The notes below the pieces were generated by a model. The model saw only the letters and a list, made by a program, of their open reading frames with translations, had not been told where the DNA came from and ran no database searches. A stretch of DNA of 64,000 nucleotides from Aurantiochytrium sp. KH105 (taxonomy: Eukaryota; Sar; Bigyra; Thraustochytrida; Thraustochytriidae), in NCBI GenBank assembly GCA_003116975.1, contig BGKB01000137.1:124001-188000 (forward strand). Reading direction: 5' to 3'. Of the stretch, positions 1 through 64,000 are shown piece by piece. The position numbers and the translations under genes are program-made. Each line of letters starts with the position of its first letter. Positions within the stretch are counted from its first letter, which is position 1.

Positions 1-140
1 CTTGGGAGGAAAAGTAAGGGCGCGAGGTCCGCTCGCTCGCGTTAGCAGGACTCCTTACCTCCTTTATTCCTTCCTTCCTCTCAATCTTGCTTTGCAAACC
101 ATCCGCAGCCTCGCGCCGATATAAATCATCATCATCATTA

Positions 141-1010
141 TCAAGAAGACACAGTCGACTCGGAAATCACCTTACACAAGAACGCAGAGCGCTCGGCTGC
201 CAGAGAGACCAGACGTGCGAGCTGCGCAGGCTCGAGGGCAGGAGAGCCAAATTTGTGGACGCCGCAAATCTCGCGGTGCGCATTGACAATGACAGTCAGT
301 TTGCCGTCCTGCGCAAGCTCCTCGCGATCTGTGGGATCGAGTAGGAAGAACTTTTCCTGGTCCTTGGTCACCTCAGAGTCGCCGTCAATGTCTTCTGAGC
401 GAAAGAGAGCAAAGGAAATTGCCAAAGGCGTGTGATGAACGCTCAGAGGCACCGGTTCACGGTCTTCAAGATCAAAAATTTTGACCGTGTTTCCGACGAC
501 AGAAACATCCGGGCGGCGGTAATGGCAAAGAGCCCCAAAGGCCGCCAAACAGCCGCAATCGGCAATGTTGCCAGCATCATTGATGATACTCACATCCACC
601 TGAATGCACCAAACTTTGCGGCCTGCCACGATGCAGAGACCTTCGAGGTCGATGGTGCGGGACTCGAGCAGAGCGTTCTCCAAAAGCGTCGAAACCTGCG
701 CAGCCTCGAGGCCCGTGTTTCTCCGCTGCGAGGCATCCCAGTCCTCGCGGCCCATGGCGGATAGCACGACATTGACGCGGAGAATGCCTTCGTTCGGGCG
801 ATCTGCGAACGGGGCCACGGGGCTGGCGCTCACCACTGCGAGCGCGCACGTGTCCCCGAGCCTCGCCTCGCACTGCGCCTGGCCCGTGGCGCGGTTGCGG
901 TGCACCTTGAGCTCGACGTCGCGGCCCATGTTCGCCTCGCGGCCGTCGCCCCGGAACCTGCCCAGCCTGCGAATGAACGCCTTCTCCACGTCCGACTGCG
1001 CGCCCATCAT
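141..1010 (-). CDS. RRP45: Exosome complex component RRP45 (EXOSC9-like)
   Basis: RNase PH-fold subunit of the ring of the RNA exosome, which supports 3'-to-5' RNA decay and processing in nucleus and cytoplasm. Eukaryotic ring subunits are structural rather than catalytic. The N-terminus carries a run like FIRRLGRFRGDGRE, and the middle has EPVPLSVHHTPLAISFALF, close to the EPVPLSxHHxPxxxSFAxF signature of EXOSC9/RRP45. Later come LDPTDREE and a closing alternating strand typical of RNase PH domains. The frame stays open upstream to 1721, but that part is arginine-rich, overlaps the divergent Dus gene and begins at a non-ATG codon. The start is therefore set at the first of two tandem ATGs, where homology begins, giving 289 residues. 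This is close to the compact yeast protein and much shorter than human EXOSC9, which has an acidic tail. Head to head with the Dus gene. Confidence 0.9.
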   Translation of the reverse strand: MMGAQSDVEKAFIRRLGRFRGDGREANMGRDVELKVHRNRATGQAQCEARLGDTCALAVVSASPVAPFADRPNEGILRVNVVLSAMGREDWDASQRRNTGLEAAQVSTLLENALLESRTIDLEGLCIVAGRKVWCIQVDVSIINDAGNIADCGCLAAFGALCHYRRPDVSVVGNTVKIFDLEDREPVPLSVHHTPLAISFALFRSEDIDGDSEVTKDQEKFFLLDPTDREELAQDGKLTVIVNAHREICGVHKFGSPALEPAQLARLVSLAAERSAFLCKVISESTVSS

Positions 1011-1562
1011 CGTCTCCGCCTTCTCCGCGCCGCGCCTCCCCCGGTCTGCGCGCAGCCTCCGCGGCCGCCGCGCCCTGCTCCGTCGCGCGAGCCCTTCCTC
1101 AGGCTCGAGGGTCTGCGCGCCTGCCGCCACCAACAACCCGACCGTCACCGTGATGACGAAAAATGGCGCAACGCATTTTGCTTGCGACAACGCATTTTGC
1201 GTCCCAGCGAGCGCGACTGCGACTTGCCTTGCCCGCCAGCCAGCTTTCTTTCGGCCAAAGGCTGACTTGCGGGCGCCGCATTCCCGACTTTGGGGGCGCG
1301 ACGAATACCGCGCTTTTCCATTGCCGGCACGCTCCGCCAGTGGCGGGTGGCGAGGCGAGGCGAGGCGGCGAGCAAAGACCCAACAGGAGCGAGAGACCCC
1401 GCGCGCACCGGCACCGCGTGCGAGCGAGGGGAGAGGGCGAGCGCCGCGAAGGGCCCGTCGATGCGCTCGGCGTGGACTCGAGCGAGCGCTTTGCTGTGTG
1501 GAGGAAACGCGCGGGCAGTGGGAAGCGCGCAGACGAGGACAAGGACGCGAGGCGCGGCGAGA
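1011..1562. promoter_or_regulatory. Shared spacer between divergent RRP45 and Dus genes
   Basis: GC-rich spacer between two head-to-head genes, so it should hold both promoters and 5' leaders. No TATA box was recognised. Open frames run through it on both strands, but their translations are arginine/alanine-rich and show no family. In-frame ATG 1461 would extend the Dus protein by 34 residues, so part of this spacer may encode a transit peptide. This is inference from gene orientation. Confidence 0.5.
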
Positions 1563-2909
1563 ATGGCGACGACCGCACAAGGCAGCTGCCGGGCCAGGCC
1601 GGAACTGTCGGTGGCGCCCATGATGGCGTGGACGACGAGGCACCAGCGATTCATGGCGCGAATTCTGGCGCCCACCATGACGCTGTGGACAGAGATGGTC
1701 GTCGACCAGACCGTCGTGCACTGCGGCGATAAATTATGGCAGCACTTTGGACACGACGACACCGAGCACCCTCTTGTGCTGCAGCTCGGCGGGAACAGTG
1801 TCGAGGCCATGCGACAAAGTGCCGAACTCGCGAATGAGTGGGGGTTTGACGAGATCAACCTCAATGTCGGCTGCCCGAGCAAGACGGTCGCGCAAAAAAA
1901 TGCCTTTGGCGCCAGTCTCATGCTCAGACCTGAACTCGTACGCGAAATCATCACCACGATGCAGTCTGTCTCAAGCGTGCCTGTCACCGTCAAATGCCGC
2001 CTTGGTGTCGATGATCAAGACGACTATGCATTTCTGTATAATTTTGTGGCCTCCATTCCCGAGTGCGACCATTTCATTGTCCATGCGCGAAAGGCACTGC
2101 TCAACGGCATCAACACGCGCCAGAACCGCGCCGTACCACCGCTCATCTATGAGAGGGTATACAAGCTCTGTGAGGACTTTCCGGACAAAAAGTTTTCCAT
2201 CAACGGCGGAATCGCGTCCGTAAAGGATGTCCAAGCCGTTTTGGAGGCCGAGCCGCGCTTGCACGGTGTCATGTTGGGTCGTGCCGCGTATCGGAACCCG
2301 TGCTTGCTCACGAACCTAGAGTACCACATCCTTGGCAACGAGACCGTTGCTTCGCTTACTCGTCGCGAGGTCTTTGACCGCTACGCAGAATACGCGATCG
2401 AAATGTCGAAAAGGGGCTATCGCACGCGAGACATCGTCGCACCTTTGGGCAATCTCCTTGCGGAGCAGCAGTTCAGCAAGTCTTTTCGCAAGGTGCTCAT
2501 GTGCAGCGACAAGCCCAAGGGCGAGCGCAACCCTCCGATGGAGGACCTTCTCCAAGAAGCGCGCGCCTGTCTCTCGGACGAGATCCTCGACAAGCCCATC
2601 GTTGACGTGAGCCTCGATCGTCACATCGTCGCTGGCCGCACGCCCCTTGCGGGCCTCGGCGAGTGTGGCGAGGCGGACTCCGATGATGCCTCTTCGGTTT
2701 CCTCTTCTCCTGTTCGCGACGTGGCCGCGTCTCCGTCTGCGTCCACAACGGGTAGTACCCATTCGGACAACGACGATGTCAACAACAAAAACAACACCAA
2801 CACAGAAAACGATGTCGCACACCTCGGGGGTCCCCGCGCGGACCCGGGCTCAGACGTTTCGTGTCCCCAGAGCGAGGTCGAGCGTCGAGCACAGGTCTCG
2901 GCAAGCTGA
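1563..2909 (+). CDS. tRNA-dihydrouridine synthase, DusA type
   Basis: FMN enzyme reducing uridines to dihydrouridine in the tRNA D-loop. The core starts at once with LSVAPMM, followed by INLNVGCPSKTVAQKNAFGA with the catalytic Cys near residue 104. HARKALLNGINTRQNRAVPP is the DusA-specific version of the tRNA/FMN-binding stretch; INGGI and GVMLGRAAYRNP close the TIM barrel. Typical DusA is about 330-345 residues. This protein has 448 because of a Ser/Asn/Asp-rich tail from about residue 365 with no recognisable domain. ATG 1563 has A at -3 and G at +4. An in-frame ATG at 1461 in weak context would add an Arg/Ala-rich segment that could be a mitochondrial or plastid-type transit peptide. DusA is otherwise bacterial or organellar, so an endosymbiotic origin is plausible (inference). 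Confidence 0.93.
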   Translation: MATTAQGSCRARPELSVAPMMAWTTRHQRFMARILAPTMTLWTEMVVDQTVVHCGDKLWQHFGHDDTEHPLVLQLGGNSVEAMRQSAELANEWGFDEINLNVGCPSKTVAQKNAFGASLMLRPELVREIITTMQSVSSVPVTVKCRLGVDDQDDYAFLYNFVASIPECDHFIVHARKALLNGINTRQNRAVPPLIYERVYKLCEDFPDKKFSINGGIASVKDVQAVLEAEPRLHGVMLGRAAYRNPCLLTNLEYHILGNETVASLTRREVFDRYAEYAIEMSKRGYRTRDIVAPLGNLLAEQQFSKSFRKVLMCSDKPKGERNPPMEDLLQEARACLSDEILDKPIVDVSLDRHIVAGRTPLAGLGECGEADSDDASSVSSSPVRDVAASPSASTTGSTHSDNDDVNNKNNTNTENDVAHLGGPRADPGSDVSCPQSEVERRAQVSAS

Positions 2910-3071
2910 TCTGCACATGGAGGCGGGCGGGCAGGCGGACGGGCCAGGCAGGGCAGGGCAGGCAAGCACGGAGTCCGACTTGTCCCGAAGACTCTGACGC
3001 ACGCGCAAGCATACTCTTTTTAACTCACGCTCTTCGTGCGTGTGGTAGTAGACCTAGGTAGTAAGTAGTCG

Positions 3072-3596
3072 ATGGGAGAACTCGCATCTGGACCAAGCGA
3101 CAAGATGACTCTCGACGTAGGCTTTGGCCTAGATCTGTGTGGAGAGCGCGGGCGCGAGCGCGAGCTGCGGCCACGCAAAGACACGCAGACGGAACTTGGC
3201 TCGGGCAAGGACGCCAAGGAAGCTCTCGATGATGAGCGTTGCACCGCCGAGGTTCTTCGCGGCATTCCACTCGAGCTCGTCCACCAGGTGGCACAGTATC
3301 TCGATGGCCGAGACTTTGTGCGGCTCGCCATGTGTTCAAAGTCCACGAGCGTGATGGTTCGAGGATGGACACGTTTATGGCGCGAGCAGATCATGAAGTT
3401 TGCTCTTGGTCACGAGGCTGAGCTCATTTTGAGAAAGGAACAAGCGATGGCTTGGCCTGCCATTTATGCCCGACTTTGGTGCCACGAAAACAAGCGATGT
3501 GTGCATTGCGCGCAGCCGTGCGAGCGCCCAGAGCTTCCCACCAAGATTCCTAATTCCGCGCGGCCTCTCTGTTTGTGGGCAAAGAGATTCGTCTGA
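3072..3596 (+). CDS. F-box protein, small
   Basis: Predicted substrate receptor of an SCF (Skp1-Cullin-F-box) ubiquitin ligase. Residues about 58-105 hold an F-box: LRGIPLELVHQVAQYLD, then DFVRLAMCSKS and the WxxLWRE-type end (RGWTRLWREQ). The N-terminus is charged and disordered. Beyond the F-box there is only a short tail containing CVHCAQPC, which looks like the first half of a zinc knuckle. The frame stops soon after a further Cys, so no complete second knuckle and no substrate-binding domain are present. The 174-residue product may be whole, or the last exon may lie downstream behind an unrecognised intron. ATG 3072 is the first ATG of the frame. It lies 162 bp after the Dus gene on the same strand. 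Confidence 0.72.
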   Translation: MGELASGPSDKMTLDVGFGLDLCGERGRERELRPRKDTQTELGSGKDAKEALDDERCTAEVLRGIPLELVHQVAQYLDGRDFVRLAMCSKSTSVMVRGWTRLWREQIMKFALGHEAELILRKEQAMAWPAIYARLWCHENKRCVHCAQPCERPELPTKIPNSARPLCLWAKRFV

Positions 3597-3997
3597 TGGA
3601 GAAAGGGAAACATGTACATCACATTCACAATCAAACCATCCATCCATCTTTTCAGCATCGTTTTCAGAGTGGATAGCCTCGGTCGCGCCGTCGCATAAAC
3701 CCCTGCTTTGTTGATTCTTTTTCAATTTCTCTGGTCTAGCTGTCAATCTACCGGCAATTGCGCGAAAGCATTCGAGTGGATTTTTTTTTCCCACAAACGG
3801 TGCTGCTGACGCGTGAGCTTTTTGACGCACACTTATTACTTTCCCGACAATTTGGAATACCTATCTACGTCGGCATTCTTTCTTCGTCTGGCCGTTCACC
3901 GACAAAGGTCGACGCTGCTTTAACAAATCGATCGCGGATGACACGTCTCCCAGCTTGCCTGGATAATACCGGGTCGGCCCGTAGAGACGAATATGGC
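3597..3997. other. Spacer between convergent F-box and Vps39 genes
   Basis: About 400 bp between two converging genes, richer in A/T than the genes and holding both 3' ends. It contains a pyrimidine-rich run ending in AG near 3735, followed by an open frame to 4003 whose product is not recognised. This is the only place nearby that resembles a splice acceptor. No other gene is seen. Confidence 0.4.
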
Positions 3998-6900
3998 TCA
4001 TGATTTGTCGACTTTTGCGTCTGGGAGAGTCTCCGGGTCAAAACCAACGTCGCGGAGACATGCATAATGAACCACAGCACCACTCGGAAGCCGCGCCACG
4101 GCCTGGCCATCGAGAAATTGTCGTTTACATTTGGGACTCGCGCATATGGACGTCCGCGTCACGACCGAGTACCTTTTACGAAGGCGTGCCAACGATTGCC
4201 GCGCAGATACCTCTTCCTTCTTGAGTAACTGTTTAATGACTTGCGTATCACGGAAACGCGATTCTTGATGACAAAATGTCGCCCTGAGAAACGGCTGCAA
4301 GTCTGCTAACGAAAGACTTGCTGGCATCAAGTCGAGCACCTTGGCTGCATCGACCTCGCGCGGATGTCGCTCCGTAAGACGAAGTGCATCATCCACGTTG
4401 CCTGCGCCAATCATGGTCTGCACCAAGAGAGGGAATACCTCATCAGCACCGGCCTTGCCCGATTTATGCACACGAGCACAGTACGCCTCGGCACGGTCAA
4501 GAGACTTTAATTCGTCCACGTAAACACGAAGGGCCTCGGCGTGGCGACCCAGTCGACCGAGAACCAGCGCATACGCTGCATAATGTGAGGTTCCTTCGAG
4601 CTCCGATGCTAGAACGCTCGCGTTCAGATGCTTGGCCTTCTCCAAGAAAGTCAGCAGCTTTTGCTCCGTCCCCGTGGTAGCGCGTCCAGCTTCCTCGAGG
4701 TGTTCCATGTGTCGCAGATACAGAGAAGCCAGCTTGTTGGATTCCGCAGGCTGCAGGCCACTTGTCTGCTCGATCGCGTATTCCAAGTACGCAATGGCAA
4801 TCGGCTCCTCGAGCGTTTCCCCTGACTCGCGAAATTCCTTTCGTGCCGCCTCGTCGAGATCTTCCAAGGTACTTACTACATGTGCTGGATCGAGCGGTTT
4901 TATGTGCGGCGCAGGTTTGAAAATTTCCAGGGCGTCGCGCGGGACGCAGGCATTCACGACCCACCTTGCGTGCGCGAGGACAATCTTTTCATGCGCTGCA
5001 CCAAGCCTTCGCAGGTATTCAATCGTTCTCGAAACGTACGGCGAGCTTACAGCGCGACCTCGACGAGCGTATTTCCGCCGCCCTTGCTTGGGTAGGACTC
5101 CACCTTCATTTTGTTCAAGCTTGTGGAGCCAATTGAGAGCGCTCTCATGCTGGCCTTTGCCAAAATATAGCCACAGCAAGGTCTCCCACGACTCTGGGTA
5201 CTGCAAGAGGAGCTGTTCGCAGGACTCCACAGAGCACCAGTTCTCTTCCCGAAGGAAACGCATCTTTTGATCTCGAACATGAGCCATCATAGCTCGCATC
5301 TCGGCAGATTCCAAGGCAGATGGAGACCCGGGCGATCCGGGCGTCTTTCCTGCACCTCGTCCTCCAACAGCACCAGCTGCCGATCGAGAACGCTCGCCTG
5401 GCGGAGAGCCTGCCGTCGCGTCACACAGAACAAAGGCGCGCAAAATGAGGTCGTCTACCGTGCTCAACGTTTCGACAATAATGCCGTCAATTGAGGCCAG
5501 GACACGCGACTCCGCGCTCAATTCTTTGTCCTTGTTTGCGCCCTCCATGAGTTGCGCGCGCATAGCCAAGAGCTCGCGTCTATGCTCCAGCGCAAAAGGC
5601 AAAAACACACTCAAAAGAGCAAGTGCGAACTCGGCGCCACGGAGAGAACACAGATCAAGCGTCGATTCCACGATCGAACTTTGCACGACGTACTCGGGCT
5701 CGAAATCGATCGCCAGTATAGGCGGCGAGGCGCTCGAGGTTAAAGCGTTTGTGCCGCGAGCTGCGCGCAAGTGACCATGATATAGCTCCCCCAGCTCGGT
5801 GCGCAGGTCAGCAAGATTAAGTGAGGTCGTCACAGCAGCTTCGGGGCTGTCGAAAAGATCAGAGCGCGCAAAAAGCATCACCACAAAATCAATCGGGAGT
5901 CTCCCCGTCGCCTTTGCGCCCTCGAGAAGCTGCCCAGCCCGCCTGAAGTCCCGACGCGGCGCGCACTCTCGAAAGTAAAAGAGTGCTGCGCGAGCTCTTG
6001 CATCTGCTTGCATGAGGCGCAGCCCTTGCGCAGTGACCCCGGCACCTGGGTAGGTCGCGGGAACAGCGCTGGTCCCAGGCCGGTCCCATGCGGCCAGACC
6101 AGCGGCATCGCAGAGCTCCAGAGCGAATGTGAGCTTGCGCTCGTCAGGTGCGATCTCGAGGAGAGACTTGAGCATTTCCGGGAGCGTCCGAAGCAAAAGT
6201 ACGTGCACATACTTTTCGCTCGCAAGGAAAACTGCGGTCCTGCGAGCATATGCGTGGGTTTGCGCTTCCTTCGCATTCACAGCAAACGATGGACCACTCA
6301 AGCGATCAGTTGTTTTCACTGCAATGGTACACCCTGGCAGTGTCAGCACCTGGGTGCGTCTGCAGCTGGAAGCGAGATGGATCTCAATTTTGCGATGCAA
6401 TGCCCCCACAATAAAAGGCTGGCATGATGCGACGGCAAGCGGAACTTCGCTCCAGCTCACACACTCACCCGTGTCGACAGTGCTAGCGTAGCGCGATGGC
6501 GCTTCAGAGGTTTCGGAATACTCGTTTGTACGAGACGACGATGCCATGCCACGGCGCGAGGGCAGGCCATCAAATCCCACAAAGAAACCCTGATCATCCT
6601 TGCATAGAAGAACCTCTCCTCGACTCGAGTCTTGGACGTCTGGGCTTCGATTCCAGGTGCCTGACCCGCCGTCAGAGCTATCTCCCTCCTGCGAGTGGAG
6701 GTCGCCTTTGGCTTCCGTCGATGCCGAAGCGGTGATATTGATTCGCGGAGCGCTCCGCACGTCGCACATGAGCGGGTGTTTGCGTCCCCCCGTACGCATT
6801 CGAGGACGCTTCTGTTCTGCGCCCGTCTGCACATCGTAGAAAGTGTAATCTTTGGCAAAGCCCACGCAAATCTGGTCTGGTCCGGCCCATCGCATTGATC

Positions 6901-7864
6901 GCGCTGTTTCGGCCATGGGAAGTTGTCGCACAATGCGAAACTTGCCCACGCGGGGAGCCGCACCCCCGCCGCCATTGTTACTGTTGGTGTTGCTGCTTGC
7001 GGCGGGCGCGTTGCTGCTACTATTATTATTATTGTTATCGCGAGACACTTTATAGAGGAGAACAACAATGAGACGCTTGAAGGCCACGCAAAGAAAGTCG
7101 CTCTCTGGATCTGGGGCATAGCAGACAACAGATCGCGACGAAAGCAAATCATTCGCGCCGAGCTCGGCCGTGATGGCCTCTGTTGGTCCATGCGTCACGG
7201 TCTGCAGCAATGGTTCGCCGCCAAAGTGGTGTGCGACTAAATTTCCGTCCAGCACGCTGAGAAGAATACCCCATTTTTCGACGAATTGTAGCTGGCTCAC
7301 AGCCTTCTTCGAGGGATTGAACCTCTTGAGAGCCACGCGAAGTCGCAGCGAGACATGTTCGCTGGTCATGTCAGTCTGTGAAGCTGCAGAGCTTGGCTGG
7401 CGGTTCTCGTACACATAGAGCGCACCGTCTGCAGTGCCCACGAAGAGCGTGATTTTCTCCAGAGGCGTGGCATCCATATCGACCCAGTCGCCGCCCTGAG
7501 TTCTCGGGCCGCCTTGATCGGCCTTGTCGCTCTGGCCATGATCACCCCCGGCCTTGCCGGCCTTGGAGGGCGGGGCTCCCTGCGTGAACACGGCGAGGCT
7601 TTCAATGCGCGCGCCCACGGGCGGCTGCAGAGTCTCCGCGCGAAAACACGCCGTCTGAACAGGCCGTCCATCTTCCGGCCCGGCCCCGCCGAGGGCCGCG
7701 CCCGCGCCCAGCATCGCAGCGCCCGCGCCCCGCGCGCCTTGCGCGTGAAGAGAGCCTCTCGGATCTTCGCGTTCTGCTTGCTGCAGCTTTTGCTTCGCAG
7801 GCGGTTGCTCTTCCGCTGCCCTTTTTGGACTTCGCTTCACCAGCACATGGCTTGTCAAAAGCAT
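3998..7864 (-). CDS. VPS39: Vps39/Vam6-family tethering protein (HOPS-type)
   Basis: Predicted subunit of a HOPS (or CORVET) complex that tethers late endosomes and vacuoles/lysosomes and binds Rab7-type GTPases. An N-terminal CNH (citron-homology) beta-propeller begins near ARIESLAVF (about residue 85) and runs to about residue 550. Long helical, clathrin-repeat-like segments follow, with AYLEYAIEQ and later FPLLVQTMIGAGNVDDALRL. The C-terminus has the Vps39 zinc-binding signature: CASPKCKRQFLDG, then ARLPSGAVVHYAC. The tail resembles Vps39 more than TGFBRAP1/Vps3. The propeller is interrupted by an Asn/Ser/Gly-rich loop (around 6960-7045). Length 1,288 exceeds human VPS39 (about 886) because of loops and a disordered N-terminus. 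The frame continues upstream only to a GTG. ATG 7864 is used; ATG 7714, closer to the conserved part, is an alternative. Confidence 0.9.
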   Translation of the reverse strand: MLLTSHVLVKRSPKRAAEEQPPAKQKLQQAEREDPRGSLHAQGARGAGAAMLGAGAALGGAGPEDGRPVQTACFRAETLQPPVGARIESLAVFTQGAPPSKAGKAGGDHGQSDKADQGGPRTQGGDWVDMDATPLEKITLFVGTADGALYVYENRQPSSAASQTDMTSEHVSLRLRVALKRFNPSKKAVSQLQFVEKWGILLSVLDGNLVAHHFGGEPLLQTVTHGPTEAITAELGANDLLSSRSVVCYAPDPESDFLCVAFKRLIVVLLYKVSRDNNNNNSSSNAPAASSNTNSNNGGGGAAPRVGKFRIVRQLPMAETARSMRWAGPDQICVGFAKDYTFYDVQTGAEQKRPRMRTGGRKHPLMCDVRSAPRINITASASTEAKGDLHSQEGDSSDGGSGTWNRSPDVQDSSRGEVLLCKDDQGFFVGFDGLPSRRGMASSSRTNEYSETSEAPSRYASTVDTGECVSWSEVPLAVASCQPFIVGALHRKIEIHLASSCRRTQVLTLPGCTIAVKTTDRLSGPSFAVNAKEAQTHAYARRTAVFLASEKYVHVLLLRTLPEMLKSLLEIAPDERKLTFALELCDAAGLAAWDRPGTSAVPATYPGAGVTAQGLRLMQADARARAALFYFRECAPRRDFRRAGQLLEGAKATGRLPIDFVVMLFARSDLFDSPEAAVTTSLNLADLRTELGELYHGHLRAARGTNALTSSASPPILAIDFEPEYVVQSSIVESTLDLCSLRGAEFALALLSVFLPFALEHRRELLAMRAQLMEGANKDKELSAESRVLASIDGIIVETLSTVDDLILRAFVLCDATAGSPPGERSRSAAGAVGGRGAGKTPGSPGSPSALESAEMRAMMAHVRDQKMRFLREENWCSVESCEQLLLQYPESWETLLWLYFGKGQHESALNWLHKLEQNEGGVLPKQGRRKYARRGRAVSSPYVSRTIEYLRRLGAAHEKIVLAHARWVVNACVPRDALEIFKPAPHIKPLDPAHVVSTLEDLDEAARKEFRESGETLEEPIAIAYLEYAIEQTSGLQPAESNKLASLYLRHMEHLEEAGRATTGTEQKLLTFLEKAKHLNASVLASELEGTSHYAAYALVLGRLGRHAEALRVYVDELKSLDRAEAYCARVHKSGKAGADEVFPLLVQTMIGAGNVDDALRLTERHPREVDAAKVLDLMPASLSLADLQPFLRATFCHQESRFRDTQVIKQLLKKEEVSARQSLARLRKRYSVVTRTSICASPKCKRQFLDGQAVARLPSGAVVHYACLRDVGFDPETLPDAKVDKS

Positions 7865-8182
7865 TCTGTGTATCGGACAGCCGCGCGGAGTTTTGCTCGA
7901 CTGTGCGAGGCCTATACTCAACTTTCCCGTCCCGAGGTGCAAGTCGAGAATGGACGGGGTTCGCCGCGTGAAAAGGTAAAGTTGATCTCGTGCGAGAGAG
8001 AGCGAAGATGAGAAAGGCCAAACCCGAACTCGAAGCGTGGGCGAAGGGCGGGGGGTTGAAGAGGGCCCCCGCGCGGCGGGCACTCCGCAAGTGCGATCCG
8101 AATTTCGCGCGTTGCTCGCTTGCTCGCGCGGCTTTTGTCGACGTATCGCGTGGGCGACGCCGACCGTGCAGGGTTTGAAAGC
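7865..8182. promoter_or_regulatory. Bidirectional spacer between Vps39 and CTFxP-repeat genes
   Basis: A 318 bp spacer separating two head-to-head starts, so it must contain both promoters and leaders. No TATA-like box was identified. The call rests on gene orientation. Confidence 0.45.
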
Positions 8183-10084
8183 ATGACAGACGGCGCGACG
8201 ATGAGCCCCCCGGTCCCGCCTTTACCAAGAAACGCGGACGTGGATGTGGATGTGGACGTGGATGAAAAGGAGGATCAAAACGAAAGGCATGAGCCAACGC
8301 CTTTGCCGCCAGAACTCTTGACGCCGTCCTCGAAAGGTCCGCGAAACCCCACGGCGAAGGCAGCAAAGGACGGCGACGCCGGGTCCTCGTCGTCACGCGT
8401 GGAACGCTTGTACGAATACGGCAAGGAGTCCGCACGACGACGTCGCCTTGGCGAAGGCCGCACGCCCGAGCAGCAAGGGTGCACCTTTAAACCCCGTATC
8501 AATTCATCGCGCCGAAGAGACCCAGCAAGATCGCCAAGGAGCCCCGTCAGCGATGCCAGCCGCTTCGATACGCTGTATGAGCAAGGGGTAGCACATCGTG
8601 CTCGTCTCGAAGCCTCCAAGAAGCTTGCTGAGCGTGCCAACACACCCTCATTCAAGCCAAAAATCAACTCTTCGCAGGCTGGCCGTCCAGCCAACGCCGC
8701 GACGACGAACGATCAAGAAGGCTCTGCGCGTTTTGAAAAGTTGTACGCGCAGGCGATGGAGCAGCGCAAGGCCCTGGAAGAACGTCAAAAACGCGCCGTC
8801 GATGCAGAGTGCACGTTCCGGCCACAGACTTGGAATGGGCCGCGCAAGATCAAGGGAGACTCGCCCAAGAGTACGAGTCCCTCTAGCCCCGCAACACGCC
8901 AAGAGCGTCTTAATGAATTGTACAATCATGCCAAGCAAGTGGAGGAGAAGAGAAAAAAAATGGCGGAACGTCTCGCGTCCGAGTATACCTTTACGCCGCG
9001 GACAAATGCGTCCCTTTCTGCCCGAAACACCCCTCGACGGTCGCTGGATTCTCTGTACCCAGACCCAGCCGAGACAGCGGCGCGAGCAGCAGAGCTCGAG
9101 TCGATCCGACAGCTGCGAGAGATGGAGGGCTGCACGTTTGCGCCAAGTCTGGAGACGCGGGGCTATGGACCTCCTCAGAGCCCTGCCCTCAGTGGCCGTA
9201 GGCTAAGTGCGTCCGGTGCCGATGCGGGCGAGACTGCGGCCAACGCAATGGACGTGCATGCGCGTCTGTACGAGCAAGCCCTCGTCAAGACGAAGCAGCG
9301 TCGGTCGGCAGAGAGCTCGCAAGCTCTCGTGGGGGCGCATTCCTCGTCGTCCTCTGCCTCTGTCGCAGCGCTCTCCGCGGTCAGCCCATCAGGTCGAAGG
9401 CTTTCGCATGACAGCGCTGAGAAGCTCTTCTCAAGGTTGTATCAGCATGGCAAGGACTGGGCCCAGAAGAAAGCACGCGAGGACGAAGCGGCGCAGCAAC
9501 GCCGTGAAGAACGAGAGTGGGCTGCCAACGCCGACGAGTGCACGTTCAAGCCGAACATTCCGCACTCTTCGCGCGCCATGGCGCAACGTGCAGAGCGTGG
9601 TTCGGAAGTAATCAAGCACGACGGCACTATTTTTGAGCGCCTTTACGCTCAATCCGTTGAAAAACGCGCAAAGCAGCGCATGGGCGCTGCCGACCGTCTT
9701 GGGCTTGACTACGCGTGCACGTTCCAACCACGGATCAATGCAACTAGCAAGATGCTTGCGCAACGGCGACACAGCACTGGAGTCAGTGATCGCGAGCGGA
9801 TCATCAGGAGTCGACTCGAAGCGCAGCGTGCCAGTGCTCGTGCTGGACTGCCGGAGGACGACGTCGTTGACCCGCTAGTGGACCCCATGGAGCGCATGGG
9901 TCTTTCGTCCGCGAATCGGCATGCTGCCGTTGATTTCTTGACCGAAGAAGCCGAGGAGGAAAGTGTGCAGTCCATCTCGTCTCGCGAGCTCATGGCCTCT
10001 GTACTCGCTGAAGATGCGCGCGACCACCGCTTCAATGCAATGCGTGAAGAATCATGGGACACTGCCGAGCTCCTTGACAGCTAG
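8183..10084 (+). CDS. CTFxP-repeat protein, likely cytoskeletal or flagellar
   Basis: Function not known. The 633-residue product is built from about seven units. Each has a basic/acidic helix of the form RxxxLYxxGxxxRxxLE..K followed by a C-T-F-x-P-x-hydrophobic motif. The motifs are CTFKPRINSS, PSFKPKINSS, CTFRPQTW, YTFTPRTNAS, CTFAPSLE, CTFKPNIPHS and CTFQPRINATS, near residues 99, 155, 210, 267, 317, 453 and 512. No catalytic domain or membrane segment is seen. Proteins with spaced TFxPxI motifs occur in flagellated protists, so a microtubule or axonemal role is a guess supported by flagellar genes 5-15 kb away. ATG 8183 (A at -3) is the first ATG of the frame; a second lies at 8201. Head to head with the Vps39 gene. 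Confidence 0.85.
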   Translation: MTDGATMSPPVPPLPRNADVDVDVDVDEKEDQNERHEPTPLPPELLTPSSKGPRNPTAKAAKDGDAGSSSSRVERLYEYGKESARRRRLGEGRTPEQQGCTFKPRINSSRRRDPARSPRSPVSDASRFDTLYEQGVAHRARLEASKKLAERANTPSFKPKINSSQAGRPANAATTNDQEGSARFEKLYAQAMEQRKALEERQKRAVDAECTFRPQTWNGPRKIKGDSPKSTSPSSPATRQERLNELYNHAKQVEEKRKKMAERLASEYTFTPRTNASLSARNTPRRSLDSLYPDPAETAARAAELESIRQLREMEGCTFAPSLETRGYGPPQSPALSGRRLSASGADAGETAANAMDVHARLYEQALVKTKQRRSAESSQALVGAHSSSSSASVAALSAVSPSGRRLSHDSAEKLFSRLYQHGKDWAQKKAREDEAAQQRREEREWAANADECTFKPNIPHSSRAMAQRAERGSEVIKHDGTIFERLYAQSVEKRAKQRMGAADRLGLDYACTFQPRINATSKMLAQRRHSTGVSDRERIIRSRLEAQRASARAGLPEDDVVDPLVDPMERMGLSSANRHAAVDFLTEEAEEESVQSISSRELMASVLAEDARDHRFNAMREESWDTAELLDS

Positions 10085-10331
10085 CCTCGTGCGCGGAATT
10101 TGCAAGCCCCTGTGTACGCGCCCAACCAGTCATTTTGCCATCGTAGATGCCAATGCCAGCATCTCTGTCATCGTCAGAACCAAGTCTGCCAGTGCCTTCG
10201 ATTATCTTTCGCTGCGCGCGCTGAAGAACTCCATCTTCTTCTCCTTTGGCCACCTGTAGTCTTCCGAGCACTTGCTTTTCTGTTTCACACAAATTTTCAA
10301 CAACTTGCCACAATTGGAATCCTCCAACTTG

Positions 10332-10817
10332 TTACACGACATCGAGATCCACGGCCCCGACACCGAGCACTTCTCGAATGGGAGCTCCGCCCTGAACACC
10401 TTGAACACCATCGAGCCAGGCGTCCCCGTAGATCGCCAAACCTTCTTCATCACGTGGTGTCGGTATGATTTCCCGAGCAGTCAACGCTCGACGATTCAAG
10501 AGAGCCTTTCCGAGTCGCTCCTTTGCCTGAGCGAATATACCTTTGTTCTCCTCATACATGCGTTTTCGTTCTCGCAGCTTACCTAAATCGCGCATTCGTG
10601 ACAGCTCGGACTTTTTAGCTTCAAGTCGATGCCTCATGCGGATCTCCTGCAGCTCAAGGCTCGAGTATCGAGGCCTGCGCAAACATCGGCAAATAAGTCT
10701 CGATAAGACGAAAGTCCACAAGACCCAAAGCACGAGCATGCCGGCCATGGCGAATGCAAAGTACGAGATGCACGTGACCGTGTGCGGATTCATCCGGCCT
10801 GTCGGTCGGCGCACCAT
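10332..10817 (-). CDS. Small one-pass membrane protein with coiled coil
   Basis: Family not recognised; 161 residues. After about 15 polar residues comes one strong hydrophobic segment (residues about 17-45; FAFAMAGMLVLWVLWTFVL), then a Cys/Arg-rich border (RLICRCLRRPR) that should face the cytosol. A charged helix rich in Arg, Glu and Lys (about residues 53-105) is likely a coiled coil. The C-terminal third is mixed. Start and stop are clean (ATG, TAA), and the ordered layout of membrane segment, basic stop-transfer and amphipathic helix argues for a true gene. There is no homology support. It converges on the CTFxP-repeat gene with a 247 bp gap. Confidence 0.6.
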   Translation of the reverse strand: MVRRPTGRMNPHTVTCISYFAFAMAGMLVLWVLWTFVLSRLICRCLRRPRYSSLELQEIRMRHRLEAKKSELSRMRDLGKLRERKRMYEENKGIFAQAKERLGKALLNRRALTAREIIPTPRDEEGLAIYGDAWLDGVQGVQGGAPIREVLGVGAVDLDVV

Positions 10818-11288
10818 CTCGTTGACTTTTGAAAGGATCGGGGCCGAGCGTAAGCGCTGTTGAGCTGCAAATGAGCTATGCCCAGTGCTGCGACCGCAAG
10901 CAGCCTTAGTTTTTCTTTTGGGGGGGGGGGGGGGAGACGTTATGAGATACGTCTAACTCAGCCGAGCGCTAGTAGCGAATCACGGGCACATCGAGAACGA
11001 CCACCGTGCTTGGAGACACAGACTGTGCAGAAGACAGACCTAAGCTAGTAATTCTACCTTGGCAGGAGAAAATAGATGATTAACTGCGAGTACCAACGGT
11101 AGCTTCAGAGCCCGACTCACGGTCTGACAGTGAGTCTCGGACTCGATCAGACTCCCCCGGCGCTTTGACGCAACGGATCGATTTATTTCGTTTCTTTTTA
11201 TTTATATTTATTGTGGTTCTCACAAGCAAGCCCCGGGCCGACGAATGGACGTCACAACAAATACAGATTGTGCGAGCCCAGTGCCAGG
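10818..11288. promoter_or_regulatory. Divergent spacer with a 15-base G run
   Basis: Spacer between the small membrane protein gene (-) and the METTL gene (+). It contains an uninterrupted run of 15 G residues at 10920-10934 directly after a T-rich stretch, and an A/T-rich patch with TATTTATATTTATTG just before 11215 that could be a core-promoter element of the METTL gene about 75 bp upstream of its ATG. No gene is seen. Confidence 0.45.
10920..10934 (+). repeat. Poly-G tract (15 G)
   Basis: Uninterrupted mononucleotide run in a promoter-side spacer. It could fold as a G-quadruplex and would be prone to length change. Confidence 0.9.
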
Positions 11289-12356
11289 ATGCAGGAAGCG
11301 AGCGGGGCTTCTGGTGCCGACAACGCCTGGACGAGGTCAGCAGCCCTCGTCCTCGCGCTAAAGGCTTCCTTGAAGTCACAAGACCGAGGCCAAACAACGA
11401 TCGACCTCATCCAGAACGAGACGCTTGCTGGAGCCAATGCGTCGCGAAGTGCGGCCGCCAAAGAGTTGGCAGCAAGCTATGCTAGAGAGGAAGACATTGA
11501 TGACCCTTCTACGCAATCGTCGTCGCCAGCGTCCTCTGAAGGTGAAGTTTTCTGGCATGTCGAAGAATTTGTCGCTGATCACGAGGACCAGGCCCGAGAC
11601 GCGGTTGTGAGTCGCGTCGGAATCGCGATGGAGCCCTCGCAAATCGAGCGCCTTGAACGCGAGGCTGCAAAGCACTGGGACATCTTTTACAAGCGGAATA
11701 CAACGAATTTCTTCAAAGATCGTCACTACCTGACCAAAGCCTTTCCCGTTCTCCGCGAAAAGCTCGAGAGCGGCGAGCCTTGCAAGATGGTCGAGTTCGG
11801 ATGTGGCGTGGGCAACGCCATTCTCCCCTTGGCAGAGACATACAAGAACTGTCTCGGATTCGGAGTTGACTTTTCTGACAAGGCCATTGCCCTTCTGAAC
11901 GAGCGGAAGCACCCGCGCTGTCGTGGCTTTGTCGACGATATCACGGGCGCACAACCACTTCCGGCCGAATTGCACGGCGCAAACTTAGCTTCGCTGCTCT
12001 TTGTTCTCAGTGCTGTGGACCCTCCACGCATGAAGGATGCAGTTGCCAAGGTGGTTGCGTGCATTCGTCCTGGCGGCTTCCTTCTCTTTCGTGACTACGC
12101 TGAGCTTGACCACGCTCAAATTCGCTTTTCCCCTGAGCAAAGGCTTGGGCTCAATCACTATGTGCGACACGATGGGACACGAACATTCTTCTTTTCATTA
12201 GAGGGGCTATCATGGCTCATGGAGGAGACGCTAGGCCTCGAGTGCGTGGAAGCGGCTTACATTCGTCGCGTTGTCGTCAATCGTCAAAAGGATCTTCGCA
12301 TGCGTCGCATCTTTGTCAACGCTATCTACCGCGTACCGTCTGTGCCGGCACCATAG
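11289..12356 (+). CDS. tRNA 3-methylcytidine methyltransferase, METTL2/6/8 family
   Basis: SAM-dependent methyltransferase expected to form m3C at position 32 of certain tRNAs (Trm140/METTL2/6/8 family). The family opening WDIFYKRNTTNFFKDRHYL is present. The SAM-binding motif VEFGCGVGNAILPL starts near residue 168, then GVDFSDKAI, the substrate-side LLFVLSAVDP, and RPGGFLLFRDYAELD. A C-terminal YVRHDGTRTFFFSLE stretch and RMRRIFVNAIY complete the pattern. At 355 residues the length suits the family. The first 110 residues are acidic and not conserved; no signal peptide is obvious. The frame opens upstream with TTG at 11211, but ATG 11289 (A at -3) is the first methionine. METTL2, METTL6 and METTL8 are not separable by eye. 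Confidence 0.9.
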   Translation: MQEASGASGADNAWTRSAALVLALKASLKSQDRGQTTIDLIQNETLAGANASRSAAAKELAASYAREEDIDDPSTQSSSPASSEGEVFWHVEEFVADHEDQARDAVVSRVGIAMEPSQIERLEREAAKHWDIFYKRNTTNFFKDRHYLTKAFPVLREKLESGEPCKMVEFGCGVGNAILPLAETYKNCLGFGVDFSDKAIALLNERKHPRCRGFVDDITGAQPLPAELHGANLASLLFVLSAVDPPRMKDAVAKVVACIRPGGFLLFRDYAELDHAQIRFSPEQRLGLNHYVRHDGTRTFFFSLEGLSWLMEETLGLECVEAAYIRRVVVNRQKDLRMRRIFVNAIYRVPSVPAP

Positions 12357-12434
12357 TTTGTGCCAAGCCGAGGCTTGGATAGCCTTTTTTTCTTTTTCCC
12401 CAATGCGCGTCTGGTACGCACAATACGCGTTATT

Positions 12435-12458
12435 GTCTGTCTGTCTGTCTGTCTATCT
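12435..12458 (+). repeat. GTCT tetranucleotide microsatellite
   Basis: About five GTCT units plus degenerate flanks, lying in the short gap between the convergent METTL and Caf16 genes, just beyond the Caf16 stop. Confidence 0.85.
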
Positions 12459-12460
12459 GC

Positions 12461-13393
12461 CTACAAGTCCATCTCGGCAAGGCGACCAGGCGTGTAGCCG
12501 CAATTGGGTCGATCCGCAAAGGGGACAATCTTTTGGGGTTTCTCTTCGTTACCCTTTTTGTCTGCCTCGGACGCAGCCGCGTTCTGCTCGGCGCGTGCTT
12601 GGTCGCGGAGCTCACGCAAGGATGCCTCGACAAACTTGTAAAGAGAGCCATACTTTTGGTCCGAGGAAATGGCGCCATAAGGTGTGTTGCGCAGGACACG
12701 ACCTTTATCGAGCAGGACGAGATCGGTCGGCCATTCGTCCATGCCGTCGAAAATATGAGTGGCGTAAATGATGGTGGCGCCCCGCTCCTCGCACTCACGC
12801 TTCAGGTACGCAAGAAAGTCGGCACGGACAACGACGTCGAGATCGACCGTGACCTCGTCGAGCAAAAGAAGATTGAATGGCCTGAGGAGACCCAACATGA
12901 TGCGCACGCGCCGCCTTTGGCCGTCTGATACCATGTGCATGCGCCACTCCGGATTGATGTCGAGAAGCTTGTACAGCTCGTCCCGTCGCTCGGGATACTT
13001 TTCCTGCAAGTGGAGCATCATTTCCTTGACGGGGATATCTGCCTCAAAGGCGACGTTGTTTCCCGCAAAAGCAATCGACCGTGTCCAGCCGCTCGCGCCG
13101 AGGTAGCTCACGCCAGACACAGCACCGGTCTGGTAACACGCAGCGGTGCCCAAGACGATAACCTCTTCCTTTTTATGCAGGTGCTTGCCCGCGAGGACGC
13201 GGAGCACGGTGCTCTTGCCTGCGCCGTTTTGTCCGAGCAAAAGGCACCTCGCACCTCGTTTCAACTTAAAGTTTACATCTTCAAGCGCCTGTACCTCTTT
13301 GCCGTACGAGTTCGGGTACGCGAACGAGAAGTTCGTCACTTCCACGGCGTACTCCTCGCCGCCCTCCTTCTGAGCGTCATCGTTGTTGCCCAT
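12461..13393 (-). CDS. CAF16: Caf16-type soluble ABC ATPase (CCR4-NOT associated)
   Basis: Single ABC ATPase without membrane segments. Yeast Caf16 associates with the CCR4-NOT complex and Mediator; plant relatives are ABCI20/21. Walker A GQNGAGKST lies near residue 56. The degenerate signature SDGQRRRV is near 156 and Walker B LLLLDEVTVDLDVVVRADF near 175. YATHIFDGMDEWPTDLVLLD supplies the H-loop. SDGQRRR in place of LSGGQ and DEVTVDLD are typical of Caf16 rather than transporters. The C-terminus ends in a charged linker and GYTPGRLAEMDL. The 310-residue length fits (yeast 289). The frame runs upstream to a TTG at 13684 through non-conserved sequence, so ATG 13393 is chosen. Convergent with the METTL gene, divergent from CFAP47. 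Confidence 0.93.
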   Translation of the reverse strand: MGNNDDAQKEGGEEYAVEVTNFSFAYPNSYGKEVQALEDVNFKLKRGARCLLLGQNGAGKSTVLRVLAGKHLHKKEEVIVLGTAACYQTGAVSGVSYLGASGWTRSIAFAGNNVAFEADIPVKEMMLHLQEKYPERRDELYKLLDINPEWRMHMVSDGQRRRVRIMLGLLRPFNLLLLDEVTVDLDVVVRADFLAYLKRECEERGATIIYATHIFDGMDEWPTDLVLLDKGRVLRNTPYGAISSDQKYGSLYKFVEASLRELRDQARAEQNAAASEADKKGNEEKPQKIVPFADRPNCGYTPGRLAEMDL

Positions 13394-14459
13394 GTTGGCG
13401 ATTGCAAGCAATTTCGAGGCGCTTGGAGCGGGTGCTTGGAGCGTGAACTTGAGACACCCTTGACGCTGCGCGAGGCTTGCGGCGAGCGAGGACTTTTGTG
13501 GGTTTGCTCGTCTGGCCGCGACCTCGTGCCGCTGTCGCCGTCGCAGCTCTCGCCGTCGCTGCTTTCGGGTTGACTTGTTGGACTTTCGCGCTTGGAGCTG
13601 GTCAAAGAATCGCCACTGCAAACAAGCAGGGGAGCAGAGCCAGCAAGCAAAGCGAGCAAGGCCAGCCAGCCCAGCCCAGCCCAAGGCCTCGCCCGCAACA
13701 CCTTTCTGGACTCTGCATCTCTAGTTCGTCATCACGAGGACGCGGCGCATCGCAGGTCGCCGCGCGCCGACGGCTTCGCGAGCTCCGCGTCTGCGTTCCG
13801 CCATGGCCCTCTGGCACTGCGCGAACGGAGACTTCGCTCGATGATCCTGGATGTTTTCGACGCAGCTCGCAGTGGCCGTGGTGACAGTCGCGGTTCCGCG
13901 ATAGTTCTTCACTGGTTCCGTAGAAGGAGAATGGGGGACACCTCGCGTTCGTCCATTGTTACCGTTGCGCTCTTAGCAGCGGCGGCGGCGGCGGCGGGGG
14001 CGGCGCCTCTCGAACTCTGCCTCAAACTCGGACTCGCTCGCCCTTGGCGCTGCTTGCAGGGCATCGGCATCGATTGATCTCAAGGGAAAGAACAGTGAGC
14101 AAACAATAGGCAGCTCGTTCACGAGCTGTCTAGCTAGCCAGCTAGCTAGCTAGCTAGCAAGCTGGTAAGCTAGCTCTTCAAGTTGGAGCGGGGTGGTTTT
14201 CGCTGCAACGTTTGACAAAAGCAGCAAGGCGAGCAAAGCAAAGTGCCCAAATCGAGGCCGCGCAGGCGACCTGCGCGCTCGTGGATAGGTGGGTGGGTAG
14301 GTGGACGCCCGCTGAAAAAGCTCTGGACACGAGAGCGTACGGCGGCGCGGGCCACCCTGGCGCTTCAGTGTGCTCGTCACGGCGCTCGATCCGGTGGAGG
14401 AGAAAAAGAAACAAATCGGGTGCTCCATAGAAGCGGCCACCTTTTTTGCCTCGTCAAGA
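13394..14459. promoter_or_regulatory. Divergent spacer between Caf16 and CFAP47 genes
   Basis: About 1.07 kb holding both promoters. It contains a GGC-rich run near 13980-14000 and a CTAG-rich palindromic block at 14130-14174. A 161-codon frame (13592-14077, starting at TTG) crosses it but has no family resemblance and is not called. Confidence 0.45.
14130..14174. repeat. CTAG-rich palindromic block
   Basis: Tandem CTAG/CTAGC units in which each unit is self-complementary, so either strand could fold into hairpins. It lies about 290 bp upstream of the CFAP47 start. CTAG-containing words also occur near 29270-29305, downstream of the hydrolase gene. Confidence 0.75.
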
Positions 14460-17400
14460 ATGCATGATGCAGACAAAGAAGGCCCAGCGCTGGCGGGTGG
14501 CCTGCGCGTGTTTCCCCCTCGAGTCTGCTTCGAAGACGTACAGCCGAATGTGCTCTACGTGCTGACCCTCTTGCTGCAGAATGGCGCAAGCAAGGCCGAG
14601 CGCATTCGCTTTCGTCACCCGAAAAGTAACTATTTCACACTCAACTACACCGCCACAGGTGCTGTCGCGCCGGGACTTGAGGTTCGCGCAGAGGTCGAGT
14701 TCTGCATTCCCGATGGCCTCGACGACAAAGAGTTTCACGATGAGCTCGTGGTCATGTGCGCAGGCCATGAGACTGCCATTCCACTCGTCGGCCAACGGCC
14801 GTGTCCACGTCTGGAAATCGAAGGCAACGGGCTCGTCGACCTCGGCACGGTTGTTCGAGGCAACACACAAACTCGATTTCTAGAGCTACGTAATACTGGA
14901 TCTCTGCCAGGTGACTTTACCATCTCCGAAGAGCTCGGAGAATGTCTCAGTGTTTTCCCGAAAGAGGGCACCATTCCGGGCACTTCGACTGGGTCCACGC
15001 GCCTTTCCGAGAGACTCAAGGTCGAGTTTTCGAGCGACACGCTCGGCAGTTTTCGCAAATCCGTCACTCTCGAGATTGCCGGTCAGGCGCCGCTTACTTT
15101 AGATGTCTGCGCGAACGTCGTTGATCAAAATCTGGAGCTTGTCATGCCCGCGAACGGCGGACTCGTTGACGGAGAATTGGCCTTTGCCGCTCTGCACTTT
15201 GGCCAAAAGGCAACACAAGAGATCATGCTCGTCAATAATAGCCCCGTCTCTTGCCAGTACAGCATCGCCTTCAAGGCTGGAACCGGATTTGAGCTTTATC
15301 GTACCCCCGTGGCTGCCTCGGCCGAGAGCCTTATCAGCACGCAAAGCGACGACGCCGAAGCGGATGGGCTCCCTGCAGGATTTGTGCAGGACATTGGAAT
15401 TCGCGATGCCCCAATCCGCATGACGCCAACGCAAGGTGTCTTGGCTCCATACACGAAAATCCCTCTTGCAGTCGTCTTCGCACCGCGTCCTCCACCTCAA
15501 GCAAAAGGCTTCCGCGCACGAGGAGATCAAGATCTGCATTCTGATGTCTCCTTCGAGCTGAGCGCCGTGGTGACTTGCGTGGACACCGGCCAACAAATTC
15601 CGCTCAAGCTTACGGCCCGAGCTCTCAAGCCGCTCGTGAGTATCAATCGGAAAACCTTCAAATTCGGAACTTGTGCCGCCGTCGACCGACGCGATATTGT
15701 TTTCACAATCGCAAACAAAGGCGAGGTGCTGCCCATTCGCTACTCCATCAACAAGGTGGCCTTCTTCTCGTGCAAACCAAACGCAGGCCGCCTTCTTCCC
15801 GGGCAGTCACAAAATGTCCTGGTGTCCTTTATGCCGGCGCAGCTCGGATCTTTTCGCAACACCTTGCACGTTGTACTCTGCGATGGCGTCCGTGTCGTTC
15901 CGCTCACCGTGGCGGGAGAGTGCGATGCTCTCGGATCGCCCAAAAAGATCCCCGGCGGCCCGGAGGCAATCTTGGCTGACTTCAAGCCCGAGATTAAATA
16001 TGTCGATGACGATGAGGTGCGTCGCCAGGCGCGCCACTCCAAGCCACGCTTCAAGCGTCTTCCTCCCTGGGAAAAGAAAAAACTAGCAATGCGAGAGCAC
16101 GCGATCGCAGAGGACCTCGAGCAACCGGCTGATTCGCCAAGTGTAATGTCTGCAAACCAGCTTGGTGCAGAGGATTCGGGTGACCTCGGACCCGACGTCT
16201 TTGGTGGTGTAAAGTCATACGATCCTACTTACACGTACAGCACCGCTGACCTCGTCCGAAAGCAGCAGCATCGCGACCAATACGCCGACTTTCTCATTCG
16301 CGCGCGTCGGAGCCGCCAGGATCGCGCCGCCAAAAAAGCCAAGGATGCCAAGAGTCCGCGTTCCAGTAAGAATGCCAAGTGGCGCGAGGAAGCGAAAAAG
16401 GCGAGCTTTCGCCCGGGCAAGCATCGCCACGATCATGACGAAAACAGTAGCGATGAGGAAGCAGATGACGATGCCGAGGCCCGTCGCGGACTTGAGGACG
16501 ATCCGATCAACATTGGCCTCGACCCGCGCGAAGGCCTTCGCAGTCCACGACTTCGTGTCCCCGCAGAGCCGGAGCCACTCTGGCTCGAGCGACCACTTGA
16601 CGACGATGGAGCCGCTGGAGATGGCAATGGGGCCTCAGGCGGGCGACGCAGGCACCGGGGCAAGACGCACGACGAGAATCGTCTCATCAAACGCAAGTTC
16701 AAGGACGCCCCGACTTCTCAGAGTGAGATTACAGACTGTCGCTCCGTCATCACGCCCATTGACCTCGCACACATTGGGGTACAACCCAAGCAACTCGACT
16801 TTGGGACTGTTTGTGTAAACTCCAAGAGTGCAAAGTGTCTCGCGATCGCCAACGACCTCATGCAGAACATTCTCGTGGAAATTTGCGTCGATGGCGTCGA
16901 CGATCTCTCCCACTCGACGCCAAAAGCGCAAGTCATTCCCCCGGGGTCGCAGGCCGGATTTGACATCATTTTCTCCTCCTCAACACAACCGGCCGCCAAT
17001 CAGTCGAATCGTTTCCGCAAATCCATCACATACATTATCAATGGGCATCACAAGTTCAAGTATAGCATCGTGGCCGAGGTGGTCCCCATCAAAATTGCGC
17101 TGAGCACGAGCTGCGTGGACCTACGGTTCGATGAAACCAACCTCAATCGGTCCGTCAGTGAGACTGTCACGCTTACCAACACGGGTAACGCATCGGCTTA
17201 CTTCTCCTGGGTCGCCGCTGCGCCTTCTTCCTCCGCCGCGACCTCGGACGACGCCAACAGCAATGCGGGGAATAAAAAGCGCGGTGCAACCGAAGCACCG
17301 ACCTTCAAGATCGAGCCCGAAACAGACGTCATCGAGCCCTTTGAGACGAAAGATGTCGTCGTCACCTATGCGCCAGTCGTTCGCGGCGAAAAGACCAAGA

Positions 17401-20400
17401 ACTTGGCACTTCGCGTCCGCGGCGGGTATGATGAAATGCTCGAGTGTGTCGGTCACCACGAGGAACCGACGTGCATCTTTACGCAAAAGAAACTCGACTT
17501 TGGCTTTGTCTCCGTGGGTCGCGAACAAACGGCCAAGCTCGATGTGAAAAATACTGGCAGTTATGTCGCCGTCCTCTTTGCTGAAGATGCACCGCCTGGA
17601 ATCAGTGTATTGCCGGAAACGTGCAAGATTCCCCCAGGCGCGACAGCAACGCTCGAGGTTCGCTTTGAGCCCGCCTCGCCCTGCAAACTCGACCCGTCCA
17701 AACACCAACTACGACTTGCGCTGCGCGGGGGGCGTGACTTGCGACTTCCGCTGCACGGAGAAGCTGTTGTCCCCGTCGCAGAGGTTCTTCAGGCGCAGAC
17801 GGACTTTGAAGGCATTACGATTGGCTCCAAGGCTGTGCAGACGATAACCCTTTCGAACTCGGGCGATGTTCCTGCCGTCCTCACGCTTGACCTCAGCGAG
17901 CACTTTGAATTCGAGGTTGCCCTCGCACCGCTTCCGACAGCTTCTGGCCAAAGACGCAACTCAAGTTTTGCAAAGAGCACAAACAGCGCAAGCGCAAGCA
18001 GCAGGCGAAAGAGCATCGGAGGAACGTCGACCACCAGCTCGTCAAGTTCCAGAAATGAAGCTGCTGAGACTGAAAGCGAGGGAAAGAACGATGCACAGGC
18101 CCTCGTGCACGAGGATGACGAGGCCCTAGACGCCAGCAGCGTTGGCGAAATCGTTGATCCAGACGACCTCGAGAATTTACTTCGACCAGTGAGCGCAATC
18201 TCAAACACTCGTGCTCCGCTTGGAACCTTTTTAGAGGACGAGCCGGCCGAGGATCTTGCTGTGGATGACATTCGCGACCTTGACGAAGAATGCGTGTACT
18301 TTGAGATACAAGTTCCGGCGAAAAAGCGTCTTCACATTCAGCTCATCTTCGTGCCCAAGAATGAGCGCTCTCACGCTTTTCAATTGCCGCTCGCAATCGC
18401 AGGCACGTCGGAAGTCCTGCAGCACGCGATCACGGGTGAAGGCCTGCGGCCCAAATTGCTTCTTAGCTCCACGCTCGTGAATTTTGATACAAAGGTTGTA
18501 TCAAAGGATCGTCTGAAGAAGGTGCCAACGTACCGTGAGATTTCGGTCACGAACCATCATGACGAAACGCTTCGGTGGGAAATCGGGACGGAGCCACTTA
18601 GCAACATGGAGGCTGGTGCAGACGACCAGAACGCGACCAAGTTTTTTTCGGTCAAGCCGACAGGCGGTGTACTGCAGCCAGGCGACACGTGCATGGTTAA
18701 AGTTGGCTTTCTTCCGAGCGGCGAGGAACAATACTGCGTTTCGCTTCCGATATTCATTGACGAAGACCGCGAGCGTGAATATCTCTCGCTCGAGCTCGTA
18801 GGTATGGGAGTCTACCCCAAGCTGCGCTTTGACACGAGCGAGGTCGTTCTTCCGACAGTACCGCTGGGCGTCAAGGCTAAAGGCGTCTTCTATATCCAGA
18901 ATGACGGCTACGACAGCCTTGATTTACGCTATCGTTTGCCCGCGGAGACGCAGCGCGTCCCGCTCGCCATCTCGTTTCCGGAGGGAAAGAACATCGGTCT
19001 GAGTCGCCCGCAAATTCCCGTGGAGGTAACCTTCACGTCGCGCAAGCCAATGTCCTTTACTGCAAAAGTAGACTTTGTCGATACGGATGGCAATGCCTTT
19101 GGCATTTACATTACCGGCACGGCCGAAAATTGTCTTCTCACCGCGTTTCCCTTTGTGGCAGCCGTGCGCGCTCAATTTGACTACACTGCAACGGCATCCG
19201 ACAGATCTGTTCAATTTGTGCCCCGCCCCAATGCGCAATTGCTCTTGCAATCGAAAAAGACGCACCGGGAGTCAACGATGAGTCTGGCAAGTCAGCTTGA
19301 CTTGAAGCCACCAGGTGCCGCGGAATCAAAGGAAAAGCCCGGCGACGAAGCTAAGAACGAGCGCAAGGGAACTTCAAAGCCCGCAGTGGACTTTGTTGCC
19401 GATGCTTCGCTCGTGGAAACGGCCTCGGCGAGCGCAACATCGGTCCACACCCTTGTTCGCTTTCTCAACGTCACAGCACTGCAAGTTCCCATCACGGATT
19501 TTCCCGCGGATTTGATCTCCTCGAGCGGAAAGCAGGTCTTCGAGCTCATTCAATCCCTCTCAGGCAAGGCCGCCCCGGGGCGTATGAAGGCAGGGGGTGC
19601 AAAAGGCAAGGCCGCAGCCGTGAAGAAGGATTTGACCAAGGATTTACTCATGCAGTACGAGGCTCTTCTGAAATTCCTCAAGTCCCGAGGTGCTCTTCTC
19701 CATGACATTCGTCCCGAACACTTTCTGCCCCGCGATGAGTACATTCGCCATCGCGCGCGAACCGATCCAGAAATGGGGCTCGGAGACGGCGCGGGTGGCT
19801 CGTCCGGCATGACAATGATTCTGCAAGGCTCAGGAATGTCTTCGTTCAGTGCCTCGAATTCGCAGGCGCACGCCCGAATTCTCCAGCAGCGACACCAGCT
19901 CGAGCGGGAATTTCCGCCCGTATCCACCAACGCATGGGCCAGTGTCATTCTTCAGATTCTCAAGTTGTTTGTACTTAACCGTGTTACAGTCAAACAGCTG
20001 CGAGGTCTACCGGGCTGCACAGATGCTATTTCTCCGGAAGATGTGCGCGCGCTTTCGTCCAGCAGCAGCAATATTTACAGTGTACCGGAGGGCATCCTTT
20101 TGCACTGGCTGAGCTTGCACTGCTCCCAAGGATCCAACACAATCCTCAGCTCTGGGGGCGGGGGTATGCCTGCCGCAGATGTTCTTATGCCAGGACAAGA
20201 AAACCCCTACCGACACAATTCGCCAATTGTCAATCTGGATACAGATCTGGGCAGCGGCGTGGTTCTCGCGACGCTTCTAGCATCGCACATCCCCACTCTC
20301 ATTCGCCCTGGCTGTGCACTCGCCTCGGTGGTTCTGGAACCGACGGATGAGACTCAATGTGTGGCGAACCTCACGGCTGTCATGAATGCGATGCAGGAGC

Positions 20401-23400
20401 TTGGACTTCACTACACACGAAACCCAGAAGACATGCTTCCCACGGTGGCCAACGCCCGAGACAATCTTCTCTTTGTCCTATACCTCTACCAGAACCTTCC
20501 TCAGTTTGTCCCCAAGGCGACAATTGAGTTTAGCTGCTCATTGGGTTCAAAGGTCACCAAGGCCATCGAGCTGCGCAACCCTTCGAGCCAGCTCGTTTCT
20601 TACGATGTCCAGCTCGATGGCTCATTCGAGTTTAGCGTGCCGGTACGAACTGTGTCCATTGAGGCTGGAGAGACGGCAGAGCTCCCTGTCGAGCTCACCA
20701 GTCGCTTTTCGAGACCCGCAGAGGCCATTTTGTCCCTGAAACCAGACCGCGCCGCAGGTGGGGGTAGTGGCGGTGGGCCTGGCGGTGCGCCGTCGGCCCT
20801 AGTTTTCAAGCTCACTTCGCATGTTCATTCTCGAAGGTCGATCCGGACCATCAAGTGCGCCACGCGAGCGTACGAGCCGCTTCCTGTGGAGGTACAAGTG
20901 ACTAACCCATTTAGTCAGGACGCGCGATTTGTTGTCGAGCTGGTGCAGGAGCGCACCAAGGAAGAACTTCGCGCCCCACGTGGCAAAGCTGGGAAAAAAC
21001 GAGGAGGGAAGGCCGGTGCTGGTGCTGGTGCTGGTCTTGCGCGTGGTGCGTCTAAGCGAGGGTCTGGTAAGGCATCGAAGCGGCCCATGAGCCGTGAGGG
21101 CACGGGAACCTCCATGATGAGCACGCCTTGCAACGAAACGCTTCCTGACGCCTTCCACTGCAAGCTGTCGACACTCAAACTTCGCGCAGGTGAGACCGCG
21201 ACACTCTCCTTGCAATACCTTCCGTTCCTTCCTGGTGAGTACCGCTGTCAGCTGGTTTTTGTTGACGAAAAGGTCGGCGAATTCCTCTACGAGGTAATCG
21301 GAGAAGCCGCTCGGCCCGTGCCTTTGGAGAAAATCACCTTTGCGACTGAGGCGAAGAGCGTTTTTAGCAAAAGAATCGCTCTCGGAATGGGCAATAAGCT
21401 GCTCGAAAAGGCAAAGACCGCTCTGGCAGCTGTTTCTTCGGATGGTGCCGGCATTGAGTTTACGGGTCGGACATTCAAGAACCCCGACAGCGTGGACTTT
21501 GAAGTGGAGTTTGAGTCACCCTTCTTTTCCGGACCTTCATCTGTGACGGTGGCTGCTGCTGCTGCTTCTTCTTCTTCTTCTTCTTCTTCATCGGGACCAC
21601 CGAAAGCGTCCGGGGCCGCTAGTAGCAGCCTTGCAGGTAGCGAGGATCGCGAGAGTGTCGCGAGCACCAAGGAGTCGGTTCTTGCCGTAACGAATGCCCT
21701 TACAGTGGACTTTCAGCCACAAAGTGCCGGTGTATACCCTTGCTACGTGATTCTTCGCTCTCCAAAGCAGATTCGCATCATCGAGCTCGAGGCCACAGTC
21801 TCCAACCCAACAGTGACCTCCGAGCTGGACTTTCTCGCCCCTGCCCGGCAAAAAATCAAGCAGGGTATTCCCATTCTCAATACCACAGATGCCGTGTGGA
21901 ATATTCAGGCCAGACTTGAAGGAAGCGCGTGCTTTACGGCCCCACGCTCTTTGTCGGTGTCCCCAGACGGTGGCGCTGCCGATTTCACGCTCGAGTTTGC
22001 ACCAACATGGGTCGGAGAATTCTCAGGAAAGCTTATTTTGCACAACGCGACCACCAATGAGGATATGATTTACGTGCTGTCCGGTGTTGGCCAAGAGCCC
22101 CTGGCAGAAGATCATATTGTGATCGAGTGCAAGGCGCGGGAGAAGGTATTTCAAGCTTTTGCTGTGAGTAATAACTTTGGGAGCTGCTCAGATGTGTACA
22201 CAACGTTTGCGGTGGAGTCAGACTTGCCACACGTTGGTGGAGACCCAACCATTTCAGTAGCAAAGGGTGCAAGCGCGGACTACATGCTGACGGTGAATCC
22301 ACTTCTGGGCGGGACCTATACTGGATCAGTGACCTTTTCACTCGGACCGGAGCGCCCCTTTCTTTGGTATACTGTGGAGATTCGCGCGACCAGCCCTGCC
22401 CCAGAGGACACGTTGGAAATCACCACCTTTGTACGCAAGGCTGTGGCTGTGGAGATCACCTTGGTGAACCCACTCGACCACGCGGTAGAGTTCGAGGTGA
22501 GTCTCCAGGGTCACGGACTCTTGGGCGAGCCTCGATTCGTCCTCGAGGCATCCGAAGCTGCCTCGTACGAGCTCATCTACTCGCCTCTCGTGGCAGGCGA
22601 GGTTGAAGGTGCGGTGTCTTTCGTCAACGATATGGTTGGAGAAGTTTGGTATAAGCTTGCGCTCTCTGCGCAGGCAGCCCCGCCTGAGTCGCTCGAACTC
22701 TTTCGGTGCGCTGTTGGCACGCATATCCGACAAGCCGTGGTGCTCGAGAATCCAACCGACGAGGCTGTTGAGCTGCGCGCAGTGTTGTCAAATCGCCGAA
22801 ACTTTTCCGTGCGTCCGGCCAACCCGACGCTCGCACCGTACGCGCAGACCTCTGTCGAGATTGAGTACCTGCCCAGCAGTATTGGAGAGGAAGAGTCTGG
22901 CGTCGTCAAGTTCACAAGCCCCAAGCTTGGCGAGTGGGAGTTCCATGTCGTTGGCGAAGGCACAATGCCAAGCATCATGGATAATGTGGAGGTTTCGACC
23001 AGCGTCGGGAACTCGGACACATCATCGGTGGTGTTTAGAAACCCTTTTCAAGACCCGCTTCAGGTGGTGGTGGAGATCGAGACGGATGGCTCGGACACCC
23101 TTCGAATGCTTTTGGGCAGAGCGCGGCAGACTGTGGCTCCATTTGCCAATCTGATGATTCCATTTTCCTTCACACCGCTCGAAATGTCAGAACAGACGGC
23201 GAAGGTACGGGTACATGCGCCAGACCGGGACACAACATGGGAGTTTCCTATCCGTGCCTTTGCGGAGGCCCTGCCGCACCCGGAGATCTTTTACCTCACC
23301 ACACGGGCACGCGACGCTCTCATGGAAACAGTCGAACTTCCGCTCCTAGGCTTGAACAAAGTGGCTGCCCCAGAGCCGTTCATGCATGAGCTCATAGTAC

Positions 23401-24014
23401 CCGAAGCCATGCAAGGGCTCGTGGCGCAATCACTGACGCTGACGCCGCTCGAGACACGGATTTCGAGGCCCAACCAGGTGATTCCATTCAAGGTGTCCTT
23501 TCATCCGCTCAAGCCCTTTTCCACGAGTGTAGATCTGTTGATCTCGAAGCGATCAGGTGGGCGCTGGCGTTTTCAGATTCGCCTCGATGCAGCAGAGCCC
23601 GTGATTGACGACGTCATTGAGGTCCAGGCCAGCTTGCATCACACAGCCTCCGTCTCGTTCCAGCTCAAGAATCAGTTCAACGTGCCTGCTCCCTTTGAAG
23701 CGTACCTTACTGTGGAGTCTGCGTATCAATTTTCGGTGTACCCGACCAATGGCGTCTTGCCTCCTGTGGACGGTCAAGAAGGATCGACGTTTGTGGTGAG
23801 TTTCACACCTACAGAGTACGGAAAGGTCATCAAAGCCAAGCTCGTCATTGTTACGGATGAGATGCAGTGGAGCTACCTTTTGCGCGGCACGCATCCGGAC
23901 TTTAAGCCTCCAGCAGGCGAGGCCAAGGTTGTGTCTCGCCCGGATACAGGGGTGCTCAAGGCGCTTCAAGATGCACAAGCGAAGCGCAAGACTCGCAGGA
24001 ACTCAGCCTTGTAA
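14460..24014 (+). CDS. CFAP47: CFAP47-like cilia- and flagella-associated protein
   Basis: Giant axonemal protein; human CFAP47 (about 3,187 residues) belongs to the central-apparatus protein set and is needed for sperm flagella. This product has 3,184 residues. It is mostly repeated ASH/MSP-type Ig-like beta domains, recognisable by turns such as LDFGTVCVNS, LDFGFVSVGR and FEPASPC. Examples are residues about 30-200, 390-500, 760-850, 880-1090 and many between 2020 and 3150. A calponin-homology domain sits at about 1825-2015 (NAWASVILQILKLF to NLLFVLYLYQNLP), as in CFAP47 and unlike hydin. A charged linker (about 530-750), a Lys/Gly/Ala-rich linker (about 2180-2210) and a Ser run near 2370 break the array. 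ATG 14460 (A at -3) is the first methionine; the frame otherwise opens with GTG. No intron is visible. Confidence 0.9.
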   Translation: MHDADKEGPALAGGLRVFPPRVCFEDVQPNVLYVLTLLLQNGASKAERIRFRHPKSNYFTLNYTATGAVAPGLEVRAEVEFCIPDGLDDKEFHDELVVMCAGHETAIPLVGQRPCPRLEIEGNGLVDLGTVVRGNTQTRFLELRNTGSLPGDFTISEELGECLSVFPKEGTIPGTSTGSTRLSERLKVEFSSDTLGSFRKSVTLEIAGQAPLTLDVCANVVDQNLELVMPANGGLVDGELAFAALHFGQKATQEIMLVNNSPVSCQYSIAFKAGTGFELYRTPVAASAESLISTQSDDAEADGLPAGFVQDIGIRDAPIRMTPTQGVLAPYTKIPLAVVFAPRPPPQAKGFRARGDQDLHSDVSFELSAVVTCVDTGQQIPLKLTARALKPLVSINRKTFKFGTCAAVDRRDIVFTIANKGEVLPIRYSINKVAFFSCKPNAGRLLPGQSQNVLVSFMPAQLGSFRNTLHVVLCDGVRVVPLTVAGECDALGSPKKIPGGPEAILADFKPEIKYVDDDEVRRQARHSKPRFKRLPPWEKKKLAMREHAIAEDLEQPADSPSVMSANQLGAEDSGDLGPDVFGGVKSYDPTYTYSTADLVRKQQHRDQYADFLIRARRSRQDRAAKKAKDAKSPRSSKNAKWREEAKKASFRPGKHRHDHDENSSDEEADDDAEARRGLEDDPINIGLDPREGLRSPRLRVPAEPEPLWLERPLDDDGAAGDGNGASGGRRRHRGKTHDENRLIKRKFKDAPTSQSEITDCRSVITPIDLAHIGVQPKQLDFGTVCVNSKSAKCLAIANDLMQNILVEICVDGVDDLSHSTPKAQVIPPGSQAGFDIIFSSSTQPAANQSNRFRKSITYIINGHHKFKYSIVAEVVPIKIALSTSCVDLRFDETNLNRSVSETVTLTNTGNASAYFSWVAAAPSSSAATSDDANSNAGNKKRGATEAPTFKIEPETDVIEPFETKDVVVTYAPVVRGEKTKNLALRVRGGYDEMLECVGHHEEPTCIFTQKKLDFGFVSVGREQTAKLDVKNTGSYVAVLFAEDAPPGISVLPETCKIPPGATATLEVRFEPASPCKLDPSKHQLRLALRGGRDLRLPLHGEAVVPVAEVLQAQTDFEGITIGSKAVQTITLSNSGDVPAVLTLDLSEHFEFEVALAPLPTASGQRRNSSFAKSTNSASASSRRKSIGGTSTTSSSSSRNEAAETESEGKNDAQALVHEDDEALDASSVGEIVDPDDLENLLRPVSAISNTRAPLGTFLEDEPAEDLAVDDIRDLDEECVYFEIQVPAKKRLHIQLIFVPKNERSHAFQLPLAIAGTSEVLQHAITGEGLRPKLLLSSTLVNFDTKVVSKDRLKKVPTYREISVTNHHDETLRWEIGTEPLSNMEAGADDQNATKFFSVKPTGGVLQPGDTCMVKVGFLPSGEEQYCVSLPIFIDEDREREYLSLELVGMGVYPKLRFDTSEVVLPTVPLGVKAKGVFYIQNDGYDSLDLRYRLPAETQRVPLAISFPEGKNIGLSRPQIPVEVTFTSRKPMSFTAKVDFVDTDGNAFGIYITGTAENCLLTAFPFVAAVRAQFDYTATASDRSVQFVPRPNAQLLLQSKKTHRESTMSLASQLDLKPPGAAESKEKPGDEAKNERKGTSKPAVDFVADASLVETASASATSVHTLVRFLNVTALQVPITDFPADLISSSGKQVFELIQSLSGKAAPGRMKAGGAKGKAAAVKKDLTKDLLMQYEALLKFLKSRGALLHDIRPEHFLPRDEYIRHRARTDPEMGLGDGAGGSSGMTMILQGSGMSSFSASNSQAHARILQQRHQLEREFPPVSTNAWASVILQILKLFVLNRVTVKQLRGLPGCTDAISPEDVRALSSSSSNIYSVPEGILLHWLSLHCSQGSNTILSSGGGGMPAADVLMPGQENPYRHNSPIVNLDTDLGSGVVLATLLASHIPTLIRPGCALASVVLEPTDETQCVANLTAVMNAMQELGLHYTRNPEDMLPTVANARDNLLFVLYLYQNLPQFVPKATIEFSCSLGSKVTKAIELRNPSSQLVSYDVQLDGSFEFSVPVRTVSIEAGETAELPVELTSRFSRPAEAILSLKPDRAAGGGSGGGPGGAPSALVFKLTSHVHSRRSIRTIKCATRAYEPLPVEVQVTNPFSQDARFVVELVQERTKEELRAPRGKAGKKRGGKAGAGAGAGLARGASKRGSGKASKRPMSREGTGTSMMSTPCNETLPDAFHCKLSTLKLRAGETATLSLQYLPFLPGEYRCQLVFVDEKVGEFLYEVIGEAARPVPLEKITFATEAKSVFSKRIALGMGNKLLEKAKTALAAVSSDGAGIEFTGRTFKNPDSVDFEVEFESPFFSGPSSVTVAAAAASSSSSSSSSGPPKASGAASSSLAGSEDRESVASTKESVLAVTNALTVDFQPQSAGVYPCYVILRSPKQIRIIELEATVSNPTVTSELDFLAPARQKIKQGIPILNTTDAVWNIQARLEGSACFTAPRSLSVSPDGGAADFTLEFAPTWVGEFSGKLILHNATTNEDMIYVLSGVGQEPLAEDHIVIECKAREKVFQAFAVSNNFGSCSDVYTTFAVESDLPHVGGDPTISVAKGASADYMLTVNPLLGGTYTGSVTFSLGPERPFLWYTVEIRATSPAPEDTLEITTFVRKAVAVEITLVNPLDHAVEFEVSLQGHGLLGEPRFVLEASEAASYELIYSPLVAGEVEGAVSFVNDMVGEVWYKLALSAQAAPPESLELFRCAVGTHIRQAVVLENPTDEAVELRAVLSNRRNFSVRPANPTLAPYAQTSVEIEYLPSSIGEEESGVVKFTSPKLGEWEFHVVGEGTMPSIMDNVEVSTSVGNSDTSSVVFRNPFQDPLQVVVEIETDGSDTLRMLLGRARQTVAPFANLMIPFSFTPLEMSEQTAKVRVHAPDRDTTWEFPIRAFAEALPHPEIFYLTTRARDALMETVELPLLGLNKVAAPEPFMHELIVPEAMQGLVAQSLTLTPLETRISRPNQVIPFKVSFHPLKPFSTSVDLLISKRSGGRWRFQIRLDAAEPVIDDVIEVQASLHHTASVSFQLKNQFNVPAPFEAYLTVESAYQFSVYPTNGVLPPVDGQEGSTFVVSFTPTEYGKVIKAKLVIVTDEMQWSYLLRGTHPDFKPPAGEAKVVSRPDTGVLKALQDAQAKRKTRRNSAL

Positions 24015-24238
24015 GAAGGACACTTGGTACAAGTTCTAAGAAAAAAGAAGACAATTTTCCCGAATCGCCGTAGGCTTTGGTACAACGGGTATCAAATTTG
24101 CCATGGGTTATCCTTTCCGATACAGCAGCTTTGGAGAAACACACCAAAAACCTAAAAAGCAAAACGAAAATATGGCCCTTTTTCTTTTTCAAGTTCTTCT
24201 TGTTTCACGACGGCATCTTCTTATTTGTCAAAGCGTCA

Positions 24239-26995
24239 CTATGACTTCGTGTCCTCTTTCGTCTCTTCCTGTTCTTGATTCGACGTTGGTGCTGCTGGCA
24301 CTGAATGAGTGCTCTCTGACGCAATGTTTGGTTTGCTCGCATGTGATGCTCTTTTAAGGGAGGAACGAGACGCTGCAGCAGATGAAGACGACGACGCCGA
24401 CGAAGAAGAAGACCCAGAGGATGAAGACGATGCACCGGAAGAGGTGGACTCGTTGTCCGAATCATCACTCGAGTCAGACTCCTCACCAGAATCGTCGGGG
24501 CTTCGGGCTCTGAGACGACGGCCCTGACGACGGAGATGGCGGAGGTTTCTGCGGATATAATCCTTTTTGAGGCCTCTCATTTGGTTGTTGAGCGCTTCAA
24601 TTTCAAACTTGTATTCGTTCACCTTTGCGCGATGTGTTTCGAGATCCGCTTCCATTTCCTTTATCTGTCGTTGCTTGTCCTTGAGGTTTTGCTGATACAC
24701 GACAAGCTGTTCGGCCACTTCGGGGCCTGGCTGACGCGCGAGAACGTTCTTTAGTTCGACGTAGAGTTTCTCCTTCTCCTCAATCTGCTTGGCCTTGAGG
24801 GCAACCTCCTCAGTCTTTTCGATGAGCCTTACTTGGGTCGACTGAATTTTCTTGATCAGGGCGAATCGCTCTGGGTCAGAGCTCTCAAGTTTGCGCCATC
24901 GATGGACATTCAGAGGTCTCTCCATTTCGTCGGAGAGCGCCTTAACTTTGGAGCGTTCCTGGGCTATTTCACGCTCGAGGCGGATGATCTCTGTGTCAAG
25001 CTCCGGAATGCCGGAGACCTGCTCGTAGAGCTTCTTTCGCTCGCGGTGCAACACACGCACCGTACGCTGAAGACTGCGAAGATCGCCAGAGAGCGCATTA
25101 AACTGGCTTTCACCCTTGCGGAGTGCCGACATCTGCAGCTTAATTTTCTCGTACAAGGATGCCAATTCTTCATTGCGACGAATGAGCTGTGAGCCGAGAA
25201 TGTCGCGCTCGCTAATAATGGCCCGGTATTCCTTTTCTTGGCGAGCTCGCTCCTCCTCGGCCTCGCGCATGATTTGCGTCAGTTTTTGGATCTCAAACTC
25301 TTGATTGTTGATGATCTGCTCGGAGGACTGCGTCTGCTTCCGAATCTTGGTGAGCTCATTCTTGAGTTGTTCCTTTTCCTTTTCAACCTTTTGATGCGAA
25401 AAGTGTTCCTTCACCAGCGAGTGGTCTTTTGTGGTAATTTCCTCTTTGAGTTGCTCGATCTGGTGATTCATGATCTTGAATTTGCGCTTCATTTCGGCAA
25501 TCTCTTCCTGGGCCTCGATGAGGTTCTTGGAGTACAGGTTGCGATCCGAGCGCACGGCCTCGTAAAGGTTTTGCTGCTGTTTGAGCTTGCCTTCGCCCTC
25601 GGCAATGCGCTTTTGCAGCTCTGAGATTCGCGCATCCTGAAGTCGAACTTCCTCGAGTGCGTTGGCGAATCGTTGCGATTCGAGAGCGGCCTCCTTTTCA
25701 TACTTTTGGACTTCTTCTTCTAGGGCCTCGATGCCTTGCCGGTCGGTGATGGCGTCGGTTTTGTAGCCTTGAATTTCGTTCTCGAGATTCCGCTTCGTGT
25801 TGTTGTACATACTGATAAGGTCGTGGACCTGCTTGGTGCGGTCTTCGGCTTTCATCAGCGTCTTGTTGAGGACCTCGCGCTCTTTGACGAGGTCATCGAC
25901 CTGGCGCTGCAGCGTGTCGTTTTCTTTTCGCGCGACACGGATCTCACGCTCTACGGTCTGCGTTCGCTCGCGGATCTGGACGCGATGGGCCTCGGCCTTT
26001 TCGCGGAGTCCATCGGTTTCAGCAATACGCTTTTCGGCATGTGCCATCATACGTTTAACCCCATCCATTTCCTTTTTCACGGCCTTGGACTCTTTGCGCT
26101 TTACCTCGATGTCGGCCTCGCGCTTCCCTAGCTCTTCCGTAAGGAACTTGTTAATTCGCGTTTGGTCATCGAGGGCACCGGTGAGACGCTGCGTTTGCTG
26201 GAAAAGGTTGTCGTACTCATTGAGGTAGTGTTCCATTTTGGTTTTTGCAGCCTTGAGCTTGTTGTCCAGAGCGTCGATCTCCGCGTTTCCGCTGGCGACC
26301 TTGGTTTCTTTTCCGCTCAGCTCGAATTGTAGATTCTCTACCCTGGCCTTGAGCGTTCGGAGGTCCGTATCAACGCGGTCGCGACGCAATTGTGCTTCTT
26401 TGCAGCTACGTTCGTTGTCTTCGACTTGAGCACGAAGGTCGGCAATTTCATCTTCGAGTGTGACGCGTCCGGCCTCTGCTTTGGCAACCGTTTCGCTGAT
26501 AATTTGAACATCCTGGCGACTCGTCTGCAGCTTGGAGATTTTTTGCTCAAGAAGATGCTCAAGATCGACCTGTCGCTTTTGCAGTTGAGCAAGACGTTTT
26601 TCTTGCTCGGGGGTCCATCCGGGGCCGATTTCGACTTGCTCTTCAAGTTCTGCGATTGCCCTCTGCAGCTCTTCGAGCATGGTGGACTTTTCTCGATGCA
26701 GCAGCTTCTGCATGCCGATTTCTCGCTGGTTCTTTTCGATCTCGTCTTGAAGATCCTTTTTCTCCATTTGTTGAAGTTCCTCCTCGGACTTGGCGCGCTG
26801 CACTTTGTCGGACTGTGCGAGGACTTCGGCCTCGAGCTCTGCTGCCTTTTGCTGCAGCTTTTGATTGCTGTCATTCGACTTTATGAGGGCTTTCCACATT
26901 TTGTCGAACTCGTTCTTTAGCCTGTCCTGACCTTCAAGTTTGCTCCGGGCAGCGTTATAGGCCTCCTGGCAGGCCTCCATCCTCGGGTCCGCCAT
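24239..26995 (-). CDS. CFAP58: CFAP58 (CCDC147) coiled-coil flagellar protein
   Basis: Coiled-coil axonemal protein of the CFAP58 family, needed for normal flagella in animals. 918 residues are predicted (human 872), nearly all heptad-rich helix. Diagnostic stretches are LYEAVRSDRNLYSKNLIEAQ, followed by EIAEMKRKFKIMNHQIEQLKEEI, then PLNVHRWRKLESSDPERFAL and EKEKLYVELKNVLARQPGPE. These are strongly conserved from algae to mammals. After NQMRGLKKDYI there is a non-conserved tail with Arg-rich, Ser-rich and acidic blocks (about 95 residues). ATG 26995 (G at +4) precedes the conserved N-terminus; further upstream the frame opens at GTG in low-complexity sequence. The gene meets CFAP47 tail to tail with only 224 bp between the stops. 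Confidence 0.96.
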   Translation of the reverse strand: MADPRMEACQEAYNAARSKLEGQDRLKNEFDKMWKALIKSNDSNQKLQQKAAELEAEVLAQSDKVQRAKSEEELQQMEKKDLQDEIEKNQREIGMQKLLHREKSTMLEELQRAIAELEEQVEIGPGWTPEQEKRLAQLQKRQVDLEHLLEQKISKLQTSRQDVQIISETVAKAEAGRVTLEDEIADLRAQVEDNERSCKEAQLRRDRVDTDLRTLKARVENLQFELSGKETKVASGNAEIDALDNKLKAAKTKMEHYLNEYDNLFQQTQRLTGALDDQTRINKFLTEELGKREADIEVKRKESKAVKKEMDGVKRMMAHAEKRIAETDGLREKAEAHRVQIRERTQTVEREIRVARKENDTLQRQVDDLVKEREVLNKTLMKAEDRTKQVHDLISMYNNTKRNLENEIQGYKTDAITDRQGIEALEEEVQKYEKEAALESQRFANALEEVRLQDARISELQKRIAEGEGKLKQQQNLYEAVRSDRNLYSKNLIEAQEEIAEMKRKFKIMNHQIEQLKEEITTKDHSLVKEHFSHQKVEKEKEQLKNELTKIRKQTQSSEQIINNQEFEIQKLTQIMREAEEERARQEKEYRAIISERDILGSQLIRRNEELASLYEKIKLQMSALRKGESQFNALSGDLRSLQRTVRVLHRERKKLYEQVSGIPELDTEIIRLEREIAQERSKVKALSDEMERPLNVHRWRKLESSDPERFALIKKIQSTQVRLIEKTEEVALKAKQIEEKEKLYVELKNVLARQPGPEVAEQLVVYQQNLKDKQRQIKEMEADLETHRAKVNEYKFEIEALNNQMRGLKKDYIRRNLRHLRRQGRRLRARSPDDSGEESDSSDDSDNESTSSGASSSSSGSSSSSASSSSSAAASRSSLKRASHASKPNIASESTHSVPAAPTSNQEQEETKEDTKS

Positions 26996-27890
26996 GGGGC
27001 CCGTTCGTTTGGCTTTTTCTCCGTCAAAAGAGCGGAAGCTCTTGCTGGCGAGCGAGAACGCTTGCCCGCCCTTGTTTCCAGCACTTGCTTGCTTCTGCGC
27101 TTGCCTGTCTGCTCGCACCTTGTGCACGAGTCGAGCGAACGCGAAAACAAGAGGCGCGCAAGTTGTCGGTCCCACGGCAGGTCGTGGCCGTTTGCCACCT
27201 CTTGCGTTTGCCTCGCTCGACTGAGCCACGAAGAGCGCTGTAGACGGGTGTAAGCTACGACAGCAGCAGCAGCAGTAGCAGCAGTACCTGTCAGCTTGGC
27301 TAGGAGGTGAGCAGATGCCCACCTTACCTTCGTGGACCTACTGCGTTCAAGAAGCGCTGCGACAAGAGGCAGCAAGCAGACCTCCGCTCCTCCTGCAAAA
27401 AAAACCAGCGAATCGACAATTTCCTAGACTCGACCTATCAAACCGCGAATCCGCAAGCCAGCACGCCGCACGTTGACCATAAACAAACAAGTCGACCAAC
27501 CAAAAGTTAAAGCGCAAAGGGAAAATAAGGAAAGAAAGAGAGACTCTTGCGCGAGAGTGTCCTTCAAGTTCAACTTCGTAAAAGGTCTAACGGATAGGAG
27601 TTCTCTCTTCTTGGGCCACTAATGACCGTGGTAAGCCTGTCTTTCATTCCTTCGTTGATCCGATTCATGCTGCAACTCGCAGACCTGGGTCGCCGCGGGC
27701 TGCGGCGAGCGAGCGATAGGCCAGGTTAGAGTACTGGCCAATGGGCCTTCGCGACGGTGGTCAAGCAATCGCCGTTCTTCCCAGGTCGGTGTCTTGTGCG
27801 TTTGGCGATCTTGACAGCGACAGCTGCGAGGGATAGAGTAGAATAGAAGCAGCAAGCCCAGGTCGTCAAGACTCTGTGAGCAGCGCGGCG
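26996..27890. promoter_or_regulatory. Divergent spacer between CFAP58 and hydrolase genes
   Basis: About 0.9 kb between two head-to-head starts, expected to carry both promoters. It includes a short CAG-rich run near 27262-27285 and an A-rich, GC-poor patch at 27390-27560. No gene is supported. Confidence 0.45.
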
Positions 27891-29081
27891 ATGGCGAACT
27901 TGAAGCCGCCGCGAAAGCCGTGGCCGTGGTCGTGGACGACGCTTGCCTGCGCCTTTGCAGCAGTGTACTGCGCAGACGGTCTCGTTCGCAAAGGATGGCT
28001 CCGTGGCAAGGTCCGTGTGTTGCACAAGGAAGACGACGAACGCATGTCGCGGATCCTGCGGCGCATGACGACCGTGCACGGTCGATTCTGGCCCGTGTGC
28101 TGGGCGCATGACGCATACGCCCAGTTCGGCGTCTTTATGCTGTACAAAGCCCTGCATCGCAATAGCCTGCCGGTGCGGCGGCACACCGTGAAGTGCGAGG
28201 ACGGGGGAGAAGTCGCCGTCGATGTATATGGACCTCCCCGCGGCAAGCCAGAGCTGCCAGACGAAGCGCCGCTGATGCTCATCATGCACACGATCACAGG
28301 CACGACGCAGGACGAGATGGAGCTTGCGGCGGCGGCCTATGCAAAGGGATGGCGAGCTTGCTTGCTCGTCCGGCGTGGACACATGGGGACCCTTTCGCAC
28401 CCCAAGTTCAATCTCATGGGATGCGTCGACGACTCGCGACGTATGATCGCCAAGGCGCAGGAAGTGTTCCCGAAGGCCAGTTTCATCGGCGCGTGTGGTA
28501 TTTCTGCAGGATCGGGCCAGGTCGTTTCGTACATCGGCCAGCAGCCCGCGGGCGGACCGGTGCAGGCGGCGGTCTCGCTCTGTCCCGCGTACAGCATCGA
28601 GAACGCCTTTGCGAACTTTCAGCAGCGCAGCCCGCTGCTGGCTGCATTTATCCTTGCGAGTCTAAAGTCTTTCTTTCTGACGCCCAACGAGCACGTTCTG
28701 CGCGACAGCAAGGGTTTTCAAGAATGCCTGGAAAGCACCTCTGTGCAGAACTTCATGCAAGCTCACGCGCAACTTGCTGGCTTTCCTGATTTTCAGACAT
28801 ACCTTGCCAATTCCAACCCGATGCAGCACTACGCTGGCTCCCGCGTGCCGTGCCTAATTCTCAATGCGCTCGACGACCCACTCTGCGTCGAGGAGAACAT
28901 CCGTTACGACATCGCGAGCGAGACTGAGAATTACTGTCTCTGCCTCACGGACTACGGCTCCCACGTCACCTTTCGCGAGGGTCTTCTCGGCCAGTCTTCC
29001 TTCATGCACCGTGTGGCGCTCGACTTTCTCGAGGCCGCGCGAAGGGACTTTCTCCACTCGTCTCGCGGCACGAGCCAGTAG
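27891..29081 (+). CDS. Alpha/beta hydrolase, ABHD1/3 (YheT/EMB8) type
   Basis: Probable membrane-anchored serine hydrolase acting on lipids or esters; some ABHD1/3 relatives cleave phospholipids. A hydrophobic segment at about residues 13-32 could anchor it. The fold has an oxyanion-side MHTITGTTQDEME, then LLVRRGHMG and SHPKFNLMGCVDD. The nucleophile elbow GISAGSG has Ser near 205. The acid is likely in LDDPLC (Asp near 328) and the base in YGSHVTF (His near 358). The spacing of these three fits a working triad. The 396-residue length fits the family. The nucleophile motif G-I-S-A-G differs from the usual G-x-S-x-G-A-N of ABHD1/3, so substrate is uncertain. ATG 27891 follows a non-ATG opening of the frame at 27876. 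Confidence 0.88.
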   Translation: MANLKPPRKPWPWSWTTLACAFAAVYCADGLVRKGWLRGKVRVLHKEDDERMSRILRRMTTVHGRFWPVCWAHDAYAQFGVFMLYKALHRNSLPVRRHTVKCEDGGEVAVDVYGPPRGKPELPDEAPLMLIMHTITGTTQDEMELAAAAYAKGWRACLLVRRGHMGTLSHPKFNLMGCVDDSRRMIAKAQEVFPKASFIGACGISAGSGQVVSYIGQQPAGGPVQAAVSLCPAYSIENAFANFQQRSPLLAAFILASLKSFFLTPNEHVLRDSKGFQECLESTSVQNFMQAHAQLAGFPDFQTYLANSNPMQHYAGSRVPCLILNALDDPLCVEENIRYDIASETENYCLCLTDYGSHVTFREGLLGQSSFMHRVALDFLEAARRDFLHSSRGTSQ

Positions 29082-30368
29082 AAAATCCTGAACCCGCAGG
29101 AAAGCCGTCACGATCGTTCAGCAGACCACGCAAACGGGCTCATAATAATGCATCAATTTTCCTCGCTCCGCAGGCTTGCCGACTGACCTATACCTGGCTG
29201 GGGCTCGCCGTTCGTCCTCCTCGCCTCAGCTCGTCTTCACGAAGCGCGTTCTTGCTTGCAGTTGCCAGCTAGATATAGCCAGCTAGATTCGGCTAGATTG
29301 CTAGCTTGCTTGCAGTTGTTTCCCTTCATTCATTACGGGACAATCTCGCCCGGCCGCAGCCCACGCCAAACGCTTGCTCGGCGCCATCAGCCAGCTGCAC
29401 CCAGCTCCGCTGCTCCTCGTCGCGGCCGCTGCCGAGTCGCCGGCAGCTTCCGCGCGGGCTTCTTCCCTTCTGCGCAGGCAGGGTCGCAAGTAGTACGCGC
29501 GTCCGCACAGTGCTTCGCCGCGCGTCTCCGCGGCGGGAGCCAGCCGCGCAGAACGTGCCGAGTTGCAGCGACGGACCCGCGCGGCGCTGCTGGCGCGATG
29601 CCTCGCCCACGGGCCCGTCTTCCTCTGCAGCCAACGCGCAACTCGGCGCGCCCTCGGCGCAGCAGACTCGCATCTGCCCCGCGACCTGGCTGGTGTGTAT
29701 CCTCCACTGCTCCGCGTCCTCGACGCGCACCTTGTCCTGCGCCATCGTCGCAGCCCAGCGCATCGTCCATCGCCCATCGTCGCAGCCAGCGCGCCGTCCA
29801 TCACCTCCGCGCTGCGACCTATCTGCAGAGCGAAGCGCTCCGTTCTCGCCCGCCGCGCACGCCCTCGCCGCGGCCCGCGGCCAGGCTGCCGGCCGCGAGC
29901 AGAGCAGAGCAGTCGCTGCAGCCGCGCCGTCCGTGCTGCGCGCGTCGCGTCCTCGAAGGACCGGCGCGTGCTGCATCCTGCTTTCTGCTTTCTGCTTTCT
30001 GCCTTCTGTAGCAGCAGCCAGGTGCAGCTGCAGCTGCTTTGTCCCACACTGCGTCCCTGGTTGGTTCCAACAGTTTCCAGCGCGGACGCGGGACCCGGAT
30101 TGGTGAAAGTATAGTACTTCTCTCTCGTTCTCACCGAGGTTTGATTTCAAACCCGAGTTTGAATTTGAATTCAAAAACCAAAGGTGACAAGGTTTGAATC
30201 TGGGCACGCGAAGAAGTCCCCGGCCGGCGGGCGGCGCGCGAGCGGCAAACCTCGATCGATCGCCGCGGGGCCGCGCTGGGCGGCTGGGCGGCGACGCCTT
30301 TCTGTTTGCGAGCGGAGTCGGGCTGGGCTGGAGGGGCTTGGGCTCGCGGACACAAAGCGAGGCCCGCG
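29082..30368. other. GC-rich spacer upstream of the ABCA gene, no gene supported
   Basis: About 1.29 kb between two plus-strand genes. Open frames of 250-290 codons exist on both strands (for example 29326-30207 on the minus strand), but they overlap each other, are Arg/Ala/Ser-rich and match no family, as expected of GC-rich sequence. A pentamer-like TTTCTGC repeat lies at 29980-30008, and GCAGCTGCAGCTGC follows near 30020. The 3' part likely holds the ABCA promoter and leader. Confidence 0.5.
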
Positions 30369-33300
30369 ATGCCGCGCGTGCAGGCGGAGCCGAAGGCCGC
30401 GGGCGAGGACGAGGCGCGCACGAAGGTGCCCTCGAGCGCGCAGCGGCTGCTTATCCTGGTGCGCAAGGAGGTGCGCGATGATCTGAGGGACACCGGCAGC
30501 GCGCTGAGATTTCTCGCGCGCGTGGTCATGGGCTGCGTCTTCGTGGCCGTTTACGGAGTGTCCTTTTTGAGCGCATTCAACCAGTACGGAGACACGGCCC
30601 GCGGCGGGAGCGAAATTTTCAGCGCGGACGCGTACCCGCAAACAGCATTCGCCTACGGCCTCGCTGATGTCTCGCCAGGTGCGCTCATCTTTGCCGGCGC
30701 CGACGGCAGCGCCGTAGATGACCTCGCGCAGGAAATGGTCAGCCTCGGCTTCGCGACGAACGAGCAGGTGAACTTGGCGTCGGGCAACTCGTCCCTCGAT
30801 GCCTTTGAGTCCTTTCTCGAGGCAGAAGCTACGCCAGACAACTTTGCAGTTGGCATCTTCGTTTCGCAGGGCTCCCCCGACTGGGCGTACTCCATCATCG
30901 TCAATGGAAGCAGCCTCCCAGACGTGGGCTCGAGCTCGAGTACCTCCTACTTTGCGGAATGGATGGCTAGTCGCGTCCTTAGCGCACAATTTGCAGCTGA
31001 CCAGAGTATCGCCAGCCTCGAGGGCGTCGCCAGTTCGGCCATGGCCTCCTCGCTCGTTTCCTACGTGCAAGGTCTACCCGAAGCCGGCGGAAACGACATT
31101 AGCATCGAGCTTATTGCGCTCCCCGGACTCTATATCCTGCTCGGCGCTCAATTCGCCATCAACATGTATCTGGTACCCATGATGCGGGACAAGCGCAAGG
31201 GGGTGGTGCGTGGGCTGACGCTCATGGGCGTCCCCCAGGCAGTGTATTGGACTCACTGGGTCGTTTATCACATCATTGATGGGACACTCATTGCTGCACT
31301 CATGACCGTATTCTTTTTCGTGTGCCGCTACGTTGTGCTGGCCAATGGCTTCTTTGTCTTCTTTCCTTTTTTCCTTTTTATGGTCGGCACCGGGCAGTTC
31401 GCTGTTCTCATCACGACCGTCGTGAATACGGACACCGTTGCGAGCATTGTGCCTTTCATGGCATGGCTTGCTTTTAGCGGGGTCTCGACGGTCGTCATCA
31501 TTGCCAATGTTTCAAATGCAGTCTTCTCCGTTCTGACCTTTTTACACCCCTGGTTTGGGCTCTATCAGGTGGTCTCCATTCTCATTCGCTGGGACTGGGC
31601 AGGCAAGGACCTTGGCGTTGATGCCTCAACTGCCATTGAAAGCGGCATGGTCGGTGCAATCTGTGCTCAAATTGCGCAAATCATCTACTACCAGATCCTC
31701 ATTCTCTGGAAGTTTCGCGAGGGGTCATCTTCGAAGCGAGGCGAGTCGATCCCTAGCGAGCCTTCAGAGGACGATCTCGGCGCGCGGCCTGAGTTCGAGG
31801 CTCTCCCTCAGAACACAGAGCCGCTCCTTCGAATTCGAGGACTACGTAAAGAGTTCTCCCTGGGCTCTTCTGGCATGTGCAACAAGGCATCGAAAACTGT
31901 CAAAGCTGTCAACGGCCTCGACATGACCGTGCTCAAGGGCGAGATCTTTGGTTTTCTCGGTCACAACAGTTCCGGTAAAACTACAACGCTCAAGATGATC
32001 GCAGGCGAGTACCCGCCCACGGCAGGTGCTGCAGAACTACACTTTGCCCATGGCACGTATCGTGTCGGAGCCGGGGCCGACAGCGAAATACGGAATCGCA
32101 TTGGCGTCTGCGCTCAAGAGGATCTTCTCTTTGATCAAATGACGTGCCGGGAGCATCTCGAACTCTTCGCTAGGCTCAAGGGCGGCATTCCGTGTGCGGC
32201 TGGGGAGTCCGAAACAGAGGCCATCGCAGCCGAGGTGCAGCGCCGCATCGACCAAGTCAACTTTACGACACCTTCGGATGTCGACAAGCCTGTCAGTACG
32301 TACTCGGGCGGTATGAAGCGCAAGGTGAGTATTGCGGTCGCCTTTCTTGGTAACCCAGAGCTCGTCATGCTCGACGAACCGACCGCTGGCGTTGATTCGT
32401 ACGGCCGCCGCGCCATCTGGGACATGATTGCTGCTTCGAAGGCCGGTCGCAGCATCATTCTCACAACTCACTTCATGGACGAGGCCGACGTGCTCTCGGA
32501 TCGCATCGGAATCCTGAATCACGGCAAGCTCGTTACGTGCGGCACGAGCCTCTTTCTCAAGCATCACTTCGGAGCTGGGTACACGCTCAAATTTGATGCT
32601 CCGAACAAATCGGCCATGGACGCGACCGCTGCGTCGGTGCGCAGCGCTGTACCCGGGGCCGAATTCAAGTACTCAAACCAGCTCACGCAGCACTGGAAGC
32701 TACCCACAGGTGCCGAGCAGGCTTTTGCAGGACTTCTTGAGCGGCTTGATGGTAGCGGATGCGCCGCGGTCTCGCTCGAGCTCACTACACTGACAGACGT
32801 CTTTCTCAAAACCGGGGCAGAAGACCCGTCTCGGGATGAAGAGGGAGACGAAGCTGCAGCAAGTCAATCCACAGAGGATCGCTTTCTCACGAGTGACGCA
32901 CAAAAACACATGAACGAAGCGGGAAGTGACGAGCATATCATTCCCGATATGGATTCTCTAACGGAGAAAATTCGGCTCATCTGGACCGACCCACGTGACG
33001 CGAGTCCTGGGGCGCCGGCATCGGTGTCGACCTGGAAAAAAATCCTTGCCATTTCGCGCGCATTGTACAAACAGTCGCTTCGATTTATCGAGTTCAAGAT
33101 TTTTAGCGTTGCCATGCCAATGGCGTACATTGTCATCGCCTTTGTGCTCGTCTACGTATATGAGGAATCTGATGAAGTCATCACCGTCGCCCCTCTCTCG
33201 CTCAATGGCGCCGCCTTCTTTGAGGCCGCGGACATTTCCAGTGGCAGTGCTGCACGAGTCTTCGACCTCCCCAATATGGCAGTCTCCACACAGCCTGCAG

Positions 33301-35471
33301 GAAATGGCAATGTGATCAGCTTTGTCGATGAGGCTCCACCCAGCGCAAACGACCTTTCTTGGTACGTAAATCAAGGCCTCGTCGCCGGCGGCTACCTCTC
33401 CACGAATTCGACGCTCATGTACAATCGTACTGTGTCGACCTCTCTTCCTCTCATGTACGCGTTTTTGTCGAACGCAAGCCTTGGCACGATCGGAGGATCC
33501 ATTGCATCGCAGGTGCGCGGCCTTCCTTACCCAGCAAACTCCAGTGGTTACAGTTTCCCTCAGTTCATGCTTGCTTTGTTCATTGGTTTTGGCTTCGTTT
33601 CTCTTGGCTACCTGGTCATTACCCTCGCAGAGTTCAAGGAAGCCCGTCTCTATACCTTTTGTCGACTGCATGGCATCAAGCGTCTGCACGTTTTTATTGC
33701 CGCATCACTCAACGGCGTGGTGGTTAGTTGGCTCCCTTTCTTTGTGGTGTGCTTAATTTTCGCCTTTGGCTTCAGAAATCCGATTGTCGGCAATGGTGGG
33801 CGAGGCCTCGCCTTCTTTTTGCTGAGTGTTTCGTATGCCTTTGCCATGATCCCGTTTGGCTTCCTGTTCGAGCCACTCTTCATGACCGCTGAGCAAGCGA
33901 GAAATTGGGTACCTCTAATCATGATTTTCCTCATAGCCGCCCCATATGCGGTCTACGGAACGATGCTCATTTACACAACCGTCGAAGTGCAGCAAACAGT
34001 GGGTGACATCATCTCCTTTTTACCGGGTTTCTCGTTTCAGCGCGGCCTCAGCGAGCTGTTTGCAATCTCACCCAAATTCAATGATCCCGCGCTCACGTGG
34101 GCTGATACCTGGGGTTGGAGTGCTCGTATATCGTATTCGATTGTGCTGTTATTTGCCTCTGGATGCTTTTACTGGATTATGGTTTACCTCCAAGTGCGTC
34201 ACGCGAGCTATCTTGCCGTGCCTGGCAACGCCGAGGGTGAGATTCCAGCTGATGAGGACGTTGCACGCGAGCGCGAGTTGGCAATGGATGGCGTCGCGGC
34301 AGGCGACAAGATGCTGCGCGTCCAGGACATTGTCAAGAACTTTCGCATTGCGCCCGACTCCATGAGTTACCGCTTTCGCTTTCTCGACCTGGGCTACTGG
34401 TTTCAGCGGCTTTTTACTTGTGGGGCCGATCCCTTCGAGAGCAAGTACAAAATCAACCACGCCGTCAAGGGACTCTCCTTTTCCGTGCGCCCGAATGAGA
34501 TTTTTGCCTTGCTTGGACCAAACGGCAGCGGCAAGTCTGTCACAGCTTCCTCTATATTGCGAGACTTGCCGCTCAATGGCGGGGACGTTGCTCTCGACGG
34601 CATTTCCATCCATAACGTGTCGGCGACAGAACAGCTGTATGCTGAAGGTCGTGTTGCATACTGTCCTCAACACGATGCAGTCTTCAATAAACTCAACGTA
34701 GCTGAACACGTTGACTTTGTACTGGCCGCACACGGTCTGGACAAGAAGGACCCGCGTGTTGCGGCGCACGTAAGTGCTGTGCTGGACACGCTAAACCTCA
34801 CTCAGCACTTGCACAAGCTTGCTGTGGACCTCAGTGGCGGCTACAAGCGGCGTCTCTGTCTGGCTCTTGCACTCATTGACAAGGCCGAGCTCATGCTCAT
34901 TGATGAAGTTTCCTCCGGCATTGATCCTGCAGGTCGTCTTCAGTTGTGGAATGTGCTCAAGCCGGAGCTCGCCATTCGGAATGCGTCAGATGCTTCTCGG
35001 GTGGAGAACTTGCAACTACCTGGGATGCTCCTTAGCACGCACTACATGGACGAGGCTCAGGCACTCGCCAACAAGATTGGCATCATGGTCAACGGTTCGA
35101 TGCTTACGGTTGGGTCTCTTGATCGTCTTCGCGACAAGCACTGCAGCAAAATCTTTGTCGATCTCACCTTTCAAAATCCTGCGCCAACCTCGGACGAAGT
35201 CGAGGCAGCCTTTGGCAAAGCAGACTTTGATGCCTCGATTGTGGAAGTCTTTCAGAACCGCATGAAGCTGCAGATCAACTTCGAGGATCACGACTGGTCT
35301 CGCGTGAGCATGGCGCGCGTTTTGGCTTCTGCCTTTCGCTTCGTAGAGTCCGCCAAAGCAGCACTCAATATCGAGCTCTACACTCTTGCAGTCATGGATC
35401 TCGAGAAGATCTTCATCGAGCTGTCCAAAGAGCAGTTTGACCGTGAGTCCGGCGTCGTACCCGGAATCTAG
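30369..35471 (+). CDS. ABCA-family full-length ABC transporter
   Basis: Predicted lipid-type ABC exporter or flippase with the TMD1-NBD1-TMD2-NBD2 order of ABCA proteins; 1,700 residues. A first helix (about 45-65) is followed by an extracytosolic loop (about 70-245) and five more helices to about 450. NBD1 has Walker A GHNSSGKTTT (about 531), signature YSGGMKRKVSIA (645) and Walker B LVMLDEPTAGVD (665). A second helix-loop-helix set starts at FKIFSVAMPMAYIVIAFVLV (about 908). NBD2 has Walker A GPNGSGKSVT (1383), signature LSGGYKRRLCLALALI (1488) and Walker B LMLIDEVSSGID (1508). The catalytic Glu is present in both NBDs. Small departures are SS in Walker A1 and EVSSG for the usual EPSTG in NBD2. 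ATG 30369 has G at -3; the frame opens upstream with TTG. Confidence 0.94.
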   Translation: MPRVQAEPKAAGEDEARTKVPSSAQRLLILVRKEVRDDLRDTGSALRFLARVVMGCVFVAVYGVSFLSAFNQYGDTARGGSEIFSADAYPQTAFAYGLADVSPGALIFAGADGSAVDDLAQEMVSLGFATNEQVNLASGNSSLDAFESFLEAEATPDNFAVGIFVSQGSPDWAYSIIVNGSSLPDVGSSSSTSYFAEWMASRVLSAQFAADQSIASLEGVASSAMASSLVSYVQGLPEAGGNDISIELIALPGLYILLGAQFAINMYLVPMMRDKRKGVVRGLTLMGVPQAVYWTHWVVYHIIDGTLIAALMTVFFFVCRYVVLANGFFVFFPFFLFMVGTGQFAVLITTVVNTDTVASIVPFMAWLAFSGVSTVVIIANVSNAVFSVLTFLHPWFGLYQVVSILIRWDWAGKDLGVDASTAIESGMVGAICAQIAQIIYYQILILWKFREGSSSKRGESIPSEPSEDDLGARPEFEALPQNTEPLLRIRGLRKEFSLGSSGMCNKASKTVKAVNGLDMTVLKGEIFGFLGHNSSGKTTTLKMIAGEYPPTAGAAELHFAHGTYRVGAGADSEIRNRIGVCAQEDLLFDQMTCREHLELFARLKGGIPCAAGESETEAIAAEVQRRIDQVNFTTPSDVDKPVSTYSGGMKRKVSIAVAFLGNPELVMLDEPTAGVDSYGRRAIWDMIAASKAGRSIILTTHFMDEADVLSDRIGILNHGKLVTCGTSLFLKHHFGAGYTLKFDAPNKSAMDATAASVRSAVPGAEFKYSNQLTQHWKLPTGAEQAFAGLLERLDGSGCAAVSLELTTLTDVFLKTGAEDPSRDEEGDEAAASQSTEDRFLTSDAQKHMNEAGSDEHIIPDMDSLTEKIRLIWTDPRDASPGAPASVSTWKKILAISRALYKQSLRFIEFKIFSVAMPMAYIVIAFVLVYVYEESDEVITVAPLSLNGAAFFEAADISSGSAARVFDLPNMAVSTQPAGNGNVISFVDEAPPSANDLSWYVNQGLVAGGYLSTNSTLMYNRTVSTSLPLMYAFLSNASLGTIGGSIASQVRGLPYPANSSGYSFPQFMLALFIGFGFVSLGYLVITLAEFKEARLYTFCRLHGIKRLHVFIAASLNGVVVSWLPFFVVCLIFAFGFRNPIVGNGGRGLAFFLLSVSYAFAMIPFGFLFEPLFMTAEQARNWVPLIMIFLIAAPYAVYGTMLIYTTVEVQQTVGDIISFLPGFSFQRGLSELFAISPKFNDPALTWADTWGWSARISYSIVLLFASGCFYWIMVYLQVRHASYLAVPGNAEGEIPADEDVARERELAMDGVAAGDKMLRVQDIVKNFRIAPDSMSYRFRFLDLGYWFQRLFTCGADPFESKYKINHAVKGLSFSVRPNEIFALLGPNGSGKSVTASSILRDLPLNGGDVALDGISIHNVSATEQLYAEGRVAYCPQHDAVFNKLNVAEHVDFVLAAHGLDKKDPRVAAHVSAVLDTLNLTQHLHKLAVDLSGGYKRRLCLALALIDKAELMLIDEVSSGIDPAGRLQLWNVLKPELAIRNASDASRVENLQLPGMLLSTHYMDEAQALANKIGIMVNGSMLTVGSLDRLRDKHCSKIFVDLTFQNPAPTSDEVEAAFGKADFDASIVEVFQNRMKLQINFEDHDWSRVSMARVLASAFRFVESAKAALNIELYTLAVMDLEKIFIELSKEQFDRESGVVPGI

Positions 35472-35853
35472 CTCGCTCGCTCGTTCGTTCCCTTTTTTGT
35501 CCTCGTCACAGTCATTGTTGATCGATTTTTTGTTGTCAGCTGTCAGAACTTGCATTTCGTTGCTATCGTTGTTCGATTTTGCACAGAGCAGAGACATATC
35601 TCTGCCTTCTAGTCCGAGTGTATACTTTCATCGTGCTTCGCGTGACCTGGTAGATATTAAGGTAAAACACAACCTCCGCTCCACTTCGATTCGTCGCTCG
35701 TTACGGGTTTGGTGCTCTACATTTGGCTCTTCGCGGATCTCGACGTCCCTCCGCAAGCACGAGTGTTCTCCCTCCGCATACACCTGCTGCTCGTCACTCG
35801 TAGGCCCTTCGCGTTCTTCGATGCTAATTTAGTTTGCCAACAACTCTGGGGCG
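35472..35853. other. Spacer between ABCA and GAF-array genes
   Basis: 382 bp between two plus-strand genes, T-rich after the ABCA stop (probable 3' end) and then the likely promoter of the following gene. No gene or repeat is seen. Confidence 0.4.
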
Positions 35854-38800
35854 ATGCGACAAAGCGCAGTAGCACCAGGCCTTGTGCCTCTACATGTCCG
35901 CCCAAGTACTACAGCAAAGGGACGACCGAAGCAAACCGTCAAAAGCAAGCTCGAGTTGGTCGGTGGTTTTTCCCGCCTCGGCCTCGACCGCGCGATGCGC
36001 GCGGGACCAGGACCGGAACCGGGACCAGGCCCCGGCGGCGCGGGAGGTCGAGGCCCAGGCGCGCGGACTGCGCCTGGGTTCGCAGCGCCCTCTCGCTCAG
36101 GCGCGATGGCGGGGCGCCAGGACGCGCCGAGGATGAGGTCGCTGCTGGCACCCGACCAGGTGGGCCGCGACGCGCGCGCCCGGACCGAGGAGGCGGCCTC
36201 GAGGACCTCGAGCGTGACGAGGCCGCGGGGCATGGACGCCAGCGGCGTCTCCGTCTCTTTCTCGGGCGCGGCCATCCCTCGCAGCCCGGCGAGCGACCTC
36301 GCCGTGGAGGCTCCATCAGGAGAATGGTCGCGGACTTCCACGACGCTCCAGGACATCCTGGGCAGCGCGGACAACGAGAACCATGGCGCCGCCGCCAACG
36401 AGGACATGTACTCGTATGGGAGCGAGCGCATGATGAGCGGGATATCGGACGACCAAGACGACGTCGCTGACGTCGTCGACGATTTCGGGGCCAATGGGGA
36501 GCCACCTTCAGAAATTGTCGAACTCGAGAATCGCCTCGCCCTGCTTCCCGTCCTCGTGAAGCAGAACAGCGATCTGCGCGGACTCTGGGACGCCGAACGA
36601 GAGCGCGCAGGAACCCTTAGCGAGGCCATTGGGCACTTACAAAGCGAAGTGCGCGCCGTATCTGCAGCAAGAGACGAAGCTCGGCTCTGGGAGGGTCTGT
36701 ATCGCTTTCGTCTTGAGCTTCATCAGCGAAGGACTTGCAGAGAAGTCATGGATCTCATACGCGCGGATCTTCCTGCTCTCTTGCAGGTGCCGTCCTGCGA
36801 GCTCATCATGGCTGACGATGCTGATTCCACAAGGCCAACCCGCCTCACGGAAGCCATCGCATTTGTACTCGAACATCGCGAGACGCTCGAGAGCGATGGA
36901 ATGCGTTTTGTTCCAATCTTTGCAGACGCGCACGGGGTGTGCGCAGTGCTTCGCATTGAGGGCGCACCTTCTCGCCAACCAGAGGCAATCGCGCAGTCGG
37001 CGTGCGAGGAAATCGGCGTTGTGCTCGCCTATTGCCTCGTGGATCGTCTCAAGGACGAGACGCTTGCGAGCGTTAACAAAGCCCTCGCAGACGCCGAACA
37101 CCGCCTCGGAAGCTCGGACGACGATATTGACCGGCGAGGAGAGGCCCTTCGTATTGGTGGCGAAGTCATTGCCGAAGCCATAGAGCAAACCTCGCTTCAC
37201 GACTCGGAAATTCATTTTATTGAGCTCTTGGAGCGAGGCATACGCACGTGCGTTCAGGCTGATCTGTGCGCGCTTCAATTCATGGACAAGCGCATTGAAG
37301 TTCAAAAAGCGTTAGCAGTGAGCACAGGTCTCCAGGTCACGCTAGGTGACCGACGCGCCGAACTCATCCTGGGCCGACGTCAACGTATCCACGGTTCCTT
37401 TGAGCCTTGGGAGCAAGCAGTAGTACTCAAGCTGGCTGAAAATGTCTGGGGCCTCTACGAGCTGTCAAAGAAGCTTGCGCAGAAAACAGCAGAGATCCAG
37501 GATCGCAAGACGGACATGCAACAAAGTCTCGAGGCTGCAGAAGCGCGGATTGACCAAATGCAATCCGCGCACAGCCGCGCGGCGCGCATCGAGGCTCTCT
37601 ATACACTGGTGAGCAGGCTTCTGGCATCTGACTCGGAAGAGAGCCTCGTCAAGATTGTCCAAGAACATGTCCCTAACGTACTTGAGGTCGCTTCCGTTCG
37701 CTTGGTGTTGCGGCAAGAACCTTCTTACAAGGACTCGTCTCCATCATCAACACAAGCGTTCCATATCCACGAAGACGCTCATCTAATTGTTGACGGGAAA
37801 CCCAACGACGAATGGGCCGACACCGTCGTCGACCTTGTGGGCTGCGCGCTCGATCAAGCTCGCAAGCGTAATCAAAATGCCGCCTCCATTGCCTCCCTGA
37901 GTGCCGCTTGCGCAAGAAGTCGTGACGACGCTCAGGCGAATGAGTCGCTTCGTCTTCGCGCTGAAGCTGAAAGTGTGCGCATCGCAGAGACGGCACGGGT
38001 TATTTTGGAAAAACTTGCGAGCCCAAAGCCACCCTCGCTCGAACAAGTTTGCCTCATGGCGCAGGAGAGCGTCAATACGGTTGTCGCACCGGACGAGCAT
38101 GCTGCTGGCCATCGCCAGTGGGTTCGAGTTCTTATTCTCGATCTCGATAGCATGGACGAGAGCAATCTTTTCGAATTGAATACAGACCAAGAGGACACGA
38201 TCAGCGCAAGAGCATCGACGCGCGAGCCTATTGCACGTGTTGTTGTGCCATCAAATCTACAAAATATCAAGGTTCGACTTGGTCAGGGACTTGTCGGTCG
38301 CGTTCTGAGCTCGGGGCGGACTCACATTGTCACTGGTGACCGCATTGCACGTGAGGAAGCCCTGGTTCGCGATCTCGATCGCCCAGACACAAGTGCGCTT
38401 CTTTGCGTGCCTATTGTCGGAAGCCGAGCTGCGGAAGCTCTAAGCCCCGCGCAGTCGAATGATGGCGATGCGCAAAGGGTTTGGGCGTCCTCGTCTGGAC
38501 TCGCTTCTGGCGTGCTTGGTTGCATTCAGGTCGCAAGAGTTGCCGCAGGCTCGAGCTTCGGCGAGCTTGACGGCAAGCTTGTTCGCATGATTGCAGGGCA
38601 TCTCGCGCGCCAGATCGAACTTGCGCGCGCACAGACACGTGCAGATAACTCCTTTACGCAGAGCGCGACGGCCCGCAGCGAGATCGCCGACTTTGCTGCC
38701 GTCCTGTGCGCGCTCGAAGTCCCCCGGTCTTCCGAGGTCTCCCTCCTGCAGTCTCACATTATCCCACTTGTCGAAAAGCTCGGATGCCGATTGCGCGTGG

Positions 38801-41800
38801 CTGAAGACGGTTCATCTCCATCAGCAGGCAAGCAAGAGCACGTTCGGCGCTTTGAGACACGCACACTTGAGTCGAGGCATCAGGGAAAGTCAGATCACGT
38901 CCTTTTGAGCTGCTCGAAGCCAACGGCGGTGTTCCATTACTTGTGTGACGTAATGCCTCTCGCTCTACGTCTCGCGGACGCTTTGGAACAGATTGGAGCC
39001 GACGCTTCTTCTTTGCGCTCTCGAGACTTGGACCTTTCACAAGTTCAAGCAGAACGTGATGAGCTCGCCTCCAACGTCGAGCGATTTCGCAAGCTTGTTG
39101 CCATCGCTGCAAGCGTGGGTGGCAGCAACGCTCCAGCGAAGACGTCAGAAACCTCTCACGCCGCCGTTGTGTCACCCGAGGAAGACCCCGTCGAGCGTCT
39201 GAGCTGGTATGTCGAAGAGCTTTTTGGATCTCAACTACATGGAATCTGGTACAGCAAGAACGCAGTACCTGCCATCTTTAAGTCTGCATGCGAGGAGGCC
39301 GTCAATGCGCCTCACTGGGCAGGAGTGCCGGCTGGCGAGGCTCATGTTCTTGTTGTCGAGGAGGACCGCGAAAGTGAAGTCCCCTTCAGTCCGGGGAGAC
39401 GTCTTCTCGGCCGAGACGACTTAGAAATTCTCATTCTTCTTGCATCATGGCTTGGACGCGCACATCAGCGATTTGCCCAAATCTCGCAGTTGCAGGTTGC
39501 ACTCCGTGACGCATCGCAGGGTCTAAGCGACACCCGCGCTGGTGCCGAGGGGGCCGCCTCATCGCTGTCCATCACTTCCGAGGCAATGCGTATGATAATT
39601 GCATGCACGGAGGTGGGTTTCCTCGAGCGGCATACCTTGGACGTGGAAACACTTCGGGATGAGCTGCCGGCTTGGATATCTCGTGGGGCACCCGAAGGCC
39701 TCTCGTGCACGCTTCTTGATAATGAGAAAGCTCTCGAGGCAGCGATTCGAGCGGGCCACGTTATCATCGAGTCTCCCTGTGAACATGAAACCGGGTTGAT
39801 GGTGTCCGTTGCCGGCGCAGAGGAGGTTCACGTCACAGCAGCCTTTGCTGTTGCTCATGTGCATGCGTTTGCACTCACACGCGCTCTGGAGGCCCAGCGG
39901 GAGAGCGCGGATCGGGAAGATTTGTCTGTTCAGCTCCATCAAAGCCGTCATCACGTCTTTTTACAAGATCTTGCACTTCGCATGGGTGCTGGGGCAAATG
40001 TTGCAGATGCTATCGGCACAGAGGGCATTCTTCGCAACCAATGCGCGGACCTCTGTGCAGAGCTCGGAGCGAGTTTCGTACACGCTTTTGAGCTAGGGCC
40101 TGGCGGCGTGCTCACCTGCCGGACGCTCCCATCGTCTTTGCAGGCTGCCATGCCCAATGTAGGAGAAAGCTGCTCCCTTGTCTTGCATCCGCCGCTCCCA
40201 GCTGATTTTCGCAAGCTGGTTGACGCGAATCCTGTGAGTCCTCATCCCATTGATGCTGGCGCTCCATGGGTGGAGCGCTGCACCCTTACGCTGGCGCACA
40301 ATGCATTTGAAAGATGCAGGCTCGTTTTTGTAGCGGGGCATATTCTGAGCGAGGGCGAGACACTCAATGCTGAGCATGTGCGAGACTTTTTGGAGCGTGC
40401 TGTTTGCCTCATTGGCAATGCCTTTGAAACGAGACACACCCTTGAAGATCTGCGAAGCGAAAAAACGCAAGCTGAGGAGGGCCTGCAGTCAGCCATCGAG
40501 GCCCACACGCGCCTCGAAGCCGCCAAGGAGGATCTCGAAAAACGCTTTTTTCAAGCAAAGGCTTTGGATGAAACCTTGTCGGCTTTGGCGAGTGCCAGCA
40601 CGGTGGAGGAGATCGCAACGCTTATTCTCGCGCATCTCGAAAGCGGCCACCCTGGGCGATGCTGTCTCTTCATTCGTCAAGACATCACGGCGTTCCAAGA
40701 ACAAGAAGGTGACGCGACTATGGTCGACTGGACGGAGCCTGCGCGTCAAACGAGCGATGATGGCTTGGTGGGCGTCTGTTCCAAATCACAAACTGTAATT
40801 TACATACGAGAGGACCTCGTTTCAGACGCGCGCTATGTATATCGAATCGATGGGGCCGGCATGGCATCGCATCCCTCAAGTCTTGTCTGCGTTCCGATTC
40901 TTGCGTCGCTTCACGCGGAAGAGAAGAAGTCGACTCTGGGCGTCATCTGCGTGGCGAATCCAGAGCGTTCCAGAATCGACAGTCTGAGCGTTCTGGCCTC
41001 AGCAAGCGCATTGGCCCTTGCAGGCCAGACCCTTCACCATGCTAAAGAAGCGGCGCAGGAAGCGTTGCGAGATGTCGAGAATGCCATGGTCGATGTGAAA
41101 CGGAGTGCGGTTACCGGCGAGGATCTAGCGCGTCTTCAGCGTCGGAGTGAGGTTATGATCAAGAAAGCTGACACGGCCATAGCCAGAGCTATTAGCGTTG
41201 CCACAAGCGGTGGCGTTGGAGAGTATGAAAAAAATAAGGACGACGTGGAGCGAAAATGCGAAAGCCAAAGAACCCCAATTATAGTAACATTGCTTGGACG
41301 CGTACTTTGCGAAATGCAAGAGCTACTTTCTTCTTGCGCAGAAGAAACAATTGCAATGATGATGCCATCCTCAATTGATAAGCGCAAAGATGTATGGTGC
41401 GTCAATCGAAAGAACCGTCAGTGGGCATTTTCACAAAGCACATTGGAGCGCAGCGCTGTCATTGCATCCCTGGAGGAAAGAGAAGTAGCTGCCGTTGCCG
41501 AGGACGACCCGCTGCATGCATGTGTTCTACGGCAAAGTACGCATCTGGCGCAAAGCCAAGAGCTCTTTGCTTGCGCGTTGCGCAATGCGGATGGCAGCGC
41601 AAACGGCCTGCTTCTCTTTTGCAATCCCCAGCCCGTAACCCGCGATCGTTTAGGATGCGAGTTCGCTCGCGCGCTTCGTCCTCTTTTGGCGCACGCTCAT
41701 TTGCGACAGGAAAACGAGCTCGCAGCAGACGCAGTACGCAAACAAAAGTCAGAAATTGCACTTGCGCAAGAAAGTCTTCGCGCGGAAACAACCTTGGCCA

Positions 41801-44800
41801 AGAACGAGGCCTCGCTGCATTCCGCACAAGCAAAATTTGGCAAGTCACTCCTCGATGCTGTCCTCAAAGGGAAGCAAGCTCTTTGCGAAATTGTGCAACA
41901 AGGATTTGTGGAGCTTTTGCACGGGCCAGATCTTTGCGCAGCACATCTTTTCCTCCCTCAAACACACACGAATCAAGACGACGAAGCGATCGATCAATCA
42001 CACCCGGCCTCATCCTCGCTGGGCCTCTTTGCGTTCACGGATAATACAGGCAAGGCAAAGAAAGCGTGCAAGGTTGTTGAGTACGTAGCATCCATGGGTC
42101 AATCGGTAAAGTCGTCGACCCGAATGACCTTGCCAGTGATCGAGGCAGAAAATGGGCGCGTCCTAGGTGTTTTGGACCTGCATGCCACGGAGGATGACCA
42201 AGCTCAAGGATTCGACAATGTTTCATCATGCTTTACAAAAAATTTGCGCGCAGGCCTCGAATGGTGTGCATTGGCCATCGAGAATGTACAATGTAGATCG
42301 AGTGACATGGCTGCGCTCGACAGATACGAGGAGCTTCTAAACGTGCGAGACCTAGAAATTGCGCGTTTGGAGGAGCACGCGCAAAGTCAGTCAAAAGCTC
42401 AGGAGGAACGCGCTCTACAACGCGACGTTTATTGGGAAGCAGTTACAAGCGCACTCGGACGCATTGCTGCAAGCACGGGGTCTGTCGACTCGCACGAAGA
42501 TCTACGTCATACGTGCCGTGCTACAGAGCGCGAGGTGGATATTATTTGTGGAGCGGAGCAGGGTAGTTGCTGTGTGGTACTGAGCTCGCAAAACGCCTCA
42601 GCGCAAGGCTTGCTTGCGGGCTGCGTCATACCCCTGCACCCCTATGGAGAGGAGACTGAGCCAGCAATTGGGTTTCTGAGCGTTCCGCTCGACGCCGAAA
42701 ACCGACGCGCCGCGGAGATGCTTGCGCCTGCGCTCGCGGCACTCTTGAGGGCAGCGGGAAGTCTCGCGAGCGCAAAAGCGGCTCTATCAGATCAAGCGTC
42801 GCGGATTGCTGTTTCGGAGGCTTCTGCACAACGTTTTGAGTCACGTCTTTCAGAACTTGAGGAAACGGCAGGGATGCAGCAAGCGAAGGAGACTCTTCTC
42901 CGTCATTTGGTATCTTGCCGTAGCATTCACGAGATCCGCGAAGCAGTCCGCGCACACGCGACAGCGTACTTTTGTCCGGGCGCGAGCAACACCTGCGTTG
43001 CGGAGTTGCACTTACAAGGTGCAAAAAACCAGATGCGGGAAGGCCTTGGCGCAACAGCATTGTCTACGGGTCAGTTTGTGTGCGCTCGTGATGTCCTCGA
43101 AGACGCTCGTTACAATCCTGATGCGGATGCACGCGTCATTTGCAAGCAGCAGGCACGGGGCCTGCTTGCGGTGCCACTTCGCTCTCAAGGGTCCAGTGTC
43201 CAAGCATTCCCGTCCAGCATGTCAGCGCGACGAGCTCCCTCGTCCATTCAACCATGGGAGCGCGATCCTCTTGGGGTTCTGATGATTTGGACCGTTGACG
43301 TTTTGAGCGCTGCGGACATGGAGCAGATGCAGGCGCGGTGCGAGTCTCTTTGTCGTGAGCTCGTGTTTGTTCTGTACCATCTGCTCGCGAAAGACCAGTT
43401 GACTCGCCGAAAGGGAATGGATGGGCCATGGGCTGGTCTGTGTCGCGAGCTCTGCGCGGATAAGACGCGCCCAGGACCGCTCAAGCGTTGCCTCGAGGAG
43501 CTTTGTGCAGTTGAGGCAAAGTGTACATTTGAGGGTATCTCTGTGGCATCACCAGATCGCGCTGGGGTTTTTCTGTACTTGCTCGAGGATAGTGCCAAGG
43601 CCCTCAAGGGAGATGCCGAGGTCGTTTGCAAGTCAAAATCACCGTACCTGGCGAGTCGCAGCCGCCGCATTGCAATTCCCTGTTCGTATCGGGATTCGAA
43701 GGGAGTTGTGCGTGTGGTGGGCGTCTTACATGTCTGCCGTGGCGGCGGCTTCGATGCTACCTCAAGTTTAGCAGCTCTGCAGCACATTGGCGAGCTCGTG
43801 GGCGCATTCATGCGGCGTGTCCTTCGCGAGCGCGCAAGCTTAGCAAAGTCGATGGCGTATGAAAAACGAGTCTCACAGCTTGAGCACCTCGCAAGTACCC
43901 GCAAGTCGTCTGCCAGCCCTGGTCGTCCAGGCACAGCGCAAGTGGGTGGAAGAGATGGCGGTTCAAGCGGGATGCTCTCGCGTGATTTGCTAGAAAAGTG
44001 CAACAAGCTCGAAGACCAGCTCATGGACGCTGAATTGAGTCTTGAACGCGCTGATCGCGACCGCGCCTCCTTGCGGACGGCCTTGCAGCACGCCGAGAAG
44101 AAGGTCGAACAATTGCGAACTGCTGTGAAGCGTGCAGATGCGCGGCAGCACGAGATTGAGACGAATGCTGCTGTCGTTCTCGAATCTGCGCGCAAGATGA
44201 AAGCAGACGCCGAAGTAAAGCGTCGCGAGTTTGAGCGCAGGCAAGCCGATATGGAGGAAGAGCGCGCGCGAGCGCAAGAGAGGTCCCTTCAAGAGCGCCA
44301 ACTTGCCCTACAAGAACGCGAAGCGGTTGAGCAAGCACGTTTGCGTGAGTCGGAGCTGCACGTTGAGCGGCCAAGACAGCGTGCTCAAAGGGTTTGTGCA
44401 AGTGACAAGAGCAGCGGCACAGGCAGAGGAAATGGTCCTGATAGCGACTGTGAGCTCTTTGATGAGTCCAAGGTGATGATTTCGGAGAACCTGTCGCGCT
44501 CGGCTTTGGCGGGAGGGCCTGCCATGACCGCCGTGGCTGCAGCCATGCGTTCTCGTCCGCTGCCCCCGCCGCATCCGAGTGGAACCCTCAAAGAATTGCA
44601 GCGTGTTTGTGAGCAAATGCGCGAGTCGCAAACTAAGCGTGCCGCATCAATTCGCGAGCTCATCAATCTCGAGCAAGTTCAACTTGATGGCGAGGCGAAA
44701 TTATCTGCATCGCGACTTCCAACCCCTTTTCAGCTGGGGACTCCTATTCAGACAGTTCCATGGTCAACTGTGAAGCGCGTGGCGCAGCGGTCGGCGCAAA

Positions 44801-44868
44801 AAGCAGTATCGCAGCAGCGCCGAGAAGGAACCAGGACAAGGCCACAGCTACAGGAAGAGCCAAAGTAG
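35854..44868 (+). CDS. Giant tandem GAF-like domain protein
   Basis: Function unknown. About 3,004 residues without a stop. From about residue 283 to 2666 it repeats roughly 14 times a unit of a long helix, an alpha/beta segment and another helix, as in GAF small-molecule sensors. Three units are clear: about 715-930 (GQGLVGRVLSSGRTHIV, LLCVPIV, LGCIQVARV); 1570-1733 (SSLVCVPILASL, LGVICVANPERS); and 2346-2513 (STGQFVCARDVLEDARYNPD, LLAVPLRSQ, PLGVLMIWT). The others are diverged, recognised by paired LxVPL/GxLxV strands and spacing. Coiled-coil linkers join the units, with a long coiled coil at about 2670-2850. No kinase, cyclase, phosphodiesterase or DNA-binding domain is visible. The first 250 residues are disordered and Gly/Pro/Arg-rich. 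In-frame ATGs near 35995 and 36105 could be the true start. Confidence 0.85.
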   Translation: MRQSAVAPGLVPLHVRPSTTAKGRPKQTVKSKLELVGGFSRLGLDRAMRAGPGPEPGPGPGGAGGRGPGARTAPGFAAPSRSGAMAGRQDAPRMRSLLAPDQVGRDARARTEEAASRTSSVTRPRGMDASGVSVSFSGAAIPRSPASDLAVEAPSGEWSRTSTTLQDILGSADNENHGAAANEDMYSYGSERMMSGISDDQDDVADVVDDFGANGEPPSEIVELENRLALLPVLVKQNSDLRGLWDAERERAGTLSEAIGHLQSEVRAVSAARDEARLWEGLYRFRLELHQRRTCREVMDLIRADLPALLQVPSCELIMADDADSTRPTRLTEAIAFVLEHRETLESDGMRFVPIFADAHGVCAVLRIEGAPSRQPEAIAQSACEEIGVVLAYCLVDRLKDETLASVNKALADAEHRLGSSDDDIDRRGEALRIGGEVIAEAIEQTSLHDSEIHFIELLERGIRTCVQADLCALQFMDKRIEVQKALAVSTGLQVTLGDRRAELILGRRQRIHGSFEPWEQAVVLKLAENVWGLYELSKKLAQKTAEIQDRKTDMQQSLEAAEARIDQMQSAHSRAARIEALYTLVSRLLASDSEESLVKIVQEHVPNVLEVASVRLVLRQEPSYKDSSPSSTQAFHIHEDAHLIVDGKPNDEWADTVVDLVGCALDQARKRNQNAASIASLSAACARSRDDAQANESLRLRAEAESVRIAETARVILEKLASPKPPSLEQVCLMAQESVNTVVAPDEHAAGHRQWVRVLILDLDSMDESNLFELNTDQEDTISARASTREPIARVVVPSNLQNIKVRLGQGLVGRVLSSGRTHIVTGDRIAREEALVRDLDRPDTSALLCVPIVGSRAAEALSPAQSNDGDAQRVWASSSGLASGVLGCIQVARVAAGSSFGELDGKLVRMIAGHLARQIELARAQTRADNSFTQSATARSEIADFAAVLCALEVPRSSEVSLLQSHIIPLVEKLGCRLRVAEDGSSPSAGKQEHVRRFETRTLESRHQGKSDHVLLSCSKPTAVFHYLCDVMPLALRLADALEQIGADASSLRSRDLDLSQVQAERDELASNVERFRKLVAIAASVGGSNAPAKTSETSHAAVVSPEEDPVERLSWYVEELFGSQLHGIWYSKNAVPAIFKSACEEAVNAPHWAGVPAGEAHVLVVEEDRESEVPFSPGRRLLGRDDLEILILLASWLGRAHQRFAQISQLQVALRDASQGLSDTRAGAEGAASSLSITSEAMRMIIACTEVGFLERHTLDVETLRDELPAWISRGAPEGLSCTLLDNEKALEAAIRAGHVIIESPCEHETGLMVSVAGAEEVHVTAAFAVAHVHAFALTRALEAQRESADREDLSVQLHQSRHHVFLQDLALRMGAGANVADAIGTEGILRNQCADLCAELGASFVHAFELGPGGVLTCRTLPSSLQAAMPNVGESCSLVLHPPLPADFRKLVDANPVSPHPIDAGAPWVERCTLTLAHNAFERCRLVFVAGHILSEGETLNAEHVRDFLERAVCLIGNAFETRHTLEDLRSEKTQAEEGLQSAIEAHTRLEAAKEDLEKRFFQAKALDETLSALASASTVEEIATLILAHLESGHPGRCCLFIRQDITAFQEQEGDATMVDWTEPARQTSDDGLVGVCSKSQTVIYIREDLVSDARYVYRIDGAGMASHPSSLVCVPILASLHAEEKKSTLGVICVANPERSRIDSLSVLASASALALAGQTLHHAKEAAQEALRDVENAMVDVKRSAVTGEDLARLQRRSEVMIKKADTAIARAISVATSGGVGEYEKNKDDVERKCESQRTPIIVTLLGRVLCEMQELLSSCAEETIAMMMPSSIDKRKDVWCVNRKNRQWAFSQSTLERSAVIASLEEREVAAVAEDDPLHACVLRQSTHLAQSQELFACALRNADGSANGLLLFCNPQPVTRDRLGCEFARALRPLLAHAHLRQENELAADAVRKQKSEIALAQESLRAETTLAKNEASLHSAQAKFGKSLLDAVLKGKQALCEIVQQGFVELLHGPDLCAAHLFLPQTHTNQDDEAIDQSHPASSSLGLFAFTDNTGKAKKACKVVEYVASMGQSVKSSTRMTLPVIEAENGRVLGVLDLHATEDDQAQGFDNVSSCFTKNLRAGLEWCALAIENVQCRSSDMAALDRYEELLNVRDLEIARLEEHAQSQSKAQEERALQRDVYWEAVTSALGRIAASTGSVDSHEDLRHTCRATEREVDIICGAEQGSCCVVLSSQNASAQGLLAGCVIPLHPYGEETEPAIGFLSVPLDAENRRAAEMLAPALAALLRAAGSLASAKAALSDQASRIAVSEASAQRFESRLSELEETAGMQQAKETLLRHLVSCRSIHEIREAVRAHATAYFCPGASNTCVAELHLQGAKNQMREGLGATALSTGQFVCARDVLEDARYNPDADARVICKQQARGLLAVPLRSQGSSVQAFPSSMSARRAPSSIQPWERDPLGVLMIWTVDVLSAADMEQMQARCESLCRELVFVLYHLLAKDQLTRRKGMDGPWAGLCRELCADKTRPGPLKRCLEELCAVEAKCTFEGISVASPDRAGVFLYLLEDSAKALKGDAEVVCKSKSPYLASRSRRIAIPCSYRDSKGVVRVVGVLHVCRGGGFDATSSLAALQHIGELVGAFMRRVLRERASLAKSMAYEKRVSQLEHLASTRKSSASPGRPGTAQVGGRDGGSSGMLSRDLLEKCNKLEDQLMDAELSLERADRDRASLRTALQHAEKKVEQLRTAVKRADARQHEIETNAAVVLESARKMKADAEVKRREFERRQADMEEERARAQERSLQERQLALQEREAVEQARLRESELHVERPRQRAQRVCASDKSSGTGRGNGPDSDCELFDESKVMISENLSRSALAGGPAMTAVAAAMRSRPLPPPHPSGTLKELQRVCEQMRESQTKRAASIRELINLEQVQLDGEAKLSASRLPTPFQLGTPIQTVPWSTVKRVAQRSAQKAVSQQRREGTRTRPQLQEEPK

Positions 44869-45055
44869 CCGCATGAGAATTTCTCCATGATGATGACTTT
44901 TTGTAGTAGGCCTAAATGTGTAAAATTTTGGTTTCATTGCTGGTAACAACAGTAGAGTGAGCGAACGTCTGATGAGGGCGGCGTGTTCCTGGAGCGATAT
45001 TTTTGTAAGAAAGAAATAAAAAAATGCGGGGCTTTAGATTTGCAATGAAGCACAC

Positions 45056-45115
45056 TCGTTTCTTCTGCCCCCAATGCGAGCGAGCGGCAGTAAAAGATAG
45101 CGTGCTTCTGGAGTG
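45056..45115. repeat. Direct repeat, copy A (about 60 bp)
   Basis: Begins TCGTTTCTTCTGCCC and continues AATGCGAGCGAGCGGCAGTA. A near-copy lies about 111 bp downstream, inside the 3' end of the cyclic-nucleotide-binding gene. The two copies differ by a few substitutions and short indels. Confidence 0.85.
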
Positions 45116-45161
45116 TATTTGACGCATGATTTTCCCCAAGAAATAGAAGTGCAATCAAGTC

Positions 45162-47489
45162 TTAGGTCGTTTCTTCTGCCCAAAATGCGAGCGAACGGCA
45201 GTAAAAGCGTGCTCCAGGACTGAGTGCATTTTCGTACACGTGCCTCGTGAGCATGAAACCATCCGCGAGAAGGCCATCAAGTTCGTGCGCCCCCTCTTTG
45301 AGACGGCTCCGCAAAGCCTCGCGATTCTTGGCGCGAAGTTTGGATCGCTCGAGGGAAGTGAGCGTCTTGTATTGCCCAGCAAGCACCGAGGCTCGCTTTG
45401 CATTGAGAAGTTCGGGCTCGGCCTCAGTTTCGTGCCGACTTGCGTCCTTGACATCTGCTACGCAGGCATAGGCCTTGCGAATCGGCGTTTCGTCAGAATT
45501 CTCCTCTGCAAGTTCACACCCCGCGGCGGTGGCAGCCTTGTGGGCTGAAGAGGCCCTACGGGCACGTTCAAAGCAGCTAATGCGGTTCGGATTGCGCCGC
45601 TTGCCGCTCGAATTCAATATACTAGCGCGCGTGTTTCGTCGCGCCTTTGTGCTGGAGTCGCGTCGCTGTGCGTTTTGCTGTGCTCGAGGACGCGCAATCT
45701 CAAAATCGACAAGGCGAGACTGCAGCCTCGCTCCTGTCTCGGGCGCTGTGTAGGGACTCAGACGCGCAAAGCCGGCAGGGCCCTTTATTTCTTTGTTGGC
45801 GAGAATCTCGCAAACGAGACTGGCCTTGTACGCTTCCCAGCCACGGTTCACGGCAAAAGCATTTCGCAAGAGACGCGTGCTGGGAAAGTGCGATATGCGC
45901 TGCTGCACCGTCGCCAGGGAGGCTCGAGAAAGCTTGCCAAAAAGGTCGTGCTTTGAGATTGAGTAATACTCGCATAGCGTCTTGGCGACGACCGTAAAGG
46001 GGTATTTGTAACTTGTATCTTCTCGACTCGTGAGCGTCTGGTGGTCGCAAATGCTCTCTGTAGGCCCCATCAAGCACAAGGTCATGACCTTTGTGGCGCG
46101 GTGGACATTCTTTGCCGTATCCTCTTTCGGGATGGACCCAAGATGTGAAGTGGATTTGGATGTCGTTTTGGCCATCGTCGAGGAGCTTTGCGCGACCAGC
46201 TTGCGAACTTCAAGTTCACCGCGTTTGACGATGACGAAGAAGCGAAGCGGGTCGAGAGAATCGCCCTCTTTCATGATGGAAGTGCCGACGCGGGCGCGAT
46301 TTGTATGGAGAGAGATACACAGATTGAAGAATTCCTTGTCCGTGAGATCCTGAAGTGCAGGAACGGATTTGAGGAATCGCATCTTACGATCAAAAACTTC
46401 CTGGTGCGTATTTTGAAGAATGCGTTGATAATCATCCTTGTGGATGACGAGGAGAACGCAAGGCTCAATAGTGACGACGGCGGCAGTTCGCACTGTGTAC
46501 TGTGTCGACAGTGCGATTTCCCCAAAGCTTCCCCCGGCCTCGAGTTTGGCGACGGTGTGAGCGACCCCCGAATTGTCAACGTCTCGCTGAACGAGAACAG
46601 ATCCTTCGAGGATAATGAAAAACTCCTCGCCCGTGTCTCCTTGATGGAAGATGAATTCATGCGACTTTTTGAATGTGCGCATTTTCATGATGCGACAGAT
46701 TTCGCGGTGCTGCGAGTGGGTGAGATGGGCCCCGACCGTGACGTCAGAGGCGGCGACATCTACGGATGCCTTGCCGAACGAGCTCACTTTTGACGAGAAA
46801 ATGGCCAGATGCGAAGTGGAAGCCATCATGAAATCGAGGTCTGCGTCTGAGCGCGAAGCAGGATGCGTGTCGAGAAGTTTGATGAAGCGAGTATAATTTT
46901 TGATGCCGACCTGGCTGTCCGCCTCGGCCTGTCTGTTTGTAATTGCTGAGAGCGAGAGCGCGGCTCTCGCGATCTGCCTTGCTAGGTCCCAGTTTCTGCG
47001 TACTCGCTGGCGGCGCGCGCCCACGGATTCTTTGTTTAGGTGCCCAATTGCAGATGCGACCTTGACAGCCGCACGGACCCGCGACCACATTTCGGCTGTT
47101 CGACGCTGCATCGCGGCGTGATCGCTTGCAGGGCCTGCATGGTTCGAAAGCGAGTGCTGTGACCTTGCCATGGACCGCGTGGTATCGGCACGTCCAAATT
47201 TTGGTCTCGAGTCTGTGCGACTTGTCCCCAAGTTTCGCGTGGTGCTTTCCTTGCGTAGTCGCTGGTCCAGTATGCTGGGCCGACGTGGCCGTGAGGCGTT
47301 CTGGGGTCGCTTCGGCGCATGGTCGCTGCCCTGCTCGCTCCCGCTGTTCCTCGGTTCTGCCGTGGCTCTCAAGTCCGCGAGCCCCGAGGTTCGCTCGGTT
47401 TGCTGGCGCTGGAATGGCGTCGCTGCCGAAGCCGTGCACGTCTCGGGGTCCGTCTTGGACGGTGCTGCAGGTGTCTGTGACGTGGCCAT
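45162..47489 (-). CDS. Protein with two cyclic-nucleotide-binding domains
   Basis: Probable cAMP/cGMP-responsive protein without catalytic or channel domain; 775 residues. CNBD1 lies at about 265-365: FKKSHEFIFHQGDTGEEFFI, then ILEGSVLVQRD, and a phosphate-binding cassette FGEIALSTQYTVRTAAVV that keeps the Glu and Arg contacting the cyclic phosphate. CNBD2 follows (about 380-520, starting FLKSVPALQDLTDKEF) with a long low-complexity insertion in place of a clear cassette, so it may not bind nucleotide. The N-terminal 130 and C-terminal 200 residues are basic and disordered. No transmembrane segments are seen, so it is not an ion channel. The last 14 residues and stop come from a 60 bp sequence repeated just downstream. 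ATG 47489 is the first methionine; the frame opens with TTG. Head to head with Rgp1. Confidence 0.85.
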   Translation of the reverse strand: MATSQTPAAPSKTDPETCTASAATPFQRQQTERTSGLADLRATAEPRNSGSEQGSDHAPKRPQNASRPRRPSILDQRLRKESTTRNLGTSRTDSRPKFGRADTTRSMARSQHSLSNHAGPASDHAAMQRRTAEMWSRVRAAVKVASAIGHLNKESVGARRQRVRRNWDLARQIARAALSLSAITNRQAEADSQVGIKNYTRFIKLLDTHPASRSDADLDFMMASTSHLAIFSSKVSSFGKASVDVAASDVTVGAHLTHSQHREICRIMKMRTFKKSHEFIFHQGDTGEEFFIILEGSVLVQRDVDNSGVAHTVAKLEAGGSFGEIALSTQYTVRTAAVVTIEPCVLLVIHKDDYQRILQNTHQEVFDRKMRFLKSVPALQDLTDKEFFNLCISLHTNRARVGTSIMKEGDSLDPLRFFVIVKRGELEVRKLVAQSSSTMAKTTSKSTSHLGSIPKEDTAKNVHRATKVMTLCLMGPTESICDHQTLTSREDTSYKYPFTVVAKTLCEYYSISKHDLFGKLSRASLATVQQRISHFPSTRLLRNAFAVNRGWEAYKASLVCEILANKEIKGPAGFARLSPYTAPETGARLQSRLVDFEIARPRAQQNAQRRDSSTKARRNTRASILNSSGKRRNPNRISCFERARRASSAHKAATAAGCELAEENSDETPIRKAYACVADVKDASRHETEAEPELLNAKRASVLAGQYKTLTSLERSKLRAKNREALRSRLKEGAHELDGLLADGFMLTRHVYENALSPGARFYCRSLAFWAEETT
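45167..45225. repeat. Direct repeat, copy B (about 60 bp)
   Basis: Begins TCGTTTCTTCTGCCC and continues AATGCGAGCGAACGGCAGTA. It overlaps the last codons of the cyclic-nucleotide-binding gene, which reads through it in antisense. Partner of copy A at 45056-45115. Confidence 0.85.
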
Positions 47490-48389
47490 GATGGGCGCCT
47501 TGCCATTTGCTGGCTCGCCAGCCAGGCAGGCGGGCCTCAGCAGCAGCAACAGCAGCTGCAGCAGCGTCGGCAAGCTCGAGCGACACAGCTTGACGCTCTT
47601 GCTCTTGGGTTGGCGCGGACCTGGACCAGCTACTCGCGAAGAAACGGTGTGTACCTCGCAAAGTCTGCATTCTATGACCCCCTCTTCCCTATTTGCGGGG
47701 ATCTTGTGGGGGGCATGACACGCGGACTGGGGATGTCTCGATAATCTTGGAACGCGACAGCTATGGGCGACTGGATCCTACGTGTATGCAGCTGCAGAGC
47801 AGCTTTCGCCAGAGGAAGCATGCAGAGTGCGTTGTGGGCATTTCGTTTGGAAAGAAAGCGTTTGACTTTTCGTTCGAATCTGATCTCTAAGAGTACTGTG
47901 TCGCTTCTTTACAGTCGGGCAAAGACGGACTTGGCATGCCAACGAAGAATAGAAGAGGGGCTGCTTGCTCTGCAAGCTTGAAGCGGAAAGTCGACGTTTG
48001 TAGAAGCAGGCTAGGTCGAGTCGTGGTCGGGCTCTATGCTCTCTGCAGCGTTTTCAGGCTGCCAAGAAAAAATTGGCATAGGCCAATCTTCCCGCATGAT
48101 GCATTGTTCGATGCTCACGCGGCCCCACCTCGAAACAAGCACACCAATCCTGCGCTGCCAGCCAGCCAGCCAGCCCCTACGAAGCCTCTCCGCTCGAGAG
48201 GCTCTCGATCTGTGCCACGATGAAGAACAAGAAGATGACGAAGCCGCCGTTTGTTGCATACAAGTCCGCGGTGCTCGCCTCGCAGACCGAGCGATTGATA
48301 CATATCCCAAACCGCGGCGGCTGCCCTGGACGCGGGCGGGCGTGTGGGCGGGCGGGCGGGCGCGCGGACGGGCAGGCAGGCGGGTAGCG
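47490..48389. promoter_or_regulatory. Divergent spacer between CNBD and Rgp1 genes
   Basis: About 0.9 kb between head-to-head starts. It contains CAGC-type short repeats near 47538-47565 and 48158-48175, and a GC-rich GGGCGGGC run near 48340-48385 directly before the Rgp1 ATG. The Rgp1 frame is open through the 3' part from an ATG at 48036, but that extension is low-complexity and judged non-coding. Confidence 0.45.
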
Positions 48390-50618
48390 ATGTCGTCGTT
48401 CGCGTCGCCGGCGTCGTCCTCTCGGCGCGCCGCGGGCGCCAGCTTCCGAAGACAGGCCTCACGCCTTGGCGATGGCGTCGTGACCTCGGGCACAACGTCG
48501 GCGTCTTCGTCGGGGCCAGCGTCGGGGCTGAGCGGCTCGCAGGGAACCCAGGGCGTGGGTTTGGACGTGGTGGTCTCGCAGCGGTCGTACTTTGCAGGAG
48601 ACGTGGTGAAGTGCCGGATCTACTTTTACTTTCCCGAGACTTTGCGTGAGCCCGTGTTTTTAGAGTGGGCAAGCGCGCAGCTGCACGGGCACGTGGCCTT
48701 CGACCCGCACCTTGTCTCGCCCAAAGACGCAGAGCTCGTCGCCGAGGCCGCCGAAGGCGCTCATCTTGACTTTGAGGATCGTGAAAAGAGGCTCCGCCAG
48801 CAGCATGAGGCGAATGCGGTTTTACATAGGGCCCGGGATAGCATGCGCGTGCTTCGTCGCACGAAGTCGGAGGTTCAGGTTGGGCGCAGGGATCGCGCGA
48901 CAGGCCAGGGCGCCCCAGCAGGAACTGCTGCAGACGAAACAAGCCACGACGGTTATGAGGCGACTCTCGATTTTCTGTCGCAGGCAGCCTCGCTGCCCAC
49001 GCCCAGTATGCCGGATGTGACGCTTCTTGCGGGCAAGTACGGAAGCTGCCTCTTTTCGAGTCCACCAGAGGTATTCGCTTGTGCACACGAAGGTCGCCCC
49101 GGACGCGAAGTTGCCTTTGCTTTTGAGGCAAGATTGCCTGCAGAGTTGCCACCATCTTTTCGCGGATGCGCAGCTCGATACTTTTACGTTCTCAGCGTCG
49201 GAGCCAAGCTGGACCATCACGAGACGGCGCAGGTCTTGCATGTTCCAATCCGGATATGCTCAACGATCGATCCAGAGCCGCCCTTGCGTGGGAGTCGGGC
49301 GCGACGCACCAAATCGCGAGGCTCGACGTATTCGCGAGGCTCTTCGCAGTCGCTGGCGCAGCGACTTTCTCGCAATGACCGTGTGCGATCTTTTTCGTCC
49401 TTTCTCGTGGAGGAACACAACTTCAATGCGCGCAGCTACATGCTCGGCGAGACGCGTTTCCGGCGCAAGGCTGGACCTGGGCCCAGCGAGATGTTTAAGG
49501 TCGCGTCTGAGGACCTGCCCCTCAATGTGCGACCCGGTGCCGTCAGCCTCAAGGTTGTCGATTATGACTGCACCGGAATTGCACTGGAGGAGCGCGCAAG
49601 CCAGCACGCTCTGGCGGCCGGCGAGCGTCATAGAAGCACTAATGGTCGTTCGTCGCTAGCACATCGGGGAAGTTCGGCTGGGTCCTACAAGTCAGATCTT
49701 GACAAGGGGATTGGCGCCCGGGGTCACGGCTCAGACGACGGCAGCGCGAACGAGGCTTCGGACAGTGAGGCGGGCGAGGACGAGAACGAGGGTGAAGATG
49801 ACAATGCGAATGACGATGACGATGACGATGACGACGGCGACAACGACGACAACGACGACGACGACGACGACGAGAGCACTGCTGGCGCCGGGACACGCAT
49901 TTTTCGTATTGGGAGCGAAGCTCGACACATGGCTCTTTTGCACATGTTCCGAGATGCTGTGCGACCCGGCGACCAAGTTCTCATGTCTTTTGACTTTCGC
50001 AACGCAGACGTGAACTGCTACCAGGTCACGGTCGCGCTGGAGATCGAGGAACGCAGCAAGTGCCCCCCGTCGTTGCAAGCAGCTTTAGATCCATTGACAG
50101 ACGCAGATGGCTTTGGCATGGGTCCATGGCAGCGCGTCCTGACCTCACGGACGGTGCAAGTGGGCTTTAATTTGCAGCGCAGCGTTATTTTGACTGTGCC
50201 TACGGAGACGACGCCGGACTTTGAAACAGACTTGGTGTCGGTTCACTCTTTTTTGCGCTTTGAGTTTGTCACTGCTCGCGAGACTCCCAACGAAGGGGAT
50301 GGCGCGAATGGAAGCGAGGGCGATGGGGAGAATGAGGAATGGGTCGGCCCGGGCGCTGTTCAGGGCGGGCTTCCTGTGACCAACTCGCGCACGCAAACTT
50401 CACCGTGGCGAATTCCGCTCAAGGTGTTGCCTCCTTTTGACCGACATGCCCGGCACAAGGCGGCCGCCCGTGCCAAGCAGGTTGTAAATGCGATCGAGGG
50501 CAATAATTCTATGGGCTCTTTGTCTGCTGTGGGAAGCGAAACGTCCTACGACAGCGGAATCCTGATGTTGAGTAGCAGCACACAGGCATCCATGCTTCAT
50601 GTGCACGTGTGGTTCTAG
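48390..50618 (+). CDS. RGP1: Rgp1-family subunit of the Rab6/Ypt6 GEF complex
   Basis: Rgp1 pairs with Ric1 to form the exchange factor for Ypt6/Rab6 at the Golgi, for endosome-to-Golgi transport. The N-terminal arrestin-like half starts LDVVVSQRSYFAGDVVKCRI, then EWASAQLHGHV (WASAQxH is typical). It continues with YGSCLFSSPPEVFAC and PPSFRGCAARYFYVLSVGAKL, the best-conserved Rgp1 block. Later the frame has ARHMALLHMFRDAVRPGDQV, then FDFRNADVNCYQVTVALEIEE, from the second beta-rich half. Length 742 exceeds human RGP1 (about 391) because of a Ser-rich start and a long loop with an Asp/Glu/Asn tract. ATG 48390 lies shortly before the conserved region; an in-frame ATG at 48036 would add 118 low-complexity residues. 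The partner Ric1 is not in this window. Confidence 0.88.
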   Translation: MSSFASPASSSRRAAGASFRRQASRLGDGVVTSGTTSASSSGPASGLSGSQGTQGVGLDVVVSQRSYFAGDVVKCRIYFYFPETLREPVFLEWASAQLHGHVAFDPHLVSPKDAELVAEAAEGAHLDFEDREKRLRQQHEANAVLHRARDSMRVLRRTKSEVQVGRRDRATGQGAPAGTAADETSHDGYEATLDFLSQAASLPTPSMPDVTLLAGKYGSCLFSSPPEVFACAHEGRPGREVAFAFEARLPAELPPSFRGCAARYFYVLSVGAKLDHHETAQVLHVPIRICSTIDPEPPLRGSRARRTKSRGSTYSRGSSQSLAQRLSRNDRVRSFSSFLVEEHNFNARSYMLGETRFRRKAGPGPSEMFKVASEDLPLNVRPGAVSLKVVDYDCTGIALEERASQHALAAGERHRSTNGRSSLAHRGSSAGSYKSDLDKGIGARGHGSDDGSANEASDSEAGEDENEGEDDNANDDDDDDDDGDNDDNDDDDDDESTAGAGTRIFRIGSEARHMALLHMFRDAVRPGDQVLMSFDFRNADVNCYQVTVALEIEERSKCPPSLQAALDPLTDADGFGMGPWQRVLTSRTVQVGFNLQRSVILTVPTETTPDFETDLVSVHSFLRFEFVTARETPNEGDGANGSEGDGENEEWVGPGAVQGGLPVTNSRTQTSPWRIPLKVLPPFDRHARHKAAARAKQVVNAIEGNNSMGSLSAVGSETSYDSGILMLSSSTQASMLHVHVWF
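49770..49885 (+). repeat. GAC/GAT/AAC trinucleotide tract encoding an acidic run
   Basis: Imperfect GAY-rich trinucleotide repeat inside the Rgp1 gene, encoding an Asp/Glu/Asn tract in an exposed loop between the two conserved halves. Likely length-variable. Confidence 0.8.
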
Positions 50619-50797
50619 ACTTTGCATGATGTTTTGACTTTTCCTTTCTTTTACAGCTAACAAAGGACAACGGAACAAGTTCGGGCGAACTGATTTGGTT
50701 GCTGGACAAATACTTATATAAAATTGTAGAAACGCAGCGAGCGTCGTGCTCTCCTCATCTCCTCCCATCCTCTCTCTTGAGCTCGACGTAGATTGGA

Positions 50798-51871
50798 TCA
50801 AAGAGACGCCGCGCGCTGCTTGCGATTGAGTTCGCGTTGCCGCACGATGAAATCTAGAGCTTTGAAGCTGGGGTTGACAGTTTCGGTTTCGCCGAGACGA
50901 GCAAGAAAGGCCTCTTCAACATCGTCGTTGGTCATGCCAGGAAAAAGCCATTGCTCGCCTTCACGCAAGGCGTCAAGGTTGGTGGACGAGCAGAATGCGC
51001 GGAGCGCGTCAAAATCAGGAAACATTTCGAGCTCGATGAGTGCCGCTCCAGTCATGATCATGGGGTCACGGCGGGTGCGGTTGAGTCGCTCGAACTGCTC
51101 GCGTTGCCAATCATTGACATACGAGATACCTTCATCCATGACGGATGTAAGGCAGTATTCGACAGCCTCCTCGAGCGGAACCCAGCGCACCTCATGAACC
51201 TCGGGGGAGATTTCTTCCTTTTCTTCGACGGGCATGGACCAGTAGGGAGATTCGGTGGACTCGATGAGCTTGTAAAACTCCCTGCGACGTGCGCGCAGAG
51301 ACTCATTGACCTCGTCAATGTCGAGGTTCGCAAGCCAGGGGTTCTCCTCAGCAATGGCAACAAAGTTGTACATGAGGTTGGATCGACTGCGGATCGGGCG
51401 CGTTTGCTTGACGCTAAAGGGCCGCAAAATAATGTCCTCGAAGGGCACCTGCGTTTCCGCCGGCCGAAGGAACTCCTCGCTGAGTTCCCGCTTGGCGGCT
51501 TCCTCGAGTGTTTCGCCCTTGTCCACATTGCCACCGGCGAGCTTGTACTCGCCGGGATATCGCATGGTGGTGATTTTTTCAGGGGTGCTGCGAAGCCAGT
51601 TGATGACCTCATTCTGGCCAAGCAGGACCTCCCAGCCACTCTCAAAGCACAAGTTCTTCTCCGCGTCCGACCCCTTGAGGTATCCCTTGAGGAAGGCGTT
51701 CTTGGTCGTCAAGGCGTCTCCATATTTATCTTTGAGCCTCCTCGCAAAGGAGACAGGTTCTCCCGGCTTTCCCCCCTCTGCCTCGCAGCGTCTGCGCACG
51801 CAGATCACCGTCGCCGCCGACCTCACGGCCAGCTCTCCGCGCACCTCGAACGGGTTCGTGGCCGCCGCCAT
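50798..51871 (-). CDS. Nudix hydrolase
   Basis: Hydrolase of a nucleoside diphosphate linked to another group; substrate not inferable. The Nudix box GGNVDKGETLEEAAKRELSE (then EF) lies at about residues 112-135 and keeps all metal-binding Glu residues of REUxEE. The usual Gly two positions after the box is absent. An initial strand SAATVICVRR, WEVLLGQNE and YPGEYKLAGG form the sheet before the box; RSRSNLMYNFVAIAEE and EVHEVRWVPLEEAVEYCL follow it. A C-terminal part (about 270-357) contains DPMIMTGAALIELEMFPDF. Length 357 is longer than small Nudix enzymes (about 150-220). No clear targeting signal. ATG 51871 is the first methionine (the frame opens with TTG). It lies 179 bp after the end of Rgp1 in convergent orientation. 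Confidence 0.9.
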   Translation of the reverse strand: MAAATNPFEVRGELAVRSAATVICVRRRCEAEGGKPGEPVSFARRLKDKYGDALTTKNAFLKGYLKGSDAEKNLCFESGWEVLLGQNEVINWLRSTPEKITTMRYPGEYKLAGGNVDKGETLEEAAKRELSEEFLRPAETQVPFEDIILRPFSVKQTRPIRSRSNLMYNFVAIAEENPWLANLDIDEVNESLRARRREFYKLIESTESPYWSMPVEEKEEISPEVHEVRWVPLEEAVEYCLTSVMDEGISYVNDWQREQFERLNRTRRDPMIMTGAALIELEMFPDFDALRAFCSSTNLDALREGEQWLFPGMTNDDVEEAFLARLGETETVNPSFKALDFIVRQRELNRKQRAASL

Positions 51872-52489
51872 CTCGCCGCGTCGCCAGTCCCGCCCGCAAT
51901 CGAGCAATCACAATCAACCAACCACCGCCGCGCTCCGCCTGCCCTGGCGACGCCTCGCGACGCGCAGACGCGCAGGCAGCGGCTCCGCGCCAGCTGCGGC
52001 GGCCTGCACGCACGGGCTCCGCACGCCGCGCGCCTTTCCGGCTCTGCCGTCGCCCGAGATCGCGATCGGAGACGCGAGTCCGCCTCCCCGCGCCGCCGTC
52101 GCGCACGGTATAGTCCCCGAACTAGTGGCGGTTAGTCGCCGCGAGGATCGTCGACGCCAAGATTGGTTCAAAACATCATCGTCGACAAGAGCAACACCAA
52201 CGAGAGCGAGAGCAGCAAGAACGACGCCAGGAAGGGCGACGACGGCGAGCACGCGCGGAGCCGCGGGCGGAGGAGCTCCGGACGCAGGCCTCGGCGCAGA
52301 GCCCGGCCGCCGCGGCCCGGCGCGGCGCGAGCCTTGGCGCCGCTGAGGGGGCAGCGCGACCGCGAGCAGGGAGACGACCTCGCTGCGCAGGCCCGCGCGG
52401 GAGAAGGCGAGGGCGCCGAGGGAGGCCAGGCCCTGGCGGGGGCGGGCGCAGACGCGGGAAGCTCGTTGCTGAGGCTGGCGCGCAGCGCG
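51872..52489. promoter_or_regulatory. Divergent spacer between Nudix and DIX genes
   Basis: About 0.6 kb of GC-rich sequence between head-to-head starts, expected to hold both promoters. Open frames run through on both strands, including a 109-codon TTG-initiated upstream continuation of the DIX frame. They are Arg/Ala-rich and not supported. Confidence 0.45.
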
Positions 52490-53506
52490 ATGAGCTCGAC
52501 GAGCGTGTATTACTTTGTCCCGGAGGATGGAGATGACGAGGCGCACCCGAACTTTTTCTCGTTGAGCAAGCCGGCGGCCAAGGTTCGCGCCGCAGACGTG
52601 CGCGCTGCATTTCCTCTGCCGGGGGCCTACCACCTCCGCTTCAAAAAGGCTTTTAAGAACACATATGTGTGGCTGGATGTCGTGGACGACGGTCAGATTG
52701 TGCCACGTTTCGAGGGGCAAATTTTTGCCAAGATCTCGCGGTTATCTGCACAGCATGGCGCCGCAGGAGCGGGTGGCAGCAGGACTGCAGCTGCACGCGC
52801 AAGCTCTTCAGGCGCAGAAAATCGATCTGCGAGGCCAGTTTCGTCGTCATCGTCATCATCTTCGTCGTCGTCGTCGTCTTCTTCGGCGGCAGCAGCAAGA
52901 TCAGCTCCAGGTTCATCAGCGCCAGCAGTAGGCAACGCAGCCCCTCGACGAGCACGGGCTCCGAGCGGTGGCGGCGCATCCTCGGGCGGGGGTACGCCTC
53001 CTCTGCAGGCCGCTCGGTCAACTCGTATGCCAGAAAAGATGAACAGTGGAGATTTGCTAGGTCTGCATTCGTCGGGTGGGACGGCGTCTGGGGCAATCGC
53101 TGCGCCTGTTCCGGTTCGTGGCGGTTCAGCAGGGCAAATGTGCTCCGGAGGTTCGTCTTCACCAGTCCCGTCACCAACGCTGGTGAGGCCGGGCTCCGGC
53201 GCCGGGTCTGCTGGGGCGGCGACCGGTGCAAGTTCAGGACTCCGCAAACCCCCGTCCGCTGGCGGGTCCATATCCTCTTCTTCGGCGGCGGATGCCCTGC
53301 ACAAGATGGATCTTGATTGGTCGCCTTCAGCCCCGTCACCGACGCCCTCGCCGCCAATGATGCCGACTGGATCGACACCCATGCCCATGAACGGTGCGCG
53401 GTCATCGTCACCGGTGCGTAGGCCAGCGTCACGGAATGGCGCGACCAAAAGTAGTCTTTCCATCCCAAGCGATTTGTCAAGCGCTGCTAAGGACTTTAAG
53501 TTGTGA
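52490..53506 (+). CDS. DIX-like domain protein with Ser-rich tail
   Basis: Residues 1-88 resemble a DIX domain, the head-to-tail polymerising module of Dishevelled, Axin and plant SOSEKI. The strand SVYYFVPEDGDDE matches the opening V-x-Y-Y/H-L strand. YHLRFKKAFKNTYVWLDVVD aligns with the KxFFKSMDxDFGVVKEEI part, and DDGQIVPRFEGQIFAKI matches DDNAxLPCFNGRVVSWLV closely. The remaining 250 residues are Ser/Pro/Gly/Ala-rich with a TCG/TCA repeat-encoded Ser run (52840-52885) and no folded domain. DIX polymers usually concentrate signalling or polarity factors, and a long disordered tail fits a scaffold (inference). ATG 52490 stands immediately before the domain; upstream the frame is open only to a TTG. 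338 residues. No PDZ, DEP or RGS domain is present. Confidence 0.75.
   Translation: MSSTSVYYFVPEDGDDEAHPNFFSLSKPAAKVRAADVRAAFPLPGAYHLRFKKAFKNTYVWLDVVDDGQIVPRFEGQIFAKISRLSAQHGAAGAGGSRTAAARASSSGAENRSARPVSSSSSSSSSSSSSSSAAAARSAPGSSAPAVGNAAPRRARAPSGGGASSGGGTPPLQAARSTRMPEKMNSGDLLGLHSSGGTASGAIAAPVPVRGGSAGQMCSGGSSSPVPSPTLVRPGSGAGSAGAATGASSGLRKPPSAGGSISSSSAADALHKMDLDWSPSAPSPTPSPPMMPTGSTPMPMNGARSSSPVRRPASRNGATKSSLSIPSDLSSAAKDFKL
52840..52890 (+). repeat. TCG/TCA/TCT trinucleotide tract (poly-Ser)
   Basis: Imperfect trinucleotide repeat inside the DIX-protein gene, encoding a run of about 15 Ser residues just after the folded domain. Confidence 0.8.
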
Positions 53507-54487
53507 ATGTTATATTTCCCCTTTTGCAAGCAACGATCCCATCACGCCAAAGAATGCCCCCTCGTGTATTCTTCTCTGGTTCCGACTTACTAACAGGAGA
53601 TAAAGTTTGATCTCGTCATGGCGAAGTCAGCCACTTTGATGAGTTAGGACTAGCACGGGATAACCGAAAGTGAGGCAATTTTTGATGTCGCCATGGCGAA
53701 GTTAGACTCTTCAATGAGTTAGGACTAGAACTGGACAACCGAAAGTGAGGCAAACTTTGATGTCGTCATGGCGAGGTCAGGCTCTTCAATGAGTTAGGAC
53801 TAGAACTGGACAACCGAAAGGCGAACCTGATCAACAGAAAATCCAAAGTAAAAATTCAGATGCTCGCGCCGCATGACAGCTCGAAAGAAGAGTTAGTTAC
53901 TAAAGAGCAACACCATTCTCGCCCGTGCCATTGGTGGAAAGAAAGACGCGTAGCTTGATACAGCTCGCATCTCGCAATTCTTCCTCAAGGCTTCTTATCT
54001 AACCAACACGTGATGGACGATGTTCTTGCGATCCGACTGCACTCGCTTTACTTTTTATAACACTAAACGTTTGGTCTTTTCTTTCAACCGCGCGAACATT
54101 CGCAGAAATGGCGCTGCTCGTTGTTTGTTCTCATGGCCAGCTTACGCCGAGCACGCAGCTATTCTAGTCATTCTTCGCGCGAGAGCGATGGCTTGCCATC
54201 ATAAGTATTAGGATGTTGGACCGAGCCTCCTTTGAAAATAGAGACCTATTTCTAGTTAGGTCCGTTCGAAGAAAGCTGCAAGTTGCAAGTTGCAAGTTGT
54301 TTGGAGGTTTCTCTGGTTTTCTTGGCAGCGGTGGCGGAGAGCGGAAGGGCTCATTCAACAATACACATCGTGGGAATAATAATCGTACTATCTCTATTCT
54401 ATCTAGGTATATCAAGTCAAACAAACACAGGTCATTCAGGTGATCAGGCTCAGGCACAACAAGGTCGCTGTCGGCAGCGGGCGGCGC
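53507..54487. other. AT-richer spacer with a tandem repeat
   Basis: About 1 kb between the convergent DIX-protein gene and the small basic-protein gene. It is richer in A/T than its surroundings and holds a 75-bp-period tandem repeat (53606-53820). A GCAAGTT triplication lies near 54280-54298. No coding region is recognised; the longest frames are under 100 codons. Confidence 0.5.
53606..53820. repeat. Tandem repeat, 75 bp period, nearly 3 copies
   Basis: Units begin at 53606, 53681 and 53756 with TTTGAT and share GTCATGGCGAAGT, ATGAGTTAGGACTAG, then ACCGAAAG. Copies 2 and 3 are closest to each other (TCTTCAATGAGTTAGGACTA, then GAACTGGACAACCG). Spacing is exactly 75 bp, a multiple of three, but no sustained open frame supports coding. 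Confidence 0.92.
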
Positions 54488-54841
54488 TCAGACGCGGGTG
54501 GCGGTAAAGTAGCGCGCGCGGGTGAAGCGGCTCACGCGCTTGGGCTTCTTAACGATACGGACCTTGTCTCCATTGGGCATGACCTGGTTTCCTGCGACAA
54601 CAACGGTCTTCATGGCCTTGTTCTCGAGCTTGCGCTCGCGATCGGCGGCGGCCTGAATCTCAAGAACTTGCTTGAGGTCGCCAAAGTTGAAGCTGGCGGC
54701 GCGCGCGATCTCAATCTCTGCGTCTTGCTGGCGCGCCTCGGGCGCGCTGTTCTTGCGGCCATCCTTCTTGATCTCCTTCTTGGCAGGCTCTGCCCGGCGC
54801 ACGGGCTGCTCAATGTTCATTCTGTGGCCGCGGAGGAGCAT
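54488..54841 (-). CDS. Small basic protein with biased codons
   Basis: Family not recognised; 117 residues, or 110 from the second ATG at 54820. The product is basic and charged: RRAEPAKKEIKKDGRKNSAP, then a likely helix EIEIARAASFNFGDLKQVLE and RERKLENKAMKT, and a compact end VVVAGNQVMPNGDKVRIVKK leading to RFTRARYFTATRV. Codon use is strongly biased: every Lys is AAG, nearly every Glu is GAG, and Arg is mostly CGC. That suggests a real, well-expressed gene rather than a chance frame. Size and charge recall a ribosome- or nucleus-associated factor, but no motif proves this. A TGCTT-type microsatellite (54846-54900) lies directly upstream in the probable 5' leader. Confidence 0.6.
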   Translation of the reverse strand: MLLRGHRMNIEQPVRRAEPAKKEIKKDGRKNSAPEARQQDAEIEIARAASFNFGDLKQVLEIQAAADRERKLENKAMKTVVVAGNQVMPNGDKVRIVKKPKRVSRFTRARYFTATRV

Positions 54842-54845
54842 CTTG

Positions 54846-54900
54846 TGCTTGTGCTTTGCTTGTGCTTTGCTTTGCTTTGCTTGTGCTTTGCTTTGCTTCT
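54846..54900. repeat. TGCTT/TGTGCTT microsatellite
   Basis: Degenerate tandem array of GCTTTGCTTGTG-like units just upstream of the small basic-protein start. Confidence 0.8.
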
Positions 54901-57900
54901 GGTTCTTGCTCTTGCTTCGTCTCCAAGGTTGCGGTTCTGCTTCGTCCCGCGCCGCGCCCTCGGCCTCTCGCCATGGTCGCTGTCCCCGGGTCGCTGGCTG
55001 CCCCTGGCCGCCGTCAGATTCGCCCTTCGACTCTTCCTTTTCGGCCGCCGCCCTTGTGTCGCGTCCGGCACTTTCCCGACGGCCGCCGACCGACCGCGCG
55101 AGGCGCTCCCGGCCGTGATCAGCGACCGCCCCGAGAGCGCCGCCGCGCCGCGCAGCTGCCCCGGACCGTTTTCCGGACGCCGCCGTCGCGCCGCGTCTTC
55201 ACGCTGAGGCGCTTCGCTGGACGCCGCGCTGTCTTCCTTCCTTGGCGCATTTTGCGTTGCGCACCCCCTCTCTTTCGCCTGTAATATGCTGGCGTGGCTG
55301 GCGCCGCGCCGTGCACAAGGCCGCCCGCGAGAAGCCGGACGCGCAGCGCGGCGCGGACGGTACGTCTGCCGGGCGGTACGTCCTGCCGGCCGGCTGCACG
55401 GGCCGCAGAGTTTGCGGCAAGAGGGTGCAGCAGCGCAATACTGTGCAGTGCAGGGCAGTGCAGACGCAAGCGTGGGCGGCGGCGTGCGCAGACCAGGCTG
55501 CAGAACGGCCGCCGCTGCTGCTCGCGCGTTCGCTTCCTCGTATGATGCGTCCAAGGGCAGGTCGAACTCCCAAGTCCGCTCTGCGTGCACGACCAACCAA
55601 CCAAGCGCAACCACGAGACGACTGACCAAAATTACTTTCCGAAAGAAGGTTACGTACGCCTTTTTGGCCCACTGACCTTGCAAAAAAACCGCGGCGTGTG
55701 CGCGCGCGTGCTCTCGTGCGTCCGTGCGTCTCCAGCTGGCTGCTGCTGCAGCTGCAGATGCGCGCGGTCGCTGGCGATCCAAGCCGCGAGGATGAAGACG
55801 TATGCGTCTCGAGTCCTCGCCCAACCAGCGCGGCGACCTGCCTCGCACCTGCGCGACCGGCCCGCTGCAGCCTCGGCACGCGGTACGGCCCGAATTCGGG
55901 CCGCCGCGCGTCCACCCGAGGCCGTGGCCGCAGCCGCCTGCAGCTGCGCCGTGCCGCCGCCGACCATCCGCGCCGCCGCCGTCGAGCCTCGCTGACTCTC
56001 GCCGCTGCCGTGAGCCTGCTGTGTTTTCCTCTTCCGTGCACACCTCGCTGACGGTTTCTCCCGCCTCGGAAGCGCCTGTCGCGTCTGCCAAACCACGCGG
56101 CTCTGCTTGGTCTTGGCTGGCGACTCGTGTCGCTCTCGCTCGATCGCGCAGCTGCCGCCGCTGCCGGCACGGCCGTGCAGGCGTGGCTCCGCGGCGGCGA
56201 GGCCGCAGGCGCTTGTGGCGTCGTGGCTCATGGCGAGTGGCCCGAAGCAGGGGTACAGGGAGAAATAACTGGCCCTCGGTGGTTTAGCGAGTCACTCACA
56301 TTCGCATGCCGCGTTGCGCCGACCGACCGACCGATCGATCGATGGCCGAGGGACGGCTGGCGGGCAGTATGCCACATTTTAGCTGCAGCGCGGAATGGTC
56401 GCCGAAAGGTGATGCAAGACCAGGGGCCGGCGTACGTCGTCGCTTCTTGCTGCGGCCACTGCCAGCATGAACGAAGGTGCGATGACGAGAGCATCGAGGC
56501 TCGGTGGAGACCTTCGAAGCAGTGCTTCTGTCTCTTAAGCTGGCTGACGAGCGTGCCGACGGAATTCTCGCGAAGGCCGCTCTGCGTCATACACGAAGCG
56601 TAGCTTCGATTGACCCTGCTGACCAACGATGAGCGTCGCGCCTCAGCCGTACGTAGCCCGTCCGTCCGCTGCCGTCCGTCGTCTGTCCTGGCCGCGCGGT
56701 TTGCGCCGCCGTCGTCGTCGTCGTCAGCTCGCGATAGACGTTGCCATCGTCGCGCCGCGGCGCACGTCCCTGGCCTCAAACCGTGGCCGTTGCTTGCAGT
56801 TGGTTGCCGTTGCCATAGTTCATGATGCCGCTGCCGCGTGTGACGACAGCCCGAGGATGACGGCGATGCAAAGTGCGCGCAAAGACAGCGCGCGCATGAC
56901 AGTCCAGGCCTTCGAGGCAGCAGTAGCATTGCAGAGCTCGCACTGCGGTCGGTCTCGGCAGCCGCGGTCGCTTCGCTGCGCCCCGCATCGCACAAAAGCG
57001 CGCGCGGCCATCGGAAGAAGAGCCAGAGAGGGAGAAGAAGCAGCCCTTGAGTGGTTGCAGCTTTTGTTGGTTGTCCGGCGCCCCGACGCACCGCATCTGC
57101 TGCGGCCACTCGTTTGCCTGTGTTTTCCTCTGCCTCCCTGCGCTGCCAGCAGCAGCAACGGCTGGCTAGTGGCCAGGGCATGGAGATGCGGTAGCAGCTG
57201 CAGAGACAGCAACTCTGCAGCCAGCAGCCAGATGCATAGGCAGGCTATGGCATGTAGTGTAGGCAGTGGCGGTGCGCCCTGCTGCAGCAGTCTCATGCAG
57301 CCGCAGCTGTGGATCGGGGCGGCCGCACCTGGCTGCTCAGGACGAGATGCGGTTCGGCGCGCGCCGGAAGCCAAGCTGACCTACGCTGCGGCGAATCTAT
57401 AATAATGCATAGGGGGAGATTGGCGGGAGATTCGGTGAAGGAGATGAAAAAGCTCTTTTGCGCGAGTCGGAGGCGCTCTTGGTCATCCCGGGAAATTCGC
57501 GCCAACCTGCAGGGCACTAACAGACGGATTGATGGCGCGCGGGGAGCGCCGTGCCGCAAGCGAAAAAACCGGGCCAAGTAGAAGTAGTAGTAGTAACGAG
57601 GAGGCTGGAGACAGGACTTGCGAATCGTCAAGACCATGCAAATGACGCAGCAGTCGCAGTCAGGAGTCAGGCATGGGGAAAGCAAATATTTGTTACTTGG
57701 CAATTCGTTGGTCTTAAAACTGTAAGTCGTTCACATCATGTGGAGTTGAATAGGCCTACGGCCGGCCACATTGGCGTGAGGACGTCACTTTTTCCTTGTG
57801 GCAGATCAGTCAGCCAGCCAGCCAGATTGGCGCCAAGTCGGAAAATCTAGGCTAGGTAGGCCTTGGTCCATCATTCACCCACTCACTCACTCATTCGTCC

Positions 57901-58289
57901 CACCCAGGCCGTGCCGCCGAGCCGAGATGCATATCCTCTTGGGTGGATGGACGGTTCCCCGAAGCGACCCGGCCGCTGCCGTCACCGGTCAGTCGGCCGA
58001 TTCCCCGGCGTCTCCAGATTAGGTCTTCGGGTCCAAGACGTTTCACAAGTCCAGGCTCCATCCCGGACGCGTCGCCCGCCGATGCCTGCTGGTGCTGCTG
58101 GCCGCATCGCTACTGGCCATGCTGGCAGGGCCGGCTGGCTGGTTGGCTGGTTGCCAATCGTCCGTTCACGTAATTCTGTCCCCTGGAAGAGGCCGTCTCG
58201 CTTACCTTGGCACTGCCTACCGCCGCAGTGGCCGGTAACAGGCCAACGTCTCGTGCCGTCGTCGTGATTTCCATGACGGTCACTGTCAG

Positions 58290-58316
58290 TGCAGCTGCAG
58301 CTGCAGCTGCAGATGC
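58290..58316. repeat. GCAGCT self-complementary microsatellite
   Basis: About four GCAGCT units. Each unit is palindromic (CAGCTG), giving hairpin potential. Confidence 0.8.
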
Positions 58317-58968
58317 CGGCTTTCCGCTGGCTAGCGCGCCATGGCTGGCTGTGGCTGGCTTGTGACCACGGATTCGGAATCTCGGGGTCTGTGTTTTCCT
58401 GCATCTGCTTGCGGCTTTTTCTGAAACCAAGGCGAACCGCCGTCCTCTTTTGCAGGTCACACTTTTCTGGGTCCGTGCATCTCGTCGCCGTCGCGCTGCA
58501 GTCCGATTTCACTCAACCGCAATCGTCGCAACCGACGCCAGCCGTAGCTGCGCTCGCCCGGCAGTTTTCCCACCACAGGTCTTCCTCCTCATGGTTGCAA
58601 ACACCCAAACGCGCGGCCTTCTACTGCTGCTGCAGCTGGCAGTGAGTGTGGCAGCTCGTTTCACATGTAGACCACATGATGGCGAGCGGCCTCTCGCTTC
58701 GTGAGCCACACCAAGCACGAGACCCGAGGCCCCGTCGTGCGCACAGGCATCGCACATCTGCGCTTTTCCTCCGCGACATCGTCTCTCCTCGTGCGTAAAA
58801 AGAAGACGTGTGCGCTCCTCATCCCATCTCATCTCCTCCATCTCCCGACGAGTCCTAACCCAGGAAACGCACCCCGCGCGAGCGCAGCGGCATCGGGAAT
58901 GGAGCGGCGCCGCAGACGCCGCCCGCCGAGCCCTCCGCGCCGGCCGTCCCTGTGAAAGCGGCGCCGCG

Positions 58969-59232
58969 ATGAAGAACGACGGCGCGGACGATGACGATGC
59001 CGGGGTCGAGGACGCCTTGGCGGCGAGCAAAGCAGAACAAACCTCCAACGGAGGCGCCTCGGCACGTGCGAGCACGCGCAGTGCGGGCGCGCGTGCGGGC
59101 GCGACGGGCGGGCCCGACCGCGCAGAGCCGCAGAGCCGCAGCGGCAGCGGCGGCGGCGCGGGCGCGGAGGGGCGGGCATCGGCGACGCCGCGACGCCGAG
59201 GAAGCTTCAGCGGACCATGGAGACGACGGTGA
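58969..59232 (+). other. Overlapping upstream ORF of the Ncb5or-like gene
   Basis: An 87-codon ATG-initiated frame that ends 13 bases past the A of the Ncb5or-like start, in another frame. It starts MKNDGADDDDAGVEDALAAS and becomes Gly/Arg/Ser-rich. Translation of it would compete with the main start. It could be a regulatory uORF, the true N-terminus joined by an unseen intron, or chance in GC-rich DNA. Confidence 0.35.
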
Positions 59233-60605
59233 CGCCCGCGCCCAAGCGCGGCGGCGGCGGGCGCGTCCACCTGGGGCCCGGCTTCAGCCAGCTCGACTGG
59301 TTCAAGCTGGCTGTGCACGCGAGCGACCCGGCCGGCAGGAATGGCGCGCCGCTGCGGCCCATCACCATGGCCGAGCTGCGCGCGCACAACAGCACGAGGA
59401 CGGATTTCTGGATGGCGCTCCGAGGGAAGGTCTACAACGTCACCAAGTACGTGCCATACCACCCCGGCGGTGCTGACGAGCTCGCGCGCGCGCTCGGCGA
59501 GGATGCCACCCTTCTCTTTGATGAGGTCCACCCCTGGGTCAGCGAGAGCATGATCAACTCACTCGAGGTTGGCTGGCTCGTCGATGGCGACGAGAATACC
59601 GGCGCCGCGGCATCCAGTGCCAAGGCGTCCAACGTCAAACCTCCTGCCTCTCGCGCACGACTACTTGCGCGCGCGGTGGGTCTGTCTGGGAACCGCGGCG
59701 CCGAAACCGCGACGGCAAAGCCACGGGCGGGCCCGACTTCAGGGCCTGGGGAATCCAATGCTTGGCTTGACTGCTCGCTTGTCTCGGCCGAGCCAAGCGA
59801 TACCAAGCATTGCTTTTGGATCCGTGTTCGCGTTGATGACCTTGCACAAGATGCGCAAAAGCTTCTCGCCACGCCAGGCGTCTATGTCAAGCTGCTTGCA
59901 ACCATTGGCGAAAAGAAAATTGAACGACCTTTTACACCCCTTCTGTCTACAAGTACGCTTACGAGTAGACCTGCCTGCGAACCGGGAGAAATCGACATGC
60001 TCATCAAGCTTTACGAAGATGGAATGATGACGGCGCACCTTGCGGGTGCGCTCGCAGACGGAAACGCGCTCGATGGTCTCAAGGTACAGCTCCGTTCTGC
60101 TCCTTACCGAGTTGGTATCGTGGACGGGCGTTTTGCTATGGCTGCATATGGCGCTGCTTCATTCCGTCGCGCCACGCCTGATGTACGAATCAAACATGTG
60201 TGTATGATTGCGCAGGGCACTGGGGTGATGCCGTTTACGCAGCTTCTTGACGCAGCTTCGACAAGTCTCGAGTCCTCAACCGACGAGGAAATGGACTTTC
60301 CTACGTTTTCCATGCTTCTTGCTAGTCGCACCCTCGACGAAGCGCCGTTGCACGAAGAGCTTGCGGCTTCCGATTTGCTTCAAGACTCCTTGGAGCTCGT
60401 CTTGAGCGAAGAGGACAACCGCATCACTGAGTCGCTCTTGAACCTCCATTTGGAGAAATTTTATGGCTGCACTGCACAAGAAGAGTCTTCCAGTGCGCCA
60501 GGACTTCGTATTGTGGTGTGTGGCTCCTTTTTCTTTGCTGAAGCAATGCAAAAGGTTATTCTCAAGGCTGGTTGGCCCTCAAGCTGCGTCATCATTCTTG
60601 ACTGA
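59217..60605 (+). CDS. Ncb5or-like cytochrome b5 / b5-reductase fusion (CYB5R4 type)
   Basis: NAD(P)H oxidoreductase joining a heme b5 domain and an FAD/NAD reductase; CYB5R4/Ncb5or works at the ER in lipid desaturation and redox balance. The b5 domain begins PITMAELRAHNSTRTDFWMA and has GKVYNVTKYVPYHPGG with heme ligand His near 82. The second ligand follows in LFDEVHPWV (His near 105), like the Ncb5or pattern. After a disordered linker (about 125-195) comes the FAD domain with ERPFTPL (about 236) and the pyridine-nucleotide domain with IAQGTGVMPFTQLL (about 331). Human CYB5R4 has a CS domain between the two; here the linker is short and I see only a possible remnant (WLDCSLVSAEPSDTKHCFWI). 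462 residues. ATG 59217 has an excellent context (ACCATGG). Confidence 0.88.
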   Translation: METTVTPAPKRGGGGRVHLGPGFSQLDWFKLAVHASDPAGRNGAPLRPITMAELRAHNSTRTDFWMALRGKVYNVTKYVPYHPGGADELARALGEDATLLFDEVHPWVSESMINSLEVGWLVDGDENTGAAASSAKASNVKPPASRARLLARAVGLSGNRGAETATAKPRAGPTSGPGESNAWLDCSLVSAEPSDTKHCFWIRVRVDDLAQDAQKLLATPGVYVKLLATIGEKKIERPFTPLLSTSTLTSRPACEPGEIDMLIKLYEDGMMTAHLAGALADGNALDGLKVQLRSAPYRVGIVDGRFAMAAYGAASFRRATPDVRIKHVCMIAQGTGVMPFTQLLDAASTSLESSTDEEMDFPTFSMLLASRTLDEAPLHEELAASDLLQDSLELVLSEEDNRITESLLNLHLEKFYGCTAQEESSSAPGLRIVVCGSFFFAEAMQKVILKAGWPSSCVIILD

Positions 60606-61368
60606 TGCGTTTTTGGTTCCTTTGTTCATCTGCACGTGTTATATCACATCCACATTGTTCGGACGTTAGTTCTCTCTCTTCCTTTTCTCTCCCTTTCACG
60701 CACACACATATATACGAAACAACAAACAAAAAAGCAAGCTTGCGTTCCTGTCTTCTTTCATCGTCATAAACGCAGCAAACATTCTGCGCAGAGCCCTTCC
60801 TCTTCATTCATGACAAACCAAGGTGGAGGCGTTTCAATCCTTTTTTCAACAAAAAAAAAAGCCAACAAAAATTTGCGAAAAGAATAACATGGCTCTTGCT
60901 TGTCCACATAGTTGCAGTGCACCTCACGAGGATGCGAACAAAAATGCAGTTGTGGTGCTTGGAAGAATGCACGGGCGTATGCTCGACATGGATGAGTGGA
61001 ATCAAGTAGAAATGGTGATTCTTTAGATAAAATTCGAATCGCGAAAAAATGATGAATTTTTGAGGTCTAATTATCGAACACCCATGCAACGCTGCCGTTG
61101 GGAAAGAAATAGAGTACGAAAGAAAGAAAAAGAGAGAAGAAAAAAGATCGAGTGATTCCGGCTTTCCCAATCATTAAAATTGACTTGGCTCTCGGTCGGT
61201 AGTGTCGTGGGTTATTTGAACAGAGTACTTTCCATCGTCCGATATCCTTTCTGCGTCTGCTGCAGGCGTTTGCTGCCGAGACGACCGGCCACCATATCAT
61301 CCTCATCATGCTCATCATTCAGCTGGCATCATTCATTACCTTGCCAAGTAAAGTGAATTTGAAGGCAT
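60606..61368. other. Convergent spacer, AT-richer
   Basis: 763 bp between the 3' ends of the Ncb5or-like and Ig-domain genes. A/T-rich, with a run of A near 60850-60860 and T-rich stretches, as expected of 3' regions. No gene is recognised. Confidence 0.5.
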
Positions 61369-63258
61369 TTATGCGCCCGTGAGTGCACTGAGCACCAGGC
61401 CTACGAACCTGGTACGTGCGTCGGAGCCTGTGCGATCTGAAGACGTTGACGCGCATTGAGGCGTACTTGCGCAAAAAAGGCCAGCCTGAAAAGCAACCCG
61501 TGTGAGAAGGTCATCGTGATACCGAAGCAAGGACGCATCTTGCTGCGCATCGATACGCGCCTTGGCAAGATCATCGAGGGCGGCAAATACATTCACAAGC
61601 AGCGAACGCTTCTTTGATGTACCGTGCAGAGCGCGCAGCATATCGAGAGCTTGATCCTGTTTCTGAACAAGCACTGCGTCCGAGTGCGCTTGCAGCAATA
61701 GAGATTGCAGCGACGGAAAGCAGTCGAGATATTCAGCGCGAGGCCCTGCGGCGATGACCGCGGCTCCGCCATCAACAGATGCCGCTCGCATAATGTTGTC
61801 TGGAGCGTGGCGGAGCAAACAGGTTCGGACCTGGCGCACGCGCGTCGAGTCTCCGCGCTTGGCCTGCTCCTCAAGCTCAATCAAAGACGGGACGAGCATG
61901 AGAGGAGGCTCAACGCCAGGCAGAGGATCTTGGTGCGGGACCTCAGACACCACCTCGGCGGCATCCCTTGAGGGCCGAGTTTCCTCGCCGTCAAGGACAT
62001 TGAGATATCCCTCCTCCCAAACGAGCCTGCCGGCCTCGTTCTCGACGACACACGAATACGTGCCGCTGTCTCGCATCGTTGCACCCCGAACGCGGAGCAT
62101 ACGGTCTGTGGCGCCGGCAACGTTGACACCGTTGAGACGCCATTGGAAAGCCGGAGCCGGCTCGCCCTCGGCCTCGAGTTCGAACTCAAAGGTCTCGCCC
62201 AGGCTTACAGCGTGGAAGAACGACTTGCTTGAGGCCACGGGGGCGACCGGAAGGGGACCGGCATTGGCCCATTGGTACGTCGCCCCAGCGATGGCGGCCA
62301 CGACGGCGAGCACAGCTGCGAGAACGCCAAGAGTGCGGAAAGAGGTACGGGGACCCGAGGCCGGTGCGTCGGCATGATTATCAAGAGCTGACGCTGCGGC
62401 ACTGCTGTCACCATGCTCGTGTCGATCAAAATCCTTCTGTTTCGTGTCGGTGCTGCTGGCGGTTGCAGCGGCGACGCCCATGTCGCACTCTGCGTGTGAA
62501 ACATTCAGCAGGTCTGTCTTGGTCTTGCTCGCCTTGCTCTTGGTCTTGCCATTAGTCCTGATCTTGGGGGCGGCACTCTTTTGGGCGTCCTGCTTCGTCA
62601 AGGCCGGTGCATTGATATCTGGGATCTTTGCGCGCGCATCTATTGCGGCTACATTTTGATCGTGTTGCTGTTGTTGTTGTTGTTGTTGTTGGAAGTGAAG
62701 TTGAGTATCCTTCTTGTGGACACAATTGTCGTCAAGGGTCTGCAGCGGACGCAAGGCGCTTCCATTGGATGCTGGTTGTAGCGCTGCTGCAGTCGATGTC
62801 GACGCGGCCCGGCGACCCACGCCGTTGGAGAGCTTGCCTCCTCGGACGGCCTTGCGGGCGGTCTGACGGCGCAAGTCTGGCGCTACGTTTTCCCGGCGGA
62901 TGTTTTCTGCATCATGCCCATTTTCGTCCCAAAGCTGAGCCATGGCTCCAGCGCCCTGCCGCCTGCCGGGCAACGCGTCTTCGTCGCTGCTGCCGCCGTT
63001 AGACGCGAGGCCGTTGGAGTTCGGATGGTGTGAGTTGCCCAGACTGATCTCCCCGAGCGGGGCCGACTTGCGCGCCATCGACCGCGTCGTCGCCTGCTGC
63101 CTGCGCTGCTGCTGCTGCTGCTGCTGCCGCTGCTGCTGCTGCCTGCGGCCGCCCAGCTGCGCGTCGCCGCCGCGCTGCTGCGGCTCGTCCTCGTGCTTCA
63201 CCTCGGTGGTCTCCTGAATCGCGTCCTGGGCCTGCGCGGCGAGGACGCCCGTCGGCAT
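61369..63258 (-). CDS. One-pass membrane protein with an Ig-like domain
   Basis: Function unknown; 629 residues. The N-terminal 260 residues are disordered with Gln runs (encoded at 63092-63143 and 62664-62691) and Ser/Ala/Lys-rich parts. One hydrophobic helix (LGVLAAVLAVVAAIAGATY, about 305-325) should act as a signal anchor, leaving the C-terminus outside the cytosol. An I-set-like Ig domain follows: SLGETFEFELEAEGEPAPAF, then QWRLNGVNV and MRDSGTYSCVVENEAG. The Trp and the D-x-G-x-Y-x-C strand are kept, but the strand-B Cys is absent, so the usual disulfide cannot form. The last 220 residues are helical with several Cys and no known domain. ATG 63258 is the first methionine of the frame, which opens upstream at GTG; ATG 63078 is an alternative. 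Confidence 0.8.
   Translation of the reverse strand: MPTGVLAAQAQDAIQETTEVKHEDEPQQRGGDAQLGGRRQQQQRQQQQQQQRRQQATTRSMARKSAPLGEISLGNSHHPNSNGLASNGGSSDEDALPGRRQGAGAMAQLWDENGHDAENIRRENVAPDLRRQTARKAVRGGKLSNGVGRRAASTSTAAALQPASNGSALRPLQTLDDNCVHKKDTQLHFQQQQQQQQQHDQNVAAIDARAKIPDINAPALTKQDAQKSAAPKIRTNGKTKSKASKTKTDLLNVSHAECDMGVAAATASSTDTKQKDFDRHEHGDSSAAASALDNHADAPASGPRTSFRTLGVLAAVLAVVAAIAGATYQWANAGPLPVAPVASSKSFFHAVSLGETFEFELEAEGEPAPAFQWRLNGVNVAGATDRMLRVRGATMRDSGTYSCVVENEAGRLVWEEGYLNVLDGEETRPSRDAAEVVSEVPHQDPLPGVEPPLMLVPSLIELEEQAKRGDSTRVRQVRTCLLRHAPDNIMRAASVDGGAAVIAAGPRAEYLDCFPSLQSLLLQAHSDAVLVQKQDQALDMLRALHGTSKKRSLLVNVFAALDDLAKARIDAQQDASLLRYHDDLLTRVAFQAGLFCASTPQCASTSSDRTGSDARTRFVGLVLSALTGA
62664..62691. repeat. 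TTG trinucleotide tract (poly-Gln on minus strand)
   Basis: Nine or so TTG units, read as CAA on the minus strand, giving a Gln run in the disordered cytosolic part of the Ig-domain protein. Confidence 0.85.
63092..63143. repeat. CTG trinucleotide tract (poly-Gln/Arg on minus strand)
   Basis: Imperfect CTG/CGC units, read as CAG/CGG on the minus strand, giving a Gln-rich run near the N-terminus of the Ig-domain protein. Confidence 0.85.
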
Positions 63259-64000
63259 AGCCCCGCGCAGCAGCGCCCGCTCGCGCCGCTCGCGCCGCGC
63301 CGCGCTGCGCCCGAGGTTCTGCGCCGCGCCGCGCCGCGCTCGAGGTTCTGCGCCGCCGGGACAGGGTCGCGGCGCCCAACCACCTCGATCTGCGCGATGC
63401 GATCTCAACCCCCCGTAACGCACCCGCGGCCTCGGCTCGGCCGCCTCGCTCGCGGGCTCGCGGCGGGCGCGCGGCGGGCGCGCGGCGGGGGCGCGGCGAG
63501 GGCGTGGCCGCGGGTCTGCTCGCGCGCGCGCGGGTCTGTCGCGGCCGCCTCGATCGTTGATCAATCTGCTGCGCGATGCCGGGCGGGATGAAGATAAGAT
63601 GGAGAAGGCCCAGACAGCGGCCCGGCCGCTCGCGCGGAGGCCGGGGCCCGCCTCGCGTGGCGTGGCGCGGAGGCGCGGCGAGGCGAGGCGAGGCGAGGCG
63701 AGGCGTGGCGTGGCGTCGCGTCGCGTCGCGTCTGGGCGGGCAGCTATGAATTTGAGGCGCGAACGAATGATTGCATGGGACGCGACCCCGTGCCGCCCAC
63801 TGCGCAGCGGCCCCCCTGGCTGCCGCCGCTGCTGCGCCGTTCGCCGGCCAACAGTCGCGTCGCGCACCCCGGGTTCCACTGCCACCGTTCAGGTCGGGGT
63901 TTGGCCAGTGAGGAACCGTCGGAAGATCTGGGGAATATATGACTGGCTAGACTAGAACACACTGGGAAGGAATTAAGGGGAGGATAGGAGGGTTTGGAGA
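63259..64000. promoter_or_regulatory. GC-rich upstream region of the Ig-domain gene
   Basis: 742 bp to the window edge. Very GC-rich with repeated GCGCGC and CGCGG words and a pentanucleotide array (63677-63732). It must hold the promoter and leader of the Ig-domain gene. The minus-strand frame stays open through it but is Arg/Ala/Pro-rich and judged non-coding. Confidence 0.5.
63677..63732. repeat. Pentanucleotide array GAGGC / GTGGC / GTCGC
   Basis: Eleven or so five-base units in which the unit changes stepwise from GAGGC to GTGGC to GTCGC along the array. This suggests expansion of successive point variants by slippage. Confidence 0.85.

Follow-up and report, generated by a model that had tools for sequence, protein, structure and literature searches.

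A thraustochytrid protein of about fourteen putative GAF-type modules on a predicted coiled-coil spine, with no output domain found

GAF domains are ligand-binding regulators that normally occur one to a few per protein, with an effector attached. They occur in tandem in the cyclic-nucleotide phosphodiesterases PDE2, PDE5, PDE6, PDE10 and PDE11, and their cyclic-nucleotide motif is NKFDE. The long proteins CCDC39 and CCDC40, for their part, are rulers or scaffolds of the axoneme. As excerpted, one report (PMC1592074) places coiled coils between the GAF domains of tandem-GAF phosphodiesterases and of the Anabaena cyclases CyaB1 and CyaB2, and describes them as believed to be parallel in the eukaryotic phosphodiesterases. 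The protein that we describe here is encoded in a 64-kb window (the whole stretch of thraustochytrid DNA that was analysed) and appears to have GAF-type modules joined in the same manner, but whereas those enzymes have two GAF domains and a catalytic domain, it has about 14 modules, no catalytic domain and no NKFDE. Phytochromes and cyanobacteriochromes also carry GAF domains on a helical spine, and they were present among the structural matches listed for module M14 (see below); in contrast to them, no PAS, PHY or kinase family was found here in the Pfam search, and the phytochrome order PAS-GAF-PHY was absent. The present protein would share with CCDC39 and CCDC40 the form of a long coiled-coil rod, with a length on the order of 100 nm; unlike the axonemal rulers, the whole protein had no sequence match in the PDB at E≤1, solved axoneme entries included.

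The gene is a single exon and, as had been claimed in a sequence-only reading of this DNA, one frame of 3,004 codons runs uninterrupted from ATG to stop over exactly the span that heads Table 1. Fused or frameshifted genes are ruled out by this one frame and by a stop codon that closely precedes the ATG. GC content at codon positions 1, 2 and 3 (0.675, 0.473 and 0.562) is compatible with coding and slightly unlike that of five neighbouring genes (0.586-0.650, 0.359-0.516 and 0.611-0.645) at positions 1 and 3. No RNA family scored above threshold within the window.

Table 1. Features of the GAF-module gene, with positions in the window; fractions give the control segments (of 110) and own shuffles (of 200) that reached the score of a module.
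Feature	Residues	Positions	Strand	Basis
Single-exon open frame, 3,004 aa		35854..44868	+	ORF, codon composition
Low-complexity Gly/Pro-rich N-terminal region	1-260	35854..36633	+	by eye
M1, compact, GAF-like	276-402	36679..37059	+	0/110, 3/200
M2, compact, GAF-like	425-545	37126..37488	+	0/110, 0/200
M3, compact	575-675	37576..37878	+	4/110, 23/200; marginal
M4, full-size GAF with insert	705-930	37966..38643	+	PF01590 25.3 bits; 0/110, 0/200
M5, same plan by eye	938-1050	38665..39003	+	no sequence support; 29/110, 165/200
M6, same plan by eye	1070-1215	39061..39498	+	no sequence support; 23/110, 48/200
M7, by eye	1238-1350	39565..39903	+	6/110, 70/200
M8, by eye	1365-1530	39946..40443	+	5/110, 29/200
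M9, full-size GAF	1560-1735	40531..41058	+	top score with bacterial GAF profile; above all controls, clear against shuffles
M10, by eye	1775-1955	41176..41718	+	5/110, 43/200
M11, GAF-like, LPV / GVLDL strand pair	1990-2150	41821..42303	+	0/110, 0/200
M12, compact, GAF-like	2185-2305	42406..42768	+	0/110, 12/200
M13, full-size GAF	2335-2515	42856..43398	+	PF01590 20.8 bits (cut-off 22.4); 0/110, 0/200
M14	2525-2665	43426..43848	+	15/110, 38/200; AlphaFold model
C-terminal coiled-coil-like stretch, then low-complexity tail	2709-2802	43978..44259	+	heptad scan

The boundaries of the 14 modules were set by eye before the protein was scanned mechanically for coiled-coil heptads, and the first-strand positions by which modules were assigned to gaps were called by eye after that scan. 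We observed 16 coiled-coil-like stretches, 778 residues in all; they are separated by 15 gaps, of which 14 contained exactly one hand-called module each, and the other gap, of 31 residues, lies inside M10 and holds none. As controls, 20 shuffles of the protein averaged 6.45 stretches (maximum 11), CFAP47 (3,214 aa) gave 0 and a set of 15 E. coli proteins totalling 6,804 aa gave 3. It should be noted that the number of stretches varies with the heptad threshold, being 17, 17, 16, 14 and 10 across 0.5-0.7. That a helical spine carries about 14 modules, as many as the sequence-only reading had counted, is well supported by this spacing. The coiled coil with which that reading had ended the protein is present, but it is not quite terminal, since a tail of about 200 residues follows it. 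A BLAST comparison of the protein with itself gave no pair of internal repeats at E≤1.

GAF was the sole Pfam family above its cut-off in the whole protein. PF01590 matched in 3 stretches with 53.9 bits (E 3.6e-14; cut-off 22.4) and PF13185, another of the profiles proposed at the outset, with 33.3 bits. NCBIfam gave no family at E≤1, and a cyclase or phosphodiesterase catalytic domain was found neither in Pfam at E≤10 nor in NCBIfam at E≤1; the claim that there is no output domain was borne out. An overlooked enzyme was rejected, as neither search gave a non-GAF family above cut-off. The protein resembles the PF01590 family in these three stretches and in a helix-strand ... VPL / GVLxV ... 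helix plan, and differs from it in three respects: taken singly, no more than one domain exceeds the cut-off; the modules are for the most part compact and diverged; and no effector is attached. When the three supposedly canonical domains were cut out singly, M4 passed Pfam but M13 fell just under; M9 had no Pfam match in excised form, yet ranked first of all 14 modules (z 5.66) against a profile of bacterial GAF domains.

This bacterial profile was made from 16 sequences, namely 10 of 15 loci and 6 E. coli GAF domains. The five loci that were excluded because they cover the profile only in part (L016 and L020-L023) served as held-out positives, and all scored at z 5.4-11.3; a control segment of CFAP47, however, reached z 4.31, so that single z-values are no proof. 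In a leave-one-out test, each module (101-226 residues) was scored with a profile of the 13 other modules and the 16 bacterial GAFs, and 110 segments of 140 residues each served as controls; a further test set each module against 200 shuffles of itself. In both, M6 was scored over residues 1090-1215 and M10 over residues 1805-1955. No control (0/110) reached M1, M2, M4, M9, M11, M12 or M13, and M3 surpassed 106 of the controls; M8 and M10 came near the 5% level in this test only. Against their own shuffles M2, M4, M9, M11 and M13 were clear, M1 was good, M12 and M3 were marginal, and M5, M6, M7, M8, M10 and M14 were left individually unsupported, M7 being outscored even by its own reversed sequence. 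With a profile of the bacterial GAFs plus M4, M9 and M13, 5 of the 11 other modules lay above the 95% point of 182 controls. A two-part test gave a group p of 0.064 and was failed by M1 and even by the canonical M4 and M13. The scorings disagree on M3, which passed the last two of these tests but was marginal against its shuffles.

From these comparisons we would classify M1, M2, M4, M9, M11 and M13 as GAF domains, M12 probably and M3 marginally; at least five or six GAF sensor domains are recognisable, and probably eight. The proposal of about 14 GAF modules, three canonical and eleven diverged, therefore held for roughly 6 to 8, including M1, M2, M11, M12 and marginally M3 among the diverged ones, but not for M5-M8, M10 and M14, for which neither profile nor shuffle tests gave individual support. 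The outcomes that had been named as speaking against the proposal were a count of GAF folds below about six and an enzyme overlooked by eye, and the sequence tests point to neither.

A model of M14 was obtained with AlphaFold, the sister modules serving as alignment. Its pLDDT was 61.7 and its pTM 0.54, with a helix-strand-strand-strand-helix order, and its final third had a pLDDT of about 72-85. Among the 50 PDB matches listed by Foldseek for this model, 18 were GAF or phytochrome/cyanobacteriochrome chains; none of those listed was at E≤0.001, and the best GAF match had an E of 0.69 over 59 columns. In this model, which is of moderate confidence, the C-terminal half of M14 is predicted to be GAF-like. 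Residues 1470-2669, modelled without an alignment, gave a pLDDT of 38.6; the canonical M13 was not reproduced in this model, which was not used for claims about fold. Searches of the PDB by sequence at E≤10 gave 1 match for M9, none for M4 and 3 for M13, all unrelated, and none for a profile built solely from the 14 modules.

We consider that the best explanation, with a probability of about 0.6, is a long rod or scaffold in which some fourteen GAF-type modules sit on coiled-coil helices without an output domain. The rod proposed in the sequence-only reading remains the best fit as to its number of modules, but GAF identity is supported for about 6 to 8 of them, and M14 is a further one with a modelled GAF-like C-terminal half. 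A coiled coil would join the last helix of each module to the first helix of its successor, so that the observed spacing would reflect a near-continuous chain of helices. By analogy with the tandem-GAF phosphodiesterases, these helices would probably pair as a parallel dimer, and a rise of 0.15 nm for each of the 778 coiled-coil-like residues would give a length of the order of 100 nm. At least seven gaps (those of M1, M2, M3, M5, M6, M7 and M12) measure 61-110 residues, compared with 133 positions in PF01590, so that such compact modules, which are the majority, probably lack the ligand-pocket middle of the fold and would act as spacing elements and as surfaces for docking. M4, M9 and M13, the modules for which the sequence-only reading had suggested ligand sensing, and perhaps M11, retain more of the fold, and a small ligand could still bind to them. 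Having no output domain, the protein would depend on partners docked along the rod to read any signal.

The six modules without individual support count against a rod of about 14 GAF domains, and they favour a somewhat doubtful alternative, namely that the protein is for the most part a coiled-coil tether, of the golgin or centrosomal type, which contains 5 to 8 GAF domains and otherwise unrelated small alpha/beta or irregular segments. Such a tether would also agree with the coiled-coil stretches being the most regular feature of the protein; against it are the similar plan seen by eye across all 14 gaps and the GAF-like C-terminal half modelled, from an alignment of sister modules, for M14, which is one of the six.

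We regard as unlikely a ligand-sensing relay, in which several GAF modules would bind a small molecule, alter the twist of the spine and recruit or release a separate enzyme, with scaffolding secondary. M4, M9 and M13 do retain the central part of the GAF fold, with GxGLxG-like and VPI/VPL elements; moreover, the next gene carries a cyclic-nucleotide-binding domain, as the sequence-only reading had stated (PF00027, E 1.6e-20). Yet a search for NKFDE found it intact in no module, its Fx3D part occurring once, at residue 902 in M4, and the seven or more short gaps cannot hold a full GAF domain, which would imply loss of the pocket. It is improbable that the compact modules have another profilin-like fold (roadblock/longin, PAS or DUF484-like): the central part of the GAF fold seems to be missing from them, and M3 when cut out matched only DUF484 (E 0.0048, below cut-off) and, more weakly, TPR_IPO5 in Pfam, but DUF484 is a GAF-type family that is itself called GAF in the title of PDB entry 3e98, and the 50 Foldseek matches listed for M14 include GAF and phytochrome chains and no roadblock or longin.

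If the rod reading is true, a coiled-coil spine bearing about 14 GAF-type modules and no effector would represent use of this fold as a structural repeat, like spectrin or Ig, and the protein would offer a test of a mechanical role for GAF modules. We found no published work pairing a GAF domain with a thraustochytrid, and no flagellar or ciliary protein of this kind among the literature matches listed. An exact-peptide scan gave 2 viral and 12 prokaryote-genome pattern matches for the whole protein, and 55 and 592, respectively, for 57 residues of M4, none of them a confirmed relative; a tblastn search of plasmids with M9 and M4 yielded no relative at E≤0.01. These collections contain no eukaryotes, and the failure to find relatives in them therefore says little.

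A flagellar role is hinted at only by the neighbouring genes CFAP47 and CFAP58, both of them certain flagellar genes; as their neighbour, the GAF-module protein is also a candidate for a flagellar component not yet recognised. It might, very speculatively, be a dimeric ruler of about 100 nm in the flagellum, in which compact GAF modules lacking a pocket would hold docking sites at fixed intervals and a second messenger would act through three or four full-size ones to adjust spacing or occupancy. As to membrane traffic, which had also been suggested, nothing points to it but the presence of genes for a Vps39-like protein and Rgp1 elsewhere in the window.

The open frame of the GAF-array gene is real: at 35854-44868 (+) it runs from ATG to stop over 3,004 codons with 0 internal stops, has an in-frame stop a short way upstream of the ATG and is coding-like in base composition. 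Its coordinates and length are exactly those given in the earlier, sequence-only reading. Searched whole against Pfam, the protein matched two families, GAF (PF01590; 53.9 bits, E 3.6e-14, 3 stretches, best 798-921) and GAF_2 (33.3 bits), both above cut-off. Two other families appeared at E<=10: PspA, below cut-off and located in the C-terminal coiled coil, and PT-VENN, at chance level. Because only GAF and GAF_2 exceeded Pfam cut-offs and NCBIfam returned zero matches at E<=1, no output domain or enzyme was detected by these searches, in agreement with the original claim. As judged from sequence, a GAF signature is present in part of the modules, and there is no enzyme.

When the protein was divided into 14 pieces, one for each module drawn by eye (M1 to M14), and each was run singly against Pfam, M4 matched PF01590 above cut-off (25.3 bits), M13 fell just below it (20.8 bits) and M3 matched DUF484 below that family's cut-off (E 0.0048); a GAF-type match was absent in the other 11 of 14, M9 among them. 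Of the three proposed clear GAF domains (M4, M9 and M13), single-module searches of Pfam bore out M4, narrowly missed M13 and did not reproduce M9.

A simple heptad scan, with thresholds set before the result was known, found 16 coiled-coil-like stretches, and 14 of the 15 gaps separating them each held exactly one module, in line with the earlier count of about 14. The remaining gap (31 residues) lies inside M10, and no module's first strand falls within a stretch. The number of stretches depends on threshold (17, 17, 16, 14 and 10 for 0.5 to 0.7). Whole-protein shuffles (n=20) gave a mean of 6.45 and a maximum of 11, the neighbouring CFAP47 gave 0, CFAP58 gave 9, and 15 E. coli proteins (6,804 aa in total) gave 3 together. 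Modules are spaced by 174 residues on average (range 123-244). Compact folded gaps and coiled-coil stretches alternate regularly along the protein.

A profile built from 16 bacterial GAF sequences, of which 6 came from E. coli and 10 from a set of 15 plasmid loci, scored M9 at z 5.66, M13 at 3.50 and M4 at 3.46, followed by M2 (2.05), M3 (1.82), M1 (1.60), M12 (1.54) and M11 (1.41), with the remaining six below 0.2 each; for 57 controls the 95% point was 1.50 and the maximum 4.31. With M4, M9 and M13 added to the profile, 5 of the 11 remaining modules scored above 1.88, the 95% point in a set of 182 controls: M12 (3.24), M3 (2.97), M11 (2.85), M1 (2.16) and M2 (2.13). A two-part profile supported M3, M9, M11 and M12 and gave no support for M1, M4 or M13; taken together, the eleven diverged modules reached only p = 0.064. 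Leave-one-out profiles (13 other modules plus the 16 bacterial GAFs) were compared with 110 control segments taken from E. coli (49) and from six window proteins (61). None reached M1, M2, M4, M9, M11, M12 or M13; 4 reached M3, 5 each M8 and M10, 6 M7, 15 M14, 23 M6 and 29 M5. Omission of the bacterial sequences weakened this test greatly, leaving only M12 (0), M9 (2), and M10 and M13 (5 each) near the top. The most stringent control set every module against 200 shuffles of its own sequence: none reached M2, M4, M9, M11 or M13, and the counts elsewhere were M1 3, M12 12, M3 23, M8 29, M14 38, M10 43, M6 48, M7 70 and M5 165. By these sequence comparisons 6 modules are GAF-type and 2 further ones probably so; the other 6 of the 14 originally called GAF-like gained no individual support.

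Structure prediction for residues 1470-2669 (1,200 residues, no alignment) gave a mean pLDDT of 38.6 and zero strands in canonical M13, too poor a model to bear on the fold either way. M14 (2525-2661), predicted with the other 13 modules, canonical GAFs included, as alignment, reached pLDDT 61.7 (72-85 in the final third) and pTM 0.54, with predicted helices at 2-11 and 17-30, strands at 47-51, 81-89 and 95-104, and a helix at 111-136. Foldseek against PDB returned 355 matches to this model at E<=10, none at E<=0.001; among the best 50, 9 were named GAF domain and 9 phytochrome or cyanobacteriochrome, mostly over 50-80 aligned columns with TM 0.23-0.35. The list is suggestive of a GAF-type fold, short of proof because canonical GAF modules were in the alignment.

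By analogy with eukaryotic tandem-GAF phosphodiesterases, which are believed to form parallel dimers (PMC1592074), the protein may dimerise in parallel. Its 778 coiled-coil-like residues, at 0.15 nm each, would give a rod length in the region of 100 nm. Gaps between coiled coils measure 61-110 residues for M1, M2, M3, M5, M6, M7 and M12, against 124 and 129 for M9 and M13, which suggests that the former are compact modules without a ligand pocket; M4, M9 and M13 are possibly ligand-binding. NKFDE is the motif of cyclic-nucleotide GAFs, and a motif search found no intact copy anywhere in the protein. This array of GAF-type modules and coiled coils is unusually long and has no detected output domain, and none of the papers surveyed describes a protein of such design, judged from titles and abstract openings.

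Genes neighbouring the GAF-array gene in the window
Gene or product	Coordinates	Strand	Remarks
Vps39-like	3998-8083	-	
CFAP47-like	14370-24014	+	flagellar
CFAP58	24239-27322	-	flagellar; side by side with CFAP47-like gene
ABC transporter, 1,721 aa	30306-35471	+	same frame has weak SMC_N coiled-coil match
Cyclic-nucleotide-binding protein, 803 aa	45162-47573	-	one domain, PF00027, E 1.6e-20
Rgp1	48036-50618	+	

The next gene does encode a cyclic-nucleotide-binding protein, as had been noted; it is convergent with the GAF-array gene, and its product may resemble CNBD2-type sperm proteins. The GAF-array gene lies about 8.5 kb past the CFAP47-like/CFAP58 pair, with at least 2 other frames between. 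Judged from the gene content of the window, including that pair, the organism is a flagellate eukaryote or had flagellate ancestors recently; the earlier reading presumed a stramenopile. In eukaryotes, a gene's neighbours are only weakly informative about its function. Elsewhere in the window, a 654-aa frame at 8120-10084 (+), with no Pfam match, shows by eye a short C-T-F-x-P-x-I/T-N-type motif in about 7 copies, and an 838-aa frame at 61369-63885 (-) has an immunoglobulin I-set type domain, unusual for a protist-like genome.
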